Both the position numbers and the translations under genes were made by a program. DNA of 64,000 bases from the NCBI RefSeq assembly GCF_023008545.1, contig NZ_CP095397.1:2170001-2234000 (forward strand). The letters run 5' to 3'. The notes under the pieces are model-generated. The model saw only the letters and a list, made by a program, of their open reading frames with translations, searched no databases and was not told where the DNA came from. The DNA is from Natribaculum luteum. Its GTDB lineage: Archaea > Halobacteriota > Halobacteria > Halobacteriales > Natrialbaceae. Each line of letters opens with the position of its first letter. Within the stretch, counting starts at the first letter, position 1. Positions 1 through 64,000 of the stretch are shown piece after piece.

Positions 1-882
1 GAGGGTATCCGGATCATCGCCGAGCACAACACGCCCGGCGACACGGCGGCGTTCGGCCTCGAATCGGCCGACCCCGTCGTCCAGGAGGAGAACAATCTCG
101 CGGTCTCGACGGAGGAGTGTCTCGAGGCGGTCCGGATCGTCAACGAGGAGGGGGGCTGGCGGCCGGGAGAGGAGGGCGAGGCGCACAGCGCCTCGGGAAG
201 CCGAGCGGCGAAGCCGCGAGGCCCCTCGACCGGCGAGAACGCCCCGAATCGCCTCCCCAAACTCCTCCCGGGGATCAACCTCGTCCACGGGCTCAAAGGC
301 GAGCGCGAGGAGACCTACGAGCACAACCTCGAGTTCCTCCGTCGAATCTACGACGAGGGGCTGATGCTCCGGCGGGTGAACGTCCGCCAGGTGATGGCGT
401 TCGCCGGCACCGAGATGTCCGATACCGGCGCGGAGATCGCCCGCGAGCACAAAAAGCAGTTCAAACCCTACAAGCGCCAGGTGCGCGAGGAGATCGACAA
501 CCCGATGCTCGAACGGGTCGCGCCGCCCGGAACCGTCCTCCCGGACGTCCACCTCGAGTACCACCAGGACGGCCGGACCTTCGGCCGCCAGCTGGGCACC
601 TACCCGCTACTGGTCGCGATTCCCGGCGAGCGCCCCATCGGCGAGACGATCGACGTCGCGGTCGTCGACCACGGCTACCGGTCGGTCACGGGGGTCCCGT
701 ACCCGCTGAATCTCAACGCGGCATCGATGGACGAACTCACCACAGTTCCGGGCGTCGGGAAACGGCGGGCCGGCGACATCGTGGTCAACCGGCCCTACGA
801 GTCGGTCGCCGACGCCGGGGTCGACGCCGAGGTCGACCTCTCGCGGTTCGCGACCGCCCGCTCGAGCGAGCAGGCCGACTGA
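1..882 (+). CDS. Radical SAM protein with C-terminal helix-hairpin-helix, 3' part only
   Basis: The reading frame is open from the first base, so the N-terminal radical SAM core lies outside the window and only the last 293 residues are visible. They include the end of a TIM-barrel-like core (motif GINLVHGLKGE near residues 95-105), a segment typical of haloarchaeal radical SAM/Fe-S oxidoreductases (DTGAEIAREHKKQF) and a helix-hairpin-helix near residues 237-265 (NLNAASMDELTTVPGVGKRR), a DNA/RNA-binding element. Around residues 52-82 there is a Gly/Arg/Ser/Pro-rich linker encoded by a GC-rich repetitive DNA segment that looks inserted in frame. Family assignment rests on this C-terminal part and substrate is unknown. 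Confidence 0.75.
   Translation, partial: EGIRIIAEHNTPGDTAAFGLESADPVVQEENNLAVSTEECLEAVRIVNEEGGWRPGEEGEAHSASGSRAAKPRGPSTGENAPNRLPKLLPGINLVHGLKGEREETYEHNLEFLRRIYDEGLMLRRVNVRQVMAFAGTEMSDTGAEIAREHKKQFKPYKRQVREEIDNPMLERVAPPGTVLPDVHLEYHQDGRTFGRQLGTYPLLVAIPGERPIGETIDVAVVDHGYRSVTGVPYPLNLNAASMDELTTVPGVGKRRAGDIVVNRPYESVADAGVDAEVDLSRFATARSSEQAD
178..235 (+). repeat. GC-rich repetitive in-frame insert
   Basis: A 50-60 base stretch rich in GCCTCG/CGAGGC and GCCGAG/GCCGCG words with internal inverted symmetry sits inside the radical SAM gene. It encodes a low-complexity linker (EAHSASGSRAAKPRGPS). Boundaries are approximate. Confidence 0.4.
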
Positions 883-992
883 TACGGTCTGCTGTAACTA
901 TTTTCCGCGGCGACCGCCCGACGGGACGCGGTCGCTGCGGTAAGGACTTACAGTGGTCCGTACGAGCGGTCGTGCGGCGCGTCGGCGGAGAC

Positions 993-1457
993 TCAGACTT
1001 CCCGAACGCCGATGACGCGATCCTGGAGGTACGGGAGGTGCATCGCGTTGTAGACGATCTTGACCTCGTCGGTCGTCGGGACCGCCTGACACGTCAGGAT
1101 GATGTTCTTCTCCTCGACTTCCTCCTCGGTGAGGATGAGGTCCATGTCCATCGACACCTCGCCTTCGCGCAGGATAGCGGCGCAGTTCGCACACGACGCG
1201 GCGCGACACTCGAAGGGCCAGTCGTAGCCGTTGTCTTCAGCTGCGTCGAGGATGTACCGGTTTTTCGCCACCTCGAAGCGCCCGTAATCCGTCGGATCGA
1301 GGTCCGCCACCGCAGCCTTCTCGAAGAGGTCGTCGTCGTCCAGTCGCCAGCCACGTTCGTCCAGTACCTCGTAGTTGAGATACTCGAGCGTGCGCGTGTC
1401 CCCGTCGTCCCCCTCAGCGTCACGGCCGACGCGAATGTTGGGCAAGTCCGTTGACAT
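993..1457 (-). CDS. Haloarchaeal 2Fe-2S ferredoxin
   Basis: A 154-residue plant-type ferredoxin. It carries the haloarchaeal N-terminal acidic extension (residues 25-65) followed by the [2Fe-2S] ligands in CRAASCANC and a fourth Cys in IILTCQAVP, then the conserved C-terminal motif [21 protein letters not shown]. In this family the protein carries single electrons, for example from 2-oxoacid:ferredoxin oxidoreductases, in the cytoplasm. The canonical family motif is CRAGACANC; here it reads CRAASCANC, so loop residues differ but all Cys ligands are present. It is transcribed alone, with its start at an ATG ending a 40-base AT-richer leader. Confidence 0.93.
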
Positions 1458-1564
1458 GCGTTCTCATTTGCCGTGTGGACACATAACAGTCGCGGACGTT
1501 CTCGATTCGCCGACGCCACGAGCGGGGCCGTCGGTGCCGATCGATCGGCTCCGATCGTTCACGT

Positions 1565-2428
1565 TCATCGGGACGCGGTGGACGTCGCACGCTCGCCGAC
1601 GTCGCCGAGTTCGGCCCACTCCTCGAGGTTCGAGTCTGGCACCGCGATTTCGGCGACGACGGCCTCGCAGTCTGCACACTCGGTCCAGACGTACGTCCGT
1701 GCCTTCTGACAGCAGGGATCGACGCGTTCGTGGTCCCGGTCGACGTCGCCGCCACACGCTGGACAGTGATCGAGCAGGAGCCGCAGTCGAAGGAGGACGT
1801 CGAGTCGCGCGTCGCGGTCGACCTCGTCCCAGTCGGCGAACCAGTCGTCGAGCACCCGCGCGGCGGCGACGTCCGCGACCAGCGCCGCTTTGGAGTCCCA
1901 CTCGAGCAAGCGAGCGCCGTCGACCGAAAACGCCAGCGTGTCGCGTTCCGTGATCTCGTCGGCGTCGACGACCGCGGCGACCTCCTCGAGCGACGGCGGG
2001 ACGTCGCGGTATCGTCGTCGCTCGCGGTGCCATCGATCCCGAAACGCGTCGGTGAGGCGAAGGCCGTCGTCCGACGCAGCACGCGTCGTGACTCCCGCGT
2101 CGGTGAGCGCAGCCCAGACGGGCTCGTCCGCGCCACACTCGAGCGTCCGCTCCTGGACCGCCGCCTTCCCGAACAGCCGAAGGACGGACGCGGGCAGGTA
2201 TCGCTTCGTGAGCGTCGGCGTCCCGGGGACGAGATAGCCCCTGGCGTAGATCACGCCGACACAGGCGAGAAACGCCAGCAGTCCCGCCGGAACGGTGGTG
2301 TAGAAGCCGATCGCCGTCGCCAGGCCGACTGCGATGGTCACGTTCACCGCGGTACACGGCAGACACCGGTTGCTGCCGGTGTACTCCGGCTGTCGCAGGC
2401 GGCCAGCCAGGTCGCTGACGAGGCGCAT
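1565..2428 (-). CDS. Membrane protein with CxxC motifs and zinc ribbon
   Basis: A conserved-looking haloarchaeal protein of unknown function. Near the N-terminus is a YTGxNRCLPC motif, then two hydrophobic segments (about residues 25-65, VTIAVGLATAIGFYTTV and LLAFLACVGVIYA), then a long acidic cytosolic part with a probable zinc ribbon (CPACGG, DPCC, CADC). The start chosen is an ATG at 2428 because a TTTTAT element lies about 35 bases upstream; an ATG at 2464 would add 12 residues but overlaps that element. No enzymatic motif is seen. It is followed downstream by a ferredoxin but the two are separated by about 100 bases. Confidence 0.7.
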   Translation of the reverse strand: MRLVSDLAGRLRQPEYTGSNRCLPCTAVNVTIAVGLATAIGFYTTVPAGLLAFLACVGVIYARGYLVPGTPTLTKRYLPASVLRLFGKAAVQERTLECGADEPVWAALTDAGVTTRAASDDGLRLTDAFRDRWHRERRRYRDVPPSLEEVAAVVDADEITERDTLAFSVDGARLLEWDSKAALVADVAAARVLDDWFADWDEVDRDARLDVLLRLRLLLDHCPACGGDVDRDHERVDPCCQKARTYVWTECADCEAVVAEIAVPDSNLEEWAELGDVGERATSTASR

Positions 2429-2499
2429 GACGTGTCTGGTAGCTGGTGACACGAACTGGACCATAAAACTTCGTCAGCGTCGGTCTCGTGGTTCGAGCG

Positions 2500-2799
2500 C
2501 TACTCCCCCTCGAGCGGCTCGCCCCGTCGCGTGACTTTCGTCGCGGGAAGGCCGGCCCGCTCTGCGTGCTCTCTCACCGCGTCCTCGCTCTCGGCCCGGT
2601 ACCGACAGAAGGTTCCGACGACGCTTCCCTCGTCGTTCGTCAGCACCTCCGACTCCTCCCAGCTGATGTCGACGCCCTCCTCGCGGAGGTTCTCGAGCGT
2701 CTCGCCGGACGCCGTCGCCGCCTCGTCGAGTTCGTCGTACGTGATCGGCTCGTCTAACTCTCGGAGGATTAGAAACTCGCGCGTGCCATTATCTGACAT
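2500..2799 (-). CDS. DUF4242-like small protein
   Basis: A 99-residue protein starting MSDNGTREFLILRELDEP. The order of a FLILRE strand, a two-helix region, a WEESEVLTNDEG strand, an FCRYRAESEDAVREHAERAG segment and a short C-terminal strand matches the DUF4242 ferredoxin-like fold, whose bacterial members include nickel-binding proteins. Metal ligands cannot be assigned with confidence here. The second in-frame ATG (2799) was preferred to an upstream alternative because the family starts just before the first strand and an AT-rich element (TTTAGAAAT on the minus strand near 2840) lies at promoter distance. Confidence 0.65.
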   Translation of the reverse strand: MSDNGTREFLILRELDEPITYDELDEAATASGETLENLREEGVDISWEESEVLTNDEGSVVGTFCRYRAESEDAVREHAERAGLPATKVTRRGEPLEGE

Positions 2800-2914
2800 G
2801 ACACATGGGACTGTCCACAGAACCGGTTGTAACAATTTCTAAATATTGCTGAGGTGTTTCGCCGGTAGCGGTCGGAGATACGCTTATGCGATAGTGCATA
2901 GAGGGTTGGGACAA

Positions 2915-4165
2915 ATGCGCACGCGTACCTTCTGGGCACTCGACGACGAGGACGAGGACGTCGTCGAGCGGCTGGCGGCCGGGCTCGGGGCCGACGCCGG
3001 CCGGGTCCTCGCGTACCTGCTGTTGCGTGCCGACCGCGAGCGCGAACCGGCGACGACCGTCCACCTCCGGATCGGGACCCGACTGAACCGGGCGGCTGTC
3101 GTCGACGCCGTCGAGCGACTCGAGTCCGTCGGACTGCTCGAGCGCACGCACGTTCGAGACGACGATCCCGGTCGCCCGCCGACGGCGTGGCGACCCGTCG
3201 GCGACCCCGAGTCGGCCGTCCGCTGTGCGTACGAACGCCACGCGGACGAGTTGCTCGACCGGGCTGCTGATCACGCGGGGATCGAGGATGACCGTTCCGG
3301 GTCGACGACCGGCGACCTCACCGTCGCGTTGAACTGGCGGCCGAACGGGCTCCACCTCCCCGTCTACGCCGGCGAGACGGCGGGGTGGTACGACGAGTTC
3401 GGCGTCGACGTGACCGTCGACCACTACGAGGGATCGCGACGCGCTCTCGAGCGGGTCACCGCCGGCGACGCAGACGTCGGCGTCGTCGGTGCCGCGACGG
3501 TCGCCCGCGCACGAGCGACGGACGTCCCGGTCGTTCCGATCGCGGTCCTCTACCAGCGGGCGATGACCGTCCTCTACACCGTCCGCGAGGCGTTCGGCGA
3601 GCCGCTGCGGAGCGTCGAGCAGCTGCAGGGGCGGCGGATCGGCATGCCGCCGAACTCCGAGACGCGGGTGCTCGGTCGGCTCTTCCTCTCGCAGACGGCG
3701 TTCGCCGACGACATCCGAATCGTCGACACGACCGGCGAGGAACGGGACGCGCTGCTCGCGGGCGAGGCGGACGTCGTGACCGGGTCGATCACCGATCCAC
3801 GACAGCTTGAGCGGCAGGGGAGAACGGTCGACACGCTCCCCATCACGGATCACTTCCCCATCTACGGGCCGACGGTGATCGTTCGCGAGGACGTCCTCGT
3901 CGATCGGGCCGCGGCGCTCGCGGGCTTTCTCGCCGGAACGACGGCCGGCTGGGCCGACGCGCGATGCGACCCGGAGCCGGCCACAGCGCGGGTCGCCGCG
4001 GTGGCCGACGACGAACCGGCGTCGATCCGGCGGACGTTCGAGCGGGCGGCCTCGAGATTCGGCGAGAGCGACGCCATGCGCGAACGCGGCTGGGGGTGGC
4101 AGCGCCAGGAGATGTGGGATCGACTCCGAATCGCACTCGGACAGGGGCGACTGCTCGACGAATGA
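2915..4165 (+). CDS. Winged-helix / NMT1-type substrate-binding domain fusion, probable ligand-sensing regulator
   Basis: A 416-residue two-domain protein. Residues 15-100 form a winged helix: helices around GRVLAYLLLR and TRLNRAAVVDAVERLESVGLLER, then a basic wing. Residues 112-415 are an NMT1/THI5-like periplasmic-binding fold opening with LTVALNWRPNGLHLPVYAGE and containing the typical ADVGVVGAATVARA and QGRRIGMPP segments. There is no signal peptide, so the binding domain faces the cytoplasm, as expected for a one-component transcription factor. The gene overlaps the ATPase gene by ATGA, and the downstream transporter suggests autogenous control of uptake; this is inference. The ATG at 2915 lies about 28 bases after a TTAT element, consistent with a leaderless message. 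Confidence 0.85.
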   Translation: MRTRTFWALDDEDEDVVERLAAGLGADAGRVLAYLLLRADREREPATTVHLRIGTRLNRAAVVDAVERLESVGLLERTHVRDDDPGRPPTAWRPVGDPESAVRCAYERHADELLDRAADHAGIEDDRSGSTTGDLTVALNWRPNGLHLPVYAGETAGWYDEFGVDVTVDHYEGSRRALERVTAGDADVGVVGAATVARARATDVPVVPIAVLYQRAMTVLYTVREAFGEPLRSVEQLQGRRIGMPPNSETRVLGRLFLSQTAFADDIRIVDTTGEERDALLAGEADVVTGSITDPRQLERQGRTVDTLPITDHFPIYGPTVIVREDVLVDRAAALAGFLAGTTAGWADARCDPEPATARVAAVADDEPASIRRTFERAASRFGESDAMRERGWGWQRQEMWDRLRIALGQGRLLDE

Positions 4166-4911
4166 TCGAACTCGACGACGTCACGGTGGCGTTCGAGGAC
4201 TTCACCGCGATCGCGGACGTCGACCTCTGCGTCAGCGGAGACGAGTTCGTCACCGTGGTCGGCCCGTCTGGCTGCGGAAAGACGACGCTCCTGCGGACGA
4301 TTGCCGGACTGCAGGAGCCGACGACCGGCACCGTCCGCATCGACGGACGGCCACCTGACGTCGCCCAGGCGAACGCCGACGTCGGGTTCGTCTTCCAGCA
4401 ACACACCCTGTTGCCGTGGAAGAGCGCACTCGAGAACGTGGTGTTCCTCCGGACGATGGCCGACGACCCGCCGGAGCGAGAGCGGGCGCGGGCGTTGCTC
4501 GCGTCGATGGGGCTCGAGGGGTTCGAGGACGCGCGCCCGCAGGCGCTGTCCGGCGGGATGAAACAGCGCGTCGCGATCGCCCGCGCCATCCACCTCGGCG
4601 CGGACGTCCTCCTGCTGGACGAACCGTTCGGCGAACTCGACGAGATCACCCGCGACGAACTCGGCGTCGAGATCAGAGCGCTCTGGCGGCGCGAACGGAA
4701 GACCGTCGTGTTCGTCACCCACAGCGTCCCCGAGGCGGTGTTCCTCGCCGACCGCTGCGTCGTGATGGGCGGACAGCCGGGACGGATCCAGCGGACGTTC
4801 GAGGTCGACCTGCCGACGCCGCGCGACGAGGAAGTGTTCGGCTCGAGCGCGTTCCAGCGCCAGGTCGCCGCGGTGCGACGGACGTTACACGAAACCCATG
4901 GCCACGAGTGA
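4162..4911 (+). CDS. ABC transporter ATP-binding protein, SsuB/ThiZ/TauB type
   Basis: A 249-residue nucleotide-binding subunit. Walker A is GPSGCGKTT (about residues 34-42), the Q-loop is FVFQQHTLLPW, the signature is LSGGMKQR, Walker B is VLLLDEPFGELDE and the switch His lies in VTHSV. The LLPWKSALENV motif is typical of the nitrate/sulfonate/taurine/thiamine-precursor subfamily. ATG at 4162 overlaps the stop of the preceding regulator gene by four bases; longer upstream starts would only translate a shadow of that gene. It is the only ATPase in the cluster although two permeases are present. Confidence 0.93.
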   Translation: MIELDDVTVAFEDFTAIADVDLCVSGDEFVTVVGPSGCGKTTLLRTIAGLQEPTTGTVRIDGRPPDVAQANADVGFVFQQHTLLPWKSALENVVFLRTMADDPPERERARALLASMGLEGFEDARPQALSGGMKQRVAIARAIHLGADVLLLDEPFGELDEITRDELGVEIRALWRRERKTVVFVTHSVPEAVFLADRCVVMGGQPGRIQRTFEVDLPTPRDEEVFGSSAFQRQVAAVRRTLHETHGHE

Positions 4912-5677
4912 ACGCGTTCGCGCCGCCGCGGCGGACGTGCTCTACCCGGCGAGCGCGCTCTGTGTGGGCATCGCGCTCTGGTGGACGATCGTGACGTTCG
5001 CGGACGTTCCGTCGTTCGTGTTGCCGTCGCCGCGGGCCGTCGCCGCCCAGCTCCTGGGAAATCCGACGCTGTACGCGCACAACGCCTGGAACACGCTCGA
5101 GAAGGTCGTCTACGGGGGTGCCGTGGGTGTCCTCGCTGGATTCCTGCTGGCGGCGTTCGTCGCGTACGTCCCGTGGTTTCGGCGGGCGATCTACCCCTCG
5201 CTCGTGACGGTCAGGGTGTTGCCGAAACTCGCGATCGCGCCGTTGCTTCTGATCTACCTGGGGACGGGAACGACGACGGCGACCGTGTTCGTCGCGCTCG
5301 TCACGTTCTTCCCGCTCGTGTTGAGCACGGCGGCGGGACTCGACCGGGCACCGGCGGAGCACCACGACCTGTTGCGGTCGGTAAACGCCAGCACGCTCGA
5401 GCGGATCGCGTACGTGGACGTCCCCTACGCCCTGCCGGACGTCTTCGCCGGGCTCAAGCAGTCGGTGACGCTCGCAGTCGTCGGAGCCGTCGTCGCCGAG
5501 TGGGTCGTCGCGGACGACGGCCTCGGATTCATTATCCTCCTGGGTTCGGAGAACGTCCGTCCCGAGGTCATGCTCGCGGCGCTCGTCGTCCTGTTGCTTG
5601 AGGGACTCGCCCTCTACGGCGTCGTCGTGCTCGCACAGCGCGGCGTCCTCCGGTGGGTGGGTCTCGAGTTCGAGTGA
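4898..5677 (+). CDS. ABC transporter permease, SsuC/ThiX type
   Basis: A 259-residue inner-membrane permease with about six hydrophobic segments and the BPD_transp_1 coupling region (NASTLERIAYVDVPYALPDVFAGLK), plus the N-terminal PSFVLPSPRAVAAQL signature of the nitrate/sulfonate/THI5 uptake subfamily. It overlaps the ATPase gene by 14 bases. Its stop lies four bases from the stop of the second permease gene on the other strand, so the two transcription units converge with no spacer. It would pair with the ATPase and probably the lipoprotein encoded at 6565-7692. Confidence 0.93.
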   Translation: MATSERVRAAAADVLYPASALCVGIALWWTIVTFADVPSFVLPSPRAVAAQLLGNPTLYAHNAWNTLEKVVYGGAVGVLAGFLLAAFVAYVPWFRRAIYPSLVTVRVLPKLAIAPLLLIYLGTGTTTATVFVALVTFFPLVLSTAAGLDRAPAEHHDLLRSVNASTLERIAYVDVPYALPDVFAGLKQSVTLAVVGAVVAEWVVADDGLGFIILLGSENVRPEVMLAALVVLLLEGLALYGVVVLAQRGVLRWVGLEFE

Positions 5678-5681
5678 TCCC

Positions 5682-6515
5682 TTACGCCCGCCAGAACGCG
5701 CGTTCGGCGGCGACGGGGAGAACGTAAAAGCCCACGCCGAGCCCCGAGAGGACGACGAGGGCGGCGTAGGTCTCGGCCGTTCGGAGGTACGCCGCGGTGT
5801 CGAACACACGGTAGCCCAGCCCCGCCTCGAGCGTGACGAACTCCGCGACGACGGCACCGACGACGGAAAGCGTCGCGGCGATCTTGAACCCGGCGAACAC
5901 GCTCGGCGCGGCGGCGGGGACGCGCACGCGAAGGAAGACGGCGGTCCGCGACGCGCCGACGGTGCGCGCGAGATCGAGGTACGACTCCGGCGTGCTCCGG
6001 AGTCCGTCGACCGCGGCGATCGTGATCGGGAAGACGGTCAGCGTCGTCACGAGCAGCGCCCGGGCCAGCACGCCCCGGCCGAACCAGAGAAACAGGAGCG
6101 GGGCGACGGCGATCAGGGGGGCGATGCGCAACGCGACCACGTAAGGCAACAGCGTCCGCGTCGCCGCCCGCGAGTAGGTCATCGCGAACGCGAGGACGAA
6201 CCCGACCGTCCCACCGGCGAGCAATCCGAGGCCCGCGGTGAGCCCCGTGACCGCGGCGTCCTCGAGCAGCGTCGGATACGTCTCGGCGAGCGCCTCGAGG
6301 ACCTCGAGTGGCGACGGGAGGATCAGCGTCGGCATGTCGGAGACCACGACGGCGGCGTGCCACGCGAGGAGGACGACTGCGAGGACGGCGACCGGCGGAA
6401 ACGCACGACTCGTCGCGGCGAGGCCGACGTCGACGACGCTCTGTCCCCTCCGTCGAGCGAGCGAGGGAACGTCCACGCGTGGTCGGCCGTGTCGGTCTCC
6501 GCGTCCGTCGCTCAT
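5682..6515 (-). CDS. ABC transporter permease, second paralogue
   Basis: A 277-residue permease of the same subfamily as the one ending at 5677. It has a polar N-terminus, then LPSPLEVLEALAETYP, five or six hydrophobic segments and the coupling loop RTVGASRTAVFLRVRVPAAAPSVFAGFK. The ATG at 6515 lies 49 bases after the stop of the upstream lipoprotein gene, so the two are probably co-transcribed. A longer frame upstream has no coding character. No separate ATPase accompanies it; sharing the ATPase of the convergent unit, or forming a heteromeric permease, is inferred. Confidence 0.9.
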   Translation of the reverse strand: MSDGRGDRHGRPRVDVPSLARRRGQSVVDVGLAATSRAFPPVAVLAVVLLAWHAAVVVSDMPTLILPSPLEVLEALAETYPTLLEDAAVTGLTAGLGLLAGGTVGFVLAFAMTYSRAATRTLLPYVVALRIAPLIAVAPLLFLWFGRGVLARALLVTTLTVFPITIAAVDGLRSTPESYLDLARTVGASRTAVFLRVRVPAAAPSVFAGFKIAATLSVVGAVVAEFVTLEAGLGYRVFDTAAYLRTAETYAALVVLSGLGVGFYVLPVAAERAFWRA

Positions 6516-6564
6516 CGTCTCTCGTCTCCGCGTTCCGGTCGTGACCGGGCCGTTCGAACGCGAT

Positions 6565-7692
6565 TCATTCTTCGACCAGTTCCGCGTAGTCGGCGACGTA
6601 CTCGTACTCTGCGTCGAGATACTCGTTCGTCCACACGTTGTTCGGGTCGACGTCACCCTCGAGGACGTCGCCGTCGGCCAGCACCTCGTGCGTTCGTTCC
6701 CACGGGTCGGCGGCGCTGAACCCCCAGCCGTTCTCGCGCACCGTCTCCGAGGTCATGTACTCGCCGTGCATGACGCCCCACTTGTCGGCCTGGTTCTCGC
6801 GGACCTCCTCGAGTTCTGGCTGGACGTCGACGAGGAGGTCGATCGCCTCGTCCGGGTTCTGGCTCGCCCAGACGGCACCCCTGGCCGTCGCCCGGAGGAA
6901 CGCCCGGACGGTGTTCGGGTTCGCATCGCCGAAGTCCTTCTCGGTGGCCACGAGGTGGCCGTACGACGGAATCGCGTCCGCGATCGGGAGAACGTCGATC
7001 TCGCCGCCCTGGTGTTCGGCGTCGACGACGTCGCCGAAGACGCCCCCCGCGGCGTCGATCTCGCCACCGAGCAGTTGCTGGACGGTGTCGAACCCGGTGT
7101 CGACGTACTCGACGCTCTCGAGGATCCCGTGGGAGTCGAGAAACGCCTGCGTCATCTGGCGGACCATGCCGGGGCCGCTCCCGACCGTGGCACCGTCTAA
7201 CTGCTCGGCGTCGGCGAGTTCGCCGAACTGCTTGCGACTGGCGAAGACGACGTTCGGATTCCGTTGCATGACGATGCCGACCGCGAGCGGCGAGAGTCCT
7301 CGACTGTTGACGTTGAGGATCTGGTCGCTGCTCGAGATCGCGAACTCGACGTTGCCGAGACCGGCCTGGTTGGCCGCAAAGTCGGAGCCGTCGCCGCTCT
7401 CGATCTCGACCGCCTCGAAGCCCTCCTCCTCGTAGAAGCCGTTCTCGTCGGCCGCGACGTACGGCGCGTGGAGGCCGCTTATGTTCCAGTTGAGCAACAG
7501 GGAGACGGACTCGACTTCGGGTCCGTCCGCCGTGTCGTCGCCCACGTCGTTTGGCTCGTTGTCGTTCGGCTCGCCGTCGCTCCCGAACCTCCCGGTACAG
7601 CCGGCGACGGCGACCCCACCGGCGACCGCCAGAAATCCCCGTCGCGTGTTGCGCGCCGCCCTCTCCCCACGCCCTGTGTGAATGCGTGTCAC
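6565..7692 (-). CDS. Tat-exported substrate-binding lipoprotein, NMT1/THI5 type
   Basis: A 375-residue extracellular solute receptor. The N-terminus has twin arginines (NTRRGFLAVAGG) and a lipobox ending at Cys32 (VAGC), so it is a Tat-exported, lipid-anchored protein. An acidic linker (residues 35-58) leads into the binding domain, which opens with VSLLLNWNISGLHAPYVAAD and contains QLLGGEIDAAGG and ANPNTVRAFLRATARG. A GTG at 7692 is chosen because the TATA-like element at 7724-7733 would place transcription start near 7703; the upstream ATG at 7749 lies before that promoter. This is the only member of the cluster built as a classical receptor. The ligand is unknown; thiamine-precursor pyrimidines are one known substrate class of this fold. 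Confidence 0.92.
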   Translation of the reverse strand: MTRIHTGRGERAARNTRRGFLAVAGGVAVAGCTGRFGSDGEPNDNEPNDVGDDTADGPEVESVSLLLNWNISGLHAPYVAADENGFYEEEGFEAVEIESGDGSDFAANQAGLGNVEFAISSSDQILNVNSRGLSPLAVGIVMQRNPNVVFASRKQFGELADAEQLDGATVGSGPGMVRQMTQAFLDSHGILESVEYVDTGFDTVQQLLGGEIDAAGGVFGDVVDAEHQGGEIDVLPIADAIPSYGHLVATEKDFGDANPNTVRAFLRATARGAVWASQNPDEAIDLLVDVQPELEEVRENQADKWGVMHGEYMTSETVRENGWGFSAADPWERTHEVLADGDVLEGDVDPNNVWTNEYLDAEYEYVADYAELVEE

Positions 7693-7723
7693 TCTTTCAC
7701 CGTCACCAACTGTCCACGAAGGC

Positions 7724-7733
7724 GTATAAAAAT
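7724..7733 (-). promoter_or_regulatory. TATA box for the lipoprotein gene
   Basis: Minus-strand ATTTTTATAC about 35 bases upstream of the GTG start. It separates the lipoprotein-permease unit from the upstream VOC/SBP operon and decides the start codon. Confidence 0.6.
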
Positions 7734-7782
7734 CATTTGCGAAAATCATTATAAGGAGCGGGACCGACTCCTGCCGACCGCG

Positions 7783-8214
7783 TCACACGTCGTCGTGCGT
7801 GAGCAACGGCCGGTCGCGCTCCGCTCGTGGCGGATCGTACGTGACCACCTCGAGGAGGTTGCCGTCGGGGTCGAGGAAGTAGAAGCCCTCGAACTCGCCC
7901 CAGTCGTACGGTCCCTGCTTCGGGAACTGGCCGTCGAGGTCGTCGACGAACTCGTCGTACCGCTCGCGCGAGCTCTCGAACGCGAGGTGGCCCTTGTCGA
8001 GGGGATGCTCGAGGTCCGCGGGCGACCACCCGTCGGCGCGTCCCGTCTCGACGAGCGTCACGACGGTCTCGCCGACCTCGAACATGGCATGCTCGCCCTG
8101 GAAGTCCTCCGGCGGGCGCAGCAACGACAGTCCGAGGACGTCCCGGTAGAACTCGTAGCACGCCTCGAGGTCGTCGACGTCGACGTTCACGTGGTCGACG
8201 GCGCGTGCGGTCAT
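7783..8214 (-). CDS. VOC-fold (glyoxalase/dioxygenase superfamily) enzyme
   Basis: A 143-residue vicinal-oxygen-chelate protein with paired beta-alpha-beta-beta-beta modules. His8 (VDHVNV), His76 (GHLAF) and Glu122 (NLLEVV) match metal ligands of the superfamily, which covers glyoxalases, extradiol dioxygenases and resistance proteins. The motif DPDGNLLEV is typical. The start ATG overlaps the stop of the upstream SBP-like gene by ATGA, so it is the last gene of a four-gene unit. A metal enzyme at the end of an SBP-fold operon suggests chemistry on the imported compound; the reaction is unknown. Confidence 0.88.
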   Translation of the reverse strand: MTARAVDHVNVDVDDLEACYEFYRDVLGLSLLRPPEDFQGEHAMFEVGETVVTLVETGRADGWSPADLEHPLDKGHLAFESSRERYDEFVDDLDGQFPKQGPYDWGEFEGFYFLDPDGNLLEVVTYDPPRAERDRPLLTHDDV

Positions 8215-9182
8215 CGCCACCGCCCCGCACGTTCGGCATAGTCGCGGATCGCCGGCGCGTCCGCGTCGAGGTACTCGTTCGTCCAGGCGGCGTCTGGATC
8301 GATCTCGCCCTCGAGCAGGTCGGTCTCCGCGAGCGTCTCGCCGAGCCGTCGCCAGCGGTCGCCGTCGTGGTTCCCCCACCCCGTCTCCGCGACGTGCGGG
8401 GTGACCTGGAGGTCGCCGGCGGCCGCCTCGAACTTCTCGCGTTCGATCTCCCGGCGGCGCTCGAGCGTGGCGTTGCGCGAGACCAGCGCGTCGACGGCCG
8501 CCTCCGGTTCCCGCGACGCCACAGCCCAGCCGCGGGCGGTGGCGCGGAGGAACGCCCGCACCGTCTCGGGATTATCGGCCGCGAACGACGGCTCCGTCAC
8601 GAGTGTCATCCCGTAGACGCCCAGGTGCTCCCCGATCGGGAGTTCGTCCGCCGGCCGGTCGTGGTCGCGCTCGAGTTCGAGGCCGTTGGTGACGACGCCG
8701 ACCGCCGCGTCGACGTCCCCGTCGAGCAGCTGGTGCTCGACGCGGTGGTGGGTGTGCGGGTCGACGTCCCGGAGGTCGACCTCGTCGCGAATTCCGGCGT
8801 TCTCGAGCAACTGGGCGGCGAGGATGCGCGTCTTCGTCGCCGAGGGGGCGACGGTCCGTCCGGCGAGGTCTTCCGGCTGCTCGAGCGGTTCGCCGAAGAC
8901 GTCCCGCAGCGTGTAGATCGCCGCCGGGGTCTTCGCCGTCACTGCCGCGACGGCCAGCGGCTCGAGTCCGCGGCTCCGGACGGAGAGGACGGCGCTGGCA
9001 CCTGCGAGCGCGAACGTGGCCGCACCTCGAGCGGCCTGCTCGGCGGCGAACGGAGAGCCGTGTCCCTCGACGAACCGAACCTCGAGTCCCTCCTCGTCGT
9101 AGAAACCCCGCTCGCGTGCGAGGAAGTACGGGGCCTGGAAGCCGTTGGGTTCCCAGTTGAGCTGGAAGGTGATCGATTCCAC
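8211..9182 (-). CDS. Signal-less NMT1/THI5-like SBP-fold protein (C)
   Basis: A 323-residue protein that begins directly at the first strand of the fold (VESITFQLNWEPNGFQAPYF), leaving no room for a signal peptide or lipobox. It has ERGFYDEEGLEVRFVEG, LAGRTVAPSATKTRI, DPHTHHRVEHQLLDGDVDAAVG and a C-terminal DAAWTNEYLDAD that resembles the lipoprotein's NNVWTNEYLDAE, showing close paralogy. The GTG at 9182 starts six bases after the upstream stop. It may be a cytosolic binding protein or an enzyme using this fold, as in THI5 or dihydroxyphthalate decarboxylase-like proteins. Function not assignable. Confidence 0.85.
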   Translation of the reverse strand: MESITFQLNWEPNGFQAPYFLARERGFYDEEGLEVRFVEGHGSPFAAEQAARGAATFALAGASAVLSVRSRGLEPLAVAAVTAKTPAAIYTLRDVFGEPLEQPEDLAGRTVAPSATKTRILAAQLLENAGIRDEVDLRDVDPHTHHRVEHQLLDGDVDAAVGVVTNGLELERDHDRPADELPIGEHLGVYGMTLVTEPSFAADNPETVRAFLRATARGWAVASREPEAAVDALVSRNATLERRREIEREKFEAAAGDLQVTPHVAETGWGNHDGDRWRRLGETLAETDLLEGEIDPDAAWTNEYLDADAPAIRDYAERAGRWR

Positions 9183-9187
9183 GGCGA

Positions 9188-10180
9188 TCAGACCTCCAGG
9201 CGGAACGTGTCGTCGGGGATGCGATCGACGCCGAGGGCGTCGGCTCCCGCGACCTCGAGCAGGTGGTCGAACAGCCGTTCCATCCCGGCGACCGTCTCCT
9301 CGTCCCAGTCGGCGACGACCATGTCCCGCCAGCCGTCGCGGACGGCGCGGACGACGGCGTCGTCGTCCTCGTACATCAGCCGCTCGCCGATCTCCGTCCA
9401 GATCTCGTCGTCGGTCGTGAGTCGTTCGACGGCGTCCCGGTACGCGCCCGTGAATCCGTGGACCGCCTCCCGGTTCTCCGCGAGGTAGTTCTCGCTCGTG
9501 AGGAACGTCGAGATCGGCAACTTCCGGTCGGTTTCCGAGAGGTCCTGGACGAGCCGGGACATCGGGAGCACCTCGTGGTAGTCGCCCGTCTCGGTGATCT
9601 CGGGAACGATGGGCCAGAACTGGAGGATTGCGTCGACTTCCCCGTCCCGGAGCATGCGGGTGAGTTCGACCTTCGATCCCGACTCGACCGGCATCGCCTC
9701 GTCGTCGGGGTCGAAGCCGTGGTACTCGCGACACGCCGCGCGAACCAGGATCCAGTTTTTGTCCAGCCGGCGGACGACGCCGATGCGCCGGCCCGGCAGA
9801 TCCGTCAGATCCTCGATCGGCGAGTCCGTCGGCGCGACGAGCCCCCCGACCGTCCGGCCGTACGGGTGAACGGCGACGATCGGTGCGCCCTCGGCCCGCT
9901 CGCGCGCCGTCGAGATGTAGTCGATGTCGATGAGGTCGGCCTCGCCTCCCTGTAACTTCGCCTCGACGGTCTCGACGCCGCCCTCGAGTTCGTCCGAGAC
10001 GAGTTGCACGTCGAGGTGGAAGTCGTGATCGTGGTCGTACCCGAACCGTTTGATCGTGTAGAGCATGTACCGGGGGCTGCCGTTGTGCTCGAATCGCGCT
10101 CGTAACATGGGCCGGTCTCCCGGATCGTCGTGGTGGGCGTCCAGTTCGACCTGCTGGGTCTCGAGGTCTACTGCCTCCAT
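9188..10180 (-). CDS. Signal-less SBP-fold protein (B)
   Basis: A 330-residue protein. The first 25 residues are acidic and polar (MEAVDLETQQVELDAHHDDPG), not a signal peptide. The fold follows with LRARFEHNGSPRYMLYTIKRF, LQGGEADLIDIDYISTARE, DLPGRRIGVVRR and MLRDGEVDAILQFWP. Compared with its neighbours it is divergent, with a His/Asp-rich YDHDHDFHLDVQ segment near residues 50-60. The ATG at 10180 is five bases after the upstream stop. Similarity to 4,5-dihydroxyphthalate decarboxylase-like members of the fold is possible but cannot be tested by eye. Confidence 0.82.
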   Translation of the reverse strand: MEAVDLETQQVELDAHHDDPGDRPMLRARFEHNGSPRYMLYTIKRFGYDHDHDFHLDVQLVSDELEGGVETVEAKLQGGEADLIDIDYISTARERAEGAPIVAVHPYGRTVGGLVAPTDSPIEDLTDLPGRRIGVVRRLDKNWILVRAACREYHGFDPDDEAMPVESGSKVELTRMLRDGEVDAILQFWPIVPEITETGDYHEVLPMSRLVQDLSETDRKLPISTFLTSENYLAENREAVHGFTGAYRDAVERLTTDDEIWTEIGERLMYEDDDAVVRAVRDGWRDMVVADWDEETVAGMERLFDHLLEVAGADALGVDRIPDDTFRLEV

Positions 10181-10185
10181 GGGAC

Positions 10186-11082
10186 TCACCCGAGCGAAGC
10201 GACGATGGCGTCGAGGTCTGCCTCGCCGTCGATGAGGCCGCGGTCTTTCATCCACTCGAGTTGCGCACCGAGATCGTCCCGGTCGGCGGGTTCCGGCACC
10301 TCGTAGCGCGGAACCGTCACGCGCTCGCGAAGTTTTGCCACGTCCACGTCCTCGAAGAGGTCGGGCGCGACCTCGAGGTCCTTCTCGAGCATCTCGAGGT
10401 ACTCCTCGCGGAACGCTTCCGGGTTCTCGTTGACGTCACGGGCGGCGCGGGTGTAGGCAGCGACGTACGACTCGAGGACGTCGCGGTCGACGTCGTCGCC
10501 GCCGACGATCCCCACGTGGTTCTCGAACTCGAGGATCGGCTGGAAGCCGAGGGACTCCGCGAGCGTGCTCTGTGGGTCGAGCAGCGTCACGGCGTCGACC
10601 TCGCCGTCCCGGAGCGCGCGCAGGCGATCGGTCGGCATCCCGTAGTGGACGAGGCGCACCTCCTCGGGATCGACGTGCTCCTCGAGCGCTCGCATCGCGG
10701 TGTACTCCTGGCCGGTTCGGCGGTTGACGGCGACCGGGACGTCCGCGAGGTCCGCCGGCGACTCGATCGACGTCTCCGGGTGGGTGAACACCGTGTACGG
10801 CTGGTCGGCGAAGGTGCCGTTCGCGACGACCCGCCCGTCGTCCATTCGCCACGTTCGCCTGAGGCTCTCCCACTTGCACACCGGGTAGATGTCCACCTCG
10901 TAGTCGCCGGTCAGCGTCTCCTCGGCGGGGATGTACTTTACCTCGACGGACCGCCGGTCGCGCTCGACCAGGTCGACCTCGAGTCCCTCCGCCTCGAAGT
11001 AGCCCCGTTCGGCCGCCACCCGCTGCGGGAGGACGAACGAGAACGGGAGGTGAAACAATCTGAGTGAGGCATTCTCTGTCAT
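10186..11082 (-). CDS. Signal-less SBP-fold protein (A), first gene of the operon
   Basis: A 298-residue protein opening MTENASLRLFHLPFSF, so again without export signal. Fold markers are AERGYFEAEGLEVDLVER, ADVPVAVNRRTGQEYTAMRAL, LRALRDGEVDAVTLLDPQ and a helical C-terminal half. It leads the tight unit A-B-C-VOC on the minus strand, divergent from the cupin. ATG 11082 is preferred over GTG 11100 because the CCTTTAT element at 11111-11117 predicts transcription start near 11088. No catalytic residues can be named. Confidence 0.83.
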   Translation of the reverse strand: MTENASLRLFHLPFSFVLPQRVAAERGYFEAEGLEVDLVERDRRSVEVKYIPAEETLTGDYEVDIYPVCKWESLRRTWRMDDGRVVANGTFADQPYTVFTHPETSIESPADLADVPVAVNRRTGQEYTAMRALEEHVDPEEVRLVHYGMPTDRLRALRDGEVDAVTLLDPQSTLAESLGFQPILEFENHVGIVGGDDVDRDVLESYVAAYTRAARDVNENPEAFREEYLEMLEKDLEVAPDLFEDVDVAKLRERVTVPRYEVPEPADRDDLGAQLEWMKDRGLIDGEADLDAIVASLG

Positions 11083-11110
11083 GCGCTCGTCGCTAATCAC
11101 GAACGGACTG

Positions 11111-11139
11111 ATAAAGGTTTCTCGAGAATTTTTATATGA
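11111..11139. promoter_or_regulatory. Divergent promoter region of SBP operon and cupin
   Basis: Minus-strand TATA-like CCTTTAT (11111-11117) serves the SBP operon; plus-strand TTTTTATATG (11129-11138) serves the cupin. The two lie within 30 bases, so a single regulator could control both. Confidence 0.5.
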
Positions 11140-11175
11140 GTCGTCGTGGACAGGGCGATAGTGAGGTATGCTACC

Positions 11176-11517
11176 ATGGACAGGGTAAGTACCGGGGACA
11201 CGACGTTCGACGAGGTTGCGGAGGGAGTGTACCTCGCCGACCTGGCGACCGGGCGGCGGGCCTGCGTGAAGTACTGGCGGATCGAATCCGGCGCGACGCT
11301 ACCCGTACACCGGCACGACAACGAACAGATCGGCTACGTCCTCGACGGGACGCTGGTCGCGCTGGTCGAGGGCGAGGAGGTCACGCTCTCGCCCGGCGAC
11401 TGCTACCGGTTCCCGAGTGGGGAACGCCACGGTGCCGAGAACCGGTCCGACGAACCCGCGATCGGGATCGGCGTGCTCGCACCGCCGCGCGAGCAACCCG
11501 ACTGGCGGGAAACATAG
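11176..11517 (+). CDS. Single-domain cupin
   Basis: A 113-residue small cupin. Motif 1 is PVHRHDNEQIGYVLDG with His45, His47 and Glu50; motif 2 is PSGERHGAEN with His85; together they form a plausible metal site. Such cupins serve as oxygenases, isomerases or sensing domains. The ATG at 11176 is taken because the TATA element at 11129 puts the transcript start near 11160, excluding the GTG at 11146. It is divergent from the SBP operon and shares its promoter region, which suggests a role in the same pathway. Confidence 0.85.
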   Translation: MDRVSTGDTTFDEVAEGVYLADLATGRRACVKYWRIESGATLPVHRHDNEQIGYVLDGTLVALVEGEEVTLSPGDCYRFPSGERHGAENRSDEPAIGIGVLAPPREQPDWRET

Positions 11518-11539
11518 TATTCCGTCAACCGTCGATCGA

Positions 11540-11575
11540 TGCGCGGAACCGGACGGCAGCGATCGGTTCCGCGCA
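11540..11575. terminator. Inverted repeat between convergent cupin and CDC48 genes
   Basis: Perfect 12-base arms (TGCGCGGAACCG / CGGTTCCGCGCA) with a 12-base loop lie between two converging genes. A bidirectional 3'-end element is likely; there is no strong T tract. Confidence 0.5.
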
Positions 11576-11597
11576 GCGATTCAGGCTCGACGAAACA

Positions 11598-13760
11598 CTA
11601 AGTATCGAACCTGGCGTCGCCCGCCGTCGTCGGTTCGACCACCTCGAGTGCTCGTTCGAAGTGGGCCGCAGTGAGCACGAGGTCCTCGAGGGTTCGCGCG
11701 TCGGTGACGTACTCCTCGATGGCCGCCGTGGCGGCCTCGCGACAGATCGCCTCGACGTCCGCGCCGACGTAGCCGTCGGTCTCGCCCGCCAGTCGCTCGA
11801 GGTCGACGTCCGCGGCCAGGGGCTTGGCTGCGGTGTGGACCTCGAAGATCGCCAGCCGAGCCTCCTCGTCCGGAACCGGCACGTGGACGTGTCGGTCGAA
11901 CCGACCCGACCGGAGCAAGGCGTCGTCGAGGAGGTCGGGGCGATTGGTCGTCGCGACGACGACGACGTCCTCGAGGGTCTCGAGGCCGTCGAGTTCGGTC
12001 AGCAGTTGCGAGACGACGCGCTCGCCGACTCCTGCGTCGGCGGCGCTCCGACCGCGTTCTCCCGCCAGCGCGTCGATCTCGTCGAAGAAGACCACCGTCG
12101 GCGCGTTCTCGCGGGCCTTCGAGAAGACCTCGCGAACGCCCCGTTCTGACTCGCCGACGAACCTGTTCAGTAACTCCGGCCCCTTGATCGAGATGAAGTT
12201 CGACTGAGCCTCGTTCGCGACCGCCTTCGCGAGCAGCGTCTTGCCCGTGCCGGGCGGACCGTAGAGCAACACGCCTTTCGCGGGCGAGAGGTCGACCCGC
12301 TCGTACGCGTCGGGGTGCTCGAGGGGCCACTGGACGGTCTGGCGCAGCCGTCGTTTCACGTCCTCGAGGCCGCCGACGTCGTCCCACGAGACGTCCGGCA
12401 CCTCGACGAACACCTCGCGCAACGCCGAGGGTTCGACGCCCGTGAGCGCGTCCCGGACGTCGCGATCCGTCACCTCGAGGTCGACGTCGGCGACGTCTGC
12501 CGGCGTCACCTCGAGGTCGTCGCCGGGACGCACCCGCCGGAGCGCGCTCATCGCACTCTCCCTGACGAGGTGCTCGAGGTCGGCCCCGACGAACCCGTGG
12601 GTGATCTCGGCGTAGCGCTCGATGTCGACGTCGTCGGCCAGTGGCACGTCTCGGGTGTGGATCCGGAGGATCTCCTCGCGGCCCTGCGCGTCGGGAACGC
12701 CGACCTCCACCTCGCGGTCGAACCGGCCGGGGCGGCGCAACGCGGGATCGACGACGTGTTCCCGGTTGGTCGTTCCGACGACGGCGACGCGTTTTCGGTC
12801 TCGCACGCCGTCGAGCAGCGAGAGCAACTGGGCGACGATCCGGCTCTCGGCGTCGCCGCCGGATCCGTCCCGCGTCGGCGCGATGGAGTCGAGTTCGTCG
12901 ACGAAGACGACCGCCGGTGCGTTCGCCTCGGCCTCCGCGAAGACCTCCCGGAGGCGCTGTTCGCTCTCGCCGTAGTACTTCGACGTGATCTCCGGCCCCG
13001 AGATCGTCTGGAAGTGCGCGTCGATCTCGTTTGCGACGGCGCGGGCCATCAGCGTCTTGCCGGTCCCCGGCGGGCCGTAGAGCAGGACGCCTGAAGGTGG
13101 ATCGACGCCGAGCGCGTCGAACAGGCCCGGGTGCTGAAGAGGAAGCTCGATCAGCTCGCGCACTCGCTCGAGTTCCGCCTCGAGGCCGCCGACGTCCTCG
13201 TAGGTGACGGCGGGTCGGTCCGTCGACTCGTCTGTGAGCCCCTGTGCGGGCTCTTCGTCGACGGTGATGGCCGTCCAGTCGCGGACGACCGCGGGACCGT
13301 TCGAGTCGGTCCCCGTCACGCGGACCGGTACCTGGCGGCTCGCCTCCGCTGGCAGAGAGCCGTAGCCGAGCGCGACCGAGAGCACCTGGCCGTCGACGAC
13401 TCCTCGTCCGACGAGGGCGTCCCTGACGTGCAGGCCGACGCCTTCCTCGACGCCGACGTCCTCGGGCAGGGCGATCGTGACCCGATCCGCGTCGGTCACG
13501 TCGACGGCGTCGACTGCGACGCGGTCGTCGACCGCCACTCCGAGGTTCCGACGGAGTCGCTCCGGGAGCCGGACGTGACCGCGTTCGGCGTCGCCGGTGC
13601 CGACCCTCGCGACGGCCCGTCGATCGTCGCTCTCGAGGAGCACCCAGTCGCCGACCTCGACCCCCAGTTCCCGTCTCGCGTCGCGATCGAGGACGACCGC
13701 TCCCTCGTCGACCCGTCCTCGTCCGGGCGTGACACCAAGTTCCAGGCTATTAGTTTTCAC
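11598..13760 (-). CDS. CDC48/VCP-family AAA ATPase
   Basis: A 720-residue double-AAA unfoldase. The N-terminal double-psi beta-barrel plus 4-beta domain (residues 1-185; VTPGRGRVDEGAVVLDRDARRE) precedes D1 (Walker A GPPGTGKTLMARAVANE; Walker B VVFVDELDS) and D2 (GPPGTGKTLLAKAVANE; VVFFDEIDA). In archaea this hexamer extracts and unfolds proteins for degradation. Haloarchaea usually carry several paralogues; this one has a short acidic C-terminus without an HbYX tail. The start ATG 13760 begins MKTNSLELGV at the first barrel strand. Confidence 0.95.
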   Translation of the reverse strand: MKTNSLELGVTPGRGRVDEGAVVLDRDARRELGVEVGDWVLLESDDRRAVARVGTGDAERGHVRLPERLRRNLGVAVDDRVAVDAVDVTDADRVTIALPEDVGVEEGVGLHVRDALVGRGVVDGQVLSVALGYGSLPAEASRQVPVRVTGTDSNGPAVVRDWTAITVDEEPAQGLTDESTDRPAVTYEDVGGLEAELERVRELIELPLQHPGLFDALGVDPPSGVLLYGPPGTGKTLMARAVANEIDAHFQTISGPEITSKYYGESEQRLREVFAEAEANAPAVVFVDELDSIAPTRDGSGGDAESRIVAQLLSLLDGVRDRKRVAVVGTTNREHVVDPALRRPGRFDREVEVGVPDAQGREEILRIHTRDVPLADDVDIERYAEITHGFVGADLEHLVRESAMSALRRVRPGDDLEVTPADVADVDLEVTDRDVRDALTGVEPSALREVFVEVPDVSWDDVGGLEDVKRRLRQTVQWPLEHPDAYERVDLSPAKGVLLYGPPGTGKTLLAKAVANEAQSNFISIKGPELLNRFVGESERGVREVFSKARENAPTVVFFDEIDALAGERGRSAADAGVGERVVSQLLTELDGLETLEDVVVVATTNRPDLLDDALLRSGRFDRHVHVPVPDEEARLAIFEVHTAAKPLAADVDLERLAGETDGYVGADVEAICREAATAAIEEYVTDARTLEDLVLTAAHFERALEVVEPTTAGDARFDT

Positions 13761-13907
13761 ACCCTACATTCGTACGACGGCAATAATAGTTCACGGGACG
13801 TTCGACTCGGGCGGTTCTGTTCTAATCACCGTCGGGCCTGGACGCAACTGACGACGAGTCTCGGGAGCAATTATTTCCACCATATGTAAGGGAATATAAA
13901 CGGCTAG

Positions 13908-13917
13908 TATTATATAG
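13908..13917 (+). promoter_or_regulatory. TATA box for the 13981 operon
   Basis: TATTATATAG in an AT-rich island of the divergent spacer (13761-13980), 64 bases before the ATG, predicts a leader of about 40 bases. Confidence 0.5.
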
Positions 13918-13980
13918 TGATTCGTTGGCCATTCTCACGGCACTGGTGCGTGTTCTCACGAGTCACGCACGAGTCGAATC

Positions 13981-14889
13981 ATGACTAACACACAGATAAC
14001 AGACGAAGCTCAACGGCAGCTGGTCCGGAACCTCGGGATGAGCCAGGTTCCGGAAGAGGGCCGGTTGACGCTCGAGCGAATTCGGGAGTCGGTAGACGCC
14101 GAGACCGACCCCGAGTTCGCTTCGATGGGGGTGTCGATCCGACGTGACCTCTCGGGCAAACTCGACGAGTCGTTGCTCGAGGAGGAACTCGGGAAGCTGG
14201 CGACGCAGATCGAACGGCTTCCCGATGTCCGCGAGGCGGGGATCCCGGACGGTGAGACGGAGCCAGAACAGTTGTATCGCGAACTCGTCGCTCCGGGCTG
14301 GCGCGTCTACGACCATCTCGTGGACGTCGGATTCTTCGAGAGCGTCGAAGACAGCCTGCCGCGGTTCACACCGGAACACATCGAACACACTGCACACGAG
14401 CTGATCCGGACGGAGCCGCTTACGTCCGAACTCTCGACGATCGGGTTCGACGAGCGCGAGAAGCTGGTGCTGGTGATGAACGTCGTGAACAACAACACGC
14501 GACTGGCGCGGTGGGTACCGACGAAGGAGATTCCGGAGGAGGTCGAGTTCGACGTCGAGCACGTGCCGCCACTTCACCAGCGGGCCATGGGGGGTGCGTT
14601 GCTGTGGATCAACGCGCTCGACGTCCACCTCTGGCAAAATCGGATCCTCGTCACCGACGAGATCCTCGACGACGGCTACTCGGACGTCAAGGCGATGCTC
14701 GGCGGGCTGTACGCGATGACGAAGGCCGCACTCGACGTCGCCGAGGACGGACCGCTGACCGACGCACAGCTGACCGCCGCGCTGACCGCCAGTGCGGCGA
14801 TCACGATCGTCAACCAGGAAGAGATCTGCAAGGACGTCTTCTGGATCACGGAAGACATGCGTGCGCCGAGCAAGGCGCGACCGAGGTGA
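13981..14889 (+). CDS. Unknown protein linked to the quinoprotein gene
   Basis: A 302-residue soluble, helix-rich, acidic protein with no recognised domain. It contains FDEREKLVLVMNVVNNNTR, a conserved-looking HQRAMGGALLWINALDVHLWQN segment near residues 200-220 and an Ala-rich helical tail. No Cys-rich metal motif, signal peptide or membrane segment is visible. It precedes the PQQ-type dehydrogenase gene by seven bases, so the two are certainly co-transcribed; a partner, chaperone or electron acceptor role is possible but unsupported by motif. Confidence 0.75.
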   Translation: MTNTQITDEAQRQLVRNLGMSQVPEEGRLTLERIRESVDAETDPEFASMGVSIRRDLSGKLDESLLEEELGKLATQIERLPDVREAGIPDGETEPEQLYRELVAPGWRVYDHLVDVGFFESVEDSLPRFTPEHIEHTAHELIRTEPLTSELSTIGFDEREKLVLVMNVVNNNTRLARWVPTKEIPEEVEFDVEHVPPLHQRAMGGALLWINALDVHLWQNRILVTDEILDDGYSDVKAMLGGLYAMTKAALDVAEDGPLTDAQLTAALTASAAITIVNQEEICKDVFWITEDMRAPSKARPR

Positions 14890-14895
14890 CAACCA

Positions 14896-16614
14896 ATGGG
14901 AATCGAAGAAGACAGGGCCGTCAAGGCCGCACAGGACACGATCGTACGGGAAACAGACCAGGGGTATCGGGTGCTCGGCTCGCCCGACGAGTCGGTGACA
15001 CACCAGCACGACGTCGACCGGATTCCGGAGGTGGACGTCACCCAGGAGATGATCCTCGAGTCGGGTGAGAACCCGGAAGCGTGGCTCACCTACGGGGGGA
15101 ACTACGAACAGCACCGCTGTACGACCGCCGACGTCATCACCCCCGACAACGTCGCCGACCTCGAACTCGAGTACGTGATGCACGTCGGTGCCGGCTCGAG
15201 CATGGAGGGGACGCCGCTGATCGTCCCGGGCGATCCGCCGGTGATGTACCAGTCGAACGGGCCGAACCACGTGAAAGCTATCGACGCCCGCGAGGGCGAG
15301 ACGCTCTGGAGTTACACCTACGCGGTTCCCTCCGACGTGGTGCTTTGCTGTGACGACAACAACCGCGGCGTCGCCGTCCTCGGCGACAAGGTGTTCATGA
15401 CGACGCTCGACTCGGGCGTCGTTGCACTGAACCGCTACACCGGCGAGGAGGAGTGGTACACGAGCACCGCCGACCACGAGGAAGGCTACTCGGCGACGTG
15501 GGCACCCGTCGTCTACGACGGCAAGCTGTTCACCGGCAGCGCCGGCGGCGAGTACGGCGTTCGCGGCTTCCACACCGCGCTCGACACCGAAACCGGCGAA
15601 CAGCTCTGGCACACGTGGACCTCGCCCGAAGAGGAGTGGGTCGGCGACAGCATCGAGCAGTCGTGTGCGACGAACTGGATGACCGCGACGATCGACGCCG
15701 AGAAGGGGCGGCTGTACCTCCCCGTGGGCAACCCCGGCCCCGACTTCGACGGCTCCGTCCGTCCAGGACCGAACCGCAATAGCGCCGGGACGCTGGCGAT
15801 GGACCTCGAGACGGGCGAACGCCTGTGGACCCACCAGGAGTCGCCACACGACGTCTGGGACTACGACTCGGCCGCACCGCGTATCCTGATCCGCGACCTC
15901 GAGATCGAACACCGCGACATGACCACGGACGTCGTCGTCTCGGCGGGGAAGACGGCCTGGATCTATACGATGGACTCCGACACCGGCGAGCTCATCGAGC
16001 GCAGCGAACCGGGCGTCCAGCAGCTGAACATGTTCAAGATGATCCCGCACATCGACGAGGGCCGGCGCATGGCGTTCATGCCCGGCGCGATGGGCGGCAA
16101 CGACTGGCAGCCGCCGGCCTGGAACCCCGAAACCGGCCTGGCGTACTTCAAGATGAACAACTCGCCACAGGAAGCCTGGTGGCGCTTCGAGGAGTACGAA
16201 GAGGGCAAGAAGTACTGGGGTGGCATCCTGGAAGACGAGACCGAGGCCGTCCCCGAGGGCTACAACGACAAGATCAGCGCCATCGTCGCGGTCGATCCGG
16301 AGACGGGCCAGCGCGTCTGGCGCGACTGGATCGAGGGCAGTGCGTACCTGTGGGGTGGCCTGCTGACGACCACGACGGGACTCACCTTCGGTGGCACGCA
16401 GAACGGCAAATTCATCGCGTACGACGCCGAAACCGGTGACCACCTCTGGGAGTACGACGTCGGCGAGGTGTCGATCGCGGGTAGTCCGATGAGCTGGTAC
16501 GACCCCGAGACCGAAAAGCAGTACGTCGCCATCCAGATCGGCGGAAGTGGCTGGCTGCGCCGCGGGACCGGCGGTCGCGACGACCGACTCGCCGTCTTCT
16601 CGATGGCAGCCTGA
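14896..16614 (+). CDS. PQQ-type quinoprotein dehydrogenase with lanthanide-type metal signature, no signal peptide
   Basis: A 572-residue eight-bladed propeller of the methanol/alcohol dehydrogenase type. Hallmarks are the vicinal Cys151-Cys152 (VVLCCDDNNRGVA), Glu104 in MEGTPLIV, Glu219 in GGEYGVRG, Asn279 in GNPGPDF and the catalytic Asp322 in PHDVWDYDSA. Asp324, two residues after the catalytic Asp, is the position that in XoxF-type enzymes coordinates a lanthanide and is Ala in calcium enzymes. Lys352 replaces the Arg of methanol dehydrogenases, as in many alcohol dehydrogenases. Blades end in DAETGDHLWEYD-like repeats. The N-terminus (MGIEEDRAVKAAQDT) is not a signal peptide although family members are normally exported. 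Substrate and whether PQQ is made or imported are unknown. Confidence 0.9.
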   Translation: MGIEEDRAVKAAQDTIVRETDQGYRVLGSPDESVTHQHDVDRIPEVDVTQEMILESGENPEAWLTYGGNYEQHRCTTADVITPDNVADLELEYVMHVGAGSSMEGTPLIVPGDPPVMYQSNGPNHVKAIDAREGETLWSYTYAVPSDVVLCCDDNNRGVAVLGDKVFMTTLDSGVVALNRYTGEEEWYTSTADHEEGYSATWAPVVYDGKLFTGSAGGEYGVRGFHTALDTETGEQLWHTWTSPEEEWVGDSIEQSCATNWMTATIDAEKGRLYLPVGNPGPDFDGSVRPGPNRNSAGTLAMDLETGERLWTHQESPHDVWDYDSAAPRILIRDLEIEHRDMTTDVVVSAGKTAWIYTMDSDTGELIERSEPGVQQLNMFKMIPHIDEGRRMAFMPGAMGGNDWQPPAWNPETGLAYFKMNNSPQEAWWRFEEYEEGKKYWGGILEDETEAVPEGYNDKISAIVAVDPETGQRVWRDWIEGSAYLWGGLLTTTTGLTFGGTQNGKFIAYDAETGDHLWEYDVGEVSIAGSPMSWYDPETEKQYVAIQIGGSGWLRRGTGGRDDRLAVFSMAA

Positions 16615-16776
16615 CCACCTCTCGCAGCAGCTTTCTCTGCGTCGCCGTTTGCTAATTGCCCGACAAGAACGAGCTGCCGATGCTGCCGGCGGTCTCACAC
16701 TGACTACTGTACCTCATTTCCGATGCAACGGCAGGGCGGTCGCGGTTGCACCGGGAAATCGGTACAGCAGCCCGTA

Positions 16777-17079
16777 TCACTCGACGCTGAGGTCGCCCCC
16801 ACCCTCCGGTTCGGTGAACTCGAGTTCGATCTCGAGTTCCCGGGTTCGGCGCTCGGCGAACTCGACTTCCACCTCGATCGGTTCGCCGTACTCGAAGGGA
16901 ATCTCCCAGTCGGCACTCGAGATCGTCAGCGTCGTCCCGTCGTCGATCGAGTCGGCGAGGTCGCGCAGAAACGCCGCCGTCTCGGCTCGAGAGAGGTACA
17001 CCTCGCGTTCGAAGAAGCCGTCGGTGATCGTCCTTCGTTCCCTCGACCTGTCGTCCGGCAAGTTGACGTCATCTGCCAT
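16777..17079 (-). CDS. amphi-Trp domain protein
   Basis: A 100-residue acidic protein. The central sequence YLSRAETAAFLRDLADSIDDG, ISSADWEIPFEYGEPIEVEVEFAER, with the family Trp in DWEIPF, matches the amphi-Trp domain, a small alpha-beta domain of unknown function common in haloarchaea. The ATG at 17079 is used; upstream in-frame sequence overlaps the divergent promoter. It converges on the quinoprotein gene and diverges from a winged-helix gene. Confidence 0.8.
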   Translation of the reverse strand: MADDVNLPDDRSRERRTITDGFFEREVYLSRAETAAFLRDLADSIDDGTTLTISSADWEIPFEYGEPIEVEVEFAERRTRELEIELEFTEPEGGGDLSVE

Positions 17080-17164
17080 GAGTGTTTGTCCCACACGAAC
17101 GACGATAAAAGTCGGCCCTGAACGCCCTACTGATATATGTGTACGTACAGCATATCTATCTGTC

Positions 17165-17446
17165 GTGTCGCTGATCGACGTCTTCGGGAGCACTCAGCGG
17201 GTAAAGATCATCCGGGAACTCTCGCATGGCCCACGATACGTCTCCGAACTCGCCGAGACCATCGGGATGGACGGATCGACGACCGTCCATCACCTGTCGG
17301 TTCTCGAGGAGGCGGGGCTGGTCGAACACTACCATCGGGGGAATCGAAAGTACTACCGACTCGTCCGGAAGGTGGAACTGCAAGCGACTCCGCCACCGGA
17401 ACGGACGTTCATCCTGCAAGCGAGCGAGATCGACGAGACCGAGTAG
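17165..17446 (+). CDS. ArsR-like winged-helix regulator
   Basis: A 93-residue single-domain DNA-binding protein: VFGSTQRVKIIRELSHGPRY, VSELAETIGMDGSTTVHHLSVLEEAGLVEHY, then a wing NRKYYRL. This is the ArsR arrangement in which helix 3-4 reads STTVHHLSVL. No metal-binding Cys/His pair is seen. The GTG at 17165 follows the TATATG element at 17132-17139 by about 28 bases, consistent with a leaderless start. It is divergent from the amphi-Trp gene. Confidence 0.82.
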   Translation: MSLIDVFGSTQRVKIIRELSHGPRYVSELAETIGMDGSTTVHHLSVLEEAGLVEHYHRGNRKYYRLVRKVELQATPPPERTFILQASEIDETE

Positions 17447-17554
17447 CGATCGTTCGTCGATCGACGTATCGCTCGAGACGTCCACACGGTGGCGTCTCGT
17501 CTGCTCTCGTCGACCGACCAAACCTATTTGACCGGTCGTGTTGTGTGAGATCAC

Positions 17555-18046
17555 ATGGCAATAGGAAACGACGCTTCGGTACCGGTGCCGACGGAAGAGC
17601 GCGAAGAGACACCCGAGACGGAACAAGATACCGACCGAGCCACCGAGGACGGGACGGGAACGGTCGAACGCCGGATCGAAGACCTCATCGACGAACGCGT
17701 CGAGGCGGTCGAGACGCAGATCGACGACCTCGAGCGGCAGCTCTCGGAGCTCGACGACTTCACCAGGATCAGCCTGAGCGAGCGACGGATTCAACAGAAC
17801 GAGGAGAACCTCGCGGCCTTTTCCGACTCGCTGACCGACTTCGCCGAGCGGACGATGGCCCAGACGAACCACCTCGAGGAGCAACTCGAGGTACAGCGAA
17901 TGCTGATCGCGGCACTCCTCGAGGCACTCGACGACCAGGACGTCGACGTCGACCTCTCGGCCGTCCAGCAGTATCGAGAGGAGCGAGTCGTCACGGACAC
18001 GGGTGACGAACAGCTCGACGAGGCGATCGAACGGTCGTCGCCCTGA
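17555..18046 (+). CDS. Acidic coiled-coil protein
   Basis: A 163-residue hypothetical protein, strongly acidic at the N-terminus. Residues 35-125 form heptad-like helices (RIEDLIDERVEAVETQIDDLERQLSELD and AERTMAQTNHLEEQLEVQRM), so a coiled-coil oligomer is likely. There is no signal peptide or enzyme motif. A TATTTGACC element upstream of the ATG is a possible promoter. Function unknown. Confidence 0.65.
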   Translation: MAIGNDASVPVPTEEREETPETEQDTDRATEDGTGTVERRIEDLIDERVEAVETQIDDLERQLSELDDFTRISLSERRIQQNEENLAAFSDSLTDFAERTMAQTNHLEEQLEVQRMLIAALLEALDDQDVDVDLSAVQQYREERVVTDTGDEQLDEAIERSSP

Positions 18047-18249
18047 CGCCGCCGCTTTCGGTTCGCCATCGGCCGGGTTGGGGATACCCCCGGTCGCACG
18101 GCGCGGCTCGGTAGCCCGGCGCTCGCCGGGCGCTACGCATCGTCTGGACCGTGACCGCTAGAAAATCTGTCGATACCCGTTTTCCAACGCTGCCACTGCC
18201 GGTAGTTCTAATATGGATGGGCTTCAGACTGGAAACAGAGGGTCTAACT

Positions 18250-18660
18250 GTGGAAATATCTGATAAACTCCTGTGTCTGTTCAGTACGGACGTCTCGGCG
18301 GAAGACGACCGATACGTCATCGAAGTACCCAGACAAGAGATCGAAACGGGCGACGTCGAACCGGGCGAGATCTACCGCGTTGCGCTCATCTCGCGTGATC
18401 GAGAGGAGACCGACTCGAGTGCGTCGACGACCACCCAGCGGACGAGTGCTCCCTCGGAGCCACAGCCGCCGGTCGAGGTCGGCGAGACGCGCTACGTCGA
18501 GATCGAAGACATCGGCAAACAGGGCGACGGCATCGCTCGCGTCGAACGCGGTTACGTCATCATCGTTCCCGGCGCGGAAGTCGGCGAACGGGTCAAGATC
18601 GAGGTCACCGAGGTCAAATCGAACTTCGCCGTCGGCGAGATCATCGAGGAGACCTTTTAG
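18250..18660 (+). CDS. TRAM-domain protein
   Basis: A 136-residue protein: an N-terminal segment typical of haloarchaeal TRAM proteins (EISDKLLCLFSTDV, GDVEPGEIYRVALI), a Ser/Thr/Pro-rich linker, then a C-terminal TRAM domain (residues 78-136; VEIEDIGKQGDGIARVERGYVIIVPGAEVGERVKI). TRAM is an OB-fold RNA-binding domain; free-standing archaeal TRAM proteins are reported as cold-shock-like RNA chaperones. The GTG at 18250 begins the conserved N-terminus; an ATG at 18217 would add 11 residues. Confidence 0.88.
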   Translation: MEISDKLLCLFSTDVSAEDDRYVIEVPRQEIETGDVEPGEIYRVALISRDREETDSSASTTTQRTSAPSEPQPPVEVGETRYVEIEDIGKQGDGIARVERGYVIIVPGAEVGERVKIEVTEVKSNFAVGEIIEETF

Positions 18661-18749
18661 AACGACAATTCTGCGCGAGTGGTCGGCTCTGCCGACCCGA
18701 ACGCAACACTCTCGACCAGAAAGCGCCGAGCACGCCGGACGCCCGCAGG

Positions 18750-19517
18750 TTACACGATCGTCTCGAGATAGGCCTTCGGGTCGTCGTGGAAACAGTCACC
18801 GACGACGATCGCGTCTGCGCCCGCTTCGAGTATTTCGGTCGCCTTCGCTGCGCTGTCGATACTGCCGCCGTAGAGGAGCGCCGTTTCGTCCAGATATCGC
18901 GAGGCCGCCGCGACATCCGTTGGACCGCCGTACGTGCCGGAGTACTCGACGTAGAAGATCGGGAACCCGTAGAACGCCTCCGTCGCGAGCGCCGCACCTG
19001 CGACCTCTTCCGGCGTGTACGTCGACTCGACGCCGGAGACTGCTGCCGCGGCCGACTCGAGGTGTTGGACGACGTATCCCTCTCCGAACAGCTTCGTCGC
19101 GAGGTCCGAAACCACGTCGACCCCCTTCGACGCGATGAGGTCGCCGACGATCGGCACTCCCGTCCCGACGATCTCCTCCGGTTTCTGTCCGACTTCGGTG
19201 AAGAGGTCGACGTGCTTTCCAACGAAGTGTTCCCGGTCGCCGTTGTAGACTGCGGGGATCGAGAGGGAGTCTGCGGCTTCGATCGTATCCCTGGAGACGT
19301 GCGTCGAACTGTACGGTTCCTGAAAGAGCGGCGTCTCCGGGAACGCACTTTTGATCTGCTCGATCGTCGCGAGCGAATTGTCCTCGGTGACGCCGTCTGA
19401 GCCGCCGACGATCACGAGGTCAGTCCCTTCGAGGATCTCGAGATCGGCCGGTAACGCTTTCGCCGGATCGACTTTCGTGACGTGCGTAACCCCGTCCCAG
19501 TCGACGTTCATGGCCAT
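18750..19517 (-). CDS. Geranylgeranylglyceryl phosphate synthase
   Basis: A 255-residue TIM-barrel prenyltransferase that joins geranylgeranyl diphosphate to sn-glycerol-1-phosphate, the first ether bond of archaeal membrane lipids. Visible motifs are THVTKVDPAKALP at the N-terminus, DLVIVGGSDGV, LFQEPYSS, YVEYSGTYG (substrate loop), LLYGGSIDS and DAIVVGDCFHDD for phosphate binding. The ATG at 19517 (MAMNVDWDGVTHVTK) is used; an ATG two codons later is equally possible. The gene is separate from its neighbours. The assignment is firm. Confidence 0.93.
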   Translation of the reverse strand: MAMNVDWDGVTHVTKVDPAKALPADLEILEGTDLVIVGGSDGVTEDNSLATIEQIKSAFPETPLFQEPYSSTHVSRDTIEAADSLSIPAVYNGDREHFVGKHVDLFTEVGQKPEEIVGTGVPIVGDLIASKGVDVVSDLATKLFGEGYVVQHLESAAAAVSGVESTYTPEEVAGAALATEAFYGFPIFYVEYSGTYGGPTDVAAASRYLDETALLYGGSIDSAAKATEILEAGADAIVVGDCFHDDPKAYLETIV

Positions 19518-19621
19518 CGATTCAAACGCCCGTGTAAATTTCCTATCGGTTTCACGTGCTCGAGCGAAGTCGGGCTCTCGATCCGTGGTGAACCGGGCGT
19601 CGATCGCTCGCCAGTGTAGCG

Positions 19622-20287
19622 TTACTCCTCGAGTGGCGACCCATCCGCCCGTTTCGCTCCCTCGGAGTCGTGGACGACGACCTCGCCGGGGTCCGGATCG
19701 GCGGGTCGATAGGTGTCCCGGACGGCGATCGCCTCCTCGAGCTCTCGCACTGCACGTTCTTTCAGCGCCTGGGCCAGTTCCTCGGCGTCCTCGCGGGAGA
19801 TGTCGCGGCCGAGCCCCTCGCACTCGTGGGCGCGAACCAGTCCCTCCTCGTCGACGGCCTCACCCATCGGCTGGCTGGTCCCGCCGAGTGCGACGCTGAA
19901 CGGGTAGGTCCGACAGATCAGCGGGCGGTCGTCGTGGGCGACGCAGGCACCACGCCCCGCGTCGTCTTCCTCGTAGAAGACGCAGTCGCCACAGGCGTCG
20001 GTCTGGAGCGCCCACTCGAAGGTCTCGCCCGAGAGCCCCTCGTCGGTCTCGGTCAGGCCGTAGGGCATCGGGCGTGCGACGTCGCGCCACTCGCGGCCGG
20101 TCGCGTCCTCGAGTCGCCGGACCTCGTCGGGGAACACTGTCGCGGTGTGGTCGTCGTCGCCGTCTCGCGTACAGCAGGCCCCACAGCGCGTACACTCGAA
20201 GCCGATCGACTCGATGGCGTCGGCCAGCTCGTCGACCGACAGTTCGCGAGCGCGGGCGAGTTCCTCCTCGAGGGTGAGGGTGTGCAC
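19622..20287 (-). CDS. YkgJ-type cysteine-cluster protein
   Basis: A 221-residue protein with a Cys cluster: FECTRCGACC, DACGDCVFYEEDDAGRGACVAHDDRPLICRTYPF. This matches the YkgJ/CxxCxxCC zinc- or iron-chelating family. The C-terminal half is helical and acidic. The start is a GTG (VHTLTLEEE) since no suitable ATG precedes the first helix. It lies 36 bases downstream of the MBL hydrolase gene on the same strand, so the two may be co-transcribed. Molecular role in the family is not settled. Confidence 0.85.
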   Translation of the reverse strand: MHTLTLEEELARARELSVDELADAIESIGFECTRCGACCTRDGDDDHTATVFPDEVRRLEDATGREWRDVARPMPYGLTETDEGLSGETFEWALQTDACGDCVFYEEDDAGRGACVAHDDRPLICRTYPFSVALGGTSQPMGEAVDEEGLVRAHECEGLGRDISREDAEELAQALKERAVRELEEAIAVRDTYRPADPDPGEVVVHDSEGAKRADGSPLEE

Positions 20288-20323
20288 ACACGACCGTACG
20301 CGCCGACGGCCAAAAGTTCGCCG

Positions 20324-21106
20324 CTATCGAAGACGCACGCGGTCGCCGTCGACCTCGAGGTCGTCCTCGACGGCGAGTTTCTCGAGGTGGGCACGGACGG
20401 TCACGCGGGCCAGGTCGCGAACGCCGGCGAGATCCTTCTCGTAGGCCGACTCGAGGACGCCCTCGAGCGTTCGTGCGCCGTCTACGACGGCCTCGCGAAC
20501 CCGGCGTTCGCGCTCGAGGCGGTGGTCGATCAGCCGCTCGAGCGTCGACTGGGGGTCGTCGACGACGGGGCCGTGACCCGCGAGCAACTGCGGGGGATCG
20601 ATCGCCCGGAGCCGTCGGAGCGAACTCAGGTACGCGCGCATGTCCCCTTCAGGTGCGCCGACGACGACACTTCCGGCTCGAACGGCGCAGTCGCCACAGC
20701 AGACCGGCCCGTCCGCTCCGGCCTGGATCGCGACGTGGTCGGGCGCGTGGCCGGCGGTGTCGAGTACGGTGAGGTGGCCGTCACCGGCGGAAAGCGTCGT
20801 GCCAGCCGAGAACGTGCGGTCTGGATCGACGCCCGCGCTCGCGCGAAAGCGATCGGCGTACCCCCGTCGCGCCCAGACCGTCGCGTCGGTTTCGGCCGCG
20901 TACGCGGCGACACCGCCGACGTGGTCCGGGTGGGTGTGCGTGACCATGATCGCCTCGACGGTTCGCTCGTCGACGACCCGGTCGAGGGCGTCGGTTCGGC
21001 CAGCGGGATCGACGAGCACTGCCGGATCGCGCCCGAGAACGTACGCGTTGGTGTGGCCGCCCGGCGCGCGCGTGTCGGTCGGGACGGATACTCGTCTGAC
21101 GTCCAT
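20324..21106 (-). CDS. MBL-fold metallo-hydrolase
   Basis: A 260-residue metallo-beta-lactamase-fold hydrolase. Metal motif THTHPDHVGG (about residues 56-65), then HAPDHVAI, CCGD and LLAGHGPV, give the full dinuclear zinc set. A C-terminal helical domain (residues 190-260, with winged-helix character) is typical of the LACTB2/glyoxalase-II-like group, which hydrolyses RNA or thioesters. Substrate not determinable. Confidence 0.88.
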   Translation of the reverse strand: MDVRRVSVPTDTRAPGGHTNAYVLGRDPAVLVDPAGRTDALDRVVDERTVEAIMVTHTHPDHVGGVAAYAAETDATVWARRGYADRFRASAGVDPDRTFSAGTTLSAGDGHLTVLDTAGHAPDHVAIQAGADGPVCCGDCAVRAGSVVVGAPEGDMRAYLSSLRRLRAIDPPQLLAGHGPVVDDPQSTLERLIDHRLERERRVREAVVDGARTLEGVLESAYEKDLAGVRDLARVTVRAHLEKLAVEDDLEVDGDRVRLR

Positions 21107-21174
21107 GTCGAGACATCGTTTCCGAAGAAAAAGTACGTGCCGGCGTCGGTCAGGCCAGGGAAAGAGACCAGCCG

Positions 21175-21456
21175 TCAGTGTTTCAGGTAGTAGACCTGCT
21201 TGCGGGCGTCACGGAAACTGTACCGCGATCCGACGAGACCGACGTCCTCGAGGCGGTTCAGCGCGTAGCGGACGGTGCGGTCGGGGAGCAGCGACTCTTC
21301 GGCGAGCTGGCCCTGGGAGAGCGGGGAGTCGGACTCGAGAACCTTCGCGACGAGTTTGGCGCTAGGTGGAAGATCGCGGAGACGGTCACGGTATTCGGAT
21401 TCGGAGAGAGTTTCTTCCGCAGCAGCAGTACGTTCCTCAGTAGTACTCATGCTCAT
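21175..21456 (-). CDS. Small winged-helix regulator
   Basis: A 93-residue protein: LPPSAKLVAKVLESDSPLSQGQLAEESLLPDRTVRYALNRLEDVGLVGSRYS is a MarR/TrmB-type winged helix with the recognition helix RTVRYALNRL. The tail FRDARKQVYYLKH ends the wing. Starts at 21456 (MSMSTTEE) or two codons later are both possible. Widespread single-domain proteins of this form in haloarchaea are presumed transcription regulators; target unknown. The divergent gene encodes a PPOX-family protein. Confidence 0.82.
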   Translation of the reverse strand: MSMSTTEERTAAAEETLSESEYRDRLRDLPPSAKLVAKVLESDSPLSQGQLAEESLLPDRTVRYALNRLEDVGLVGSRYSFRDARKQVYYLKH

Positions 21457-21544
21457 GTCTATCAAGTGGGGAAGCTGCTGGTAAATCTTCCCTATATGTT
21501 GATACCTACAATCATGTTTATCCTAGGTATATAATGTACATATT

Positions 21545-21997
21545 ATGCCGCTCTCCCAAGCGCCTATCTCTCCCGACGTCGAACCGGCGTTTATGGAGGA
21601 GATACCGCCCGAACACCGCGATCTCTTCGACCGAAAGACGTTCGCGCAGTTCGCCACCGTCATGCCCGACGGTACGCCACACGTGACGCCGGTCTGGGTC
21701 GACGTCGACGACGATGGGTACGTCCTCGTGAACACGGTCCGAAACCGTCGCAAGGAGAAGAACGTCCGACGTGAGTCGAAGGTCGGCCTCTCGATTCCCG
21801 ATCCCGACGATCCGTATCGGTACCTCTCGATCCGCGGCGAGGTCGTGGAGGTGACGACCGACGGCGCCGTCGAGCACATCGACGACCTCGCGAGGCGGTA
21901 CATGGACGTCGAGGAGTACCCCAACCACGACGCGGAGGACGAAGACCGAGTGATCGTCCGCATCCGACCGGACCGGATCGTCGCGTCCGGGGGCTGA
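21545..21997 (+). CDS. PPOX-class F420-dependent oxidoreductase family protein
   Basis: A 150-residue split-barrel flavin/deazaflavin-binding protein. Motifs: FAQFATVMPDGTPHVTPVWVD, VLVNTVRNRRKEKNVRRESKVGLSIPDPDDPYRYLSIRGEV. This is the pyridoxamine-phosphate-oxidase-like F420 subfamily; the haloarchaeal members likely use F420 or FMN. The C-terminal YPNHDAEDEDRVIVRIRPDRI is typical. A TATATA element lies immediately upstream. Substrate unknown. Confidence 0.88.
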   Translation: MPLSQAPISPDVEPAFMEEIPPEHRDLFDRKTFAQFATVMPDGTPHVTPVWVDVDDDGYVLVNTVRNRRKEKNVRRESKVGLSIPDPDDPYRYLSIRGEVVEVTTDGAVEHIDDLARRYMDVEEYPNHDAEDEDRVIVRIRPDRIVASGG

Positions 21998-22009
21998 CCG
22001 TCCGCGTCG

Positions 22010-22156
22010 CTACCGTTCGGGCCTGTGACCCGGCTCCCGGTACGTTCCCATTAACCCCCGACACTCGGGACAGTGAACGAGCAGGAGGTCGCCGGACTCG
22101 TGTCGAACCAGTTCGTCCGTCGCCGGCGTCGCACCGCACCGTTTGCAGGTTGGCAT
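22010..22156 (-). CDS. 48-residue zinc-finger protein
   Basis: A very small gene found by reading the minus strand: it begins MPTCKRCGATPATDELV and continues with LLLVHCPECRGLMG, giving two CxxC pairs (residues 4/7 and 29/32) suited to one zinc. Small CxxC proteins of this size are numerous in haloarchaea and act as regulators or protein-binding adaptors in the few studied cases. It lies between the PPOX gene and a methyltransferase gene, on the opposite strand to both, with stop 13 bases from the PPOX stop. Function unknown. Confidence 0.7.
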   Translation of the reverse strand: MPTCKRCGATPATDELVRHESGDLLLVHCPECRGLMGTYREPGHRPER

Positions 22157-22212
22157 ACAGTAGCATACGGGGCCAGTGGTCAAAAAGCCGTCTTCGCGAC
22201 AGACTCCAGTAT

Positions 22213-22220
22213 CGTTTTAT
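22213..22220 (+). promoter_or_regulatory. TATA box for the methyltransferase gene
   Basis: CGTTTTAT ends 27 bases before the GTG at 22248; this spacing fits a leaderless transcript and supports the GTG start. Confidence 0.55.
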
Positions 22221-22247
22221 CCTCCGGACTGAGTAGTTGCAGCCAGT

Positions 22248-22955
22248 GTGAAAGGACAGGAGTGGTACCAGGCCGACGACGTCGCCGAGGAGTACGACGA
22301 CAAGCGGTTCTCTCAGGGCGGTCAGCTGATCGACCGCCGGGAGAAGGAGGCGGTCCTCGAGGCGATTTCGCCCCTGTCGGACCGTAACGTCCTCGAGATC
22401 GCCTGTGGTACCGGGCGATTCACCGTCATGCTCGCAGAGCGCGGTGCGGACGTCGTGGGACTCGACATCTCGGCTGCGATGTTGCAACGTGGACGCAAAA
22501 AAGCAAAGCAGGCGGGCGTCTCGGATCACCTCGAGTTCATCCGCGGTGACGCCGGTCGGTTACCGTTCCCGGACGACCACTTCGACACCGTCGTCGCGAT
22601 GCGGTTTTTCCACCTCGCAGACGATCCGGCGGCGTTCCTGAGCGAGATGCGACGCGTCTCCCGGGAGCAGATCGTCTTCGACACGTTCAATCGATTCAGT
22701 GCCCGGAGCATCTACAACTGGGCGTTGCCGATGGGGTCGCGTCTCTACTCCAAAAGCGAGGTAGCCGTCTTGCTGGCGAAAAACGATCTGACGCTGGTCG
22801 ACGTCGAGGACGACTTTCTCGTCCCGTACGGGCTGTACCGGTCGATCCCGAACGCGCTCGCGTCGCCGATCAGGTCGATCGATCGTGCTGTCGGCGAGTT
22901 CCCGGTCACGGATCACCTCGCGTCAGTGTCCTACTGGAACACCCGCGTCAGGTGA
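22248..22955 (+). CDS. Class I SAM-dependent methyltransferase
   Basis: A 235-residue Rossmann methyltransferase of the UbiE/Methyltransf_11 type. SAM-binding motif I is VLEIACGTGRFTVMLAE (about residues 48-64), the acidic residue of motif II lies in VVGLDISAAML, motif III is FIRGDAGRLPFPDDHFDTVVAM. The C-terminal half resembles that of ArnB-type lipid or small-molecule methyltransferases only loosely. GTG is the start, 28 bases after a TTTTAT element. It is followed by a glycosyltransferase gene with 69 bases between; a functional link in polar-lipid or glycan assembly is possible only by position. Confidence 0.86.
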   Translation: MKGQEWYQADDVAEEYDDKRFSQGGQLIDRREKEAVLEAISPLSDRNVLEIACGTGRFTVMLAERGADVVGLDISAAMLQRGRKKAKQAGVSDHLEFIRGDAGRLPFPDDHFDTVVAMRFFHLADDPAAFLSEMRRVSREQIVFDTFNRFSARSIYNWALPMGSRLYSKSEVAVLLAKNDLTLVDVEDDFLVPYGLYRSIPNALASPIRSIDRAVGEFPVTDHLASVSYWNTRVR

Positions 22956-23024
22956 CAGTACTCGAATATAATCTGCGGTAAATCCCATCCTATTTTTATT
23001 GTCCGGTGAATTTACCCCATCAGT

Positions 23025-23927
23025 ATGGAGCTCTCGGTAGTCGTGTCGACGCTCAACGGCCGAGAGCAGTTGCTCCTCTGTCTCGACGCGCTTTCGGATC
23101 GTCTCCCGTCGACGTGCGAGATCGTCGTGGTCAACGGGCCGTCGTCCGACGGCACGACTGGCGCCGTCAGAGCGCGCGACGACGTCGACGTCCTGGTCGA
23201 GATCTCAGAACGCAACCCGAACGTCTCGCGCAACGCAGGAATCGAGGTCGCCTCCGGTGACGTCGTCGCGTTCGTCGGCGACGAGTACCGCGTCTCGCCG
23301 TCCTGGTACGACGCCGTCGAAGCGACGTTCGAGGCTGGCTCCGACGTCGTCACCGGTCCCGTCACCGGGTTCAGTAGCGCCGACGCCGACGCGAAGCGAC
23401 CACGATCGGTCGCGGGCCGGTCGGTCACCTACTTCGACGGCGAAAACGTCGCGTTCGACCGAACCGTCCTCGAGGCGCTCGACGGCTTCGACGAGTACCT
23501 CCCGATCGACGGCGCACGCGACTGTGCCCACCGACTCGCCGCACTCGAGTTTACCGTCACCTGGTGCGAGGAGATGGCGGTTCGTGACGAAGTCGACGCG
23601 GACGGCGGACGAACGGACGCCGACTGGGGTGAGACGTACCGGGCGCGTGCGTACGGCCTCGCGAAGAACTACGGGCCGCGCCCCTCCGTCCTCGTCAACC
23701 CGCTCGGCAGCGCCTTGCAAGACGGCGTCGCGAACGCTCGAGCGCTCCTCGGCGGCGAGGCGACGCCGACCGCGTGTATACGAAACGGCGCTGCCGTCGC
23801 GGCCAACACCCTCTACGGGCTCAAAGACGGTCTTCGAGCCAGGTACGCCGATCGCACGTCGCGTCGCAATCCCGCTGGCCTCTCTTCTCGTCACGATCGG
23901 GCCGTGCAGGTGTACGATCGACGGTAG
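23025..23927 (+). CDS. Family 2 glycosyltransferase
   Basis: A 300-residue GT-A fold enzyme starting MELSVVVSTLNGREQLLLCLDAL. Further motifs are EIVVVNGPSSDGT, NVSRNAGIEVASGDVVAFVGDE (equivalent of the DxD region, here GDE) and LDGFDEYLPIDGARDCAHRL (acceptor Asp region). No membrane segment is clear. The TATTTTTATTG element about 35 bases upstream gives it its own promoter. Probable role is sugar transfer to a lipid or protein glycan on the cytosolic side; donor and acceptor unknown. Confidence 0.86.
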   Translation: MELSVVVSTLNGREQLLLCLDALSDRLPSTCEIVVVNGPSSDGTTGAVRARDDVDVLVEISERNPNVSRNAGIEVASGDVVAFVGDEYRVSPSWYDAVEATFEAGSDVVTGPVTGFSSADADAKRPRSVAGRSVTYFDGENVAFDRTVLEALDGFDEYLPIDGARDCAHRLAALEFTVTWCEEMAVRDEVDADGGRTDADWGETYRARAYGLAKNYGPRPSVLVNPLGSALQDGVANARALLGGEATPTACIRNGAAVAANTLYGLKDGLRARYADRTSRRNPAGLSSRHDRAVQVYDRR

Positions 23928-24070
23928 CGATCCATCGCTGCCGAAGCCAGGACAGTCACCGTTTCGCAGGCGGCGCGTCTGTGTCTCCTTGGCTTCGAAA
24001 TCCGAAATTGATCGTCGTCGGTGCCAGTTCACTCGAGGTGGAATTCTCTCGAATCGCGAACGCTGCCGCG

Positions 24071-25306
24071 TTACTGGGTGCTTTCGACGAACCAGGTCGT
24101 CCCGAACGGCTGGAGTCGATAGGTGATGTCCTCGCTGCCACTGTAGTCCGTCGTGACGGATACCGACTTTTCACCACCTGCCGGAATTCGCGTGACGATG
24201 TCGCCGTCTTTCAGGTGATACCACTCGTTGCGGCCGTGGTCTTCGCCTTGCCACTGTACGACACCACGGAACGTTCCCGCAGTGTCTCCCGTATTCTCGA
24301 CGACGAAGTCGAACGACTGCGTTCCATCCTGGAACTGTGACGGAACACTCGTGTCGGCGAGCTCGAACGCCGGGAGATCAACGCTCTCCTCGGTCACGTC
24401 CCACACGACGTCTGCGGGGGCGTTCTTCCCATCGAGACGCATCTCGAGTGTGAATTCGGTAACGTCGTCACGGTCGAGGGCGAAGAGCAGCCAGCCTGTC
24501 GTGCTCGATCCAGGATTCACCCACTGACCGAGCGCGGGACCATCGTTGCGTTCGGCTTCCGCGTCGAGAGAAGCTCCGTTTGGGAAACTCGTGTAGATGT
24601 CACCGACGTTCGAACTGACCATCTCCTCTTCCAGCATCACGGCGTTCGTACCCGTGTTCTCGAGTTCGACGGTCACGATAGCGAGCGTCTGATCTTCGAG
24701 CGTCGAAAGCAGTGCGAGTCGTTCGTTCGAACCCCAGAAACTCGGGCTCTCGACGACCTCGTACAGGACGCCATCCTGGAACTGGACGTCCGTCGGCGTG
24801 ATACGCAGGTCTTCGATTACGTCGATCGTTTCCTCGAGAGAGCCGGTGAGCGGGTTGACGTCGATCGTTCTGTCGACCTCGTCGTCGACCTCGGCATCGG
24901 AGATGCTCATTTCGTACCCGCCAGCGTAGTCAACGGACAGTTCGACAGAGGACTCTCCAAGTTGCCCCGACTCGAGTTCGCCGCTCTCGACAGCCGCACG
25001 TACGACGTCGGCGCCCTCGCTTTCGGTCGAATCGAGTGCGAGTTCGCCCTCGAACGAGCCCGCTTCGCCACCAGTGTTCGCGATCGTGAGGTCGATCGTA
25101 AACGTTTCGCGGATCGTCGGCGATTCGACCGACGCGTCGTACACTGTGAACTGTGCCGGTGCGTCTTCGTCGATCTCGACGTCAGCCGAATCGACGCTCC
25201 CTCCGTCGCTCCCCTCGTCACTTCCTTCGTCGTCACTGCCGAGACACCCAGAAAACGCGAGGAAAGCCCCCGTTCCGAGCGTAGACAACAGATCTCTGCG
25301 TTGCAT
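24071..25306 (-). CDS. Tat-exported lipoprotein with Ig-like/CARDB-like repeats
   Basis: A 411-residue surface protein. The N-terminus MQRRDLLSTLGTGAFLAFSGC is a Tat signal with a lipobox ending at Cys21, followed by an acidic Asp/Ser/Glu linker. The rest is beta-rich: a first domain (about residues 55-150, IDLTIANTGGEAGSFEGEL), a DUF4352-like middle (LAIVTVELENTGTNAVMLEEE) and a third domain (FDFVVENTGDTAGTFRGVV ... YRLQPFG). These CARDB-like extracellular beta-sandwiches are typical of haloarchaeal lipoproteins of unknown role. ATG at 25306 is taken over an alternative six codons upstream because of the Tat motif. Confidence 0.82.
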   Translation of the reverse strand: MQRRDLLSTLGTGAFLAFSGCLGSDDEGSDEGSDGGSVDSADVEIDEDAPAQFTVYDASVESPTIRETFTIDLTIANTGGEAGSFEGELALDSTESEGADVVRAAVESGELESGQLGESSVELSVDYAGGYEMSISDAEVDDEVDRTIDVNPLTGSLEETIDVIEDLRITPTDVQFQDGVLYEVVESPSFWGSNERLALLSTLEDQTLAIVTVELENTGTNAVMLEEEMVSSNVGDIYTSFPNGASLDAEAERNDGPALGQWVNPGSSTTGWLLFALDRDDVTEFTLEMRLDGKNAPADVVWDVTEESVDLPAFELADTSVPSQFQDGTQSFDFVVENTGDTAGTFRGVVQWQGEDHGRNEWYHLKDGDIVTRIPAGGEKSVSVTTDYSGSEDITYRLQPFGTTWFVESTQ

Positions 25307-25562
25307 GCACCCGACGATATTCAATCACGGTATATATTCTTCTCGAGATTCATATTAGTATTCTTACTATCAATAGGTCGAAGAAGTCTTCTGCTTTTTC
25401 CGTTTATTAAAATATATATTATGTATATTTTACCGCCGGAAATCACAGATCACGAGAAATACGAGGCTAAAGCCTCACTCTTAGTGCATAGCGGAGCTCA
25501 AAGCGTGAAACCACTCTCGTCCCGTTTGTCGTGCCCTGTCGGACCTGTATCCCACACACACC
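25307..25562. other. AT-rich spacer with stem-loop
   Basis: No gene is seen. The stretch holds a very AT-rich island (25365-25432), far below the local GC level, then the perfect hairpin GAGGCTAAAGCCTC at 25464-25477. This could be the remnant end of an IS200/IS605-type element or a promoter/terminator region, without further support. Confidence 0.45.
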
Positions 25563-26384
25563 TCAACCGGGCGCGAGCGCTTCGACGACGCGAGCGGCGT
25601 TCTTCGAGAACGCTCGCCGGAGCCTGTCTTCGGAGACGTCGAGCGTGAGAATCTCCATGACGGCGACGTTGGGGTGGCAGGCCGGCGTGCCGCTCCCGAA
25701 GAGGACCCGGTCGGGGTGTTCCAGCAGGGCGCGCTCGAGCTGGTCGCGATACCGGACGAAGCTGGTATCGAGGTAACAGTCGTCGTATCGCTCGAGGAGG
25801 TCGATCATCTCGTCCATGAGCTCGCGATCGAGGGGGTGGCCGCCGAAGTGGGCGACGACGACGGGAAACGACCGACCGAGCAGGGTCTCGGCCAGCGTCT
25901 CGGGCGGAGCGTCGACGCCGCCGCTGACGAGAAGCGGGAGGTCGGCATTCTCGAGTGCTGCGAGGACCCGCTCGTCGGGAAGGCCGTCGGTTCCGGGATC
26001 GAGTGTGAAGCCGTGAAAGCGGTCGTCGTACCCGTACTGTTCGATAGCCTCTGGCGTGGTGTGTCGCTCGGACTCCGCGTGCCGCCCCAGGGCGTTCCGG
26101 AGGCGACTCGTCCGGTTCCGGCCGGGCGGCTTCGAACCGCGAATACGGGCGAACGTGACGAAAGGCCGATCGACACTCAGGCGCGCGGCCCCGTTGTTCG
26201 CCGCGACGTAGCTCGCGTCGACGTCGGGTTCCGGGGAGACGACGGCGCTGACGATGCCCGCCTGGTGGAGTTCGCGTTCGAGTCGCTCCGGCGAGATCGC
26301 CCGTCCCCGAGCTTTCACTCCTCCGTTCGGCGTCAACCGCGCGTGGACGTCGACGACCCGAAACCCGTGTTCCAACTCGAGCAT
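25563..26384 (-). CDS. Amidohydrolase-2 family hydrolase
   Basis: A 273-residue metal-dependent TIM-barrel hydrolase. The start [15 protein letters not shown] replaces the usual DxHxH metal motif by DVHAR, keeping Asp and one His. Later motifs are [37 protein letters not shown] (metal His) and [20 protein letters not shown] (catalytic Asp region altered to GSGTP). Loss of the second His and change at the usual SDxP motif suggest altered metal use or loss of activity. The ATG at 26384 sits 28 bases after the minus-strand CAAAATATGG element, so the longer start at 26411 is less likely. Confidence 0.82.
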
Positions 26385-26437
26385 CCGCCGAACACTTCTC
26401 GCCCGATCCATATTTTGCTACCGGCCGCCGCAGTGCG

Positions 26438-26463
26438 TGTATCGCGCGCTCGCGCGTGATACA
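26438..26463. promoter_or_regulatory. Dyad between amidohydrolase and thermosome promoters
   Basis: A nearly perfect inverted repeat (TGTATCGCGCGC ... GCGCGTGATACA) with one G-T pair and a two-base loop, 31 bases upstream of the thermosome TATA box. It could be an operator or heat-shock regulatory site. Confidence 0.4.
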
Positions 26464-26493
26464 ATCGCCAGAGGGAAGCGAGGTATGAGGGAA

Positions 26494-26504
26494 AATTTTA
26501 TATA
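26494..26504 (+). promoter_or_regulatory. TATA box of the thermosome gene
   Basis: ATTTTATATAG preceded by a GAAA-rich BRE-like stretch; predicts transcription start near 26524 and a leader of about 16 bases before the ATG at 26540. Confidence 0.65.
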
Positions 26505-26539
26505 GAAGTGCTGACGATACCTTTAGTGAGGATTCAACT

Positions 26540-28117
26540 ATGGCACAACAGCGACGCATGGGCGGACAGCCTATGTTCATCCTGAGCGAGGACAGCCAGC
26601 GAACCGAGGGTCGTGACGCCCAGTCGTCGAACATCGTCGCCGGCAAGGCGGTCGCCGAGTCGGTACGAACGACACTGGGTCCGCGGGGCATGGACAAGAT
26701 GCTCGTCGACTCGAGCGGCGAGGTCGTCATCACGAACGACGGTGCGACCATCCTCGAGGAGATGGACATCGAACACCCCGCCGCACAGATGATCGTCGAA
26801 GTCGCCGAAACCCAGGAGGACGAGGTCGGCGACGGGACGACGACGGCCGCGGTGCTCGCGGGCAACCTCCTCGCCGAAGCCGAGGATCTCATCGAGCAGG
26901 ACGTCCACGCGACGACGATCGTCGAGGGCTACCACGAGGCCGCCCGGATCGCACTCGAGGCCATCGCAGACCAGGTTCTCGAGGCCGACGTCGACGACGA
27001 CCTCCTGGAACAGGTCGCCGCGTCGAGCATGACCGGCAAGGGCACCGGCGGTCTCACCGCCGAGTCGCTCGCCGAGACGGTCGTCGAGGCCATCCGCCAC
27101 GTCGCGACCGACGACGGCGTCGAGCGCGAGAACGTCTCCGTCGAGACGCAGGTTGGGGCGTCCTCGAACGCGACGGAACTCGTCCCTGGCATCATCGTCG
27201 ACGAAGAACCCGCCCACGACGCGATGCCCCGAACCGTCGAGGACGCCGACATCGCGATCCTCGACGTCGAACTTGGCGTCCGCACGGGCGACGTCGACGC
27301 CGAGTACTCGATCGACTCGATCGACCAGTTAAACGCCGCACTCGACGCCGAGGAGAGCGAACTGCGTGGCTACGCCGAGACGATCGCCGACTCGGGCGTC
27401 GACGTCGTGTTCACGACCGACGACGTCGACGACCGCGTCGCCTCCTTCCTCGCGACCGAGGACATCCTCACCTTCGAGGGCCTGAGCAACAGCGACGCCC
27501 GTCAGATCGCCTCCGCGACCGGGGCGAGCCGCGTCGGCGCACTCGATGACCTCGAGGAAGACGACTTCGGCCACGCCGACCGCATCCACACCCAGCACTT
27601 CGGCGACGACGACCTCGCGTTCGTCGAGGGCGGCGCGGCCGCCGAGACGGTCACCGTCTTCGTCCGCGGCGGCACCGAACACGTCGTCGACGAACTCGAG
27701 CGGACGATCGGTGACGCCTTGGACGTCGTCGCGACGGCACTCGAGTCCGGCGAGGTCGTCCCCGGCGCGGGCGCGACCGAGATCGCCATCGCCGACAGAG
27801 TGCGCTCCGAGGCCGCTGGCATCGAGGGCCGCAAGCAGCTCGCGGTGACGGCCTTCGCCGACGCGCTCGACGTCGTTCCACGCACGCTCGCCGCCAACAC
27901 CGGCCAGGACCCCATCGACGTGCTCGTGGATCTCCGTGCCGCCCACGAGTCCGAGGGACGGGCCGGACTGGTCACCGACGGCGAGACCGTCGAGATCGAC
28001 GACCCGGTCGACCACGGCGTCGTCGATCCCGCCGACGTCAAACGCGAAGCCGTCGAGAGCGCCGCCGAGGCCGCGACGATGATCGCCCGCATCGACGACG
28101 TCATCGCCGCCGAGTAA
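26540..28117 (+). CDS. Thermosome subunit (group II chaperonin)
   Basis: A 525-residue CCT/TCP-1-type chaperonin subunit that folds proteins in an ATP-driven double ring. Motifs are [42 protein letters not shown] (ATP site) and [31 protein letters not shown] in the second equatorial half. The C-terminus ends in [11 protein letters not shown] and is shorter than in subunits with long Gly/Met tails. Haloarchaea usually have two or three paralogues (CCT1-3); which one this is cannot be decided. A strong TATA box and dyad suggest heat-regulated expression. Confidence 0.96.
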
Positions 28118-28130
28118 GCGCGCCGTCGGC

Positions 28131-28155
28131 CCGCTTTTCGTTTTTCCGTTTTTTC
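28131..28155 (+). terminator. T-tract terminator after the thermosome gene
   Basis: Three T runs (TTTT, TTTTT, TTTTTT) spaced by CG dinucleotides start 16 bases after the stop, the usual form of archaeal intrinsic termination. Confidence 0.65.
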
Positions 28156-28238
28156 GACGCCGTTCGTAGAAAAGTCTGTCGAGACCCCCTCCTTCGGAGG
28201 TGGTTTTGCGTAGCGAGACTGGCCGCCGCACGTGCTGC

Positions 28239-28352
28239 TTATACTACCGGACAACAGTCAGAGAATACTCGATCGCGTCTCGACGGCTGTCGTCAGCGAC
28301 GACAGCGTCTCGAGTACGATCGATATATGAACCGTTTTGTCCGGCAGTATTA
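28239..28352. repeat. MITE-like element with terminal inverted repeats
   Basis: Ends ATACTACCGGACAA (28241-28254) and, inverted, ATACTGCCGGACAA (28350-28337) bound about 110 bases; a second internal palindrome (CGTCTCGACGGCTGTCGTC / GACGACAGCGTCTCGAG-like) fills the centre. There is no open reading frame. The right end supplies the first base of the next gene's stop codon. No clear target duplication is seen. Confidence 0.6.
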
Positions 28353-28832
28353 GTCGTCGCAGATGTCGAAATCGACGGCCACGAAGGGTGACGGACCGAG
28401 AAGCAGGAATCGATGCCGTCCAGGGCGTAGGTCGGCACCGACGTCGTCTGCGAGTTCAGACTCGGACAGTGTGACGCGCTCTACGAACGTCCTTCCCGGT
28501 TCGAGAATCGTCACACACAGCTGGTAGTATCGGTCCCTGGTCCAGAAGACGTGCTGCCAGTCTCCATCCGAATACGTCTGAATTGCCCACGGATTGTTAC
28601 ATCCGAGAACGATTTCCGAACGCCCTGTATTCGTTATCTCAAACTCTACTGTGTCCCCGAGACGGACGGCCTCCTGGCGGAGACGGAGGTCCAGGTCGTC
28701 GTGACCGTAGACGACCGCTGCCTCTCCGTGATACTCTGGCTGTGAACCGCGCTGCGACGTGCCTCTTGCAGTATATCCGGCAAGTGCGGCGACACCCGCG
28801 CCGGCCGAGACGAGATACGTACGTCGTTTCAC
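28350..28832 (-). CDS. Tat-exported hypothetical protein
   Basis: A 160-residue exported protein. With the GTG at 28832 it begins MKRRTYLVSAGAGVAALAG, a canonical short Tat signal; an ATG at 28859 would add nine residues ahead of it. There is no lipobox Cys. The mature part is beta-rich (RLGDTVEFEITNTGRSEIVLGCNNPWAIQTY, GRHRFLLLGPSPFVAVDF) like a BsuPI/DUF4352-type Ig domain. The last codons abut the MITE-like repeat, whose end forms part of the stop codon, so the original C-terminus may have been changed. Confidence 0.68.
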   Translation of the reverse strand: MKRRTYLVSAGAGVAALAGYTARGTSQRGSQPEYHGEAAVVYGHDDLDLRLRQEAVRLGDTVEFEITNTGRSEIVLGCNNPWAIQTYSDGDWQHVFWTRDRYYQLCVTILEPGRTFVERVTLSESELADDVGADLRPGRHRFLLLGPSPFVAVDFDICDD

Positions 28833-29018
28833 GTCAGGTAGTCGTCGATCCGTGAACATAACGATTCAGAAAGGTCAAACACGTATTTTACCTACCACTC
28901 TGCCTCGACGCGTCGACTGGCGCTCCCCCATCGTTCGAATACTGTTTCGACAGCGTCTGGCGAATGGTAGCGAACGACACGCCCGAGCGGTCGAGAGAAC
29001 GACGACGCGTGCGTGCGA

Positions 29019-29816
29019 TCAGCCCCGCTCGAGTCGCACCTCGTCGCCCGTCTCGAGGTCGAACGCCTCGTCGCCGCGGCCCTGGTTGACGTCGAGTTCG
29101 ACGTAGCCGTGGCTGCCGACGACCGCCAGTTTCTCGCCTGGGTCGACTGCCGCGAACGCGTCGCCGACCGGCACCCGCTCGCCGTTCACCCGGACGGCGT
29201 CACAGTCCTCGAGGTAGCGCCCGGGAACGTTCGTGACGACGTTGCCGAAGTCGTCCACGACGAGCACCTCGCCGCTCGCCCGGTCGCCGTCGACGGTCGC
29301 CTCGGGGAGCGCGAGGTCGACGACCGACTCGAGGGGCTCGAGGACGGCGAGCGTCGCGAGGCGCTCGAGGGTCGTCTCGTGGACCGCGGCGGCGGCGGGG
29401 GCGAAGACGTCCCGGCCGTGGAAGGTGCTGCTCTGTGACGGGGTCGTTCCGTCTGCTCTCGTTGGACGGAGCGCGTCGTGGTCGTCGTCGACGCGGAAGT
29501 ACTCGAGGTCGACACCGTCCGCGAGTTCGCGCGCGGCGGGGAGGAGGACGCCGTTGTCCGGGCCGACGAGCGCGTGCTCGCCGGCGCGGATCACGACGGC
29601 GTTCCGGTCGGTGCCGACGCCCGGGTCGACGACCACGAGGTGCGTCGCGGGCGGAAAGTAGGGCAGCACCTCGCGCAGCCAGAACGCCGCCGTGCGCACG
29701 TCCTGTCGCGGAAAGTCGTGGGCGACGTCGACCAGTCGCGCGTCCGTCCGCTGGAGGAGGACGCCTTTCATCGCCGCCGGATACGGCGAGCCGAAGTCCG
29801 ACGAGAGCGTGATCAT
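29019..29816 (-). CDS. SAM hydroxide adenosyltransferase (DUF62, SAM hydrolase)
   Basis: A 265-residue protein of the fluorinase/chlorinase superfamily that in archaea hydrolyses S-adenosylmethionine to adenosine and methionine. Motifs: ITLSSDFGSPYPAAMKG (SAM-binding Asp), VDVAHDFPRQDVRTAAFWL, VVVDPGVGTDRNAVVIRA, LVGPDNGVL and, in the C-terminal domain, VLVVDDFGNVVTNV. These include the Asp-Arg-His set region of DUF62. The gene begins two bases after the nadM stop, so both are translated from one transcript. Confidence 0.92.
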   Translation of the reverse strand: MITLSSDFGSPYPAAMKGVLLQRTDARLVDVAHDFPRQDVRTAAFWLREVLPYFPPATHLVVVDPGVGTDRNAVVIRAGEHALVGPDNGVLLPAARELADGVDLEYFRVDDDHDALRPTRADGTTPSQSSTFHGRDVFAPAAAAVHETTLERLATLAVLEPLESVVDLALPEATVDGDRASGEVLVVDDFGNVVTNVPGRYLEDCDAVRVNGERVPVGDAFAAVDPGEKLAVVGSHGYVELDVNQGRGDEAFDLETGDEVRLERG

Positions 29817-29818
29817 GG

Positions 29819-30337
29819 TCAGTTACCGTTCGAATCCGTCCCGCTCACCATCTGGAGCCGTTCGATGCCGCCGATCTCGTCGACGACCTCGACGACGGCC
29901 CCGGGGACGAGCGACTGCCAGTCGCCATCCTCGATCATCCGTTCGCGCACTTCGGTCCCCTCGAGCACTTCGCGGTTGAACATCGGCGACTGGCGAACCT
30001 CGACCCCGGCTTCGCGAAAGAGCTGGATGACCAGCGGGTTGTTCGAGTAGGCGACGTCGAAGTCCGGGCTCATGCTCTGGACGTGGCTGACCCACACGGA
30101 GTTTCGCTCCAGGTCCTCGATTGGAACGGCGTAGGTCACGAGGTCGTAGTCGACCAGCGCCTTCGTGATCATCATGATGCGTTCGCCGGCGGTAAACGGG
30201 TTGCGCGTCGTGTGTGAGTCGCCGGCGCTGCCGATCCCGAGAACCAGTTCGTCGACGTCACCAGCGATCTGTTCGACCATGTTGAGGTGGCCGTTGTGGA
30301 ACGGCTGAAAACGGCCGATGTAGAACCCCCGGGTCAT
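29819..30337 (-). CDS. nadM: Nicotinamide-nucleotide adenylyltransferase
   Basis: A 172-residue archaeal NMN adenylyltransferase that makes NAD from NMN and ATP. GRFQPFHNGHLNMVEQ carries the HxGH-type nucleotide motif, LVLGIGSAGDSHTTRNPFTAGER and ERNSVWVSHVQSMSPDFDVAYSNNP are characteristic of archaeal NadM, and MFNREVLEGTEVRERM replaces the second ATP motif. Start ATG at 30337 leads directly into the first strand. It is first in a unit with the DUF62 gene; both act on adenosyl cofactors. Confidence 0.94.
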   Translation of the reverse strand: MTRGFYIGRFQPFHNGHLNMVEQIAGDVDELVLGIGSAGDSHTTRNPFTAGERIMMITKALVDYDLVTYAVPIEDLERNSVWVSHVQSMSPDFDVAYSNNPLVIQLFREAGVEVRQSPMFNREVLEGTEVRERMIEDGDWQSLVPGAVVEVVDEIGGIERLQMVSGTDSNGN

Positions 30338-30502
30338 TGTCTGACAGTTGCCCCTGGAACTCTTAAGGCTGGCGAGGTGTCGATCCCGCCGAAACCCTCG
30401 AATTCGGTGGCGTTGGGCCCCGATGACCGGAGGTACGTGGCGTTGTGAGGGAGAAAGTATATCAGTCGCAATCCCTTCGGTTCTGGTACCGAACACAGTT
30501 CT

Positions 30503-32653
30503 ATGAGTAACGACACGAACGTTGACGACCCTCCCAAAGACCGCGCTTCGGACGCTCCCGACGAGGAGCCGACGGAGCGACAGGGAGACTCCTGGTCTTC
30601 GATCGACGACCAAGACGGAGACGTCGGCGAGACCGTCGACGACGGTCCAGACCCCGGCGACGATCTCGAGGGCAACGTCGACGAAGACGACGACATCGAG
30701 ACCGTCGAAGACCTCGGCAGTTCGGTCGAGGTCGATCCGGGCGTCGAGATCGACGAGGAGATCGCCGAGGACGACCTCCTCGGCGGCCTCCAGATCGACT
30801 CGACCGAGGAGATCGAGGTCCCCGACCGACTCGTCGACCAGGTCATCGGACAGGACGAAGCACGGGACATCATCATCAAGGCGGCGAAACAGCGCCGCCA
30901 CGTGATGATGATCGGCTCGCCCGGGACGGGCAAGTCGATGCTGGCGAAGGCGATGAGCCAGTTGCTACCGAAAGAGGATCTGCAGGACGTTCTGGTCTAT
31001 CACAACCCGGACGACGGCAACGAGCCGAAAGTCCGCACCGTGCCCGCCGGCAAAGGCGAACAGATTATCGAGGCCCACAAGGAGGAAGCCCGCAAGCGCA
31101 ACCAGATGCGCTCGATCCTGATGTGGATCATCATCGCGATCATCATCGGGTACGCGATCATCACCACCAACATCCTGCTGGGCATCCTCGCCGCGGGTAT
31201 CGTCTGGCTCATCTTCCGCTATACCTCTCGTGGCACGGACGCGATGGTGCCGAACATGATCGTCAACAACGGCGATCAGCGCACCGCGCCGTTCGAGGAC
31301 GCGACGGGTGCCCACGCCGGTGCACTGCTTGGCGACGTCCGCCACGACCCGTTCCAGTCCGGTGGCATGGAGACGCCGAGCCACGACCGCGTCGAACCCG
31401 GCGCGATCCACAAGGCCAACAAGGGCGTGCTGTTCGTCGACGAGATCAACACGCTCGACATCCGCAGCCAGCAGAAGCTGATGACGGCCATCCAGGAAGG
31501 CGAGTTCGCCATCACGGGCCAGTCCGAGCGCTCCTCGGGTGCGATGGTCCAGACCGAACCCGTCCCGACCGACTTCATCATGGTCGCGGCCGGGAACCTG
31601 GACGCGATGGAGAACATGCACCCTGCGCTGCGCTCGCGGATCAAAGGCTACGGTTACGAGGTGTACATGGACGACACCATCGAGGACACTCCCGAGATGC
31701 GTCGCAAGTACGCCCGCTTCGTCGCCCAGGAGGTCGAACGCGACGGCCGCCTGCCCCACTTCACGCGCGAGGCCGTCGAGGAGATCATCCTCGAGGCCAA
31801 GCGCCGCGCGGGACGCAAGGAGCACCTCACGCTCCTGTTCCGGAACCTCGGCGGGCTCGTCCGGGTCGCGGGCGACATCGCCCGCGCCGAGGACAAGGAG
31901 TACACCGAACGCGATGACGTCCTCCAGGCCAAGGAGCGCTCGCGCTCGATCGAACAGCAACTCGCCGACGACTACATCGAACGTCGCAAGGACTACGAGT
32001 TGCAGGTCACCGAGGCCGGCGTCGAGGGCCGGGTCAACGGCCTGGCCGTTATGGGCGAGGACTCGGGTATCATGCTCCCCGTGATGGCCGAGATCGCCCC
32101 CGCCCAGGGCGGCGGACAGGTGATCGCGACGGGCCAGCTCAAGGAGATGGCCGAGGAGTCGGTGCAAAACGTCTCCGCGATCATCAAGAAGTTCTCGGAC
32201 GTCGACCTCTCGGAGAAGGACATCCACATCCAGTTCGTCCAGACCGGCCAGCAGGGCGTCGACGGCGACTCCGCCTCGATCACCGTCGCCACGGCTGTCA
32301 TCTCGGCGCTCGAGGACATCCCCATCGATCAGTCGGTCGCGATGACCGGCTCGCTGTCGGTCCGGGGTGACGTCCTCCCGGTCGGCGGCGTCACGCACAA
32401 GATCGAAGCCGCCGCGAAAGCCGGCTGTGACACGGTCATCATCCCCAAGGCCAACGAACAGGACGTGATGATCGAGGACGAGTACGAGGAGATGATCGAG
32501 ATCATCCCGGCCTCGAACATCAGCGAGGTGCTCGACGTCGCGCTGATGGGCGAACCCGAGAAGGACTCGCTGCTCGACCGCCTCAAGTCGATCACCGGCT
32601 CGGCGTTTGACCAGCAGGTCTCGGCCGGGGGATCGAATCCCAGCCCGCAGTAG
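30503..32653 (+). CDS. lonB: Archaeal membrane-anchored Lon protease (LonB)
   Basis: A 716-residue ATP-dependent protease. A long acidic N-terminus (residues 1-105) precedes the AAA module with Walker A SPGTGKSMLAKAM. LonB-type insertion of two transmembrane helices follows at about residues 205-240 (SILMWIIIAIIIGYAI and ILAAGIVWLIFRY). Walker B is VLFVDEIN. The protease domain has the Ser590-Lys633 dyad (GDSAS and THKIEAA), 43 residues apart as expected. In haloarchaea LonB degrades regulated and damaged proteins and is essential or near-essential in tested species. The gene runs straight into a CPBP protease gene. Confidence 0.97.
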   Translation: MSNDTNVDDPPKDRASDAPDEEPTERQGDSWSSIDDQDGDVGETVDDGPDPGDDLEGNVDEDDDIETVEDLGSSVEVDPGVEIDEEIAEDDLLGGLQIDSTEEIEVPDRLVDQVIGQDEARDIIIKAAKQRRHVMMIGSPGTGKSMLAKAMSQLLPKEDLQDVLVYHNPDDGNEPKVRTVPAGKGEQIIEAHKEEARKRNQMRSILMWIIIAIIIGYAIITTNILLGILAAGIVWLIFRYTSRGTDAMVPNMIVNNGDQRTAPFEDATGAHAGALLGDVRHDPFQSGGMETPSHDRVEPGAIHKANKGVLFVDEINTLDIRSQQKLMTAIQEGEFAITGQSERSSGAMVQTEPVPTDFIMVAAGNLDAMENMHPALRSRIKGYGYEVYMDDTIEDTPEMRRKYARFVAQEVERDGRLPHFTREAVEEIILEAKRRAGRKEHLTLLFRNLGGLVRVAGDIARAEDKEYTERDDVLQAKERSRSIEQQLADDYIERRKDYELQVTEAGVEGRVNGLAVMGEDSGIMLPVMAEIAPAQGGGQVIATGQLKEMAEESVQNVSAIIKKFSDVDLSEKDIHIQFVQTGQQGVDGDSASITVATAVISALEDIPIDQSVAMTGSLSVRGDVLPVGGVTHKIEAAAKAGCDTVIIPKANEQDVMIEDEYEEMIEIIPASNISEVLDVALMGEPEKDSLLDRLKSITGSAFDQQVSAGGSNPSPQ

Positions 32654-33571
32654 ATGCCGGATTGGGCGACGTTCGCCGGACTGACGGGCGTCGTCCTCGT
32701 CTTACTTCTCGCTCTTTCACACCTCACCAGCACGGCGTTTACCGATTCTGACGACGCCGACACACGGACGCCAAGCGACGAGTCGCCGACGCCGACTCGA
32801 GAATCGACGGCGGAGTCGACCGCGTCCGATCCGGACGCACTCGCCGACGGTTTCGCCGACGGGTCGGCCGATGGCGAATCGCTGAGAGAATCTAGACGCG
32901 TACCCGAGGACGATCACGGTCACGGTCACGGCCACGACCACGACGAGCACTCCTCGCCAGGATCGCTGTCGACGGGCGAACTGCTCGCAAACGTCGCGTT
33001 CTCACAGGGACTGTTCGCGACGATCCTGCTCGCTGCCGCCGTGTACACGGAGATTCCCCCGGCCGACCTCGGTATCGCGTTCACTCGAGCGTACCTCACC
33101 ACTGGCGTCGTCGTCGGGACGGCACTCGGCGTCGGACTGTACATAGCGAACGAACTCGGTGCGGCGAGCGCGAAGCGTCTCGGGATCGACCACAGCGAGC
33201 AGTTGCGCGAGCTGCTTGCGCCGGACTCGCCCGGTGGCTGGGCCGCCCTGCTGGGTGTCGCCTTGCCGACCGTCGCGATCTTCGAGGAGTTTCTCTTCCG
33301 GGCGGCGTTGATCGGCGCACTCTCGGCTGGCTTCGACGTCTCGCCGTGGCTGCTCGCGATCGTCTCGTCGGTCGCGTTCGCGCTCGGTCACGGGATGCAG
33401 GGGCCGGCCGGTATCGCGGTCACGGGATTGCTCGGATTCGTCCTCGCGATCGCGTTCGTCGTCACGGGAAGCGTTCTCGTCGTGATCGTCGCCCACTACC
33501 TGGTCAACGCCCTCGAGTTCGTCGTCCACGAGGGACTCGGACTCGAGTGGACGGAGACCACGGGTAGCTGA
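32654..33571 (+). CDS. CPBP-family intramembrane metalloprotease
   Basis: A 305-residue membrane protein. An N-terminal helix and an acidic/His-rich loop (residues 35-100; HGHGHGHDHDEH) precede about six further helices. CPBP motifs are EEFLFR (EExxxR), ALGH and HYLVNALEF (HxxxN), the Rce1/Abi-type intramembrane protease signature. ATG 32654 directly follows the LonB stop with zero spacing, so translation is coupled; a joint role in membrane protein turnover is inferred. The stop codon's last base is the first base of the 82-bp repeat. Confidence 0.9.
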   Translation: MPDWATFAGLTGVVLVLLLALSHLTSTAFTDSDDADTRTPSDESPTPTRESTAESTASDPDALADGFADGSADGESLRESRRVPEDDHGHGHGHDHDEHSSPGSLSTGELLANVAFSQGLFATILLAAAVYTEIPPADLGIAFTRAYLTTGVVVGTALGVGLYIANELGAASAKRLGIDHSEQLRELLAPDSPGGWAALLGVALPTVAIFEEFLFRAALIGALSAGFDVSPWLLAIVSSVAFALGHGMQGPAGIAVTGLLGFVLAIAFVVTGSVLVVIVAHYLVNALEFVVHEGLGLEWTETTGS

Positions 33572-33652
33572 TAACGATAGCTGTGAGTCTGTACCGCCGC
33601 AACCGCGAACCGTCTTGCGGTTGCGGCGGTAACCAGTCACAGCCATCATTAT
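33571..33652. repeat. 82-bp palindromic repeat, copy 1
   Basis: A near-perfect palindrome: outer arms ATAACGATAGCTGTGA / TCACAGCCATCATTAT and inner arms ACCGCCGCAACCG / CGGTTGCGGCGGT around a short loop. A second copy, over 90% alike by eye, lies at 58321-58402. It starts on the last base of the CPBP stop codon. It may be a MITE/REP-like unit or a transcription terminator. Confidence 0.75.
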
Positions 33653-33719
33653 GATCTGTCGAGCGGGTTCACCGACCGATGGCCGATAGTATAAGAGGCG
33701 AGCCCTCGTGGCCCGGCGT

Positions 33720-34067
33720 ATGAACGGACTCGACGAGGTTCCGGAGTCGGTCAACAGAGCGATCGTGCTCGGGATCGTGCTGTACTTCACGCTCGTCGTC
33801 TACGCAGGAATCACGGCAGATCCGCTCGCGAGGGACATCGCCGACGCCGTCTTCGGACTGATCGCGATCGCCGTCGGGGCGACGCTGTACCGCGAGTCGG
33901 GTGGCGAACGCTCGGCGACTCTCGGCGCCGGTGTCTGTCTGGTACTCGGCGGGATCAGCCAGTTCGTGTACCTCGCGACGCGAGCACCGATACTGGACTT
34001 CGTGACGACGGTCGCGGTGTTCGTCGGGATCGGGCTGTACGTTTACGCGATCTGGATCGCTGACTAA
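33720..34067 (+). CDS. Small four-helix membrane protein
   Basis: A 115-residue hypothetical membrane protein with about four hydrophobic segments (AIVLGIVLYFTLVVYAGI, AVFGLIAIAVGATLY, LGAGVCLVLGGISQFVYL, TTVAVFVGIGLYVYAIWI). No charged catalytic pairs are seen. ATG at 33720 is chosen because a GTATAAGAG element (33688-33696) lies about 27 bases upstream; GTG at 33708 is less likely. Function unknown. It overlaps the convergent ATL-like gene by four bases. Confidence 0.7.
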   Translation: MNGLDEVPESVNRAIVLGIVLYFTLVVYAGITADPLARDIADAVFGLIAIAVGATLYRESGGERSATLGAGVCLVLGGISQFVYLATRAPILDFVTTVAVFVGIGLYVYAIWIAD

Positions 34068-34534
34068 AGTTCCTCGACCGAGCGGAGTTTCTGTTCGATC
34101 GCCGGCGGCGCGGCGCTCGGGCCGTCGCGGACGCGGTGGTCTGGAATCAGAATCGGGGCCGGATTCTCGTCGAGTGTGGTTCGGACGAGGGTGACGTCTT
34201 CCTCGTCGTCCGGATCGAGTTCCGGCGTCATGCGGGCAAGCGTCGTCACGTCGATGCTCTCGCCGTAGGGGATCGTCCGGACCTGCTCGAGCACCGCGCG
34301 TCTGTCCGTCGGCACCGTGAGCGCGACCTGCACGTCGTCGAAAGTGATCTCGTCGACGCCGTCTAGGTACTCGAAGATGCGATCGAGGACGTCGTGATCC
34401 GACGTCGCGTTCTCGTCGGGTTCCTCGGGGAACGAGACGCTCAGTACCCGTCCGCTCGCGACGCCGACCTGAACGTATCGCTCGAGATAGGGCGACCCTC
34501 GCGCGTAAATGCCTGCGACCGCTTCGTCGTCCAT
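34064..34534 (-). CDS. MGMT-fold alkyltransferase-like protein lacking the active Cys
   Basis: A 156-residue protein. The C-terminal part follows O6-alkylguanine-DNA methyltransferase: LEQVRTIPYGESIDVTTLARM (helix-turn-helix) and NPAPILIPDHRVRDG. In active enzymes the last motif is PCHRV; here Asp132 replaces the acceptor Cys, and the usual Arg finger position before NP is Thr by manual alignment. It therefore cannot work by Cys alkyl transfer; alkyltransferase-like proteins with a substituted Cys flag lesions for nucleotide excision repair, but they keep the Arg finger. It is divergent from trpC. Confidence 0.8.
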   Translation of the reverse strand: MDDEAVAGIYARGSPYLERYVQVGVASGRVLSVSFPEEPDENATSDHDVLDRIFEYLDGVDEITFDDVQVALTVPTDRRAVLEQVRTIPYGESIDVTTLARMTPELDPDDEEDVTLVRTTLDENPAPILIPDHRVRDGPSAAPPAIEQKLRSVEEL

Positions 34535-34598
34535 GTGTCATCGCATGGCTGGTGTGGACTTGAATATTCGCCAGGTCTCGCGCGATGGCGCAAGCTTT

Positions 34599-34626
34599 TT
34601 GTACATATGAGTACGTCGATGTACAA
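34599..34626 (+). promoter_or_regulatory. Palindromic operator candidate at the trpCBA start
   Basis: TTGTACAT and ATGTACAA, 12 bases apart, lie between the TATA-like CTTTTTG (34595-34601) and the ATG at 34629, with GTAC at 34601, 34611 and 34621, each one helical turn apart. The dyad covers the expected transcription start, where a repressor would block. Confidence 0.5.
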
Positions 34627-34628
34627 TA

Positions 34629-35405
34629 ATGACCTCTAAAACGGACGTCGCTCCCGCGGTGGCGTCGATCCTCGAGGCCGCCCGCGAGCGGGCCGGCGGC
34701 GAACACGTCTCCGTCGAGGCGCGGTCGCTGCCGGACGCGCTGGCCGCTGCCGATGCCGACGGCCGCACGCCGGTGATCGCGGAAGTGAAACCGACGAGTC
34801 CGACGACCGACGGAACGCGACGGGACGATCCCGTCGACCTCGCCGAGGCGATGGTCGACGGCGGTGCGGCCGCGATCTCGGTGCTGACCGAGCCGACTCA
34901 CTTCGGCGGGTCGCCCGAGGCGCTGACTCGAGTACGTGAGGCGGTCGACGTCCCCGTCCTCCGGAAGGACTTCGTCCTCCGGGAGGAACACCTCGACGTC
35001 GTCGAAGCAGATCTGATCCTGTTGATCGCCCGCTTCGTCGAGGACGACCTGGCAGCGTTGCTCGAGGCCGCCCGCCAGCGCGGCTTCCAGGTACTCGTCG
35101 AGGTCCACGACGCCGAGGAACTCGAGGCGGCCCTCGAGGCCGGCGCGGAAATCGTCGGCGTGAACAACCGCGATCTGGCGAAACTCGAGGTCGATCTCGA
35201 AACCTTCGAGACCGTCGCGCCGCACGTTCCCGACGACGTGACGCTGATCGCAGAGAGTGGGGTCTCCTCGCCGGCGGACGCCCGCCGGATGCGCGAGGCC
35301 GGTGCCGACGGCCTGCTGGTCGGAAGCGCGATCATGGACCACGGCGACGGTGGCGACGTGACCGCGAACACGCGACGACTGACGCGATCTGAGACAGACA
35401 CATGA
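34629..35405 (+). CDS. trpC: Indole-3-glycerol-phosphate synthase
   Basis: A 258-residue TIM-barrel enzyme converting CdRP to indole-3-glycerol phosphate. Motifs: [15 protein letters not shown] (catalytic Lys in EVKPTSP), [26 protein letters not shown] (second catalytic Lys), [34 protein letters not shown] and GLLVGSAIM. First gene of the overlapping trpCBA unit. A strong promoter with a palindrome lies just upstream. Haloarchaeal order trpC-trpB-trpA is as known. Confidence 0.97.
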
Positions 35406-36682
35406 GCGAGAGCACCTTCGGAAGTTACGGTGGACAGTACGTTCCCGAGGCGCTGATGCCAGCCCTCGAGGAGCTCGAGGACGCCTACGAGCGGTACGTT
35501 CTCGAGAACGAGGACGGCTTCATGGACGAGTTCCGCGAGCGGATGCGGGACTTTGGCGGTCGACCGACCCCGCTCCAGCGCGCGGATCGGCTGAGCGAAC
35601 GGTACGACTGCGAGATCTACCTCAAGCGCGAGGACCTGGTCCACGGCGGCGCGCACAAACTGAACAACGCGCTCGGACAGGTCCTCCTCGCGAAGTACAT
35701 GGGCAAAGAGCGGATCATCGCCGAGACGGGCGCGGGCCAGCACGGGACGGCGACCGCGATGGCGGCCGCCCACCTCGATATGCCCTGTGAGATCTACATG
35801 GGCCGTACCGACGTCAACCGCCAGCGGCCGAACGTCTATCGGATGCGGATGAACGGCGCGGAGGTCAATCCCGTCGAGGCTGGCCGCGGTACCCTGAAGG
35901 AGGCGATCAACGAGACGATGCGCGACTGGGCGACGACCGTCGAGACGACCCACTACGTCATCGGTTCCGTCGTCGGACCACACCCGTTCCCGAAGATGGT
36001 CCGGGACTTCCAGAGCGTGATCGGCGAGGAAGCCCGCGAGCAGATCAAGGAGCGGGCGGGACGACTGCCCGACAGCGTCGTCGCCTGCGCCGGCGGCGGT
36101 TCGAACACGATGGGCACCTTCCACGCGTTCGTTCCCGACTGTGTGGACCCACGGTTCGCGGACGAATCGAGCGGACGACGCCCGCGAGACGAAGACGTCG
36201 ACCTCTACGCCGTCGAAGCCGGCGGCTCGAGCCTCGAGATCGACGAACTCGAGGGCGTCGCGCCCAACTCCGCGACGCTGTCGACGGGCACCGACGGCGT
36301 CCTCCACGGTGCGATGACGAAACTCCTCCAGAGCGGCGAGGGACAGATCATGGAGTCACACAGCGTCAGCGCCGGTCTCGACTACGCCGGCGTCGGTCCC
36401 GAACTCTCACACCTCGTCGAGTCCGGCCGGGTGACGCCCGTGAACGTCGACGACGAGGCCGCGTTGAACGCCTTCCACCGGCTCTCGAGACTCGAGGGGA
36501 TCATCCCTGCCCTCGAGTCCGCACACGCGCTGGGCCACGTAGAGGAGGCCCACGAGGACCTCGGCGACCTCGTCGTCGTCAACGTCTCCGGGCGCGGTGA
36601 CAAGGACCTGGAGACGGTGCTCGAGGAGACCGAGAAGCGCGACCTCGAGGCCGCTCCGGACGTGGAGGTGTTCGACTCGTGA
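35402..36682 (+). CDS. trpB: Tryptophan synthase beta subunit
   Basis: A 426-residue PLP enzyme that joins indole with serine. The PLP Lys is in [17 protein letters not shown]; other motifs are [22 protein letters not shown] and GVGPELSHL. It is a TrpB1-type protein adapted to work with TrpA. ATG overlaps the trpC stop by ATGA. A short acidic stretch ([13 protein letters not shown]) near residue 260 is a haloarchaeal surface insertion. Confidence 0.97.
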
Positions 36683-37548
36683 GCACCGACAGCGAGATCG
36701 AGCGGGCCATCCACGAGAACCACCCCGCGCTGATCACCTACCTCACCGCGGGCGATCCCTCACTCGAGGAGACGAAAGCGTACGTCGAGGCGCTCGATCG
36801 CGGCGGGGCGGATCTGATCGAACTCGGCCTCCCCTTCTCCGAACCGATCGCCGAGGGGCCGACGATCCAGGCGGCGATCAACCGCGCGCTCGAGGCCGGC
36901 ACCACGCCCGAGCGCTTCTTCGAACTCGTCGACGACCTCGAGGTCGAGGCGCCGCTGCTGGTGATGACGTACTACAATATGATCCTCCAGTACGGTTCGG
37001 GCGCGGAACCACGTCCTACGGAAAGTGACGCGACAGAGTCGCGGAACAGACCCGATCCCGAACCCTTCGTCGAGCGCGCCGCCGAGGCCGGACTGGCGGG
37101 GATCATCGTCCCCGACCTGCCCGCCGAGGAGGCGGGACCGCTCCGAACCGCGTGTGACGACCACGGCCTCGACCTCGTGTTCATCGTCGCGCCGACGACC
37201 AACGGAGAGCGTCTGGATCGGATCATGTCGCGGGCGTCGGGATTCGCGTACGTCCAGGCCCGCCTCGGGACGACCGGCGCACGCGCCGACGTCTCGTCTG
37301 CGACCCACGACAGTCTGGCGAGACTCGAGGAGTACGACGTCCCGAAGGCGGTCGGCTTCGGCGTCAGCGAGGGCGAACACGCAAGAGAGATCGTCGAGGC
37401 CGGCGCCGACGGGGTCATCGTCGGCAGCGCGCTGATCGACATCGTCGCCGAGAGCGAGACGCCCGTGGCCGATCTCGAGGCCAAAGCCCGCGAACTCAAA
37501 GGCGGTGCCGAGCGTGGGGCAAATGCACCGGAACCAGAACAGCCTTAA
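36679..37548 (+). CDS. trpA: Tryptophan synthase alpha subunit
   Basis: A 289-residue TIM-barrel lyase that releases indole from indole-3-glycerol phosphate. Catalytic Glu is in [12 protein letters not shown], with the second acid region in [11 protein letters not shown], then [11 protein letters not shown] and [10 protein letters not shown]. The GTG start overlaps the trpB stop by four bases. A loop of about 25 residues ([20 protein letters not shown], near 103-127) replaces the usual short link before [10 protein letters not shown]; it is polar and looks like a lineage-specific insertion. Confidence 0.96.
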
Positions 37549-37552
37549 TAGA
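37543..37552 (+). promoter_or_regulatory. TATA box for aroA', overlapping the trpA stop
   Basis: GCCTTAATAG lies about 26 bases before the ATG at 37574 and implies a leaderless transcript separate from the trp operon. Confidence 0.5.
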
Positions 37553-37573
37553 AAGCTTGCTAGTATCCCGCAA

Positions 37574-38368
37574 ATGACTACTGGAACTGACGCACGACTC
37601 GAACGGATCGGTACAGACGGAAAGTACGTCATCGTACCGATGGACCATGGCATCACGATGGGCGCCGTGACGGGGCTCAAAGACATCGAATCGACGATCG
37701 ACGGCGTGACGAGCGGCGGTGCAGATGCCGTGCTCACGCAGAAGGGGATCGCACCGCGCGTCCACCCCAACAAGAACGGAAAGGGGTACATCGTCCACAC
37801 CAACGCCTCGACGACGATCGGCCCGGACGAGAACGACAAACGGATGACGTGCACCGTCGAGGAGGCCGTCCGCGCTGGTGCCGACGCCGTCTCTCTGCAC
37901 ATCAACGTCGGCTCGACGTACGAACCGAAACAGCTCGAGGACCTCACGCGACTCACCGCGGACGCCGGCCGACTTGGCATTCCGGTGCTCGCGATGGCCT
38001 ACGCCCGCGGCCCCGGCGTCGACGGCTCCGATCCGGAGGCGCTCGGCCACGCCGTCCGACTTGCCGAGGAAGCCGGCGCGGACATCGTGAAGACGGGTTA
38101 CAGCGGCGACGCCGAGAGCTTCCAACACGTCGTCGAGTCCACCCGCCTGCCGGTCGTCATCGCCGGCGGATCGAAGGGAACCGACCGCGAGACCGTCGAG
38201 ATGGTCCGCGGCGTGATGGACGCCGGCGGTGCGGGCGTCTCGATGGGGCGATCGATCTTCCAGCACGACGACCCGGAGGCCATCGCACGTGCCGTCTCGG
38301 GCGTCGTCCACGACGACCTCTCGGTCGACGAAGCGCTCCAGGAGGCCGAACTCGCACTCGAGGCCTGA
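37574..38368 (+). CDS. 2-amino-3,7-dideoxy-D-threo-hept-6-ulosonate synthase (archaeal AroA')
   Basis: A 264-residue fructose-bisphosphate-aldolase-like (DhnA) enzyme performing the first step of the archaeal shikimate route. Motifs: YVIVPMDHGITMGAVTGL, SLHINVGSTYEPKQL, GIPVLAMAYARGPGV, DIVKTGYSGD (Schiff-base Lys), LPVVIAGGSKGTD and GGAGVSMGRSIFQH. The length and the linkage to aromatic genes favour ADH synthase over a plain aldolase. AroB' (43618) and AroD (47147) for the next steps are in the same window. Confidence 0.92.
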   Translation: MTTGTDARLERIGTDGKYVIVPMDHGITMGAVTGLKDIESTIDGVTSGGADAVLTQKGIAPRVHPNKNGKGYIVHTNASTTIGPDENDKRMTCTVEEAVRAGADAVSLHINVGSTYEPKQLEDLTRLTADAGRLGIPVLAMAYARGPGVDGSDPEALGHAVRLAEEAGADIVKTGYSGDAESFQHVVESTRLPVVIAGGSKGTDRETVEMVRGVMDAGGAGVSMGRSIFQHDDPEAIARAVSGVVHDDLSVDEALQEAELALEA

Positions 38369-38427
38369 TCCCGGTTCGGAGAATCGAATCCGTCCACCTT
38401 TTCCGCGCCGCTTCGATTGACCACCGC

Positions 38428-39384
38428 TCAGTGGCAGTGCGTGTCGAGGTGCACGTCCCGATCGGCGTAGCGGGGCGAGAGTTCGACGGTGGCGTGATCG
38501 ATGCCGTAGTCCGCGAGTTCGTCGTGGACGCGGTCGACGACGGTCTCTGCCTGTGCCATCGTCTCGACGTCCGTCTCGAGGTGGACCGTCGCGACCGTGA
38601 TCTGACTGCAGATCTGCCAGGCGTGGAAGTCGTCGACGCGGCCGACGCCGTCGAGTTCGCGAATACGCGCCCGAATCTCGTCGCTTTCGACAGGCGACTC
38701 GAGAAAGAAGATCGCGCTGCTACTGCGCAGAACCTTGAGCGCCGACCACGTCACGACGACGGCGATCAGTGCCGCTGTGAGCGGATCGACGACTCGGAGC
38801 CCGGTCACTTCCACGACGAGCACGGAGACGATGACGGCGACCGAGCCGCCGGCGTCGCCCAGCAGGTGGTAGAACGCGCCCTTCTCGTTGAGGCTCATCG
38901 CGTCGCCGTGGAGGACGTAGACCGAACCGACGTTGACCAGCAGGCCGCCCGTCGCGATGGCGAGCGTGGGCCCGGTCCCGATGGCGACGGGCGCCAGGAA
39001 CCGCTGGTAGGACTCCCAGAGGATGAAGCCGACCATCGGCAAGAGCAGTAGTCCGTTGAGGAACGCGGCGAACGGTTCGAGGCGGTGGAGGCCGTACGAC
39101 CAGCGGTCGCCGTTCCCGTAACGTTCGGCGACGTGGGCGGCCGCGAAGGCCATCACGTACGCCAGCGCGTCGAAGAGCATGTGGAACGCGTCGCTGACGA
39201 GCGCGATCGACCCGAACGCGAGACCGCCAGCGAGTTCGACGAGAAAGCCGGCGACGTTGATGAGCGAGACCGCGGCGAGTTTGCGGCTGCTCGTCGATTC
39301 GTCGTGCCCGTCTCCGTGGCCGTGACTGTGGCCGTCGTGAGCGTGGGAGTCGTCGTGGGCGTGCGCCGACTCGGGAGGGCTCAT
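38428..39384 (-). CDS. Cation diffusion facilitator (CDF) metal transporter
   Basis: A 318-residue metal/proton antiporter. A His-rich N-terminus (HAHDDSHAHDGHSHGHGDGH) precedes six membrane segments with the HxxxD-type sites in SIALVSDAFHMLFDALAY and GAFYHLLGDAGGSVAV, then a C-terminal cytosolic ferredoxin-like domain (VDDFHAWQI, VHLETDVETM) ending in a His-rich tail (DVHLDTHCH). Zn2+ or Co2+ efflux is the likely role. Alone, on the minus strand, with an AT-rich promoter island (39415-39470). Confidence 0.93.
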   Translation of the reverse strand: MSPPESAHAHDDSHAHDGHSHGHGDGHDESTSSRKLAAVSLINVAGFLVELAGGLAFGSIALVSDAFHMLFDALAYVMAFAAAHVAERYGNGDRWSYGLHRLEPFAAFLNGLLLLPMVGFILWESYQRFLAPVAIGTGPTLAIATGGLLVNVGSVYVLHGDAMSLNEKGAFYHLLGDAGGSVAVIVSVLVVEVTGLRVVDPLTAALIAVVVTWSALKVLRSSSAIFFLESPVESDEIRARIRELDGVGRVDDFHAWQICSQITVATVHLETDVETMAQAETVVDRVHDELADYGIDHATVELSPRYADRDVHLDTHCH

Positions 39385-39557
39385 CGTGCGTCGAACTCGG
39401 CGCTCACAACTTAATAATTCAACTGCTATTATAGGCCAGATCGTACGCTATCTTTAGTATCTATTCGGGGATCGATTAATAACAGCACTCGATATCGAAT
39501 CGCTACCGCCGCCGGTGGGTGCGTCCGCGGCCCCCACGACGCCCGCGTCCCGCGAGT

Positions 39558-40493
39558 CTATCGGCTCGAGGGGTCGATCTCGAGTGGGTCGGCCGTCAGC
39601 AGGCCGTCGACGACTGCCGAACCGACGCGCGCGGCGTTTTCGACGGCCAGTTCGAGGCTCTCGCTCGTCCCGTCGAAGCTCTCTTCGACCGACTGGTCGG
39701 GTGCCGGCCGATCGTAGTTCGCGACGGCCCGCACGCTCAGGTACCGCTCGAGGAGGTCGAACCGCTCGAGGACGGTTGCCGTCGCCGCGTCTTCCATCTG
39801 CGTCGTCGCGTACGGCTCGACGTCGTAGGCGTCACAGAGCCACTCGACCTCGCGAGCGACGCCCGACCCGTGCCAGAATTCGTCGCCCGTGACCGTCGTG
39901 CCGACGTCGACTGTGGGACGGTCGCCACGCGCGTCCGGGTATCGACGCTGGTACTCGCGGACGGCCTCGTCCGACTCGAGGTCGACCTCGTCTGCGGCCG
40001 TGACGGCGACGGCCACGAGGTCGTCGTTCAGCCGGGTGACGGCGTCGTCCGGCTGATAGGCGAGGACGTCGATCGACGGGCCGTCCGTCCTCTCGTCTCG
40101 ATCCCAGCGGTGTTTCCGGTCCCAGTCGAGGATCGCGTCGGCGACGAACACGGAGCCAAGCGCCGTCGTCGCGGGCGACGATCCCGCGATGCCTGCCGAG
40201 AGGACGTACGCCGACTCGAGGTCGACCCCCGGCGCGGCCGCGAGCGCGGCGACCGTCGTCGCGGCGTCGCTCTTGCCCAGTCCGGTCGTCGTGACGGCGA
40301 CGCCTTCCTCACACAGGAAAAGCGGTCGCTCGAGTCCCGGGATCGTGAGCGCGTCGACGGGATCGTACCGCTCGAGCCAGGGCTGACGCTCGTCGAGTGG
40401 TGGGTCGAACGCGACCGCCGGCAGGACGAGCGCGGACGGGCGTACGGGGTCGTCGTGGTCGACGGGACGTGGATCGAGAACACGTTCGCTCAT
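39558..40493 (-). CDS. Purine nucleoside permease (NUP)-like, phosphorylase fold
   Basis: A 311-residue protein of the NUP family, whose fold is that of nucleoside phosphorylases. Motifs: LFLCEEGVAVTTTGLGKSDAATTVAAL, YVLSAGIAGSSPATTALGSVFVAD, GDEFWHGS and ATTQMEDAATATVLERF. There is no membrane segment, so nucleoside hydrolase/phosphorylase activity is more plausible than transport, despite the family name. Start ATG 40493 lies close to the SprT gene, which is divergent. Confidence 0.82.
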   Translation of the reverse strand: MSERVLDPRPVDHDDPVRPSALVLPAVAFDPPLDERQPWLERYDPVDALTIPGLERPLFLCEEGVAVTTTGLGKSDAATTVAALAAAPGVDLESAYVLSAGIAGSSPATTALGSVFVADAILDWDRKHRWDRDERTDGPSIDVLAYQPDDAVTRLNDDLVAVAVTAADEVDLESDEAVREYQRRYPDARGDRPTVDVGTTVTGDEFWHGSGVAREVEWLCDAYDVEPYATTQMEDAATATVLERFDLLERYLSVRAVANYDRPAPDQSVEESFDGTSESLELAVENAARVGSAVVDGLLTADPLEIDPSSR

Positions 40494-40587
40494 CGCTCTT
40501 CTCTCGTCGCGGGATGGCGAAGTATCCTCGGGCTTGCGGTGCCGGGAGACCTCAAGAACTATCGGCCTCGGATTCGACCCTGGGAGC

Positions 40588-41130
40588 GTGACGAGCGACG
40601 ACGAGTTCATCACCCGGGCGCGGACCTACGCTCGAACCGTCGACCTTGACGTCGACCTCGAGCGCATCGAGTGGGAGCTTTCGACCCGGGCGCGTCGACG
40701 GGCGGGTGCCTGCCGGTGGGACGCCGACCGCGAGGTCGCGACGATCGTTCTCGCGCGGCGTGCCTGCGAGGGTTACGACCGCGAGACGCTCGAGGCGGTG
40801 GTCCGACACGAACTCGTCCACGCCTGGGAGTTCCAGCGCTTCGGCGAGTCGGGTCACGGACCGCGGTTTCGCGAGCAGGCAGCGGCGATCGACGCACCGC
40901 GCCACTGCGAGTCGTTCGCGACGCCGCGGTACGTCCTTCGCTGTCGCGAGGGCGACTGCGAGTGGCGGGCCGAGCGCCACCGGGCGTCGAAACCCGTCAG
41001 CGCACCCGAGCGCTACCGGTGTGGCGTCTGTGGCAGCTGCTACGAGGTCGAACACGTCGACAGCGGTCGGACGTGGACGACCGCGAGCGGCTACGGCGGG
41101 ACGAAGGCGGCGCTCGGCGACCGGTGGTAG
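40588..41130 (+). CDS. SprT-like zinc metalloprotease family protein
   Basis: A 180-residue protein with the HExxH-type zinc motif VVRHELVHAWEFQRFGESGHGPRF (residues about 75-98) and a C-terminal zinc ribbon (CREGDCEWR and CGVCGSCYE). SprT-like proteins relate to the DNA-protein crosslink protease Spartan. The GTG at 40588 (VTSDDEFITRARTY) is used, since upstream sequence lacks coding features. It converges on the HAD gene with five bases between. Confidence 0.88.
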   Translation: MTSDDEFITRARTYARTVDLDVDLERIEWELSTRARRRAGACRWDADREVATIVLARRACEGYDRETLEAVVRHELVHAWEFQRFGESGHGPRFREQAAAIDAPRHCESFATPRYVLRCREGDCEWRAERHRASKPVSAPERYRCGVCGSCYEVEHVDSGRTWTTASGYGGTKAALGDRW

Positions 41131-41135
41131 CGCCG

Positions 41136-41807
41136 CTAGACGATCGTCTCGAACTCCTCGAGCGAGGCCAGTTCGTAGGTCGGTTCGTGCTCGGGGGCCG
41201 TCTCGTGGCCGAGGTTGATCCACGCCGAGTCCATCCCCATCGCGTTCGCGCCGGCGACGTCCGTGTAGACGTTGTCGCCGACGTAGATCGTCCCGGACGG
41301 TTCGACGTCGATCCCCGAGAGGGCCATCTCGAACGGCTTCGAGTGGGGTTTGGGCGGAACGCCGTCTCTGGGATCGACGAAGACCGTCACGTCGAAGAAG
41401 TCGGAGATACCGAGTGCCTCGAGTTTCTGTGACTGCATCTCCTCGGTGCCGTTGGTGATGAGACCGACCGGTCCCCGTTCGTCGGCGAGGTCGAGGGCGG
41501 CCTCGGCACCGGATCGAAAGCGGACGGCGGCCGGATCGATCGTCTCGAGGTACGCACTCGCGAGGTCGGGCGAGACGGCAGGATCGGCGCCGGCACGGTC
41601 GGCCGCCTCCTCGAACGTTCGTTCGAAGAACTCCTGGTCGGTCTCGGCGTCCGTGACCTCGTTGGACGCGGCTCGAAGCCCGGCGACGGTGCAGAACTGG
41701 TCGACGCCCGCCCGTTCGAAGGCCGTCTCGAGCAGCTGCGACCGTCCCTGGATCGGCTCACAGAGGGTGCTGTCGAGATCGAAATAGATCGCGTCGTAGG
41801 CAGCCAT
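41136..41807 (-). CDS. HAD-superfamily hydrolase
   Basis: A 223-residue phosphatase-type HAD protein. Motif I is YFDLDSTLCE with DxD (the second position is Asp-Ser-Thr), motif II is GLITNGTEE, motif III/IV is PKPHSKPFEMAL and YVGDNVYTDVAGANAMGM. The helical cap lies at residues 18-90. This subgroup covers haloacid-dehalogenase, phosphoglycolate and nucleotidase-like activities; the substrate cannot be told. Start ATG 41807. Confidence 0.9.
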   Translation of the reverse strand: MAAYDAIYFDLDSTLCEPIQGRSQLLETAFERAGVDQFCTVAGLRAASNEVTDAETDQEFFERTFEEAADRAGADPAVSPDLASAYLETIDPAAVRFRSGAEAALDLADERGPVGLITNGTEEMQSQKLEALGISDFFDVTVFVDPRDGVPPKPHSKPFEMALSGIDVEPSGTIYVGDNVYTDVAGANAMGMDSAWINLGHETAPEHEPTYELASLEEFETIV

Positions 41808-41933
41808 CTGTACTGCTGTAGGGGAGCGGACACTCTCAACGTTTCGCTGACTCCGTGAACGAGTCAGCGGGTTCGACTCGAGTTCCATCGCCGATTCCGG
41901 AGCCGTTATTTTTCCTGACACGCCTCTCGGGAT

Positions 41934-42803
41934 ATGGAAGTCGTCAAGCGCGTCCACGTCGTCCCGCTTGGCTACGAGTTCGATCGGATTCTCGAGCCGA
42001 TTCGCGACCAGCGAGCGGATCTGGTCTACCTGCTCGAGGACGAGGGCGCGAGCCACGGGGACACGGCGGACGACCGACGGGAGGAGCACAGCGACGGCCA
42101 CGTCGAGCGGAACGCGACGGCGACAGCGGAGTATCACGAGGCGTTGTACGAGGAACTCGAGTCGGTCGTCCCCGACGTTCGGACCTGGGAGTGTGACCTG
42201 ACAGATGTGTACGCGGTCCTCGGAGACGTGACGACGATCGCCGCGAAACACGCCGAGGATCAGGTGTACGTCAACGTCTCCGGCGCGGGGACGATCCCGG
42301 CGATCGGCGCGACGATCGCGTGCATGGACGTCTCGACGGACGCCCACGCCTACTACGTCGACCCGTCGACGTACGCCCACGACGGGACGACCGAGCCAAG
42401 CTCCTTCGGGGTCGACGAAATCGAAGGCATCCCGACCTACCCGATCGAGTCGCCGACGCGCGATCAGGTCGCGATCATGGAGTTTCTCACCGATCCCGAC
42501 GCGTGGGAGGGGTACCACGACGACCGGACGACCCCACCCAAGAAGAAAGACCTCATCGAGTACGCTCGAGAGCAGGACCTCTCGTTTATGGCCGACCGCC
42601 GCGCACCCGACGAGCGCGCCGGCGAGGACAAGGGTGCGTTTCGGATACTCGACACGCACGTCCTCGAGCCGCTGGCCGAGGACGGCTACGTCACGATCGA
42701 ATCCGTCGGCCGCCGACGCGTCGTCGAGTTGACCGAGCGCGGCGAGAACGCCTACCGGGCGTTCCGACACAAGCTCGGCGACGGGACCAACTACGTCGGA
42801 TAA
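41934..42803 (+). CDS. HFX_2341-type (CARF-like + winged helix) regulator
   Basis: A 289-residue protein. The first half (residues 1-165) is a Rossmann-like domain with RVHVVPLGYEFDRILEP and VYVNVSGAGTIPAIGATIACM, resembling the nucleotide-binding face of CARF domains; the second half is a winged helix (residues 175-285; KKKDLIEYAREQD, VLEPLAEDGYVTIESVGRRRVVELTERGENAYRAF). This architecture equals that of HFX_2341/DUF6293 haloarchaeal proteins and of Csa3-like regulators. No CRISPR genes are near. A linker (HGDTADDRREEHSDGHVERN) is acidic and variable. Confidence 0.78.
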   Translation: MEVVKRVHVVPLGYEFDRILEPIRDQRADLVYLLEDEGASHGDTADDRREEHSDGHVERNATATAEYHEALYEELESVVPDVRTWECDLTDVYAVLGDVTTIAAKHAEDQVYVNVSGAGTIPAIGATIACMDVSTDAHAYYVDPSTYAHDGTTEPSSFGVDEIEGIPTYPIESPTRDQVAIMEFLTDPDAWEGYHDDRTTPPKKKDLIEYAREQDLSFMADRRAPDERAGEDKGAFRILDTHVLEPLAEDGYVTIESVGRRRVVELTERGENAYRAFRHKLGDGTNYVG

Positions 42804-42812
42804 GTGGCCCGC

Positions 42813-43397
42813 TTAGTTCTCGGCGTACACCAGTACGTAGAGTTTCGTGCCTAGCCGAGCGAGCTCGAGGTCGGCCTCGAGTCGGTCGATGTGGTCACGA
42901 AGTGCCGCCGCGTCGAGCCCCGGGCACTCGCAGTCGGTGCGGGAGTCGAGGTGGCTGCTCGCGCGGGCGAGCAGGAAGGGCGCGGCGTCAGCGAGGAGCG
43001 AGCCCGGAAGCTCGGGGCCAGCGTTGCGGCCGCGCTCGACCGCGGCCAGGACCTCCTGGGCCACGACGAGCGTTTGCCGGAGCGAGCGGATCTCGTCGGC
43101 ATCGGCGGGCGGGCTCAGATACGTCGCCAGCAACTCGTCGGCGTCGACGACTCGATCCGGATCGACGTCGAACGCGGCCGCGATCCGTTCGCGGTCGGGT
43201 TCACCGACGCCGGTCCGACGGGCGGCGAGCTGGATGGCACCCAGTACGGCAGCCGGTCGTCCGTACTCGAGCGTCGCCATCTCGCCTGCGTGGTCGAACG
43301 CTGCTCGCGCGACTGCGGCCGCAGCATCCACCTCGAGTCGGTGGGCGGCACAGTCGATCGTCAGTTCTGCGGGCATCTCGAGGTGGCGCTGACCCAT
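42813..43397 (-). CDS. Hypothetical Ala-rich helical protein
   Basis: A 194-residue protein with no recognised domain. The N-terminal half (CAAHRLEVDAAAAVARAAFDHAG, YGRPAAVLGAIQLAARRTGVGEPDRERIAAAF) has the helix pattern of a cyclin/TFB-like fold, as a weak resemblance only; the second half has more helices and a DCECPGL Cys pair. Start ATG 43397 follows the GATAATATCC element on the minus strand by about 25 bases, consistent with a leaderless start. It converges on the CARF-like gene (10 bases between). Confidence 0.65.
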   Translation of the reverse strand: MGQRHLEMPAELTIDCAAHRLEVDAAAAVARAAFDHAGEMATLEYGRPAAVLGAIQLAARRTGVGEPDRERIAAAFDVDPDRVVDADELLATYLSPPADADEIRSLRQTLVVAQEVLAAVERGRNAGPELPGSLLADAAPFLLARASSHLDSRTDCECPGLDAAALRDHIDRLEADLELARLGTKLYVLVYAEN

Positions 43398-43617
43398 ATC
43401 GTATCGGTCGCCCGACGGGATATTATCAACTTTGGAGAAAGTATCGATATCTTCGTTACTATCTAGAAAATCAGTACTATCTGACCGGCTGCGACGGTTC
43501 GACCGACCGCACCGTCACGTCGTGCCTGCCGGCCGTCTCGTCCCTCCGACTCGGTCGGGTGCCATCGTTTCTGCCAGATTCGCCACGTTCAAGCCGGTCC
43601 CCTTCGACGGTCGAGAT

Positions 43618-44796
43618 ATGACGAGAGCAGTCTGGGTCAAAGCCGACGACGCAGTCGGCGACTGGGACGACCGCCGGGCGCGGATCACCGCCGCGCTCGA
43701 GGCGGGTGCTGACTGGGTACTGGTCGACGAAGGCGACGTCGAACGCGTCCGCGAACTCGGCGACATCGGCGTCGCCGCGTTCCGGACGGACGGCGACGTG
43801 ACGATGATCGACGACGCCGAAGGCGACGAAACCGGCGCACAGCCGGACGCCTTCGTCGTCGGCAAGGACGGCGAGGGTGACGCGACGATCGATCTTCCCT
43901 CCGACTTCTCGGGCTCTGCGGACCTCTCGACGCTGCGCCGCGACGGCGACGTCGACGCCGGTGCGTACGTCCGAATCCTGGGCAAGGAGTACGAGACGTT
44001 CGCCGAGGCGGCCACCGAGGAAGCCGAGTACACCATCGTCGTCGGCGAGGACTGGACGATCATCCCCCTCGAGAACCTGATCGCGCGCATCGGCGAGGAG
44101 ACCGAACTCGTCGCGGGCGTCACGAGCGCCGAGGAGGCGAAGACGGCCTTCGAGACGCTCGAGCTCGGTGCCGACGCCGTCTTGCTCGACTCGGACGATC
44201 CCGACGAGATCCGCAAGACGGTCGAGGTGCGAGACGAGGCCGAACGCGAGACCCTGGACCTCCAGTGGGGCGAGGTCGTCGAGATCGAACGCGCCGGCTC
44301 CGCGGATCGAGTCTGCGTCGACACCGGGAGTATGCTCGAGCACGACGAGGGGATGCTCGTCGGCTCGATGGCCCGCGGTCTCGTGTTCGTCCACGCAGAG
44401 ACCGCCGAGTCGCCGTACGTCGCCTCGCGGCCGTTCCGCGTCAACGCCGGCGCGGTCCACGCCTACGTCCGCACGCCCGACGGCGGCACGAAGTACCTCG
44501 CGGAACTGCAAAGCGGCGACGAGGTCCAGGTCGTCGACCTCGAGGGGCACACCCGCGAGGCGATCGTCGGCCGGGCGAAGATCGAGCAGCGGCCGATGTT
44601 CCGGCTCGCACTGGAGACCGACGACGGCGACCGCGTCGAGACGCTGTTGCAAAACGCCGAGACGATCAAGGTCGCCACGCCCGACGGACGCAAGGCAGTG
44701 ACGGACGTCGAGGTCGGCGACGAACTCAAACTCTACTACGAGGACACGGCCCGCCACTTCGGCGAGGCCGTCGAAGAGAGCATCATCGAGAAGTGA
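43618..44796 (+). CDS. 3-dehydroquinate synthase II (archaeal AroB')
   Basis: A 392-residue NAD-dependent enzyme that converts ADH into 3-dehydroquinate. It opens MTRAVWVKADDAVGDWDDRRARI and carries DWTIIPLENLIA, VEIERAGSADRVCVDTGSMLEHDEGMLVGS, FRVNAGAVHAYVRTPDGGTKYLAELQSG and DDELKLYYED-type ending, all typical of the archaeal family. ATG 43618 starts the conserved N-terminus; upstream in-frame codons lie in the promoter region. It is the step after AroA' (37574) and before AroD (47147). Confidence 0.95.
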   Translation: MTRAVWVKADDAVGDWDDRRARITAALEAGADWVLVDEGDVERVRELGDIGVAAFRTDGDVTMIDDAEGDETGAQPDAFVVGKDGEGDATIDLPSDFSGSADLSTLRRDGDVDAGAYVRILGKEYETFAEAATEEAEYTIVVGEDWTIIPLENLIARIGEETELVAGVTSAEEAKTAFETLELGADAVLLDSDDPDEIRKTVEVRDEAERETLDLQWGEVVEIERAGSADRVCVDTGSMLEHDEGMLVGSMARGLVFVHAETAESPYVASRPFRVNAGAVHAYVRTPDGGTKYLAELQSGDEVQVVDLEGHTREAIVGRAKIEQRPMFRLALETDDGDRVETLLQNAETIKVATPDGRKAVTDVEVGDELKLYYEDTARHFGEAVEESIIEK

Positions 44797-44850
44797 CCGT
44801 CGAAACCCGTCTCGAACCGGCGTAGTTTCTCTCAACCGATGCTTTCCCGA

Positions 44851-44878
44851 ACCACTCTATACTGAGTGGTGTGTTAAC
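44851..44878. other. Hairpin and GTGGTGTGTTAAC motif in spacer 44797-45052
   Basis: The spacer holds a perfect hairpin, ACCACTC-TATACT-GAGTGGT (44851-44870), and GTGGTGTGTTAAC (44866-44878), which occurs reverse-complemented at 55622-55634 and 57962-57974. A TATA-like TTTTTTACTATATG lies at 44994-45007. No gene is seen in the spacer. Confidence 0.5.
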
Positions 44879-45052
44879 AAGATACAACCCACGTTCGTCG
44901 GTCGGGTGTCGACGACGACCAGATCGACCTCTCGTGTGACATCTATTTGTGCGAGTCTGAGCCGTTCTCCCGGAGGATTAACCACTAACGTAGTTTTTTA
45001 CTATATGGGGTGTTAAGAACTAATGTCGGCGGTGCCGTCCGTAGTATGTGTC

Positions 45053-46285
45053 ATGAGCACAACTCACAAGAAGCTCCGGCAACTCGAGTTACCCGAGTTC
45101 GCGGTGACGCTTCGAAACGCGGGGGCCGCCGGCGCTGGCGGGGCGGGCTTTCCGACGTACGCGAAGTGGGAGCACCTCGAGTCGGTCGACTCCCTGCTGG
45201 TGAACCACCAGGAGAGCGAACCGAACTACTACATCGACAAGTGGCTCGGTCGCGAGCACGCCGACGACCTGGCAGCCCTGTTCGACGCCTTACTCGACCG
45301 GGCGTTCGACAGGATCGTCGTCGGTGCCAAGCGAACCGACCGCGACGAGTGGCTGGGCGACCTCGAGCGAGCGACCGACGGGACCGTCTACGAACCCGAC
45401 GAGCTGCCACTCGAGCCGGACGCGGAGTCTGGCGTCGTTTTCGCCTACACCGACGACCGGTACGAGTACGGCATGGAGGGCGTCCTCTTGCGGCTGATCG
45501 CGGACGTCGTCGTCGGCGGTGACGAACTCCCGGTCGAACACGGCTGGATCGTCCAGAACACCGAGACGCTGTGTAACGTCTACCGGGCGCTAACCGACGG
45601 GTCGCCGACGACGCACAAGTACGTCCACGTCGACGGTCGTGTGCCCGAACACCGGTTCCTGAAGGTACCGATCGGGACGCCGGCAAGCGAGTTGCTCGCC
45701 GCTGCCGGCCGCAACGACGGCCTCCGGGACGACGAGGTCCTGCTCGACGGCGGCCCTGGCTGGTGTTTCGAGATCGACGACGAATCCGCGGCGTTCGGCG
45801 TCCGAAAGCGGACCAACGGCCTCCTCGTGATGGACGAGACGGTCGTCGAGAAGAACCGACTCGGTGGCGGCCGCGTCAACGTCCTCGGGCCGAGCGCGTG
45901 GAAGAAGGTCCCTCACGAGACGGAGCCCGACGATCTGCCGTCGCCCGATCGCGTCAGAGTACCCCTGATCACGAACCCGGACTTCGAGGGCGTCGTCACG
46001 CCGAGCGAACCAGTCGTCCGGCCGGGTGAGGAGGTCGAGGCGGGGGAGATGGTCGCCCGACCCGGCGACGGCATCAGCGTCGCACAGCACGCGCCGATCG
46101 ACGGGACCGTCTCGGAGGTGACCGCCGATCACGTCGTCGTCGACGGACAGTCCGAACCCGAGACCGGCGAGACGCTGACGCAGCGGGTCTACTGGACCTG
46201 GTGTATCGAGTGTGGACGGTACGTTCCCGCACCAGAGACGGCGAGACGCGATCCGACCGAGTACGTCTGCGAACGCTGTCGCTGA
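45053..46285 (+). CDS. NuoF/RnfC-like protein with C-terminal zinc ribbon
   Basis: A 410-residue protein related to the 51-kDa/NuoF and RnfC FMN-binding subunits: LRNAGAAGAGGAGFPTYAKW is the Gly-rich FMN/NADH loop, ESEPNYYIDKWL and VVGAKRTDRDEW follow. A SLBB-like segment (VPIGTPASELLAAAG) and a barrel-sandwich region (RPGEEVEAGEMVARPGDGISV) recall RnfC. The C-terminus ends with a four-Cys ribbon (CIECGRYV, CERC), not the 4Fe-4S motifs of NuoF/RnfC. No partner subunit is nearby. ATG 45053 is taken; ATG 45023, ten codons upstream, is possible. Electron acceptor and role unknown. Confidence 0.78.
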   Translation: MSTTHKKLRQLELPEFAVTLRNAGAAGAGGAGFPTYAKWEHLESVDSLLVNHQESEPNYYIDKWLGREHADDLAALFDALLDRAFDRIVVGAKRTDRDEWLGDLERATDGTVYEPDELPLEPDAESGVVFAYTDDRYEYGMEGVLLRLIADVVVGGDELPVEHGWIVQNTETLCNVYRALTDGSPTTHKYVHVDGRVPEHRFLKVPIGTPASELLAAAGRNDGLRDDEVLLDGGPGWCFEIDDESAAFGVRKRTNGLLVMDETVVEKNRLGGGRVNVLGPSAWKKVPHETEPDDLPSPDRVRVPLITNPDFEGVVTPSEPVVRPGEEVEAGEMVARPGDGISVAQHAPIDGTVSEVTADHVVVDGQSEPETGETLTQRVYWTWCIECGRYVPAPETARRDPTEYVCERCR

Positions 46286-46345
46286 CGTCGGCATCGCGTC
46301 ACCGTCTCCTGGCGATGGATCGGTCGAAAACTCCAGAGTCGCCGG

Positions 46346-46507
46346 TTATCGCTCGACCGGGACGACGACGCTCGAGCGGATCCACGCGGTCGCGTCCCGT
46401 CGGTCGCAGATCACCGTCGTATCGCCGTCGTCGTAGCTCACGTAGCGGTCGGCGTCGGTCGCTATCGGCTCGGTCGCGCGTTCGCGGGGTTCGGGGACGT
46501 TCTCCAT
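46346..46507 (-). CDS. 53-residue haloarchaeal protein (DUF7331-like)
   Basis: A small gene found by eye: MENVPEPRERATEPIATDAD then RYVSYDDGDTTVICDRRDATAWIRSS. The Y-DDGD-VVICDRR-AWIRS pattern resembles small acidic haloarchaeal proteins of the DUF7331 kind; the family name is from memory and not verified. A competing larger frame on the same strand has extreme Arg content and is rejected. Stop TAA at 46346. Confidence 0.6.
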   Translation of the reverse strand: MENVPEPRERATEPIATDADRYVSYDDGDTTVICDRRDATAWIRSSVVVPVER

Positions 46508-46643
46508 GATAGTCTCGCCGCTCGACCGTGTTCACGGCCGAGGGCTCGACTGGCGGTATCGTCCGTCCGGGTAAAAACGCTCCGTCAATGTACTACTAGC
46601 GTCATTGTATGACGCGGCCAGCGGTACCACGACTCGAGGAAGT

Positions 46644-47054
46644 TCAGTCGGCGGTCCGATCGTCTTTCCGATCCAGTCTCGTCGTACACCAGTGACAGAA
46701 CTCGAGGTCTTCGTCGAGTGGTCGGCCGCAGTGTGGACAGGCGGGTTCGTCGCCGCCGTCGTCGGATCCCGGCGGGATCCCCATCGCCCGAAGCGCCGAA
46801 TCGACCGCGGCGAACAGCACGATAAACGAGAGGACGAACTGGTGTAACCGCGACATCTCGGCGTCGACGATGGTCATCGCTTCCGTGACCGTCTCGGTAG
46901 TCGCGAGCTGGTCTACCGGAAGAAAGATTGCGAGTGCGGAGACGTACAGTCCGGCAAACAGCAGCGCGCGAACCCACTCGCGCAGCAGAACGTGGCCCGT
47001 GCCGGGCAAGAGAACGGAGAAGACGGCAGCGGCCAGCGCTCGAATCCATGTCAT
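46644..47054 (-). CDS. Membrane protein with C-terminal zinc ribbon
   Basis: A 136-residue protein: three hydrophobic helices (WIRALAAAVFSVLLPGTGHVL, LLFAGLYVSALAIFL, LHQFVLSFIVLFAAVDSAL) then a zinc ribbon CPHCGRPLDEDLEFCHWC. It starts MTWIRALAAAVF at an ATG (47054); a much longer upstream frame is a shadow of the aroD gene. Such TM-plus-zinc-ribbon proteins are common in haloarchaea; role unknown. It is separate from aroD (93 bases). Confidence 0.78.
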   Translation of the reverse strand: MTWIRALAAAVFSVLLPGTGHVLLREWVRALLFAGLYVSALAIFLPVDQLATTETVTEAMTIVDAEMSRLHQFVLSFIVLFAAVDSALRAMGIPPGSDDGGDEPACPHCGRPLDEDLEFCHWCTTRLDRKDDRTAD

Positions 47055-47146
47055 TGTCAGTACGAAGTACTCTCTTTCGCGCGTGGTTAATACTCTCGTT
47101 TCGCTCGCGTCGACGACCACTACTGGCGTCTCGGTCGGGCTCGCTC

Positions 47147-47815
47147 TCAGCAGAGCTCGGAAACCAGCCGGGCGAGCGTCTCGAGATCGTACTGGCCTGG
47201 CGCGGTCGCCTTCTCGGGATCGACTGGTGCGTAGCCGATCTTCGACCCGTACACCGGGGCGACGGCGCGCGTGTGGCTGCCGACCTCTCCCATCGCCATC
47301 GTCGCGACGGTGTCGCCGTGGGCGGTCAGTTGCTCGGTCGCCGAGAGTACGGCGAGCGTGTCCGCTTTCGACTCGGCGGTGACGGCCAGTTTCGCGACGT
47401 CGGCGTACTTGCTCGCCTCCGTCAGCGTCCGCACCAGCTCCGGTCGGGGCGGCGTCCCCTCGAAGTCGTGTGCCGACGCGACGACCGAGACGTCTCGATC
47501 GCGGGCGATCTCGAGGACCTCGTCGGCTTCGCCCTCGAGAATCGACGCGAGTTCGACGTCGATCGCGGAGACGGCGTCGAACCCGGTCGCCTCGGCCAGC
47601 GTCTCGAGGCGACCGTCGTCGGTCGCCTCGCCTCCTTCCCACTCCGCACGGTTCGTCGCCAGGATCGGCAACTCCCCGTCGTAGCCCTCGAGGGCGGCGA
47701 GCGGGTCGGACGCGAGGTCCAGTCGAAACTCGAGGCAGTCGGCGTGTTCACGGGCGGCGGGTTCCTCCGAGAGGTCCTTCGTGGACGCGGCCAGTACGAA
47801 CGAGTCGAACTCCAT
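47147..47815 (-). CDS. aroD: 3-dehydroquinate dehydratase, type I
   Basis: A 222-residue type I dehydroquinase, dehydrating 3-dehydroquinate by a Schiff-base mechanism. Motifs: DCLEFRLDLASDPLAAL, SVVASAHDFEGTP (catalytic His), YADVAKLAVTAES (Schiff-base Lys) and GEVGSHTRAVAPVYGSKIGYAPV at the C-terminus. The ATG at 47815 begins the first strand. It is the step after AroB'. Confidence 0.95.
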   Translation of the reverse strand: MEFDSFVLAASTKDLSEEPAAREHADCLEFRLDLASDPLAALEGYDGELPILATNRAEWEGGEATDDGRLETLAEATGFDAVSAIDVELASILEGEADEVLEIARDRDVSVVASAHDFEGTPPRPELVRTLTEASKYADVAKLAVTAESKADTLAVLSATEQLTAHGDTVATMAMGEVGSHTRAVAPVYGSKIGYAPVDPEKATAPGQYDLETLARLVSELC

Positions 47816-47899
47816 GTGGTCGTGACTCGCTCGCGGAGACAAAAAGCCGTCTCCTCGGTGCGGTGCGTTCATCGACGTGGCGAGTCGTTCGAGGCGCTT

Positions 47900-48136
47900 T
47901 CACGACGCCGGCGGTAGCGAGTCGCGCGGTGGTTCGTCGATCGTTTCTCCGATACCCACCAGGAGGAGCCCGATCGCCCGCTCGTGTTGCTCTTTCGTGA
48001 GATGGACGTGCACCGGCCGCACGGACAGGGCGTCGTACGCGTCGAATGCGTCGTCCGGCACGTCGTGTTCTTCTTCGACGTGGTCGCGTATCTCACAGAG
48101 CAGTGCGTGAAGCTGGATGTACGCCTGTCTCTGCAT
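47900..48136 (-). CDS. UPF0058-family protein
   Basis: A 78-residue protein: MQRQAYIQLHALLCEIRDHV then YDALSVRPVHVHLTKEQHERAIGLLL. The family signature is the SP/RP-VHVH-K-H pattern, which suggests a His-based metal site; function is unknown. The start at 48136 is the second of two closely spaced possibilities and fits the family's short N-terminus. Confidence 0.82.
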   Translation of the reverse strand: MQRQAYIQLHALLCEIRDHVEEEHDVPDDAFDAYDALSVRPVHVHLTKEQHERAIGLLLVGIGETIDEPPRDSLPPAS

Positions 48137-48330
48137 GATGGGGGGTACCACCACACACCGTCTCTTAATAATTTTTCCACCTTTACTGGTGAGAAAGCAT
48201 AGCTGACGTATCTGGAGAGCGAACGTAACGCTACGACGGCCAGTATCGATCGCCGACTCGAACGAGAAATCCAGCCACTAGCGGAACGGCCGGTTCGAGA
48301 CTGTTTCGAGTGACACGCCGTGACCGTCGA

Positions 48331-49311
48331 CTAGGCCAGTCCGAGGGTCTCCTCGGCCTCGAGCAGTTCGTGGTACCGGTTGCGGATCGTCACTTCCGAG
48401 ATGTCCGCGACGTCGGAGACGGCGGCCTGGGTGGTCTTCTCGTTGGTCAACAGCGCGGCGGCGTAGACGGCGGCCGCGGCGAGACCGACCGGCGACTTGC
48501 CCGAGTGGACGCCTTTCTCCTTGGCGTTCTGGAGTAGCGCGCGGGCGCGGTGTTCGGCCTCGTCCGAGAGTTCGAGTCCGGACGCAAAGCGGGGGACGTA
48601 GCTCTCGGGGTCGGCGGGCTGGACCTCGAGGCCGAGTTCGCGGACCACGTAGCGGTAGGTGCGGGCGATCTCGTTTTTCTCGACGCGGGAGACGTCGGCG
48701 ATTTCGTCCAGACTGCGGGGGACGCCGGCCTGTCGGGCGGCCGCGTAGACACAGGAAGTGGAGACACCCTCGATCGACCGACCCGGCAGGAGGTCCTCGT
48801 TGAGCGCCCGTCGGTAGATCACCGACGCGGTCTCGCGGACGTTGTTCGGGAGACCGAGCGCCGAGGCCATGCGGTCGATCTCGCCAAGTGCCTGCTTTAA
48901 GTTGCGCTCTTTGGAGTCGCGGGTGCGGAACCGCTCGTTCCACTTGCGCAGCCGTTGCATCTTCTCGCGCTGGCGGGAGTCGAGCGAGTTCCCGTAGGCG
49001 TCCTTGTTGCGCCAGTCGATGTTCGTCGAGAGACCCTTGTCGTGCATCGTGTTCGTCGTCGGAGCGCCGACGCGGGACTTCTCGTTTTTCTCGGCGGCGT
49101 CGAACGCGCGCCACTCCGGCCCGCGGTCGACCGAGTCTTCCTCGACGACCAGACCACAATCCTCACAGACGGTCTCGCCGTGTTCGTCGTCGACGACCAG
49201 CTGGCCACTACACTCGGGACACGCGATGGCGTCGTCTTCGTTTTCCGTCTCTCGCTCGCTCTGTTCTCGTTCGCTACGTCGTACTCTCGTGGTGGACGAT
49301 GTGTTTGTCAT
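48331..49311 (-). CDS. Transcription initiation factor TFB
   Basis: A 326-residue archaeal TFIIB homologue. An N-terminal acidic/Arg stretch is followed by the zinc ribbon (CPECSGQL ... CEDCGLVV), the B-reader/linker (GPEWRAFD, TTNTMHDKGLSTNIDWRNKDAYG) and two cyclin repeats (residues about 125-215 and 225-320). It recruits RNA polymerase to TBP-bound promoters. Haloarchaea have several TFB paralogues; which one this is cannot be decided. The TATA element TTTAAGAG before the start supports autonomous expression. Confidence 0.97.
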   Translation of the reverse strand: MTNTSSTTRVRRSEREQSERETENEDDAIACPECSGQLVVDDEHGETVCEDCGLVVEEDSVDRGPEWRAFDAAEKNEKSRVGAPTTNTMHDKGLSTNIDWRNKDAYGNSLDSRQREKMQRLRKWNERFRTRDSKERNLKQALGEIDRMASALGLPNNVRETASVIYRRALNEDLLPGRSIEGVSTSCVYAAARQAGVPRSLDEIADVSRVEKNEIARTYRYVVRELGLEVQPADPESYVPRFASGLELSDEAEHRARALLQNAKEKGVHSGKSPVGLAAAAVYAAALLTNEKTTQAAVSDVADISEVTIRNRYHELLEAEETLGLA

Positions 49312-49534
49312 GCGATGGCGAATGCTGACCGGCCGAACCCTATCACAAAAGCCCGGACGGATTCGTTACCTACTTCGTTCCGAGACTCTCTATTTAAGAG
49401 TTTCGGAATTTAGGCGTGACGGTGCCGAGAAACTGGTTATTCGTCGATACTGGCATGAAAAATCAAAACATTAAAATAGAGCCGATCGACCCCGCAAACG
49501 AGTGCCACAAGTGTCCTTCGACCGAATCGAGCCT

Positions 49535-50074
49535 ATGGAACTCGCAGTTGGCAGCACCAACCCGGTCAAGGTCGACGCCGTCGCCAGCGCACTCGAGCGG
49601 TACGAGCCGACGGTGACGGCCGTGTCGGTCGACTCCGGCGTCGCCGAACAGCCACGGTCGGTCGAGGCGACGATCACGGGCGCTGAAAACCGGGCACGGC
49701 GAGCGCTCGAGGTGACCGCGTCACGTTCCGATCGAACCGACGAATACACGTTCGGCGTCGGACTCGAGGGTGGCGTCGCACGATTCGACGCGACGGCGGG
49801 ACTGTACCTGATCATGTGGGCTGCCGTGACCGACAGCGACCAGGTCGGACGCGGCGCTGGCCCGAGCCTTCGGCTCCCCGACCACGTCGCGGCGCGCGTC
49901 GAAGCAGGCGAGGAACTGGGGCCAGTAATGGATGACTTCCTCGGTGCTGAGGGCGTCGCCGAAAACGAGGGCGCAGCCGGAATGCTTACCGGCGGGCTGA
50001 CTGATCGCACCCGGGCGCTTCGCGAAGCGGTCGCCTGTGCGTTCGGACCGTTCGTGACGCCCTACTACGAGTAA
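49535..50074 (+). CDS. Inosine/xanthosine triphosphatase (YjjX/DUF84)
   Basis: A 179-residue house-cleaning NTPase: MELAVGSTNPVKVDAVASAL, VDSGVAEQPRSVEATITGAENRARRAL, TFGVGLEGGV, EELGPVMDDFLG and GAAGMLTGGLTDRTRAL are the family motifs. It removes non-canonical purine nucleotides. ATG at 49535 is used; an earlier frame (49502) adds 11 residues that precede the first strand. A TTAAAATAG promoter lies at 49471. Confidence 0.93.
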   Translation: MELAVGSTNPVKVDAVASALERYEPTVTAVSVDSGVAEQPRSVEATITGAENRARRALEVTASRSDRTDEYTFGVGLEGGVARFDATAGLYLIMWAAVTDSDQVGRGAGPSLRLPDHVAARVEAGEELGPVMDDFLGAEGVAENEGAAGMLTGGLTDRTRALREAVACAFGPFVTPYYE

Positions 50075-50311
50075 CCGTTCCTGGTCGACATCCGATCTCC
50101 AACCGTGACTCTCTCGCTCGCCGATCGGAAATAGTCTATTACCTATCCTGCGGCGACCTCGACGCGAGGAAACGTTCTCGAATCGACGATACTCGCTCGA
50201 AAACACGTATTAACCGCTCGTACCAACGATTGCTTTCGGGCCGATTACCATCGCCGTTGCAGCGGAGAAAATCGCACGACTGCGGCCGATTAACCACGTG
50301 TACCAAACCCC

Positions 50312-50320
50312 CTAAGGAGG
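50312..50320 (+). promoter_or_regulatory. Strong Shine-Dalgarno-like CTAAGGAGG
   Basis: A purine-rich anti-16S complement lies about 20 bases before the ATG at 50341, farther than normal; most nearby genes lack one. Confidence 0.35.
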
Positions 50321-50340
50321 TAGCCGTCCTGTCTCGAGAT

Positions 50341-50577
50341 ATGAGTAGTGCGATGGCCCCCACGGACCTGACGACCAAACAGCACCGCATTCTCCAGTAC
50401 CTCAAAGAACACGCCGCGACGAAGACGTACTTCAAGTCCCGGCTGATCGGCGAGGAACTTGGAATGACGGCCAAGGAAGTCGGTTCGAACATCAGCGCCC
50501 TTCAGGACGGCGACTACGAGATCGACATCGAAAAATGGGGCTACTCCTCGAGTACCACCTGGAAAGTTAGCGTCTAG
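50341..50577 (+). CDS. DUF7123-like small winged-helix protein
   Basis: A 78-residue protein: LTTKQHRILQYLKEHAATKTYFKSRLIGEELGMTAKEVGSNISALQDGDYEIDIEKWGYSSSTTWKVSV. A winged-helix-like fold is visible, with the conserved WGYSSSTTWK C-terminal strand; this is a widespread haloarchaeal protein (DUF7123 by memory). It may bind DNA. The ATG at 50341 begins MSSAMAPTDL, as in homologues. Confidence 0.82.
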   Translation: MSSAMAPTDLTTKQHRILQYLKEHAATKTYFKSRLIGEELGMTAKEVGSNISALQDGDYEIDIEKWGYSSSTTWKVSV

Positions 50578-50784
50578 ACGCTCCGCAGGCGTCTGCCGCG
50601 CTGTCTGCTCTCCGTCGTCGTGCCGAGAGCAGTCCCACGGGTTGCACGACGATCGACGGCGTCAGTCGCCACCGAACGTCATCGTACCTCTCCTCGCGAT
50701 ACCGTGGTCGACAGCGACGAGCGCCGACTGTCTATCGCCGTTGATTACGAGCCACGTTCGAATCACGGCCGAGAGCGACCCGTC

Positions 50785-51402
50785 CTAGCGTTCGTACCGG
50801 ACCAGTCGGTCGGCGTCGGACGCCAGCGCGATCGCCCGCTCGCCGAAAGAGTCGGCGTGGCGAACGAGCAACATCAGGATGGTTTCGGGCCGTTCGACCG
50901 TGTACCCCCCGTCTCGCGAGAGCAGTCCGGCGTCCTCGAGTTCGCCCGCGTACTTGCTCACGGTCGGTGCGGAGACCTCGAGCGAGTCGGCGAGTTCGCT
51001 CGTCGTCGCGTCGGGATTCCGGAGCAGTTCGATCAACATCCCGCGTGCGGTGTCACGACGGAGGTAGCCGAGCGCGTTCTTCTCGAAGTCGTCGAATCGG
51101 CCGGCGAGGACGAATCGCTTGTAGTCGCCGTCGCGGTAGCGGTCGACGATCTCGGCCTCCTCGAGCCGTCGGAGGTGGTGTTGGGTCTCGCCCGTCCCGA
51201 GCTGGAGGTCGTCTCGAATCTTCGAGAAGTGCGCCCCGGGAGTAGTCGAGAGGTAGCCGGCGATGGCGTCGCGGGCGTCGCTTCCGCCCGTGTCGGCCGC
51301 GACCGACTCCGAGAAACTGACGAACGGCGTCGACGCGCCGAGTGCCGCGAATCGGCGCAGCGTCGCCCGTTTCTCCTCGTCGACCTGCTCTGTCTTTCCC
51401 AT
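50785..51402 (-). CDS. Two-winged-helix transcription regulator
   Basis: A 205-residue protein with two winged-helix domains: residues 45-105 (AGYLSTTPGAHFSKIRDDLQLGTGETQHHLRRLEEAEIVDRY) and 115-175 (RGMLIELLRNPDATTSELADSLEVSAPTVSKYAGELEDAGLLSRD). The first half (residues 12-45) has a short hydrophobic patch (FAALGASTPFVSFSESV) that may be a buried helix. Duplicated wHTH proteins like this regulate membrane or stress genes in haloarchaea; target unknown. It is upstream of, and separate from, the SPFH operon. Confidence 0.84.
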   Translation of the reverse strand: MGKTEQVDEEKRATLRRFAALGASTPFVSFSESVAADTGGSDARDAIAGYLSTTPGAHFSKIRDDLQLGTGETQHHLRRLEEAEIVDRYRDGDYKRFVLAGRFDDFEKNALGYLRRDTARGMLIELLRNPDATTSELADSLEVSAPTVSKYAGELEDAGLLSRDGGYTVERPETILMLLVRHADSFGERAIALASDADRLVRYER

Positions 51403-51593
51403 GCTATTCCTGTCACCTACAACGGGCCGGGGCGTAAAACGCGTTTCGCTCCGCCTTATTCACTGATTTCTAGGCGTTTCGCTCGCTGTCGACAGCGAGT
51501 AAGAACGTCTTACCGTCGACGGAATGTCAGCGTCGGGCGATTCGTCGGGTTCTCGAGTCGGTCGTCGGTACCGACGAGTGGTCTCACCTCGGT

Positions 51594-52730
51594 TCAGTTC
51601 GACTCGCCGCCGTCGGACTGGAACTCCTGGTCCATCTCCTCGATGACCTCGTCCGGATCGGAGATGTTCGCCGGATCTTTGCCCTCCTTGATCGCCTGGG
51701 CCTGCTGTTCCATCTCCTCGAGGTCCATCTCGGCTTCCTGGTCGATCTCGCCGATGATCTCGGCGATGTCGTCCAGCCCGATCAGTTCGCGCGTCTCCTC
51801 GTCGAACTCGAGGCTCTCGAGTTCGGTGCCGTCTTCTTTGACGTCGCTGCCGGTGAGGTGTTTGCCGTAGCGGCCGACCATCGACGACAGTTCCTGCGGA
51901 AGAACGAACGTAGTCGACTCGCTCTGGCCGATCTCCGACAGCGTCTCCATGCCCTTGTCGATGACGGCACGTTCGCCCATCGACTCCGCGGATCGGGCTC
52001 TGAGGACGGTCGAAATCGAGTCACCCTGTGCCTCGAGGATCTGGCTTTGCTTTTCACCCTGCGCGCGGATGATCTGGCTCTGTTTGTCACCCTCTGCTTT
52101 CTCGACGGCGCTGCGGCGTTCACCCTGCGCCTCGAGGATCATGGCACGGCGTTTGCGCTCTGCGGAGGTCTGCTGTTCCATCGCCTGCTGGACGTCTTTC
52201 GACGGGTTGACCTCGCGGACCTCGACGCTCTCGACGCGGATCCCCCACTCGTCGGTGGGTTCGTCGAGTTCGCGGCGGATCTTCGCGTTGATCTCCTGGC
52301 GCTTGTTGAGCGTGTCGTCCAGTTCCATGTCGCCCAGGACGGCCCGCAGCGTGGTCTGGGCGAGGTTCGAGACGGCTCGCTTGTAGTCGTCGACCTCGAG
52401 GAACGCCTTCTTGGCGTCCATCACCTTGATGTAGACGACGGCGTCGGCGGTCACGGGCGAGTTGTCGCGCGTGATCGCCTCCTGTCGGGGGACGTCCAGC
52501 GTCTGCGTTCGCATGTCGAACCTGTAGGTCTTCGAGACGAACGGCGGGACGAGGTTGATGCCCGGCTCGAGCAGTTTACGGTACTCGCCGAAGACGGTCA
52601 GCGCGCGTTTCTCGTAGGCGTTGACGATCTCGATGGCACTCAGGAGGGCCGCGAGTACCACGACGAGGACGAGCGCACCGATGACCAGTCCGGCGGTACC
52701 AGCCTGCAGTATGATGACTGTCGGGACCAT
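51594..52730 (-). CDS. SPFH/Band 7 family membrane protein (stomatin-like)
   Basis: A 378-residue membrane-anchored scaffold protein. One N-terminal helix (AGLVIGALVLVVVLAALLSAI) is followed by the SPFH domain (residues 38-190; EKRALTVFGEYRKLLEPGINLVPPFV) and a long coiled coil (residues 200-265). An Ala/Gln/Glu-rich C-terminus ends the protein. Such proteins organise membrane microdomains and act with NfeD, whose gene lies just upstream on the same strand (84 bases). Confidence 0.93.
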   Translation of the reverse strand: MVPTVIILQAGTAGLVIGALVLVVVLAALLSAIEIVNAYEKRALTVFGEYRKLLEPGINLVPPFVSKTYRFDMRTQTLDVPRQEAITRDNSPVTADAVVYIKVMDAKKAFLEVDDYKRAVSNLAQTTLRAVLGDMELDDTLNKRQEINAKIRRELDEPTDEWGIRVESVEVREVNPSKDVQQAMEQQTSAERKRRAMILEAQGERRSAVEKAEGDKQSQIIRAQGEKQSQILEAQGDSISTVLRARSAESMGERAVIDKGMETLSEIGQSESTTFVLPQELSSMVGRYGKHLTGSDVKEDGTELESLEFDEETRELIGLDDIAEIIGEIDQEAEMDLEEMEQQAQAIKEGKDPANISDPDEVIEEMDQEFQSDGGESN

Positions 52731-52814
52731 GTGCGGGGGTTGTGGCGGTGAGGTGAAAAGCGTTCCCTTGCCAGAACGACACGTTTCCCGACGATCGCCG
52801 TTCTGGCACGCGTT

Positions 52815-53429
52815 CTACGAGTCGGTTTCCGTCTCGGTCGTCCGCTCGTCGCCGCCGTCGGCTGCCTGTTCGTCTACGCTCTCGCGGTCGACGGTCGACT
52901 CGTCGTCCGCCGCCCGTCGGGCCGCCTCGCGCTCGAGTGCGCGGTCGATCTCGTCCTGTTCGAGCGCGCCGACCGGTTCGACGGTGAGGACGTTTCCGCC
53001 GCCGGGATCGAGGACGATCACCTCCTCACCTTCTTCGATCGTGCCACTGGTCGTCCGGGCGCTGTAGTAGGGGTTAAAGCCGCCGTCGTCGAGTTTCACC
53101 TCGCCGTCGCGGGCCGTGACCGTCTCGGTGACGTACCCGATGCGACCCGCGAGCGCACTCGAATCGCTCGTCTGGGCCGTCCCCTTGCCGCCGTAGAAGT
53201 CGAACTCCCGGTAGACGTAAGTCGCCGCAGCCCCGAAGACGAGAACCAGACCGGCAAGGACCAGCGGTGCTGCAGCCGGCGGGAACAACGTCCCGACGAC
53301 GCCCGCGCCCACGAGTGCGACGCCGACGACGATGAAGTGAGCACCGGGAGAAACCGCCTCGAGCGCCATCAGCACGAGGCCCGCGGCCAACAGCGCGAGC
53401 GGCATGTTCTCGAAGAGCAGTTCGAGCAT
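52815..53429 (-). CDS. NfeD-family membrane protein
   Basis: A 204-residue protein: two or three N-terminal membrane helices (LALLAAGLVLMALEAV, VVGVALVGAGVVGTL, LVLAGLVLVFGAAATYVY) then an NfeD OB-fold domain (residues 90-150; SALAGRIGYVTETVTARDGEVKLDDGGFN) and a long acidic tail. NfeD partners SPFH proteins, and the gene directly precedes the SPFH gene. A membrane quality-control module is the usual context. Confidence 0.9.
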   Translation of the reverse strand: MLELLFENMPLALLAAGLVLMALEAVSPGAHFIVVGVALVGAGVVGTLFPPAAAPLVLAGLVLVFGAAATYVYREFDFYGGKGTAQTSDSSALAGRIGYVTETVTARDGEVKLDDGGFNPYYSARTTSGTIEEGEEVIVLDPGGGNVLTVEPVGALEQDEIDRALEREAARRAADDESTVDRESVDEQAADGGDERTTETETDS

Positions 53430-53492
53430 GTCCGGGGCTAGGGTCTCACCCCGATTAAGTGTTTACCGCGCCGGCCGAAATTTTTCTCGTGA

Positions 53493-53765
53493 TCACGCCG
53501 GGACGAGCGCCGCCAGTCGAAGCATGACGAGGACCATCGAGATCGCACCGAGCAGGACGAACGTCGCGTTCTCCAGGGTCGGATCGCCGGGTTCGACCGG
53601 CGTCGAGTTCGGTTCCGGGCCGAAAGAGTCTCCCTCGTCGCCCTGGCCGTCGTCGTCTCGTTCCCGATCGTCGAACGTGGTGGGAGACCAGTCGGTTCGC
53701 TCGGTCGCGTCGGTTCGGCCGACGTCACGGTCGTCCGATCCTGGCTCGGACGCGTCTGCTGGCAT
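53493..53765 (-). CDS. Acidic single-TM protein
   Basis: A 90-residue protein: an acidic, disordered N-terminal part (residues 1-63, rich in Asp/Ser/Glu/Pro) and one C-terminal membrane helix (ATFVLLGAISMVLVMLRLAAL). It resembles tail-anchored haloarchaeal proteins of the DUF7312 kind. The ATG at 53765 was preferred since upstream in-frame sequence overlaps pyk in another frame. It lies between pyk and nfeD on the same strand and may belong to either unit. Confidence 0.72.
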   Translation of the reverse strand: MPADASEPGSDDRDVGRTDATERTDWSPTTFDDRERDDDGQGDEGDSFGPEPNSTPVEPGDPTLENATFVLLGAISMVLVMLRLAALVPA

Positions 53766-53809
53766 ACTCGGTACTACTGGGTCACGACGCAAAAATCCGC
53801 CGCCCTGCG

Positions 53810-55567
53810 TCACGCGTGCTCGCGTCGACCCACGACGTCGCCGTCGTAGACGATGCCGCGCTCGGCGTCGATCGTCACGACCGTTCCCGCGTCGATTTCC
53901 TCGAGTTCGACGCCGCTCACCATCGGGACTCCCATCTCTCTGGCGACGAGCGCCGGGTAACCGGTCATGCCGCGGCGGGCGTCGACGATGCCGGCGATCT
54001 TCGTCAGGTCGCCGTCGAACTGCTCGTCGAACTCGGGTCCGAGCGTGACGATCGCACCGTCGGGCACGTCGGTGAGGTCGCCGTCCGGAACACGAGCGAC
54101 CGGTCCAGCGACGCGTCCCTCGACGACCACGCGACCCGTGGCCAGCGTCTCCGCGGCGACGTGGACTTTCATCATGTTCGTCGTGTTCGTTCCCTCGAGG
54201 TCGGTCATCATGCCACAGAGAACGACGAGAGTGTCGCCGCTCTCGGCGACGCCTGCATCCAGCGCCGACTGGACCGCTCGATCGATGACGGCGTCCGCAC
54301 TCTGGTCCGACACCTGGGCGTACAGCGGCGTCACGCCCCACGAGAGGGCTAGCTGTCGGCGAACGTCCTGCGTCGGCGTCGACGCGACCACCGGAACGCC
54401 GGGGCGGTACTTTGCGATCTTCAGCGCCGTGTAGCCGGACTCGGTCGCCGCCACGATCGCGTCGGCGTCGACGTCGCGAGCGAGATATCGCGCCGCCCGC
54501 GCGAGGGCGTCCGTCCGGGCCTCGCCCGAAGCCGGGACGCGTCCCTCGAGCACCTCGTCGTACTCGCCGGAGCGTTCGACCTGGCGGACGATGCGGTCCA
54601 TCGCCTCGACGACTGCCACGGGATGGTCGCCGACGGCGGTCTCAGCCGAAAGCATCACCGCGTCCGTGCCGTCGAGGACGGCGTTTGCCACGTCCGAGGC
54701 CTCTGCCCGCGTCGGCCGCCTGGCGTGAACCATCGAGTCGAGCATCTCCGTAGCCGTGATCACCGGGACACCGGCGTTGCGACACGTCCGGATGATCCGC
54801 TTTTGGACCATCGGCACTTCCTCCATCGGACACTCGACGCCGAGGTCACCCCGGGCGACCATCACCCCGTAGGACGCGTCGACGATCTCCTCGAGGTTCT
54901 CGACCGCACCGGCCCGTTCGATCTTCGCGACGATCGGAATCTCCGCGCCGAACTCCTCCAGGACCTCGCTGACCTCGTATACGTCCGCCGCGTCGCGGAC
55001 GAAACTCGCCGCCACGAAGTCGACGTCCTTCTCGGCCGCAAGCCGGAGATCCTGCCTGTCTTTCTCGGTGACGACGTCGAGGGCAAGGTCGACACCCGGC
55101 ACGTTGACACCCTGACGACCGGCCAGTTCGCCGCCGCTGTCGACTCGTGCTACGACTGCGTCGGGTTCGACCGCGACGACCGTCGTCTCGATCATCCCGT
55201 CCGACAGCAGGACGCGATCTCCCTCTTCGACCCCGTCGATCGACAACGAGAGGCCGACCTCCTCACTCGTCGCCTCGTCGCCCTCGACGAACCGGACCGT
55301 CGAGCCCGTCTCGAGGGAGACGGTCTCGCCATCGGACAACGGCGCAGTCCGGATCTCTGGCCCCTGCGTGTCGAGCATCACTGCGACCGGCTCCGGCGTT
55401 ACTTCGTCGACGTTGCGGACGCGGTCGACGAGGTCGGCCCGATCCTCGAGCGTGCCGTGACTCGCGTTCAGCCGGGCGACGGCCATGCCCGCGTCGGCGA
55501 GTGCACGAATCGTCCGCTCGTCGCTCGAGGCCGGACCGAGCGTACAGACGATCTTCGCGTTTCTCAT
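53810..55567 (-). CDS. pyk: Pyruvate kinase
   Basis: A 585-residue glycolytic kinase with the extra C-terminal domain of archaeal/bacterial long forms. Motifs: NAKIVCTLGPASSDE, VARLNASHGT, LDTQGPEIRT, IVAKIERAGAVENLEEIVDA (catalytic Lys and Glu), MVARGDLGVE, ITATEMLDSMVHARRPTRAEASDVANAVLDGTDAVMLSAETAVG. Residues 475-585 are the PEP-utilising-like swivel domain (RVPDGDLTDVPDGAIVTLG, MTGYPALVAREMGVPMVSG). The ATG at 55567 begins MRNAKIVCTLGPASS; the longer start is a shadow. Confidence 0.96.
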   Translation of the reverse strand: MRNAKIVCTLGPASSDERTIRALADAGMAVARLNASHGTLEDRADLVDRVRNVDEVTPEPVAVMLDTQGPEIRTAPLSDGETVSLETGSTVRFVEGDEATSEEVGLSLSIDGVEEGDRVLLSDGMIETTVVAVEPDAVVARVDSGGELAGRQGVNVPGVDLALDVVTEKDRQDLRLAAEKDVDFVAASFVRDAADVYEVSEVLEEFGAEIPIVAKIERAGAVENLEEIVDASYGVMVARGDLGVECPMEEVPMVQKRIIRTCRNAGVPVITATEMLDSMVHARRPTRAEASDVANAVLDGTDAVMLSAETAVGDHPVAVVEAMDRIVRQVERSGEYDEVLEGRVPASGEARTDALARAARYLARDVDADAIVAATESGYTALKIAKYRPGVPVVASTPTQDVRRQLALSWGVTPLYAQVSDQSADAVIDRAVQSALDAGVAESGDTLVVLCGMMTDLEGTNTTNMMKVHVAAETLATGRVVVEGRVAGPVARVPDGDLTDVPDGAIVTLGPEFDEQFDGDLTKIAGIVDARRGMTGYPALVAREMGVPMVSGVELEEIDAGTVVTIDAERGIVYDGDVVGRREHA

Positions 55568-55598
55568 ACCGGGGGCTACCGCCGACGACGGGAAAAAG

Positions 55599-55746
55599 GT
55601 ACGTGACTTACTCACCCTCGAGTTAACACACCACGCGTGTAGTAGATCACGCGCGAGCGTTTTCGTTCACTTCGGATAGCGGAGCCATGGCCGCCTACAC
55701 CTCGCTCGTCGAGACCGACGACGAACCGTCCAGAACGCTCGTGAAT
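55599..55746 (+). repeat. Duplicated block: promoter region and 5' end of the GYD gene
   Basis: The block GTACGTGACT...CGAGTTAACACACCACGCGTGT, then a GCGAGCGTTTTCG stretch and the first codons of a GYD-like gene, repeats the sequence at about 57929-58075 with differences. The copy here is truncated and its downstream part is replaced by unrelated sequence. Confidence 0.6.
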
Positions 55747-55758
55747 TCGAATCGAGAC
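55687..55758 (+). pseudogene. Truncated GYD-domain gene copy
   Basis: The frame begins ATG GCC GCC TAC ACC TCG CTC GTC GAG ACC (MAAYTSLVET) and matches the intact gene at 58023 (MATYASLVRT) over about 10 residues, then loses similarity. The region after 55759 is the Bat-type regulator gene on the other strand, whose 3' end lies here. A recombination or insertion cut the ancestral gene. Confidence 0.6.
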
Positions 55759-56436
55759 TCACGTGACCGTTCCACCGTACCGACCCAGGACACTCGAGAG
55801 GATCGCACGCTCACCTCGCCTGAGCAGGAGCGACGCGCTGCTCTCTGCACATCCGAGCGTCGCCGCGACCTCGGTGAGCGGTGCCTTTCGGGGAACCTCG
55901 TAGTATCCAAGCGCTAGTGCCGTCGTCACGGCTTCGTGCTGTCGGTCGGTCAGCGCACTGATGGGCGTTCCACCGCCCCGGGTGTAGGTCCCGATCTCGT
56001 TGACCGTCGCCTCGATCTCGTCGTGGAGGTCGTCCAGCAATTCCTGGAGGTCGTCCCCGTCACCGACGATCGTCATTCGCATGTCGGCTTTCTCGTCGAG
56101 TCGGATCGGTGGGACGATCACGAGACGACGGTCGTCGAACGCTCTGCGCCACCTCCGGACCTCGGGGCGAGTTTCCTGGCAGACCCAGAGGTGAAAGGAC
56201 CGCTCGTCGATCGGTGTGAGCTGGTACTCGAGGATCGACTCGACCTCGTGCAGGGCGTCCCGATATCGATTTGCGTCTGCCTCCAGGTAGAACAGTTCGT
56301 ACTCGAGGCTGCGTTCCGGGTCGATGTTCCAGGTGAGGAGTTCCTCGTACTCGACGGCGTCTTCGTTCCGGACGAACGCTGCCAGCGGGTGGAGCATGCA
56401 CTCGGGCAATCGTAGCTGTACGTCGAGGTATTTCAC
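55759..56436 (-). CDS. Bat-type helix-turn-helix regulator (HTH_10)
   Basis: A 225-residue haloarchaeal regulator of the bacterioopsin-activator family. An N-terminal sensor-like domain (residues 1-150) is followed by the HTH_10 domain near the C-terminus: ALTDRQHEAVTTALALGYYEVPRKAPLTEVAATLGCAESSASLLLRRGERAILSSV. Usually such domains have a PAS/GAF; none is obvious here. It is divergent from a cytochrome P450 gene, 90 bases between starts, so it may regulate it; this is inference. Confidence 0.9.
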   Translation of the reverse strand: MKYLDVQLRLPECMLHPLAAFVRNEDAVEYEELLTWNIDPERSLEYELFYLEADANRYRDALHEVESILEYQLTPIDERSFHLWVCQETRPEVRRWRRAFDDRRLVIVPPIRLDEKADMRMTIVGDGDDLQELLDDLHDEIEATVNEIGTYTRGGGTPISALTDRQHEAVTTALALGYYEVPRKAPLTEVAATLGCAESSASLLLRRGERAILSSVLGRYGGTVT

Positions 56437-56526
56437 GGTGTGTATCGATCGACACGATCGGGGCTATAAAAAGCCGCTAGGCTATTCGACCGAAGAACGA
56501 TCGGTTCGAGACGTGTACGTAGCAAT

Positions 56527-57912
56527 ATGAGTTCGCCAGATCAGGCCAGCGGGCGAAACGGGACGGCGGAGACGACGACCGGAACACCACTCCCACCGGG
56601 TCCATCCGGGGACCCGGTCGTGGGGTGCCTCCGTCCGTTTCTCCGCGATCCGTTCTCGTTCTACGACGACCTCGCCGAGTTCGGGGACGTCGTGCGGTGG
56701 CAGCTTCCTGGTCGCAGGTTCACCACGCTCTTTCATCCGGACCACGTCGAACGGGTACTGGTCGCCGAATCCGATCGATTCGAACGGAACGTCGCCGGTG
56801 ACTTCCAGGTCGACTTCGCCCCCGAGGGACTCCTGTTGAACCGGGGTGAGCAGTGGCGAACCCAGCGTACGCTGATGCAACCCGCGTTCACGATGGATCG
56901 CATCAGATCGTACGCGAATCCGATGGTCGAGTACGCCGATCGAACGGCCAGGCGGTGGGACGACGGTCAGGAGGTGGCACTCAACCGCGACTTCTCGAAT
57001 CTCACGCTTCGCATCCTCACGAAGACGCTGTTCGACCTCGAGGTCGGCGCTGACGGAGACGACGACGAAGCGGTCGTCGCCGCGGCCAGGGCGATCAACG
57101 AGCGCGTCGACGTGAGCCGTCTCACGTCGTTTCTCCCGACCTGGATCCCGACACCGACGAACCGACGGTACCGGCGCGCACTCGCCGACTACCGGGAACG
57201 GGCGGACGGACTGATCGAGGAGCGTCGCCACGACGGAGCAGGCGGCGAGGACCTGCTCTCGATCCTGTTGCGCGCCGAGGGCCCCGACGGTGCGACCCTC
57301 TCGGAGGAGGAGATACGCGACAACCTGATGACGTTCATGTTCGCCGGACACGAAACGACCTCGCTCGGTCTCACCTACGCGTTTCTCCTCCTGTCCCAGC
57401 ACGACGACGTGCTGGACCGCCTCCGTCGGGAGCACGAGGAGGTGCTCGGCGACGAGTCACCGTCGTTCGACCACGTTCCCGCTCTCGAGTACACCGAGGC
57501 CGTCGTCAGCGAATCGATGCGGTTGCATCCACCTGCACACATCATCACGCGACGAGCAAAGGAAGACGCTGTCATCGACGGCTACCGGATACCCGAGGGA
57601 ACCATCGTGACACTCCCACAGTTTCGGATTCACGTCGACGATCGGTTCTACGACGATCCCGACGCGTTCCGACCCGAACGATGGCTCGACGGTTCGGCCG
57701 ACGAGCGTCCCGAGTACGCCTACTTCCCGTTCGGGGCCGGTCCACGACACTGCATCGGGATGCGCTTTGCCATGCTCGAGATGCAACTCGTCGTCGCAGT
57801 GCTCGCTCGACGCTTCGATTTCGAGTTGCTGAGCGATCCCGATCCGGACGTGACGGCTGGCGGGACACATCGTCCCGTCGAGGACGTGCGCGTTCGTCTG
57901 CACGACCGCTGA
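56527..57912 (+). CDS. Cytochrome P450
   Basis: A 461-residue heme monooxygenase. I-helix motif is FAGHETTSLG (residues 277-286), ExxR is ESMR, the PERF-like motif FRPERW, and the heme-binding loop FPFGAGPRHCIGMRFA with Cys409. Length and motifs fit archaeal class I P450s of the haloarchaeal CYP174-like type; substrate not known. No membrane anchor is seen, so it is soluble. Downstream of the Bat-type regulator gene, on the opposite strand. Confidence 0.94.
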   Translation: MSSPDQASGRNGTAETTTGTPLPPGPSGDPVVGCLRPFLRDPFSFYDDLAEFGDVVRWQLPGRRFTTLFHPDHVERVLVAESDRFERNVAGDFQVDFAPEGLLLNRGEQWRTQRTLMQPAFTMDRIRSYANPMVEYADRTARRWDDGQEVALNRDFSNLTLRILTKTLFDLEVGADGDDDEAVVAAARAINERVDVSRLTSFLPTWIPTPTNRRYRRALADYRERADGLIEERRHDGAGGEDLLSILLRAEGPDGATLSEEEIRDNLMTFMFAGHETTSLGLTYAFLLLSQHDDVLDRLRREHEEVLGDESPSFDHVPALEYTEAVVSESMRLHPPAHIITRRAKEDAVIDGYRIPEGTIVTLPQFRIHVDDRFYDDPDAFRPERWLDGSADERPEYAYFPFGAGPRHCIGMRFAMLEMQLVVAVLARRFDFELLSDPDPDVTAGGTHRPVEDVRVRLHDR

Positions 57913-57931
57913 ACCGGGCGTCTGCTGTACG

Positions 57932-57955
57932 TGACTCACTCACTCACTCACTCAC
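57932..57955. repeat. CACT tetranucleotide run
   Basis: Six ACTC/CACT units in tandem upstream of the GYD gene; the duplicated block at 55603 has only two. A slippage-prone microsatellite. Confidence 0.6.
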
Positions 57956-58022
57956 TATCGAGTTAACACACCACGCGTGTGCCACGCGAAGCGTTTTGCA
58001 CGGACTCTGGGTAGCCCCGAGT

Positions 58023-58310
58023 ATGGCCACGTACGCCTCACTCGTCCGAACCGCCGACCGGGACGTCCAGAACGCACAGGAACTGGCGTCGATCTGGGGC
58101 GAGATACGGACCGAAATCGCCGAACACGAGGCCGAACTGCTCGACTCCTACGCCGTCCTCGGGGAGTGGGACTTCCTCGTCGTCTTCGACGCCCCCGACC
58201 GGGAAGGGGCGTTCAAGGCGGCGTTGACACTGCGCAGACACGACCTGTCGGCCCAGACGATGCCGGTCACCGACACCGACGCGTTCGCTCACCTGGTCGA
58301 CGAAATCTGA
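58023..58310 (+). CDS. GYD-domain protein
   Basis: A 95-residue protein: MATYASLVRT, then AQELASIWGEIRTEIAEHEAELLDSYAVLGEWDFLVVFDAPDREGAFKAALTLRRHDLSAQTMPVT. The pattern LGEWDFLVVFDAP ... AALTLRR matches the GYD domain (ferredoxin-like fold, function unknown). A truncated copy of its promoter and first codons is at 55.6 kb. Its stop lies 10 bases from the 82-bp repeat copy 2. Confidence 0.85.
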   Translation: MATYASLVRTADRDVQNAQELASIWGEIRTEIAEHEAELLDSYAVLGEWDFLVVFDAPDREGAFKAALTLRRHDLSAQTMPVTDTDAFAHLVDEI

Positions 58311-58320
58311 TCGGCACCTC

Positions 58321-58402
58321 GTAACGATAGCTGTGAGTCGTTACCGCCGCAACCGCGAACCGTCTCTCGGTTGCGTCGGTAACCAGTCACAGCCATCATT
58401 AT
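58321..58402. repeat. 82-bp palindromic repeat, copy 2
   Basis: Near-identical to 33571-33652: outer TAACGATAGCTGTGAGTC and CAGTCACAGCCATCATTAT, inner ACCGCCGCAACCGCGA / CGGTTGCGTCGGT. It lies between convergent genes, and its last base is the first base (plus strand) of the ArsR-like gene's stop codon, so both copies abut stop codons. Confidence 0.75.
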
Positions 58403-59283
58403 CACGCGTCGTCCCGTTCGATCGCGACGACGCGAGCGTTCTCGTCGATCGTGACCGCGAGTCGGTCGCCCTCGAGCGAGACGTCGATCCGTAGCCGCAC
58501 GGGGTCGTTCTCCAGGACGGCCACGGCGTCGTCGTCGAGAAACTCGAGTTCCCAGAAGCGCCGATCACGCAGGTCGATCCCGTGATCCCAGTGAAACGAG
58601 ACGACGGCGGGGTGGTCGACGATCGCGAGACCGACGGGAACGCGCGCGACTGGCCCGCACTCGGGACAGGCCACGACGAGCGAGTGCGCCCACGGTAGCT
58701 TCTTCGTGCGCTCGACCGATCGATCCGTCGGTCCGTGACAGTACGCACAGACCCCGTCGATCATCAACTCGACGTCGGCCAGCCAGACCGTGGCCATAGT
58801 GTCGACGATCGCCTCCATCTCCCGGTCGGCGACGCCGGACGGACGGAGCGCGTGTTGAAAGAGCAGCCGTCCCTCGTCGTCGGACACCTGAACGCGGCTG
58901 TCGTCGTACACCGCAGTCAGCGGATCGTCGCCGTCGGCGAGCGGCGCAGTCCCGACCTCGACCGGACCGCGCTGCTCGTGGGTCGCCCACGCGCCGACCT
59001 CGATGGCCTTCGCGATCTCGAACCCGGCGAACGTCACCCGATAGCCGTCAGCACCGCGCTCGACGAACGTCCCGCGGAGTTCGCCGAGGTGGTAGTTGAA
59101 GTTCCCCTTGTCGCGGATGCCGACGCGCTCGCGCAACGTCGAGTACGAGAGTTCGCTCTCCCAGCCGTTCGAACGCAGGTGCTCGGAAAGCGCTCGGACG
59201 ATCTCGAGGCGCGTCTCGTTGCTTACGATCTCGAACGGATCGACCGGCGTCGACTCGTCCACTTCGTGTGCGGGGGTAGGCAT
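58402..59283 (-). CDS. ArsR-type regulator with C-terminal zinc/unknown domain
   Basis: A 293-residue protein. Residues 12-90 are a winged helix (SNETRLEIVRALSEHLRSNGWESELSYSTLRERVGIRDKGNFNYHLGELRGTFVER), the ArsR/HTH_20 type. The C-terminal part (residues 120-290) carries a Cys4-type site (CAYCHGP, ACPECGPV) and beta-rich elements with WDHGIDLRDRRFWELEF. Start ATG 59283 is chosen because the minus-strand TTAAAATATTTATG element at 59320 fits its promoter. The sensed signal is unknown; the Cys pairs suggest a metal or protein-binding zinc site. Confidence 0.85.
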   Translation of the reverse strand: MPTPAHEVDESTPVDPFEIVSNETRLEIVRALSEHLRSNGWESELSYSTLRERVGIRDKGNFNYHLGELRGTFVERGADGYRVTFAGFEIAKAIEVGAWATHEQRGPVEVGTAPLADGDDPLTAVYDDSRVQVSDDEGRLLFQHALRPSGVADREMEAIVDTMATVWLADVELMIDGVCAYCHGPTDRSVERTKKLPWAHSLVVACPECGPVARVPVGLAIVDHPAVVSFHWDHGIDLRDRRFWELEFLDDDAVAVLENDPVRLRIDVSLEGDRLAVTIDENARVVAIERDDA

Positions 59284-59483
59284 ACGGCGAACTATGATCT
59301 GTCTCACGTTTTGACACATAAATATTTTAAGAGTAATCGATTGCTCCGAGCGTATTTGACGATCGGTTGGCAACGGGCTGATATGATCGCCCCCGTCACG
59401 ATCGCTCTCTGTCACGAGTCGCCAGCCACCTCGTCGGATCGCGGATCGACACCGACTCGAGTCCGTTACCGGGGTGGGAGACG

Positions 59484-60275
59484 GTGACCGACCGCGCGAT
59501 CGTCGCCGAGGAACTCACGAAACGCTACCGCGACGACCTCGCCGTCGACGGCCTCTCGCTGTCGATCCAGCCGGGATCGGTGTACGGCTTTCTCGGCCCG
59601 AACGGGGCCGGCAAGACGACGACGATGCGAATGCTGACGTCGCTTACGACGCCAACTGCCGGCAGCGCCACGGTCGCCGGCGTTCCGATAACCGATCGTG
59701 GATCGCTCACCGAACGGATCGGCTACCTGCCCGCCGATCCGCCCGTGTTCGAGGAACTCACCGGCCGAGAGCACCTCCGGTACGTCACCCGGCTCCACGA
59801 ACTCCCCGAGGACGCCACGCGACGGCGGGTCGAGGACTTGCTCGAGCGGTTCGACCTCCTCGAGGACGCCGATCGGCGCATCGCCGGGTACTCGACGGGA
59901 ATGCGCAAGAAAGTCGGAATCATCGGCGCAGTGATACACGAGCCCGACGTCGTCTTTCTCGACGAACCGACCAGCGGTCTCGATCCGCGCGCTGCCCGGA
60001 CCGTCCGGAACACGCTCGCCGCACTCGCGGACCGAGAGATGACCGTCTTCCTCTCGACGCACGTTCTTCCCGTCGTCGACGAACTCGCCGACGTCGTCGG
60101 CGTCATCGACGACGGCACGCTCGTCGCCGAGGCCCCGCCGGACGAACTGAAACGACGCGTCGAGACGACTGGCGACGCGAGCCTCGAGGCGGCATTTCTG
60201 GACGTGACTCGAACTGACCAGCAGGCTCGAGACCGACGCGAGCCGGACGAAAATCGGCGTGATATCGATGCGTAA
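59484..60275 (+). CDS. ABC-2 type exporter ATP-binding protein
   Basis: A 263-residue ATPase of the drug/Na+ exporter class (CcmA/NatA-like). Walker A is GPNGAGKTTTMRMLTSL, Q-loop TERIGYLPADPPVFEEL, signature YSTGMRKKVGI, Walker B VVFLDEPTSGLDP, then FLSTHVLPVVDELAD. The GTG start at 59484 leads into the first strand. Partner permease overlaps its end by 8 bases. Confidence 0.93.
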   Translation: MTDRAIVAEELTKRYRDDLAVDGLSLSIQPGSVYGFLGPNGAGKTTTMRMLTSLTTPTAGSATVAGVPITDRGSLTERIGYLPADPPVFEELTGREHLRYVTRLHELPEDATRRRVEDLLERFDLLEDADRRIAGYSTGMRKKVGIIGAVIHEPDVVFLDEPTSGLDPRAARTVRNTLAALADREMTVFLSTHVLPVVDELADVVGVIDDGTLVAEAPPDELKRRVETTGDASLEAAFLDVTRTDQQARDRREPDENRRDIDA

Positions 60276-61953
60276 CGACGGCGAGACGTCTCGTGACGGT
60301 CACGTCCCGTCGATCGGCGTCGGCCTCTCGATCGCCAGGGTCGAGATTCGCCGGGTCGTTCGAAAGCTCCGGGAGCAGGACGTCTGGCTCGCCGTCTTGC
60401 TCCTCGGAGCTGTCGGCGTCTTGCTGTCGTTGCCGATCCTCTTTGGACTCTCGAGAGAGTGGGGCGTGGACCTCGAGGCGGGCGACACTGCCGTGGCATC
60501 TACCGTCGCGATGGCTCTGGCCATCGTGTGGCTCCTGTTCGCGCTCTTTGCGGTCGTAAGCGCCGTCGGCGAGTACGGCGAGATCGACAACGAATCCGGG
60601 ATGTTGACGATTCGTCCACCGAAGGACGTCGCTTGCGGCCTCTTGCTGTCCGCGACGATCTGGTACGCCCCGTTCGCGTTCGTCCCGCTGGGCGTCGGAT
60701 TCCTGGGTCTGTCCGTCGGCGCTGGGTCCCCGCTGACGCTCGTCAGCGGTATCGTCACCACGACGACCCTGCTCGTCACTGCCGTCGCCACTGGATACCC
60801 GATCGGCCTGGCGCTCAAGGGCGTGATTCGCCGCTCAGAGCGCCTCTCGTCGCTCAAACCGATCCTCGCGGTCGTCGTCGTTGTCGCGTACGTCTGGATC
60901 ATGGCCACCGGCAAGCTCCTGGTGATCGCCGAGACGCTCGAGCCGGTGTTGCTCGCCCCGCCGCTCGGCTGGCTGGGTGACCTCGCCCTGGTGACGACGC
61001 CGGGTGCCGACGTCTCGATCGCACGCGCCGCCGGAGCGCTCGTCCTCGCCGTCGTCGTCCTTCCGGCTACGGCGCTCGGAACGACCGCCAGCGCACGATA
61101 CACGTGGTACGTCGATCGGGCGTGGGACTCTCGCGAGGGCGACCGGCACGGCGACGACCACTCGTCTCCGGGCCGGGTCGCTGCCACGCTCGCGCTCGTC
61201 TGCCGTCGACCGGGCACGCTCGGCGTCGCGACCACGACGCTGGTCCGCGCCTATCGCGCACCGCTCCAGCTGGTGTTCGCTGCCGTCCCCCTGCTCGGTG
61301 CGTTGCCGCTTTTCGAACGCGTGATCGCCACCGGCACCGCCCCGCCGTTCGTCCCGTGGGTCGTGCTCCTCTACGGCGCGTGGGCAGCGGGAACGGCGTT
61401 CCCGCTCAACGCGCTCGGAAACCAGGGGTCGACGCTCCCGACAGTGTTGACCGCTCGAGCCGACGGCGCGTGTGTCGTCCACGGGACCGTCGTCGCTGCG
61501 GTCGTCACCGTCACGCCGCTGACGGCCGTCGCCGCGGTCGGGATGGGGTATCTCGCCGGCCGCTCGCCCGCAGTCCTGTTGCTCCTCACAGCACTCTCTC
61601 CCGTCGTCGTCATTGCCGGCGCGGTACTCGCTGCCGGCCTCGGCGCGCGGTTCCCACGGTTTCGGTCGATCGACGTCGCGGGTTCACGAACCGCAGTGCC
61701 GCCCAGCAAGTCGGCGTTCGCACTCTTCTCGCTTCTGATCACACTGGCCGTCTACGCGGTCGCCGTTCTCGCCGACGAGACGATTCGCTCGCTCGCGGTC
61801 GTCGTCCTCTCCGAGCGCCTGCCGTACGACCTCTCGATCACCGCGGCGACGCTCGAGACCGTCGCCTCGGTCGTCGTCCCGCTGCTCGCGCTCGCGGTTC
61901 CGGCGGCGTACCTGCTTGCCGTCCGGCGAATCGACGCGTATCGACTCGAGTGA
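60268..61953 (+). CDS. ABC exporter permease
   Basis: A 561-residue membrane protein with about 12 hydrophobic segments, half of a two-part ABC exporter together with the ATPase. Length and pattern fit the ABC-2-type permeases of haloarchaea that act with NatA-like ATPases; substrate unknown. ATG 60268 overlaps the ATPase stop. The N-terminus (MRNDGETSRDGHVPS) is cytosolic and polar. Confidence 0.88.
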   Translation: MRNDGETSRDGHVPSIGVGLSIARVEIRRVVRKLREQDVWLAVLLLGAVGVLLSLPILFGLSREWGVDLEAGDTAVASTVAMALAIVWLLFALFAVVSAVGEYGEIDNESGMLTIRPPKDVACGLLLSATIWYAPFAFVPLGVGFLGLSVGAGSPLTLVSGIVTTTTLLVTAVATGYPIGLALKGVIRRSERLSSLKPILAVVVVVAYVWIMATGKLLVIAETLEPVLLAPPLGWLGDLALVTTPGADVSIARAAGALVLAVVVLPATALGTTASARYTWYVDRAWDSREGDRHGDDHSSPGRVAATLALVCRRPGTLGVATTTLVRAYRAPLQLVFAAVPLLGALPLFERVIATGTAPPFVPWVVLLYGAWAAGTAFPLNALGNQGSTLPTVLTARADGACVVHGTVVAAVVTVTPLTAVAAVGMGYLAGRSPAVLLLLTALSPVVVIAGAVLAAGLGARFPRFRSIDVAGSRTAVPPSKSAFALFSLLITLAVYAVAVLADETIRSLAVVVLSERLPYDLSITAATLETVASVVVPLLALAVPAAYLLAVRRIDAYRLE

Positions 61954-62030
61954 TACCGTCTACCATCGACGCCCACGAATCAGCGCACGACCGGTCACCG
62001 GGTCGTCTCCGAAAATAGCGGTCCCGATCG

Positions 62031-64000
62031 TTACCGTACTTTCTCGCCGAGGTCGGCGTCGCCGTGAGTCGTCAGCAGGTCGGCCTCCTCGCCCGCCGCG
62101 AGGATCATACCGTTCGACTCGACGCCGAACAGTTCGGCCGGCTCCATGTTCGCCAGCAACACGACCTTCGTGCCGGGCAGTTCGTCGAGGTCGTGCAGTT
62201 GCTTGATCCCGGCGACGACCTGTCTGGTCTCGAAGCCGATGTCCACCTCGAGACGCGCCAGGTCGTCTGCGCCCTCGATGCCTTCGGCGTCCTCGATCCG
62301 CCCGACGCGGATGTCCAGGTCCTGGAACTCCTCGAAACTGATCCGGTCTTCGAGCAACGGCTCGAGATCGTCCGTCTCTGCCATATCTTTCTCTTCGTCC
62401 GACCCCGTGTCGTCGTTTTCGGTTTCCTCCGCGCCCGCGTCCCCAGTCGCCTCCGCGATGCGCTCCTCGAGTTTCGCCTCGAGTTCCTCGACGCGCTCGT
62501 CTTCGATCTTCTCGAAGAGCTCGTCGGGTTCGTCGAAAGTTCGCGGCGGGGCCTCGAGTGCGTCCTCGAGGTGGGCGTCGGCGACGTCGCCGTCCTCCCC
62601 GAGCTGTTCCCACAGCGTCTGGGCCTTGCCGGGAGCGATCGGCTCGATGAGCACGCCGACGGCCTTCGCGATCTGGACGCAGTCGCGGATGACCTGTGCC
62701 GCCTCGTCGGGCGAATCGTCGGTGAGCTTCCAGGGCTCGTTGCGCTGGATGTACTCGTTGCCAAACTGTGCGAGGCGGGTGGCGGCCTGGCCGACGCCGC
62801 GCAGCGAGTAGTCGTTGACGGCCTCGCGGACCTCGCCGATCGCACCCTCGATGCGCTCTTCGACGTCCGCCGAGACGTCCGTCTCCGGCGTGCCCTCGTA
62901 GTTTCGCTGGGCGAAAAGCAGGCTCCGGTAACAGAAGTTCCCGATCGTGCCGACGAGTTCGCCGTTTACCTTCTCCTGGAAGGCCGACCACGAGAAGTCG
63001 ACGTCCTGCTGGAGGCCGCCCGTGGTCATCAGGTAGTATCGCAGCAGGTCGGGGTGGAAGCCTTCCTCGAGGTACTCGCGGGCCCAGATCGCCCGGTTGC
63101 GGCTGGTCGAGAGCCCCTTCCCGTCGATCGTGATGAAGCCAGTCGCGGCGATCCCGCGTGGGGCGTTGTAGTCTGCCCCCTCGAGCATCGCGGGCCAGAA
63201 GATCGTGTGGTGCTGGATGATGTCCCGGCCGATGAAGTGGACGACCTCGCCGTCCTCGTGCCAGACGTCCTCCCAGTCGTACTCGTCTGTGCCGACGCGG
63301 TCGGTGTACTGTTTGGTCGAGGAGATGTACTCGATGGGCGCATCGACCCAGACGTAGAGGACGAGGTCGTCTTCGCCGTTCGGATAGTCGATTCCCCAGT
63401 CCATGTCGCGAGTGATACACCAGTCCTGGAGCCCCTCCTCGATCCACTGACGGGGCTGGTTGCGCGCGTTCGAGGTTCCCTCGAGGTCGTCTAAGAACTC
63501 GGTCAGGTAGTCGGCGAACTCGGAGACGCGGAAGAACTTGTGCGTGCGCTCACGGTACTCGGCCGGGTTACCCGTGATCGAACTCTGTGGGTTCTCGATC
63601 TCGCCGGGCTCCAGGTGTCGTTGACAGCCCTCGTCGCACTCGTCGCCGCGGGCTTTCGCGCCGCAGTACGGGCAGGTCCCGACGACGTAGCGGTCGGGGA
63701 GGTACTGGTCGGCCTCGGGGTCGTAGGCGACCTGGATCTCCTTCTCGTAGACGTACCCCTCCTCGTCTAAGGTCCGGACGATCTCCCTGGTCGTCTCGGT
63801 GTTGGTCTCGTCGTGGGTGTGCCCGTAGTTGTCGAACTCGACGGCGAACTGCGGGAACGTCTCCTCGTACTGTTCGTGCCAGCGCAGCGCGAACTCCTCG
63901 GGGTCGACGCCCTCTTTTTCGGCGTTGACCGCGACGGGTGTCCCGTGCATGTCCGACCCGCAGACGTAGGCCGACTGCTGGCCCAGCGTCTGCAGGGCGC
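62031..64000 (-). CDS. metG: Methionyl-tRNA synthetase, N-terminus beyond window
   Basis: The last 656 codons of an archaeal MetRS; the frame continues past the right edge. Visible are YVCGSDMHGTPVAVNAEKEG near the window edge (CGSDMHG motif), a zinc knuckle CPYCGAKARGDECDEGC, VWVDAPIEYISS, FITIDGKGLSTSRNRAIW (KMSKS-equivalent), the anticodon-binding helical domain, an acidic linker and the C-terminal tRNA-binding OB domain (IRVGRIEDAEGIEGADDLARLEVDIG ... MILAAGEEADLL). It charges initiator and elongator tRNAMet. Confidence 0.96.
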   Translation of the reverse strand, partial: ALQTLGQQSAYVCGSDMHGTPVAVNAEKEGVDPEEFALRWHEQYEETFPQFAVEFDNYGHTHDETNTETTREIVRTLDEEGYVYEKEIQVAYDPEADQYLPDRYVVGTCPYCGAKARGDECDEGCQRHLEPGEIENPQSSITGNPAEYRERTHKFFRVSEFADYLTEFLDDLEGTSNARNQPRQWIEEGLQDWCITRDMDWGIDYPNGEDDLVLYVWVDAPIEYISSTKQYTDRVGTDEYDWEDVWHEDGEVVHFIGRDIIQHHTIFWPAMLEGADYNAPRGIAATGFITIDGKGLSTSRNRAIWAREYLEEGFHPDLLRYYLMTTGGLQQDVDFSWSAFQEKVNGELVGTIGNFCYRSLLFAQRNYEGTPETDVSADVEERIEGAIGEVREAVNDYSLRGVGQAATRLAQFGNEYIQRNEPWKLTDDSPDEAAQVIRDCVQIAKAVGVLIEPIAPGKAQTLWEQLGEDGDVADAHLEDALEAPPRTFDEPDELFEKIEDERVEELEAKLEERIAEATGDAGAEETENDDTGSDEEKDMAETDDLEPLLEDRISFEEFQDLDIRVGRIEDAEGIEGADDLARLEVDIGFETRQVVAGIKQLHDLDELPGTKVVLLANMEPAELFGVESNGMILAAGEEADLLTTHGDADLGEKVR

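What the first reader, a model, noticed from the sequence alone, without database searches (positions are those of the whole stretch)
2915..11517. ABC-type cluster with five paralogous SBP-fold proteins in three different roles
Seen: one NMT1/THI5-like domain fused to a winged helix, one as a Tat lipoprotein, three without any signal peptide, all in one cluster with one ATPase, two permeases, a VOC enzyme and a cupin. A normal importer needs one receptor. Inference: the fold has been recruited for sensing, capture and intracellular processing of the same ligand, an uptake-sense-process system not matched by any named system I know.
Basis: partly seen in the sequence, partly recalled or inferred. 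Interest (0 to 1): 0.85.

Follow-up and report, generated by a model that had tools for sequence, protein, structure and literature searches.

The report
Haloarchaeal PQQ-cofactor supply gene cluster
Five binding-protein-like genes in a salt-loving archaeon turn out to be two neighbouring modules, both tied to an alcohol-oxidising enzyme that uses the rare cofactor PQQ, and they probably sense, import and handle that cofactor in cells where the known genes for making it were not found.

Summary
The five NMT1/THI5-fold proteins, ATPase, two permeases, VOC protein and cupin are all there. They are not one importer with five receptors but two modules that meet in this genome. Module I (SBP1 regulator, ATPase, two permeases, Tat lipoprotein SBP2) accompanies a PQQ-type quinoprotein dehydrogenase (QPR, 14896-16614): its permease lies within 20 kb of a quinoprotein in 39 of 42 haloarchaeal genomes. 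Module C (signal-less SBP5-SBP4-SBP3, VOC, cupin) is in 48 of 371 genomes; 46 of these have QPR, against 15 of 323 others. SBP4 is closest to PqqT, the bacterial PQQ-binding protein (Z 27.9, next 19.7), keeps its Lys142 in 58 of 58 copies, and has bacterial relatives beside PQQ dehydrogenases, but shows no signal peptide. SBP1-3 are paralogues; SBP4 and SBP5 are separate subfamilies. PqqC was found in 0 of 59 genomes, PqqE over cut-off in 0 of 48. No QPR genome lacks both modules, but this is weak after allowing for kinship. Best reading: PQQ sensing and uptake (I) plus intracellular PQQ handling or supply (C). Ligands and QPR's location are untested.

The parts
2915..4165 (+). SBP1: N-terminal probable winged helix fused to an NMT1/THI5 domain; probable ligand-sensing regulator (module I)
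   Evidence: PF09084 2.4e-30; MarR_2 sub-threshold; beside the importer in core+ and core- genomes, though not at every importer
4162..4911 (+). ABC transporter ATPase (module I)
   Evidence: PF00005 1.1e-33
4898..5677 (+). ABC permease 1 (module I)
   Evidence: PF00528 2.9e-19; within 20 kb of a quinoprotein in 39 of 42 genomes
5682..6515 (-). ABC permease 2 (module I; start not certain)
   Evidence: PF00528 3.2e-24
6565..7692 (-). SBP2: Tat lipoprotein receptor of the importer (module I; start not certain)
   Evidence: PF09084 4.2e-33; Tat-like motif plus lipobox
7783..8214 (-). VOC-fold metalloprotein (module C)
   Evidence: PF00903 5.9e-10; H8, H76, E122 in at least 97% of 46 copies
8211..9182 (-). 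SBP3: signal-less NMT1/THI5-fold protein, sister of SBP2 (module C)
9188..10180 (-). SBP4: signal-less relative of PqqT (module C)
   Evidence: D140-K141-N142-W143 in 58 of 58
10186..11082 (-). SBP5: signal-less SBP-fold protein with a conserved Cys-x-Trp (module C)
11176..11517 (+). cupin, divergent from SBP5 (module C; a GTG start at 11146 is possible)
   Evidence: PF07883 1.6e-20; H45, H47, E50, Q51, H85 in at least 97% of 49 copies
11598..13760 (-). Cdc48-like AAA ATPase, recurrent neighbour of c9/QPR
   Evidence: in the stretch at 7 of 44 core loci
13981..14889 (+). c9: conserved unknown directly upstream of QPR
   Evidence: no Pfam or PDB match; beside QPR at 18 of 21 loci, at the other three the stretch ends there
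14896..16614 (+). QPR: quinoprotein alcohol-dehydrogenase-type enzyme with Asp-x-Asp motif and no signal peptide
   Evidence: PF01011 2.8e-57, TIGR03075 373 bits; ligand positions 24 of 24; frame opens two codons before the ATG
993..1457 (-). [2Fe-2S] ferredoxin, recurrent neighbour
   Evidence: PF00111; also in the Natrinema and Halomarina plasmid blocks
2500..2799 (-). DUF4242/SCO4226-like small protein, recurrent neighbour
   Evidence: PF14026

Best explanation
The locus senses, imports and handles PQQ (or a PQQ-metal complex) for a PQQ-dependent alcohol dehydrogenase in haloarchaea in which PqqC and PqqE were not found. Shown by sequence: a quinoprotein with PQQ and metal ligand positions kept, including the Asp-x-Asp signature of lanthanide enzymes; an ABC importer module physically tied to it; a signal-less module whose SBP4 has PqqT as its nearest solved relative. 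Inferred: SBP2 with the ATPase and two permeases imports the cofactor, SBP1 senses it and controls the genes, and in the cytosol SBP4 holds PQQ with the help of its conserved lysine while SBP3, SBP5, VOC and cupin receive, modify or regenerate it before it is loaded into QPR. Because 21 of 61 quinoprotein genomes have module C and no such importer, and none lacks both, module C may give the enzyme its cofactor by a second route.
For: QPR: PF01011 2.8e-57; best PDB sequences are quinoprotein ethanol dehydrogenase 6zcv/6zcw, then methanol dehydrogenase 4mae; 24 of 24 copies keep C151-C152, R157, E219, N279, D322, D324, K352, W404, W486. Module C and QPR: 46 of 48 against 15 of 323 genomes; by genus 13 of 14 against 6 of 69, p 6.6e-10; a 47th genome (G163) has a split quinoprotein. 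QPR lies within 10 kb of SBP5 at 21 of 44 loci. Module I and QPR: 40 of 42 genomes, 39 of 42 within 20 kb. SBP4: PqqT entries are the top sequence hits (1.8e-26) and top fold hits (Z 27.9, 27.7, 27.2; next 19.7). K141 aligns with PqqT K142 and is in 58 of 58. Annotated bacterial relatives: PQQ dehydrogenase within 8 kb in 5 of 7. PqqC 0 of 59, PqqE over cut-off 0 of 48; both ring in two bacterial plasmids.
Against: No ligand has been measured. SBP2 and SBP3, the import-side proteins, are not in the PqqT subfamily, so their ligand could be something else. A Tat-signal blue-copper protein (PF00127 in the copy scanned) lies beside QPR at 4 loci, and a Tat-signal protein without Pfam match at 7: QPR may work outside the cell although it has no signal peptide. 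G037 has module C and only weak partial quinoprotein matches. The either/or pattern (25 both, 15 importer only, 21 core only, 0 neither; p 0.001) falls to p 0.052 when collapsed by genus, and a within-genus shuffle gives 0 in half of trials. Cytosolic binding proteins alone cannot replace an importer. Aldehyde and molybdopterin oxidoreductases beside the core fit a catabolic role equally well. The models are of middling confidence (pLDDT 69 and 70).
Confidence: 0.52

Rival explanations
1. Module C is a catabolic enzyme set for the product of QPR (an aldehyde or acid): the SBP-fold proteins act as enzymes or carriers, like DszB or dihydroxyphthalate decarboxylase, with VOC and cupin as metal enzymes.
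For: An aldehyde:ferredoxin oxidoreductase lies in 13 of 44 core loci, in seven of them between cupin and VOC; a molybdopterin oxidoreductase (formate-dehydrogenase-like by recall) in 10, an aldehyde dehydrogenase in 2 and directly after VOC in L007. SBP5 has a Cys-x-Trp kept across haloarchaeal and two bacterial signal-less relatives. DszB and dihydroxyphthalate decarboxylase are among the fold hits of SBP4, DszB among those of SBP5.
Against: It does not explain why SBP4 belongs with PqqT and keeps its lysine. These oxidoreductases are missing from the stretches around many core loci, and different ones appear in different genera.
Confidence: 0.25
2. One reading: one uptake-sense-process system in which all five proteins bind the same ligand (overlaps with the best explanation if that ligand is PQQ).
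For: SBP1, SBP2 and SBP3 are close paralogues in three settings, and the modules are adjacent in the window, L002, L004, L062, L064, L071, L073 and L095.
Against: The modules are separable; SBP4 and SBP5 are of other subfamilies.
Confidence: 0.13
3. Module C makes the cofactor: a route to PQQ or a PQQ-like quinone without the known pqq genes, with SBP-fold enzymes (MqnA/MqnD and Thi5 are precedents, recalled) plus VOC and cupin metal enzymes, SBP4 holding the product.
For: 21 quinoprotein genomes have module C and no module I importer; none of 61 lacks both. The 48 core genomes lack PqqC, and PqqE over cut-off. Putative metal-site residues of VOC and cupin and the SBP5 cysteine are conserved.
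Against: The complementarity is weak after collapsing by genus; another importer may exist; no precursor peptide or radical SAM gene is among the module's genes; 25 QPR genomes have both modules.
Confidence: 0.13
4. The signal-less SBPs are exported as passengers of Tat substrates and act outside as extra receptors or PQQ traps.
For: QPR itself lacks a signal yet has Tat-signal proteins beside it at some loci.
Against: SBP2 is not in the 20-kb stretch at 39 of 44 core loci, and no other family than the core genes is shared by nearly all loci.
Confidence: 0.05

Closest known systems
PqqT, periplasmic PQQ-binding protein of Methylobacterium/Methylorubrum extorquens (PDB 9b1u, 9b1v, 9ooz)
   Same: Nearest solved sequence and fold relative of SBP4 by a wide margin; the lysine known as K142 is kept; bacterial relatives of SBP4 lie with PQQ dehydrogenases in 5 of 7 annotated cases.
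   Different: PqqT is periplasmic; SBP4 shows no signal peptide and is encoded with two more signal-less SBPs, a VOC protein and a cupin. 26-27% identity.
PedH/XoxF-type lanthanide PQQ alcohol dehydrogenases
   Same: QPR shares the propeller family, vicinal cysteines, metal ligand positions and the Asp-x-Asp motif.
   Different: No signal peptide; haloarchaeal; no cytochrome c was annotated in the two haloarchaeal plasmid blocks opened; neighbours are ferredoxin, Tat-signal proteins and unknown c9; scores below NCBI's curated cut-off for TIGR03075.
SsuABC/TauABC/ThiXYZ-type importers (NMT1/THI5 receptor family)
   Same: SBP2, ATPase and permeases have this layout and these Pfam families.
   Different: Two permease genes, a receptor-domain regulator (SBP1), and linkage to a quinoprotein rather than to sulfonate or thiamin genes (the usual settings are recalled).
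SBP-fold cytosolic enzymes (Thi5, MqnA/MqnD, DszB, 4,5-dihydroxyphthalate decarboxylase)
   Same: Precedent (recalled) for signal-less SBP-fold proteins working inside the cell; they appear among the fold hits.
   Different: No catalytic motif of these families was tested in SBP3-5.

Membership tests
PqqT | closest sequence and fold match is PqqT, clearly ahead of other SBPs | tested here: met
   phmmer 1.8e-26 against 2.1e-05 for the next; Z 27.9, rmsd 3.1 over 291 residues against 19.7 for the next
PqqT | lysine equivalent to K142 | tested here: met
   K141 of SBP4 aligns with residue 115 of the chain, which is 142 in 9b1u numbering (offset 27 from the ranges); kept in 58 of 58. PMC12828617 (passages) reports that K142D changes the metal binding of PQQ-loaded PqqT; that the lysine touches PQQ is recalled
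PqqT | exported, with signal peptide | tested here: not met
   0 of 58 SBP4 proteins have a lipobox and the highest 15-residue mean hydropathy near the N-terminus is 0.75; 7 of 7 annotated bacterial relatives begin with a signal-like stretch, judged by eye. No signal-peptide predictor was run
PqqT | binds PQQ | not testable with these tools
   needs a binding assay
PQQ-dependent methanol/ethanol dehydrogenase | PQQ propeller domain | tested here: met
   PF01011 195.2 bits, cut-off 26.7
PQQ-dependent methanol/ethanol dehydrogenase | over NCBI's curated cut-off for TIGR03075 | tested here: not met
   373.4 bits, cut-off 480.05
PQQ-dependent methanol/ethanol dehydrogenase | vicinal cysteines, metal and PQQ ligand positions, catalytic Asp | tested here: met
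   24 of 24; the roles of the residues are recalled except the XoxF aspartate Asp301 (PMC11845868 passage)
PQQ-dependent methanol/ethanol dehydrogenase | exported (periplasmic) enzyme | tested here: not met
   no signal-like stretch in the 21 QPR N-termini inside the stretches read (three of 24 are cut); frame opens only two codons upstream in the window; export by another route not excluded
NMT1/THI5-type ABC importer | exported receptor, permease and ATPase in one cluster | tested here: met
   SBP2, two permeases, ATPase; same set in core-negative genomes
Thi5 / MqnA / MqnD / DszB enzymes | family-specific catalytic residues | not tested
   only fold similarity seen

The most novel reading that the evidence does not exclude
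Module C is an archaeal source of PQQ or a PQQ-like quinone cofactor that does not use the known pqq genes: SBP-fold enzymes with a conserved cysteine (SBP5) and with SBP2's fold (SBP3), plus VOC and cupin metal enzymes, make or remake the quinone in the cytosol, SBP4 (a signal-less PqqT relative) holds it, and it is loaded inside the cell into a signal-less lanthanide-type quinoprotein.
Probability: 0.13. Interest if true: 0.93.

Novelty: new variant of a known kind. Interest (0 to 1): 0.68.

Why it matters
If right, haloarchaea have a PQQ economy: uptake, sensing and an intracellular stage for which I know no bacterial counterpart. It would give a function to a conserved trio annotated only as 'ABC transporter substrate-binding protein' in the records opened, make a lanthanide-type dehydrogenase in hypersaline archaea testable, and raise the question of how species without this importer and without the known pqq genes obtain the cofactor.

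Tried and rejected
Single importer with five receptors: rejected, because module C has no importer in the 20-kb stretch at 39 of 44 loci and module I occurs without module C in 17 of 42 genomes (15 with QPR, 2 without).

Canonical PQQ synthesis in the host: PqqC 0 of 59 (its own control did not ring, so one search was run and rang in 2 of 5 genomes or records); PqqE over cut-off 0 of 48, with partial sub-cut-off matches of 107-111 bits in five. PqqA, B, D and F were not searched. One search covered 11 of the 15 importer-only genomes, none of them.

SBP5 fold search: no family stands out (SsuA Z 20.9, many others 16-18). c9: no Pfam or PDB sequence match; its only NCBIfam match is far below the cut-off.

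Either/or pattern: kept as suggestive only. It falls to p 0.052 by genus and is not informative within genera.

Shared operator: TGTCCAC occurs upstream of four genes of the window block but is not kept elsewhere (cupin 3 of 49, SBP5 4 of 51, SBP1 2 of 9, SBP2 2 of 9, c9 0 of 22, QPR 0 of 24, other genes 30 of 1039); not used as evidence.

Left out of the core count: the divergent SBP5 family (only match in 16 genomes, best E 2.6e-36 to 3.8e-29, and a second match in G226), which has no SBP4 beside it in the 15 loci read, and a weak match in G132 (L102, 1.5e-15). Loci L012-L014 (bacterial) were not used for counts; L012 is in the tree.

Limits: gene calls in other genomes come from my own codon-score ORF finder, which misplaces some starts. 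The class search draws 371 genomes and scores only the best first-look candidates. L002-L011 overlap with G genomes (for example L002 and G137 share coordinates) and are not added to the 44 loci; 6 of the 48 core genomes are not among those 44 loci. In the tree the clades are relative to 72 rows, and the program flags several joins as possible long-branch joins, among them the one that places SBP1 and the one that joins SBP5 to its divergent family. The bacterial loci were taken from the best plasmid hits, not at random.

Literature: searches over the held open-access library; none of the listed titles and abstract starts describes a haloarchaeal PQQ system (one search listed 8 papers, 15 of 88, 15 of 16, 5, 1). 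Passages only were read in PMC12124388, PMC12828617, PMC11996626, PMC11845868 and PMC12942990; no paper was read whole. Subscription papers are not held, and the PqqT original papers were not seen.


Full report
What is in the window. PF09084 (NMT1/THI5) is found above its cut-off in all five SBP-like proteins, and the ATPase, two permeases, VOC protein and cupin are confirmed. I name them SBP1 (2915-4165 +, N-terminal probable winged helix), SBP2 (6565-7692 -, Tat lipoprotein), SBP3 (8211-9182 -), SBP4 (9188-10180 -) and SBP5 (10186-11082 -). The last three show no signal peptide by alignment and hydropathy scan of relatives (no predictor was run). The winged helix is weakly supported. The host is a close relative of Natribaculum breve (SBP5 98% identical).

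Are they paralogues? Pairwise, SBP2 and SBP3 are 42% identical (1.7e-68), SBP1 is 32% identical to SBP3 and 27% to SBP2, while SBP4 and SBP5 match any other only marginally. In a tree of 72 rows SBP1+SBP2+SBP3 are one clade (100/99) with SBP2 and SBP3 as sisters (93/86). SBP4 groups with seven bacterial SBPs (100/98), and SBP5 with a divergent haloarchaeal family and two bacterial signal-less proteins (95/79). The program flags some joins, among them that of SBP1, as possible long-branch joins. So the 'three roles' idea holds for three proteins, not for five.

Two modules. Ten haloarchaeal loci carry cupin/SBP5-SBP4-SBP3-VOC; only L002 and L004 of these also show the importer beside it (L003 ends early). 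In 371 Halobacteria genomes the strong SBP5 matches (worst 1.3e-138) and the SBP4 matches are in the same 48 genomes. At 44 strong loci read from 42 of these genomes, SBP5, SBP4 and cupin are at 44, SBP3 at 42, VOC at 41, and importer genes in the 20-kb stretch at five. The importer permease at E under 1e-60 is in 42 genomes, 25 of them with both module C and QPR, 17 without module C. In the 20 further stretches read around importer or quinoprotein, the set ATPase-permease 1-permease 2-SBP2, mostly with SBP1 and with c9-QPR, recurs with and without module C in the genome. Thus the window joins module I (importer and regulator), module C (signal-less trio, VOC, cupin) and c9-QPR.

The quinoprotein. 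The gene at 14896-16614 is a PQQ-propeller dehydrogenase (PF01011 2.8e-57; TIGR03075 373 bits, below NCBI's cut-off of 480). Its best solved relatives are quinoprotein ethanol dehydrogenase 6zcv/6zcw and methanol dehydrogenase 4mae. In 24 copies the vicinal cysteines, Arg157, Glu219, Asn279, Asp322, Asp324, Lys352, Trp404 and Trp486 are invariant. The extra Asp corresponds by motif to XoxF Asp301, which is not present in MxaF (PMC11845868, passage); the roles of the other residues are recalled. No signal-like stretch is seen in the 21 N-termini that lie inside the stretches, and in the window the frame opens only two codons upstream. A Tat-signal blue-copper protein lies beside it at four loci and a Tat-signal protein without Pfam match at seven (the signal is visible in 4 of 4 and 4 of 7 gene calls), so its location is open.

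Statistical ties. QPR (E up to 1e-60) is in 61 of 371 genomes: 46 of 48 module-C genomes and 15 of 323 others; by genus 13 of 14 and 6 of 69 (p 6.6e-10). The two exceptions are G163, which has a split quinoprotein, and G037, which has only weak partial matches. QPR lies within 10 kb of SBP5 at 21 of 44 loci, in several genera and arrangements. The importer is in 40 QPR genomes and within 20 kb of a quinoprotein in 39 of 42. Of 61 QPR genomes 25 have both modules, 15 only the importer, 21 only module C and none neither (p 0.001). Collapsed by genus and state this is p 0.052, and shuffling within genera gives no 'neither' in half the trials, so kinship could explain it.

SBP4 and PqqT. The only strong solved sequence relatives of SBP4 are three PqqT entries (1.8e-26 to 3.5e-26; next 2.1e-05). 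A predicted model (pLDDT 69) puts the same three on top by Foldseek and VIA-align (Z 27.9, 27.7, 27.2; next 19.7). That 9b1v is PqqT with PQQ and Gd3+ is stated by the PDB title and by PMC12828617 (passages), which also describes the K142D variant. SBP4 Lys141 aligns with chain residue 115, which is 142 in the numbering of 9b1u (offset 27 from the ranges), and D140-K141-N142-W143 are in 58 of 58 copies. Of nine bacterial plasmid relatives opened, two carry no annotation there. Among the other seven, a PQQ dehydrogenase lies within 8 kb in five, quinoprotein-associated genes only in one and neither in one. All seven have signal-like N-termini, judged by eye, and the LDK(S/N)W motif. SBP4 fails PqqT's export feature, so it is described as PqqT-like, not filed as PqqT.

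PQQ synthesis. PqqC was not found in 59 genomes and PqqE is not over cut-off in 48. Both are found in two bacterial plasmids that also carry an SBP4 relative and a PQQ dehydrogenase. If the enzyme holds PQQ, it must then come from outside or by an unknown route.

SBP1 and the quinoprotein. On a Natrinema thermotolerans plasmid an SBP1 orthologue (46% over the full length) stands without the trio within 8 kb, but near a second-type quinoprotein (37% to QPR, PF01011 1.3e-52), a gene annotated plastocyanin with a Tat signal, and a sodium/calcium antiporter. This ties the receptor-domain regulator to quinoproteins.

SBP5, VOC and cupin. SBP5's Cys-x-Trp is kept in 95% or more of 69 sequences, including the divergent haloarchaeal family and two bacterial signal-less relatives. 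VOC keeps H8, H76 and E122 in at least 97% of 46 copies and the cupin H45, H47, E50, Q51 and H85 in at least 97% of 49. By family knowledge (recalled) these look like metal sites, which is why modification or regeneration of the cofactor, and not only binding, is part of the proposal. Neighbouring aldehyde:ferredoxin oxidoreductase (13 of 44), molybdopterin oxidoreductase (10) and aldehyde dehydrogenase genes (2) (Pfam was run on one copy of each) agree with an alcohol-aldehyde-acid oxidation setting and are the main support for the catabolic rival.

Verdict. Best explanation: PQQ sensing, uptake and intracellular handling for a quinoprotein dehydrogenase (0.52). Novelty: new variant of a known kind. 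The bold reading, that module C makes the cofactor, is not excluded (0.13). The paper searches listed nothing on a haloarchaeal PQQ system in the held library; PMC11845868 mentions XoxF/PedH-like genes in marine archaea (passage), so archaeal quinoprotein genes as such are not new.

Noticed in passing
window 1475, 2812, 7711, 11146: The heptamer TGTCCAC (either strand) lies upstream of the ferredoxin gene, of SBP1, of SBP2 and between cupin and SBP5; four of its eight occurrences in 64 kb. Not kept in other genera.
   Followed up: partly
L044-L051, L096-L101, L103: A second signal-less SBP family related to SBP5 (HGVCEWNA motif in 15 of 16 copies), the only SBP5 match in 16 genomes; at 12 of 15 loci read it lies beside an ABC ATPase and permease. 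A bacterial counterpart in Geminicoccaceae (L129) precedes a complete importer.
   Followed up: partly
L059-L061, L074, L077, L084, L085: SBP4 is duplicated in tandem in seven genomes of one genus.
   Followed up: no
L055, L060, L062, L073, L076-L080, L086, L090, L094, L095: An aldehyde:ferredoxin oxidoreductase gene lies beside the cupin or between cupin and VOC (13 of 44 loci).
   Followed up: partly
window 13981-14889 (c9): A conserved 300-residue protein with no Pfam or PDB match stands directly upstream of the quinoprotein (18 of 21 loci; at the other three the stretch ends there).
   Followed up: no
L062, L095, L132, L142: Sodium/calcium exchanger genes recur near the quinoprotein block; possibly metal supply (Ca2+ or Ln3+).
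   Followed up: no
G163:C12:128290-130129: The quinoprotein gene of this core genome is split between reading frames (error or pseudogene).
   Followed up: no

Follow-up and report, generated by a model that had tools for sequence, protein, structure and literature searches.

Substrate-binding proteins (SBPs) of ABC importers carry a signal peptide or lipobox and belong with a cognate permease and ATPase. Three tandem genes of Natribaculum luteum, here called A, B and C, encode proteins of the same fold that have neither, which raises the question of what such proteins do inside the cell. The preliminary description of the window (the whole 64,000-nucleotide stretch of DNA analysed) proposed that they are cytosolic enzymes or ligand carriers handing over to an adjoining VOC-fold protein. 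All three are currently annotated merely as 'ABC transporter substrate-binding protein', and our analysis offers functional leads for these genes. They belong to a block of five:

11176-11517, + strand: cupin, divergent single-domain (PF07883; metal-type ligands)
10186-11082, - strand: A, signal-less SBP-fold protein, 298 aa (PF09084, AF2 model)
9188-10180, - strand: B, signal-less PqqT homolog, 330 aa (phmmer and bacterial neighbourhoods)
8211-9182, - strand: C, signal-less SBP-fold protein, 323 aa (42% identity to the external SBP at 6565-7749)
7783-8214, - strand: VOC-fold protein (PF00903; metal triad H8/H76/E122)

The cupin-A-B-C-VOC block

Read directly from the sequence, A extends from an ATG at 11082 to a stop at 10186-10188, B from an ATG at 10180 to a stop at 9188-9190, and C from a GTG at 9182 to a stop at 8211-8213. 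The tight packing described earlier is confirmed: five bases separate A from B (10181-10185) and B from C (9183-9187), and the ATG of the VOC gene (8212-8214) overlaps the TGA of C in an ATGA. The SBP fold ascribed to all three proteins is likewise borne out by matches to PF09084 (NMT1/THI5) above the Pfam cut-off. That they start at the first strand of this fold is true for A and C but not for B, where about 25 hydrophilic residues precede it.

The claimed absence of signal peptides was upheld by comparison of start sites in about 20 haloarchaeal genomes, where neither a hydrophobic stretch nor a Tat motif occurs at any annotated start of A, B or C; a lipobox is present in none of the three. 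In-frame stops lie 5-9 codons upstream of the start of A in many genomes, directly upstream (0 codons) of B in genome L043, and 1-2 codons upstream of C in genomes L040 and L055. They rule out the upstream start adding a signal that had been considered earlier, and they set B (upstream stops in several genomes) apart from the PqqT family, of which an exported location is a trait. These comparisons support a predicted cytosolic location of A, B and C, and also the broad alternative that they may be cytosolic enzymes or ligand carriers.

The set cupin-A-B-C-VOC recurs in about 35 of 37 haloarchaeal loci, and the grouping is therefore not due to chance. The cupin is present in all 37, and its H45, H47, Q51 and H85, ligands of metal type, are invariant in an alignment of 17 sequences. 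H8, H76 and E122 of the VOC protein are invariant among 18 aligned sequences, leaving its 2-His-1-Glu metal site intact. The proposed link to this protein thus stands as far as membership of the conserved set is concerned, but not as a handing over along the operon, since in many genomes the VOC gene adjoins the cupin on the other side. No description of this module was found in the literature searched, the search not being exhaustive.

B, PqqT and a signal-less PQQ dehydrogenase

Four further features, one within B and three beyond the cupin, bear on the function of the block:

9752-9763, - strand: B motif D140-K141-N142-W143; K141 aligns with K142 of PqqT
11598-13760, - strand: CDC48-family AAA ATPase, recurrently adjoining the dehydrogenase pair
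13981-14889, + strand: all-helical protein, 302 aa, coupled to the dehydrogenase gene, without known-family match
14896-16614, + strand: PQQ dehydrogenase, PedH-like, signal-less (C151-C152, E219, W261, N279, D322, D324)

What is known of PQQ handling comes from Gram-negative bacteria; PqqT is the periplasmic PQQ-binding SBP of Methylobacterium extorquens (PDB IDs: 9b1u, 9b1v and 9ooz). B matches 9b1u/9b1v, recognised as PqqT via 9B1V and the PDB titles, over about 290 residues (B residues 39-325; phmmer E 1.8e-26), and its next solved match has an E of 2e-5. The D-K-N-W motif is invariant in 21 B sequences, and D-K-(N/S)-W is common to B, PqqT and four alphaproteobacterial SBPs. According to the paper on the PqqT structure, the lysine aligned with K141 is reportedly in contact with PQQ. 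The contact of K142 with PQQ is given in PMC12828617, and PMC12124388 is cited in support of a cofactor role. The two proteins are thus homologous, share the motif with its PQQ-contacting lysine, and are both associated with PQQ dehydrogenases. They differ in that B is archaeal, signal-less and in tandem with two further SBP-fold proteins, in an operon without dedicated permease or ATPase. The N-terminal loop differs too, FEHNGSPRY in B versus LKFGTVNWE in bacterial homologs. Four bacterial homologs of B carry a signal peptide; a PQQ-ADH gene lies within about 9 kb of seven of the eight homologs examined, and pqqC is found on three of four plasmids bearing such a homolog together with PQQ-ADH. 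Viral relatives of B were not found. We infer that the cytosolic ligand of B would be PQQ or a closely similar compound.

Dehydrogenases of the PedH/XoxF type are generally regarded as periplasmic. The window enzyme, whose best solved match is PedH, has all the PQQ ligands of these lanthanide PQQ alcohol dehydrogenases and their extra aspartate as well (D324, two residues past the catalytic D322); C151, C152, E219, W261, N279, D322 and D324 are invariant in 20 of 20 sequences. It differs from them in being archaeal, signal-less (an in-frame stop lies two codons upstream in most orthologs) and coupled to the all-helical partner. Like A, B and C, it is predicted to act inside the cell. A cytochrome c partner gene was not noticed beside it. 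The model of the 302-aa partner showed no clear match to a known fold, and an assignment as PqqC/TenA-like oxidase is unsupported (AF2 pLDDT 88, best Z 6, TenA E 2.6).

The dehydrogenase occurs in 35 of 37 genomes with B and in 19 of 256 without it (Fisher 4e-29, uncorrected for relatedness). One of the two exceptions with B holds a dehydrogenase fragment of 76% identity (35-36 of 37 in all); in the complete genome G051, A-B-C are present and the dehydrogenase was not found. Since A-B-C are missing from 19 genomes that have the dehydrogenase, not every such enzyme needs the trio; class II dehydrogenases lack the Cys pair, which was also counted against a cofactor role. The dehydrogenase gene lies within about 9 kb of 12 of the 37 blocks and not so in the other 25. 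Conservation of A, B and C is close to that of the dehydrogenase and above that of the external paralog (82, 84 and 79% versus 85 and 66% in genome G205).

Relatives of A and C and the adjoining importer

On the other side of the block lie genes of an ABC importer:

6565-7749, - strand: Tat lipoprotein, the external SBP of the ABC importer linked to the dehydrogenase; C is its paralog
5682-6656, - strand: ABC permease (PF00528; true start probably internal)
4898-5677, + strand: second ABC permease (PF00528)
4165-4911, + strand: ABC ATPase, TauB/SsuB type
2915-4165, + strand: HTH-like N-terminal domain and C-like SBP domain (Pfam: SBP part only; HTH by reading the sequence)

The external SBP, of which C is a signal-less paralog, bears the Tat lipobox RRGFLAVAGGVAVAGC. 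It accompanies this dehydrogenase across the order (34 of 36 versus 20 of 257, Fisher 5e-28, the genes being physically linked). The HTH-SBP fusion is likely an intracellular ligand-sensing regulator.

By sequence, the nearest solved structures to C are importer SBPs of the ThiY type, which have the same fold (E ~1e-14). C differs from ThiY/NMT1-type SBPs in being cytosolic and in an invariant K117 and a THHR insertion that are peculiar to it. These pocket residues, together with H41, are missing from the external paralog, which weakens the idea that C and the importer simply share a ligand; taken with the loop difference in B, they suggest that ligands may differ or that chemistry may occur. 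The kinship with THI5-type enzymes raised earlier found no support. The THI5/THI13 HMP-P synthase has a cytosolic SBP fold in common with C, but its K62, H66 and CCCFC motif (C195-199) have no equivalents there: Ala60 and Ala64, both invariant in the C alignment, take the places of K62 and H66, and CCCFC is absent from C and from the alignment. THI5-type catalysis was therefore rejected. As to the Pht5-like dihydroxyphthalate decarboxylases also raised earlier, decarboxylase models in NCBIfam and Pfam gave no match.

A, with 63-84% identity among 20 haloarchaea, adopts the SBP fold in its AF2 model (pLDDT 83; Z 18-22 to SsuA, ThiY and PqqT). MqnA/MqnD and DszB are cytosolic SBP-fold enzymes whose fold resembles that of A, but sequence similarity to them was not found at E up to 0.1; the match to DszB (active site Cys27/His60/Arg70) is one of fold and concerns A only (Z 14.5). 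PqqT is not the specifically closest relative of either A or C by sequence. A scan of 84,980 species for conserved motifs of A returned haloarchaea only, but more remote signal-less proteins resembling A (26-32%) are encoded in alphaproteobacteria and by a second Halococcus gene, in contexts without a clear functional pointer.

Possible roles of the block

We propose, with a probability only just above one half (about 0.52), that A, B and C are SBP-derived cytosolic ligand-binding proteins which, with the VOC protein and the cupin, may serve the quinone cofactor of a cytosolic quinoprotein. We favour this because of the homology of B to PqqT, its retained lysine, the co-occurrence with the dehydrogenase, the lack of signals and the paralogy to an importer SBP. 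A, B and C would descend from SBPs of ABC importers. Ligand uptake would fall to the external SBP with the ABC genes, and ligand sensing to the HTH-SBP fusion; the trio would capture and protect the cofactor and hand it on to the apo-dehydrogenase. For A and C, the ligand might be this cofactor too, one of its precursors or a partner ligand, and the VOC protein and cupin might modify or repair the cofactor. A PQQ module in haloarchaea poses a testable question, namely by which means PQQ, and perhaps lanthanides, are acquired, transported and put to use in the archaeal cytosol.

Alternatively, and in our judgement unlikely, the three could be SBP-fold enzymes, for which MqnA/MqnD, THI5 or DszB are models in principle. 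Together with the VOC protein and cupin they would then synthesise PQQ or a PQQ-like quinone, or remodel it, through a non-canonical pathway in the cytosol. PqqC was found in none of 293 genomes by a search that detected it on three of four bacterial plasmids as positive control, and PqqB and PqqE stayed below cut-off in the ten genomes checked. Moreover, 17 dehydrogenase genomes have A-B-C and lack the orthologous importer SBP, at least one of the two being present in 51 of 54. The two metal-type oxygenase folds accompanying the trio, and the enzyme-like conservation with C-specific invariant His and Lys, would also fit synthesis. However, neither a peptide precursor nor a radical SAM protein nor any other step of quinone building can be recognised in the block, B retains its binding-protein signature, other importers may exist where orthologous ones are missing, and the trade-off between B and the importer is weak (Fisher p 0.02, uncorrected for phylogeny). 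Decidedly doubtful is a bolder form, in which the block would be an undescribed cytosolic pathway whose SBP-fold lyases or transferases and two metal oxygenase-type proteins make PQQ or a new PQQ-like cofactor; if true, it would supply a lanthanide-type quinoprotein inside archaeal cells without PqqB, PqqC and PqqE.

It is quite improbable that what A, B and C bind or convert is a substrate or product of the pathway (alcohol-derived or heteroaromatic) and not the cofactor, the VOC protein and cupin then being catabolic. Genes for aldehyde ferredoxin oxidoreductase, aldehyde dehydrogenase and xanthine-dehydrogenase-like proteins do recur nearby, the best solved matches of C are pyrimidine-binding proteins, and its pocket is unlike that of the importer paralog; against this reading stand the specific PqqT kinship of B, with its PQQ-contacting lysine, and the bacterial homologs' recurring position beside PQQ-ADH genes. 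That the three are ordinary importer SBPs with an unrecognised export route or no transporter partner, as the NMT1/SsuA-like label in Pfam and NCBIfam and the adjoining ABC transporter might suggest, is highly improbable, given that the adjoining set owns a Tat lipoprotein SBP and is absent beside most A-B-C blocks, that stops ahead of the start codons leave no room for a signal in many genomes, and that Tat motif and lipobox occur in none. The homology of B to PqqT and the association of the set with a signal-less PQQ dehydrogenase are additions to the preliminary description.

The A-B-C block and its signal-less proteins

The five-gene set composed of a cupin gene, three tandem SBP-fold genes (A, B and C) and a metal-site VOC-fold gene most likely serves a cytosolic quinoprotein by handling its quinone cofactor. 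The window DNA is haloarchaeal, with G208, of the same genus by GTDB, as the closest relative compared. A, B, C and VOC were read directly from the DNA:

10186-11082, minus strand, A, SBP-like
9188-10180, minus strand, B, SBP-like
8211-9182, minus strand, C, SBP-like
7783-8214, minus strand, VOC gene
start at 11176, divergent from A-B-C, cupin gene

A/B and B/C are each separated by 5 bases and C overlaps VOC by ATGA, which bears out the gene anatomy proposed in the preliminary description. Its claim that A, B and C are signal-less also stands. Start sites were compared in about 20 haloarchaea. In many genomes an in-frame stop precedes the start of A by just 5-9 codons; for B the stop comes immediately before the start in L043, and for C it is 1-2 codons ahead of it in L040 and L055. 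These stops and the hydrophilic N-termini, where no Tat motif was seen, rule out the upstream starts adding a signal peptide that the preliminary description named as its refutation. The contrast to the external SBP of an ABC importer (6565-7749) is real, because this protein and its orthologs carry Tat/lipobox signals. Distant A-like SBP-fold proteins without signal peptide at their start are present in alphaproteobacteria and as a second Halococcus gene (L087 7959-8870; L088 5956-6870; L089 6998-7915), which suggests that cytosolic proteins of the SBP fold form a broader family.

The 37 surveyed loci, from named genomes, were chosen for encoding A, and all have the cupin; B is found in 36, and C and VOC in 35 each, some of the missing members being accounted for by contig ends. 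VOC lies either at the operon end or next to the cupin. All 18 VOC sequences compared share the H8/H76/E122 triad, and the cupin retains H45, H47, Q51 and H85 in 17, so both are predicted to be active metal proteins. In Haloplanus, B occurs as a tandem duplicate (L053 7047-9177; L147, L149).

Relationship of B to PqqT

A, B and C each exceed the Pfam cut-off for NMT1/THI5. Kinship with THI5 as an enzyme, a comparison raised earlier, is not supported: at the positions of THI5 K62 and H66, C has the invariant residues Ala60 and Ala64, and it also lacks the CCCFC motif. A has no close relative among solved structures; its AF2 model adopts a standard SBP fold, nearest to SsuA, ThiY and PqqT (Z 18-22), with enzymes such as THI5, MqnD and DszB ranking below.

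By sequence, B is a PqqT homolog. Its phmmer matches among solved structures are 9b1u, 9b1v and 9ooz at about 2e-26 (by their PDB titles, PqqT with PQQ, with PQQ and Gd3+, and a Y161W variant), followed by the next match at 2e-5. The Kd of PqqT for PQQ is 50 nM (PMC12124388). Residue numbering of 9b1u is offset by 27 from its chain, and chain residue 142 is Ala; PqqT K142 is therefore chain K115. This residue, reportedly hydrogen-bonded to PQQ, aligns with K141 in the D-K-N-W motif of B, and the 21 B proteins from haloarchaea share D140, K141 and W143 without exception with PqqT and with four homologs from alphaproteobacteria. Signal peptides, absent from haloarchaeal B, are found in the bacterial homologs. 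Seven of the eight examined (Tateyamaria, Phaeobacter, Azospirillum, Pseudosulfitobacter, two Sinorhizobium and Deinococcus, the last not showing the DK(N/S)W motif) have a gene for a PQQ alcohol dehydrogenase no more than about 9 kb away; none was found within this distance in Paroceanicella.

Association with a quinoprotein dehydrogenase

Three further genes of the window belong to this context:

14896-16614, quinoprotein dehydrogenase, best solved match 6zcv
13981-14889, 302-aa all-helical protein, tightly upstream of the dehydrogenase gene
11598-13760, CDC48-family AAA ATPase, recurrent next to this dehydrogenase pair

Among 293 genomes of the order, dehydrogenase matches (E < 1e-40) occur in 35 of 37 B-positive genomes, whereas only 19 of 256 B-negative ones have them (Fisher 4e-29, a p-value that ignores shared ancestry). 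Of the two exceptions, the G081 assembly is 71% complete and contains a dehydrogenase fragment 76% identical; G051 is a true one, the dehydrogenase not being found there. The block and the dehydrogenase are no more than about 9 kb apart in 12 of the 37 named loci. A, B and C, 63-85% identical between genera, are conserved about as well as the dehydrogenase and better than the external SBP.

The match 6zcv is PedH, a lanthanide-dependent enzyme. All 20 of 20 orthologs retain the PQQ/metal residues C151-C152, E219, W261, N279 and D322, together with the lanthanide-diagnostic D324, from which alone lanthanide use is inferred. The dehydrogenase has no signal peptide, because an in-frame stop sits 2 codons upstream of its start in most orthologs. 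The helical protein accompanies it across the order, directly preceding it in nearly every genome, and is a possible obligate partner or maturase; it has no Pfam family, and its AF2 model (pLDDT 88) gave no convincing fold match. By analogy, the CDC48-family ATPase may play the role of MoxR ATPases for bacterial methanol dehydrogenases. Where the block and the dehydrogenase lie close together, they are often accompanied by a CDC48 ATPase gene and by genes for aldehyde ferredoxin oxidoreductase, DUF4242, a methyltransferase and a sodium:calcium antiporter. Recurrence of the oxidoreductase near the block (L044, L052, L060, L091) suggests an alcohol-to-acid oxidation pathway.

Importer, cofactor source and the role of the block

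C is 42% identical to the external SBP over its full length and 32% identical to the SBP part of an HTH-SBP fusion:

2915-4165, HTH-SBP fusion, predicted HTH domain and C-like SBP domain

Orthologs of the fusion recur beside importer and dehydrogenase genes, and it looks like a one-component regulator sensing the imported ligand. The external SBP has orthologs in 34 of the 54 dehydrogenase-bearing genomes, against just 2 other genomes (Fisher 5e-28, again ignoring shared ancestry). In most of the loci inspected, some of them from genomes that lack A-B-C, these orthologs are found close to the dehydrogenase pair; 51 of the 54 carry at least one of A-B-C and the importer SBP. Because H41, K117, a THHR insertion, H150 and N166, all invariant in C, are missing from the importer SBP, the two may differ in ligand or chemistry.

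PqqC had no match above cut-off in any of the 293 genomes (the model matched in 3/4 bacterial plasmids used as positive control), and PqqE and PqqB stayed below cut-off in ten genomes tested, with a clear PqqB positive control. It follows that these archaea take up PQQ from outside, produce it or an analogue by a different route, or rely on a different cofactor. In the proposed handling, B would be the binder of PQQ or of a close analogue, the ligand of A and C would be the cofactor, a precursor or a partner ligand, and VOC and cupin would act chemically on the cofactor. That the block instead serves cofactor biosynthesis is kept alive by the missing canonical PQQ genes, the two metal-oxygenase-type companions (VOC and cupin) and the special residues of C; carriage or insertion is favoured, because B retains the binding signature.

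Other haloarchaea possess PQQ dehydrogenases with an N-terminal plastocyanin-like fusion (L165, 6230 onward; L172, 5250 onward), located beside the same type of importer and apparently likewise without signal peptide.
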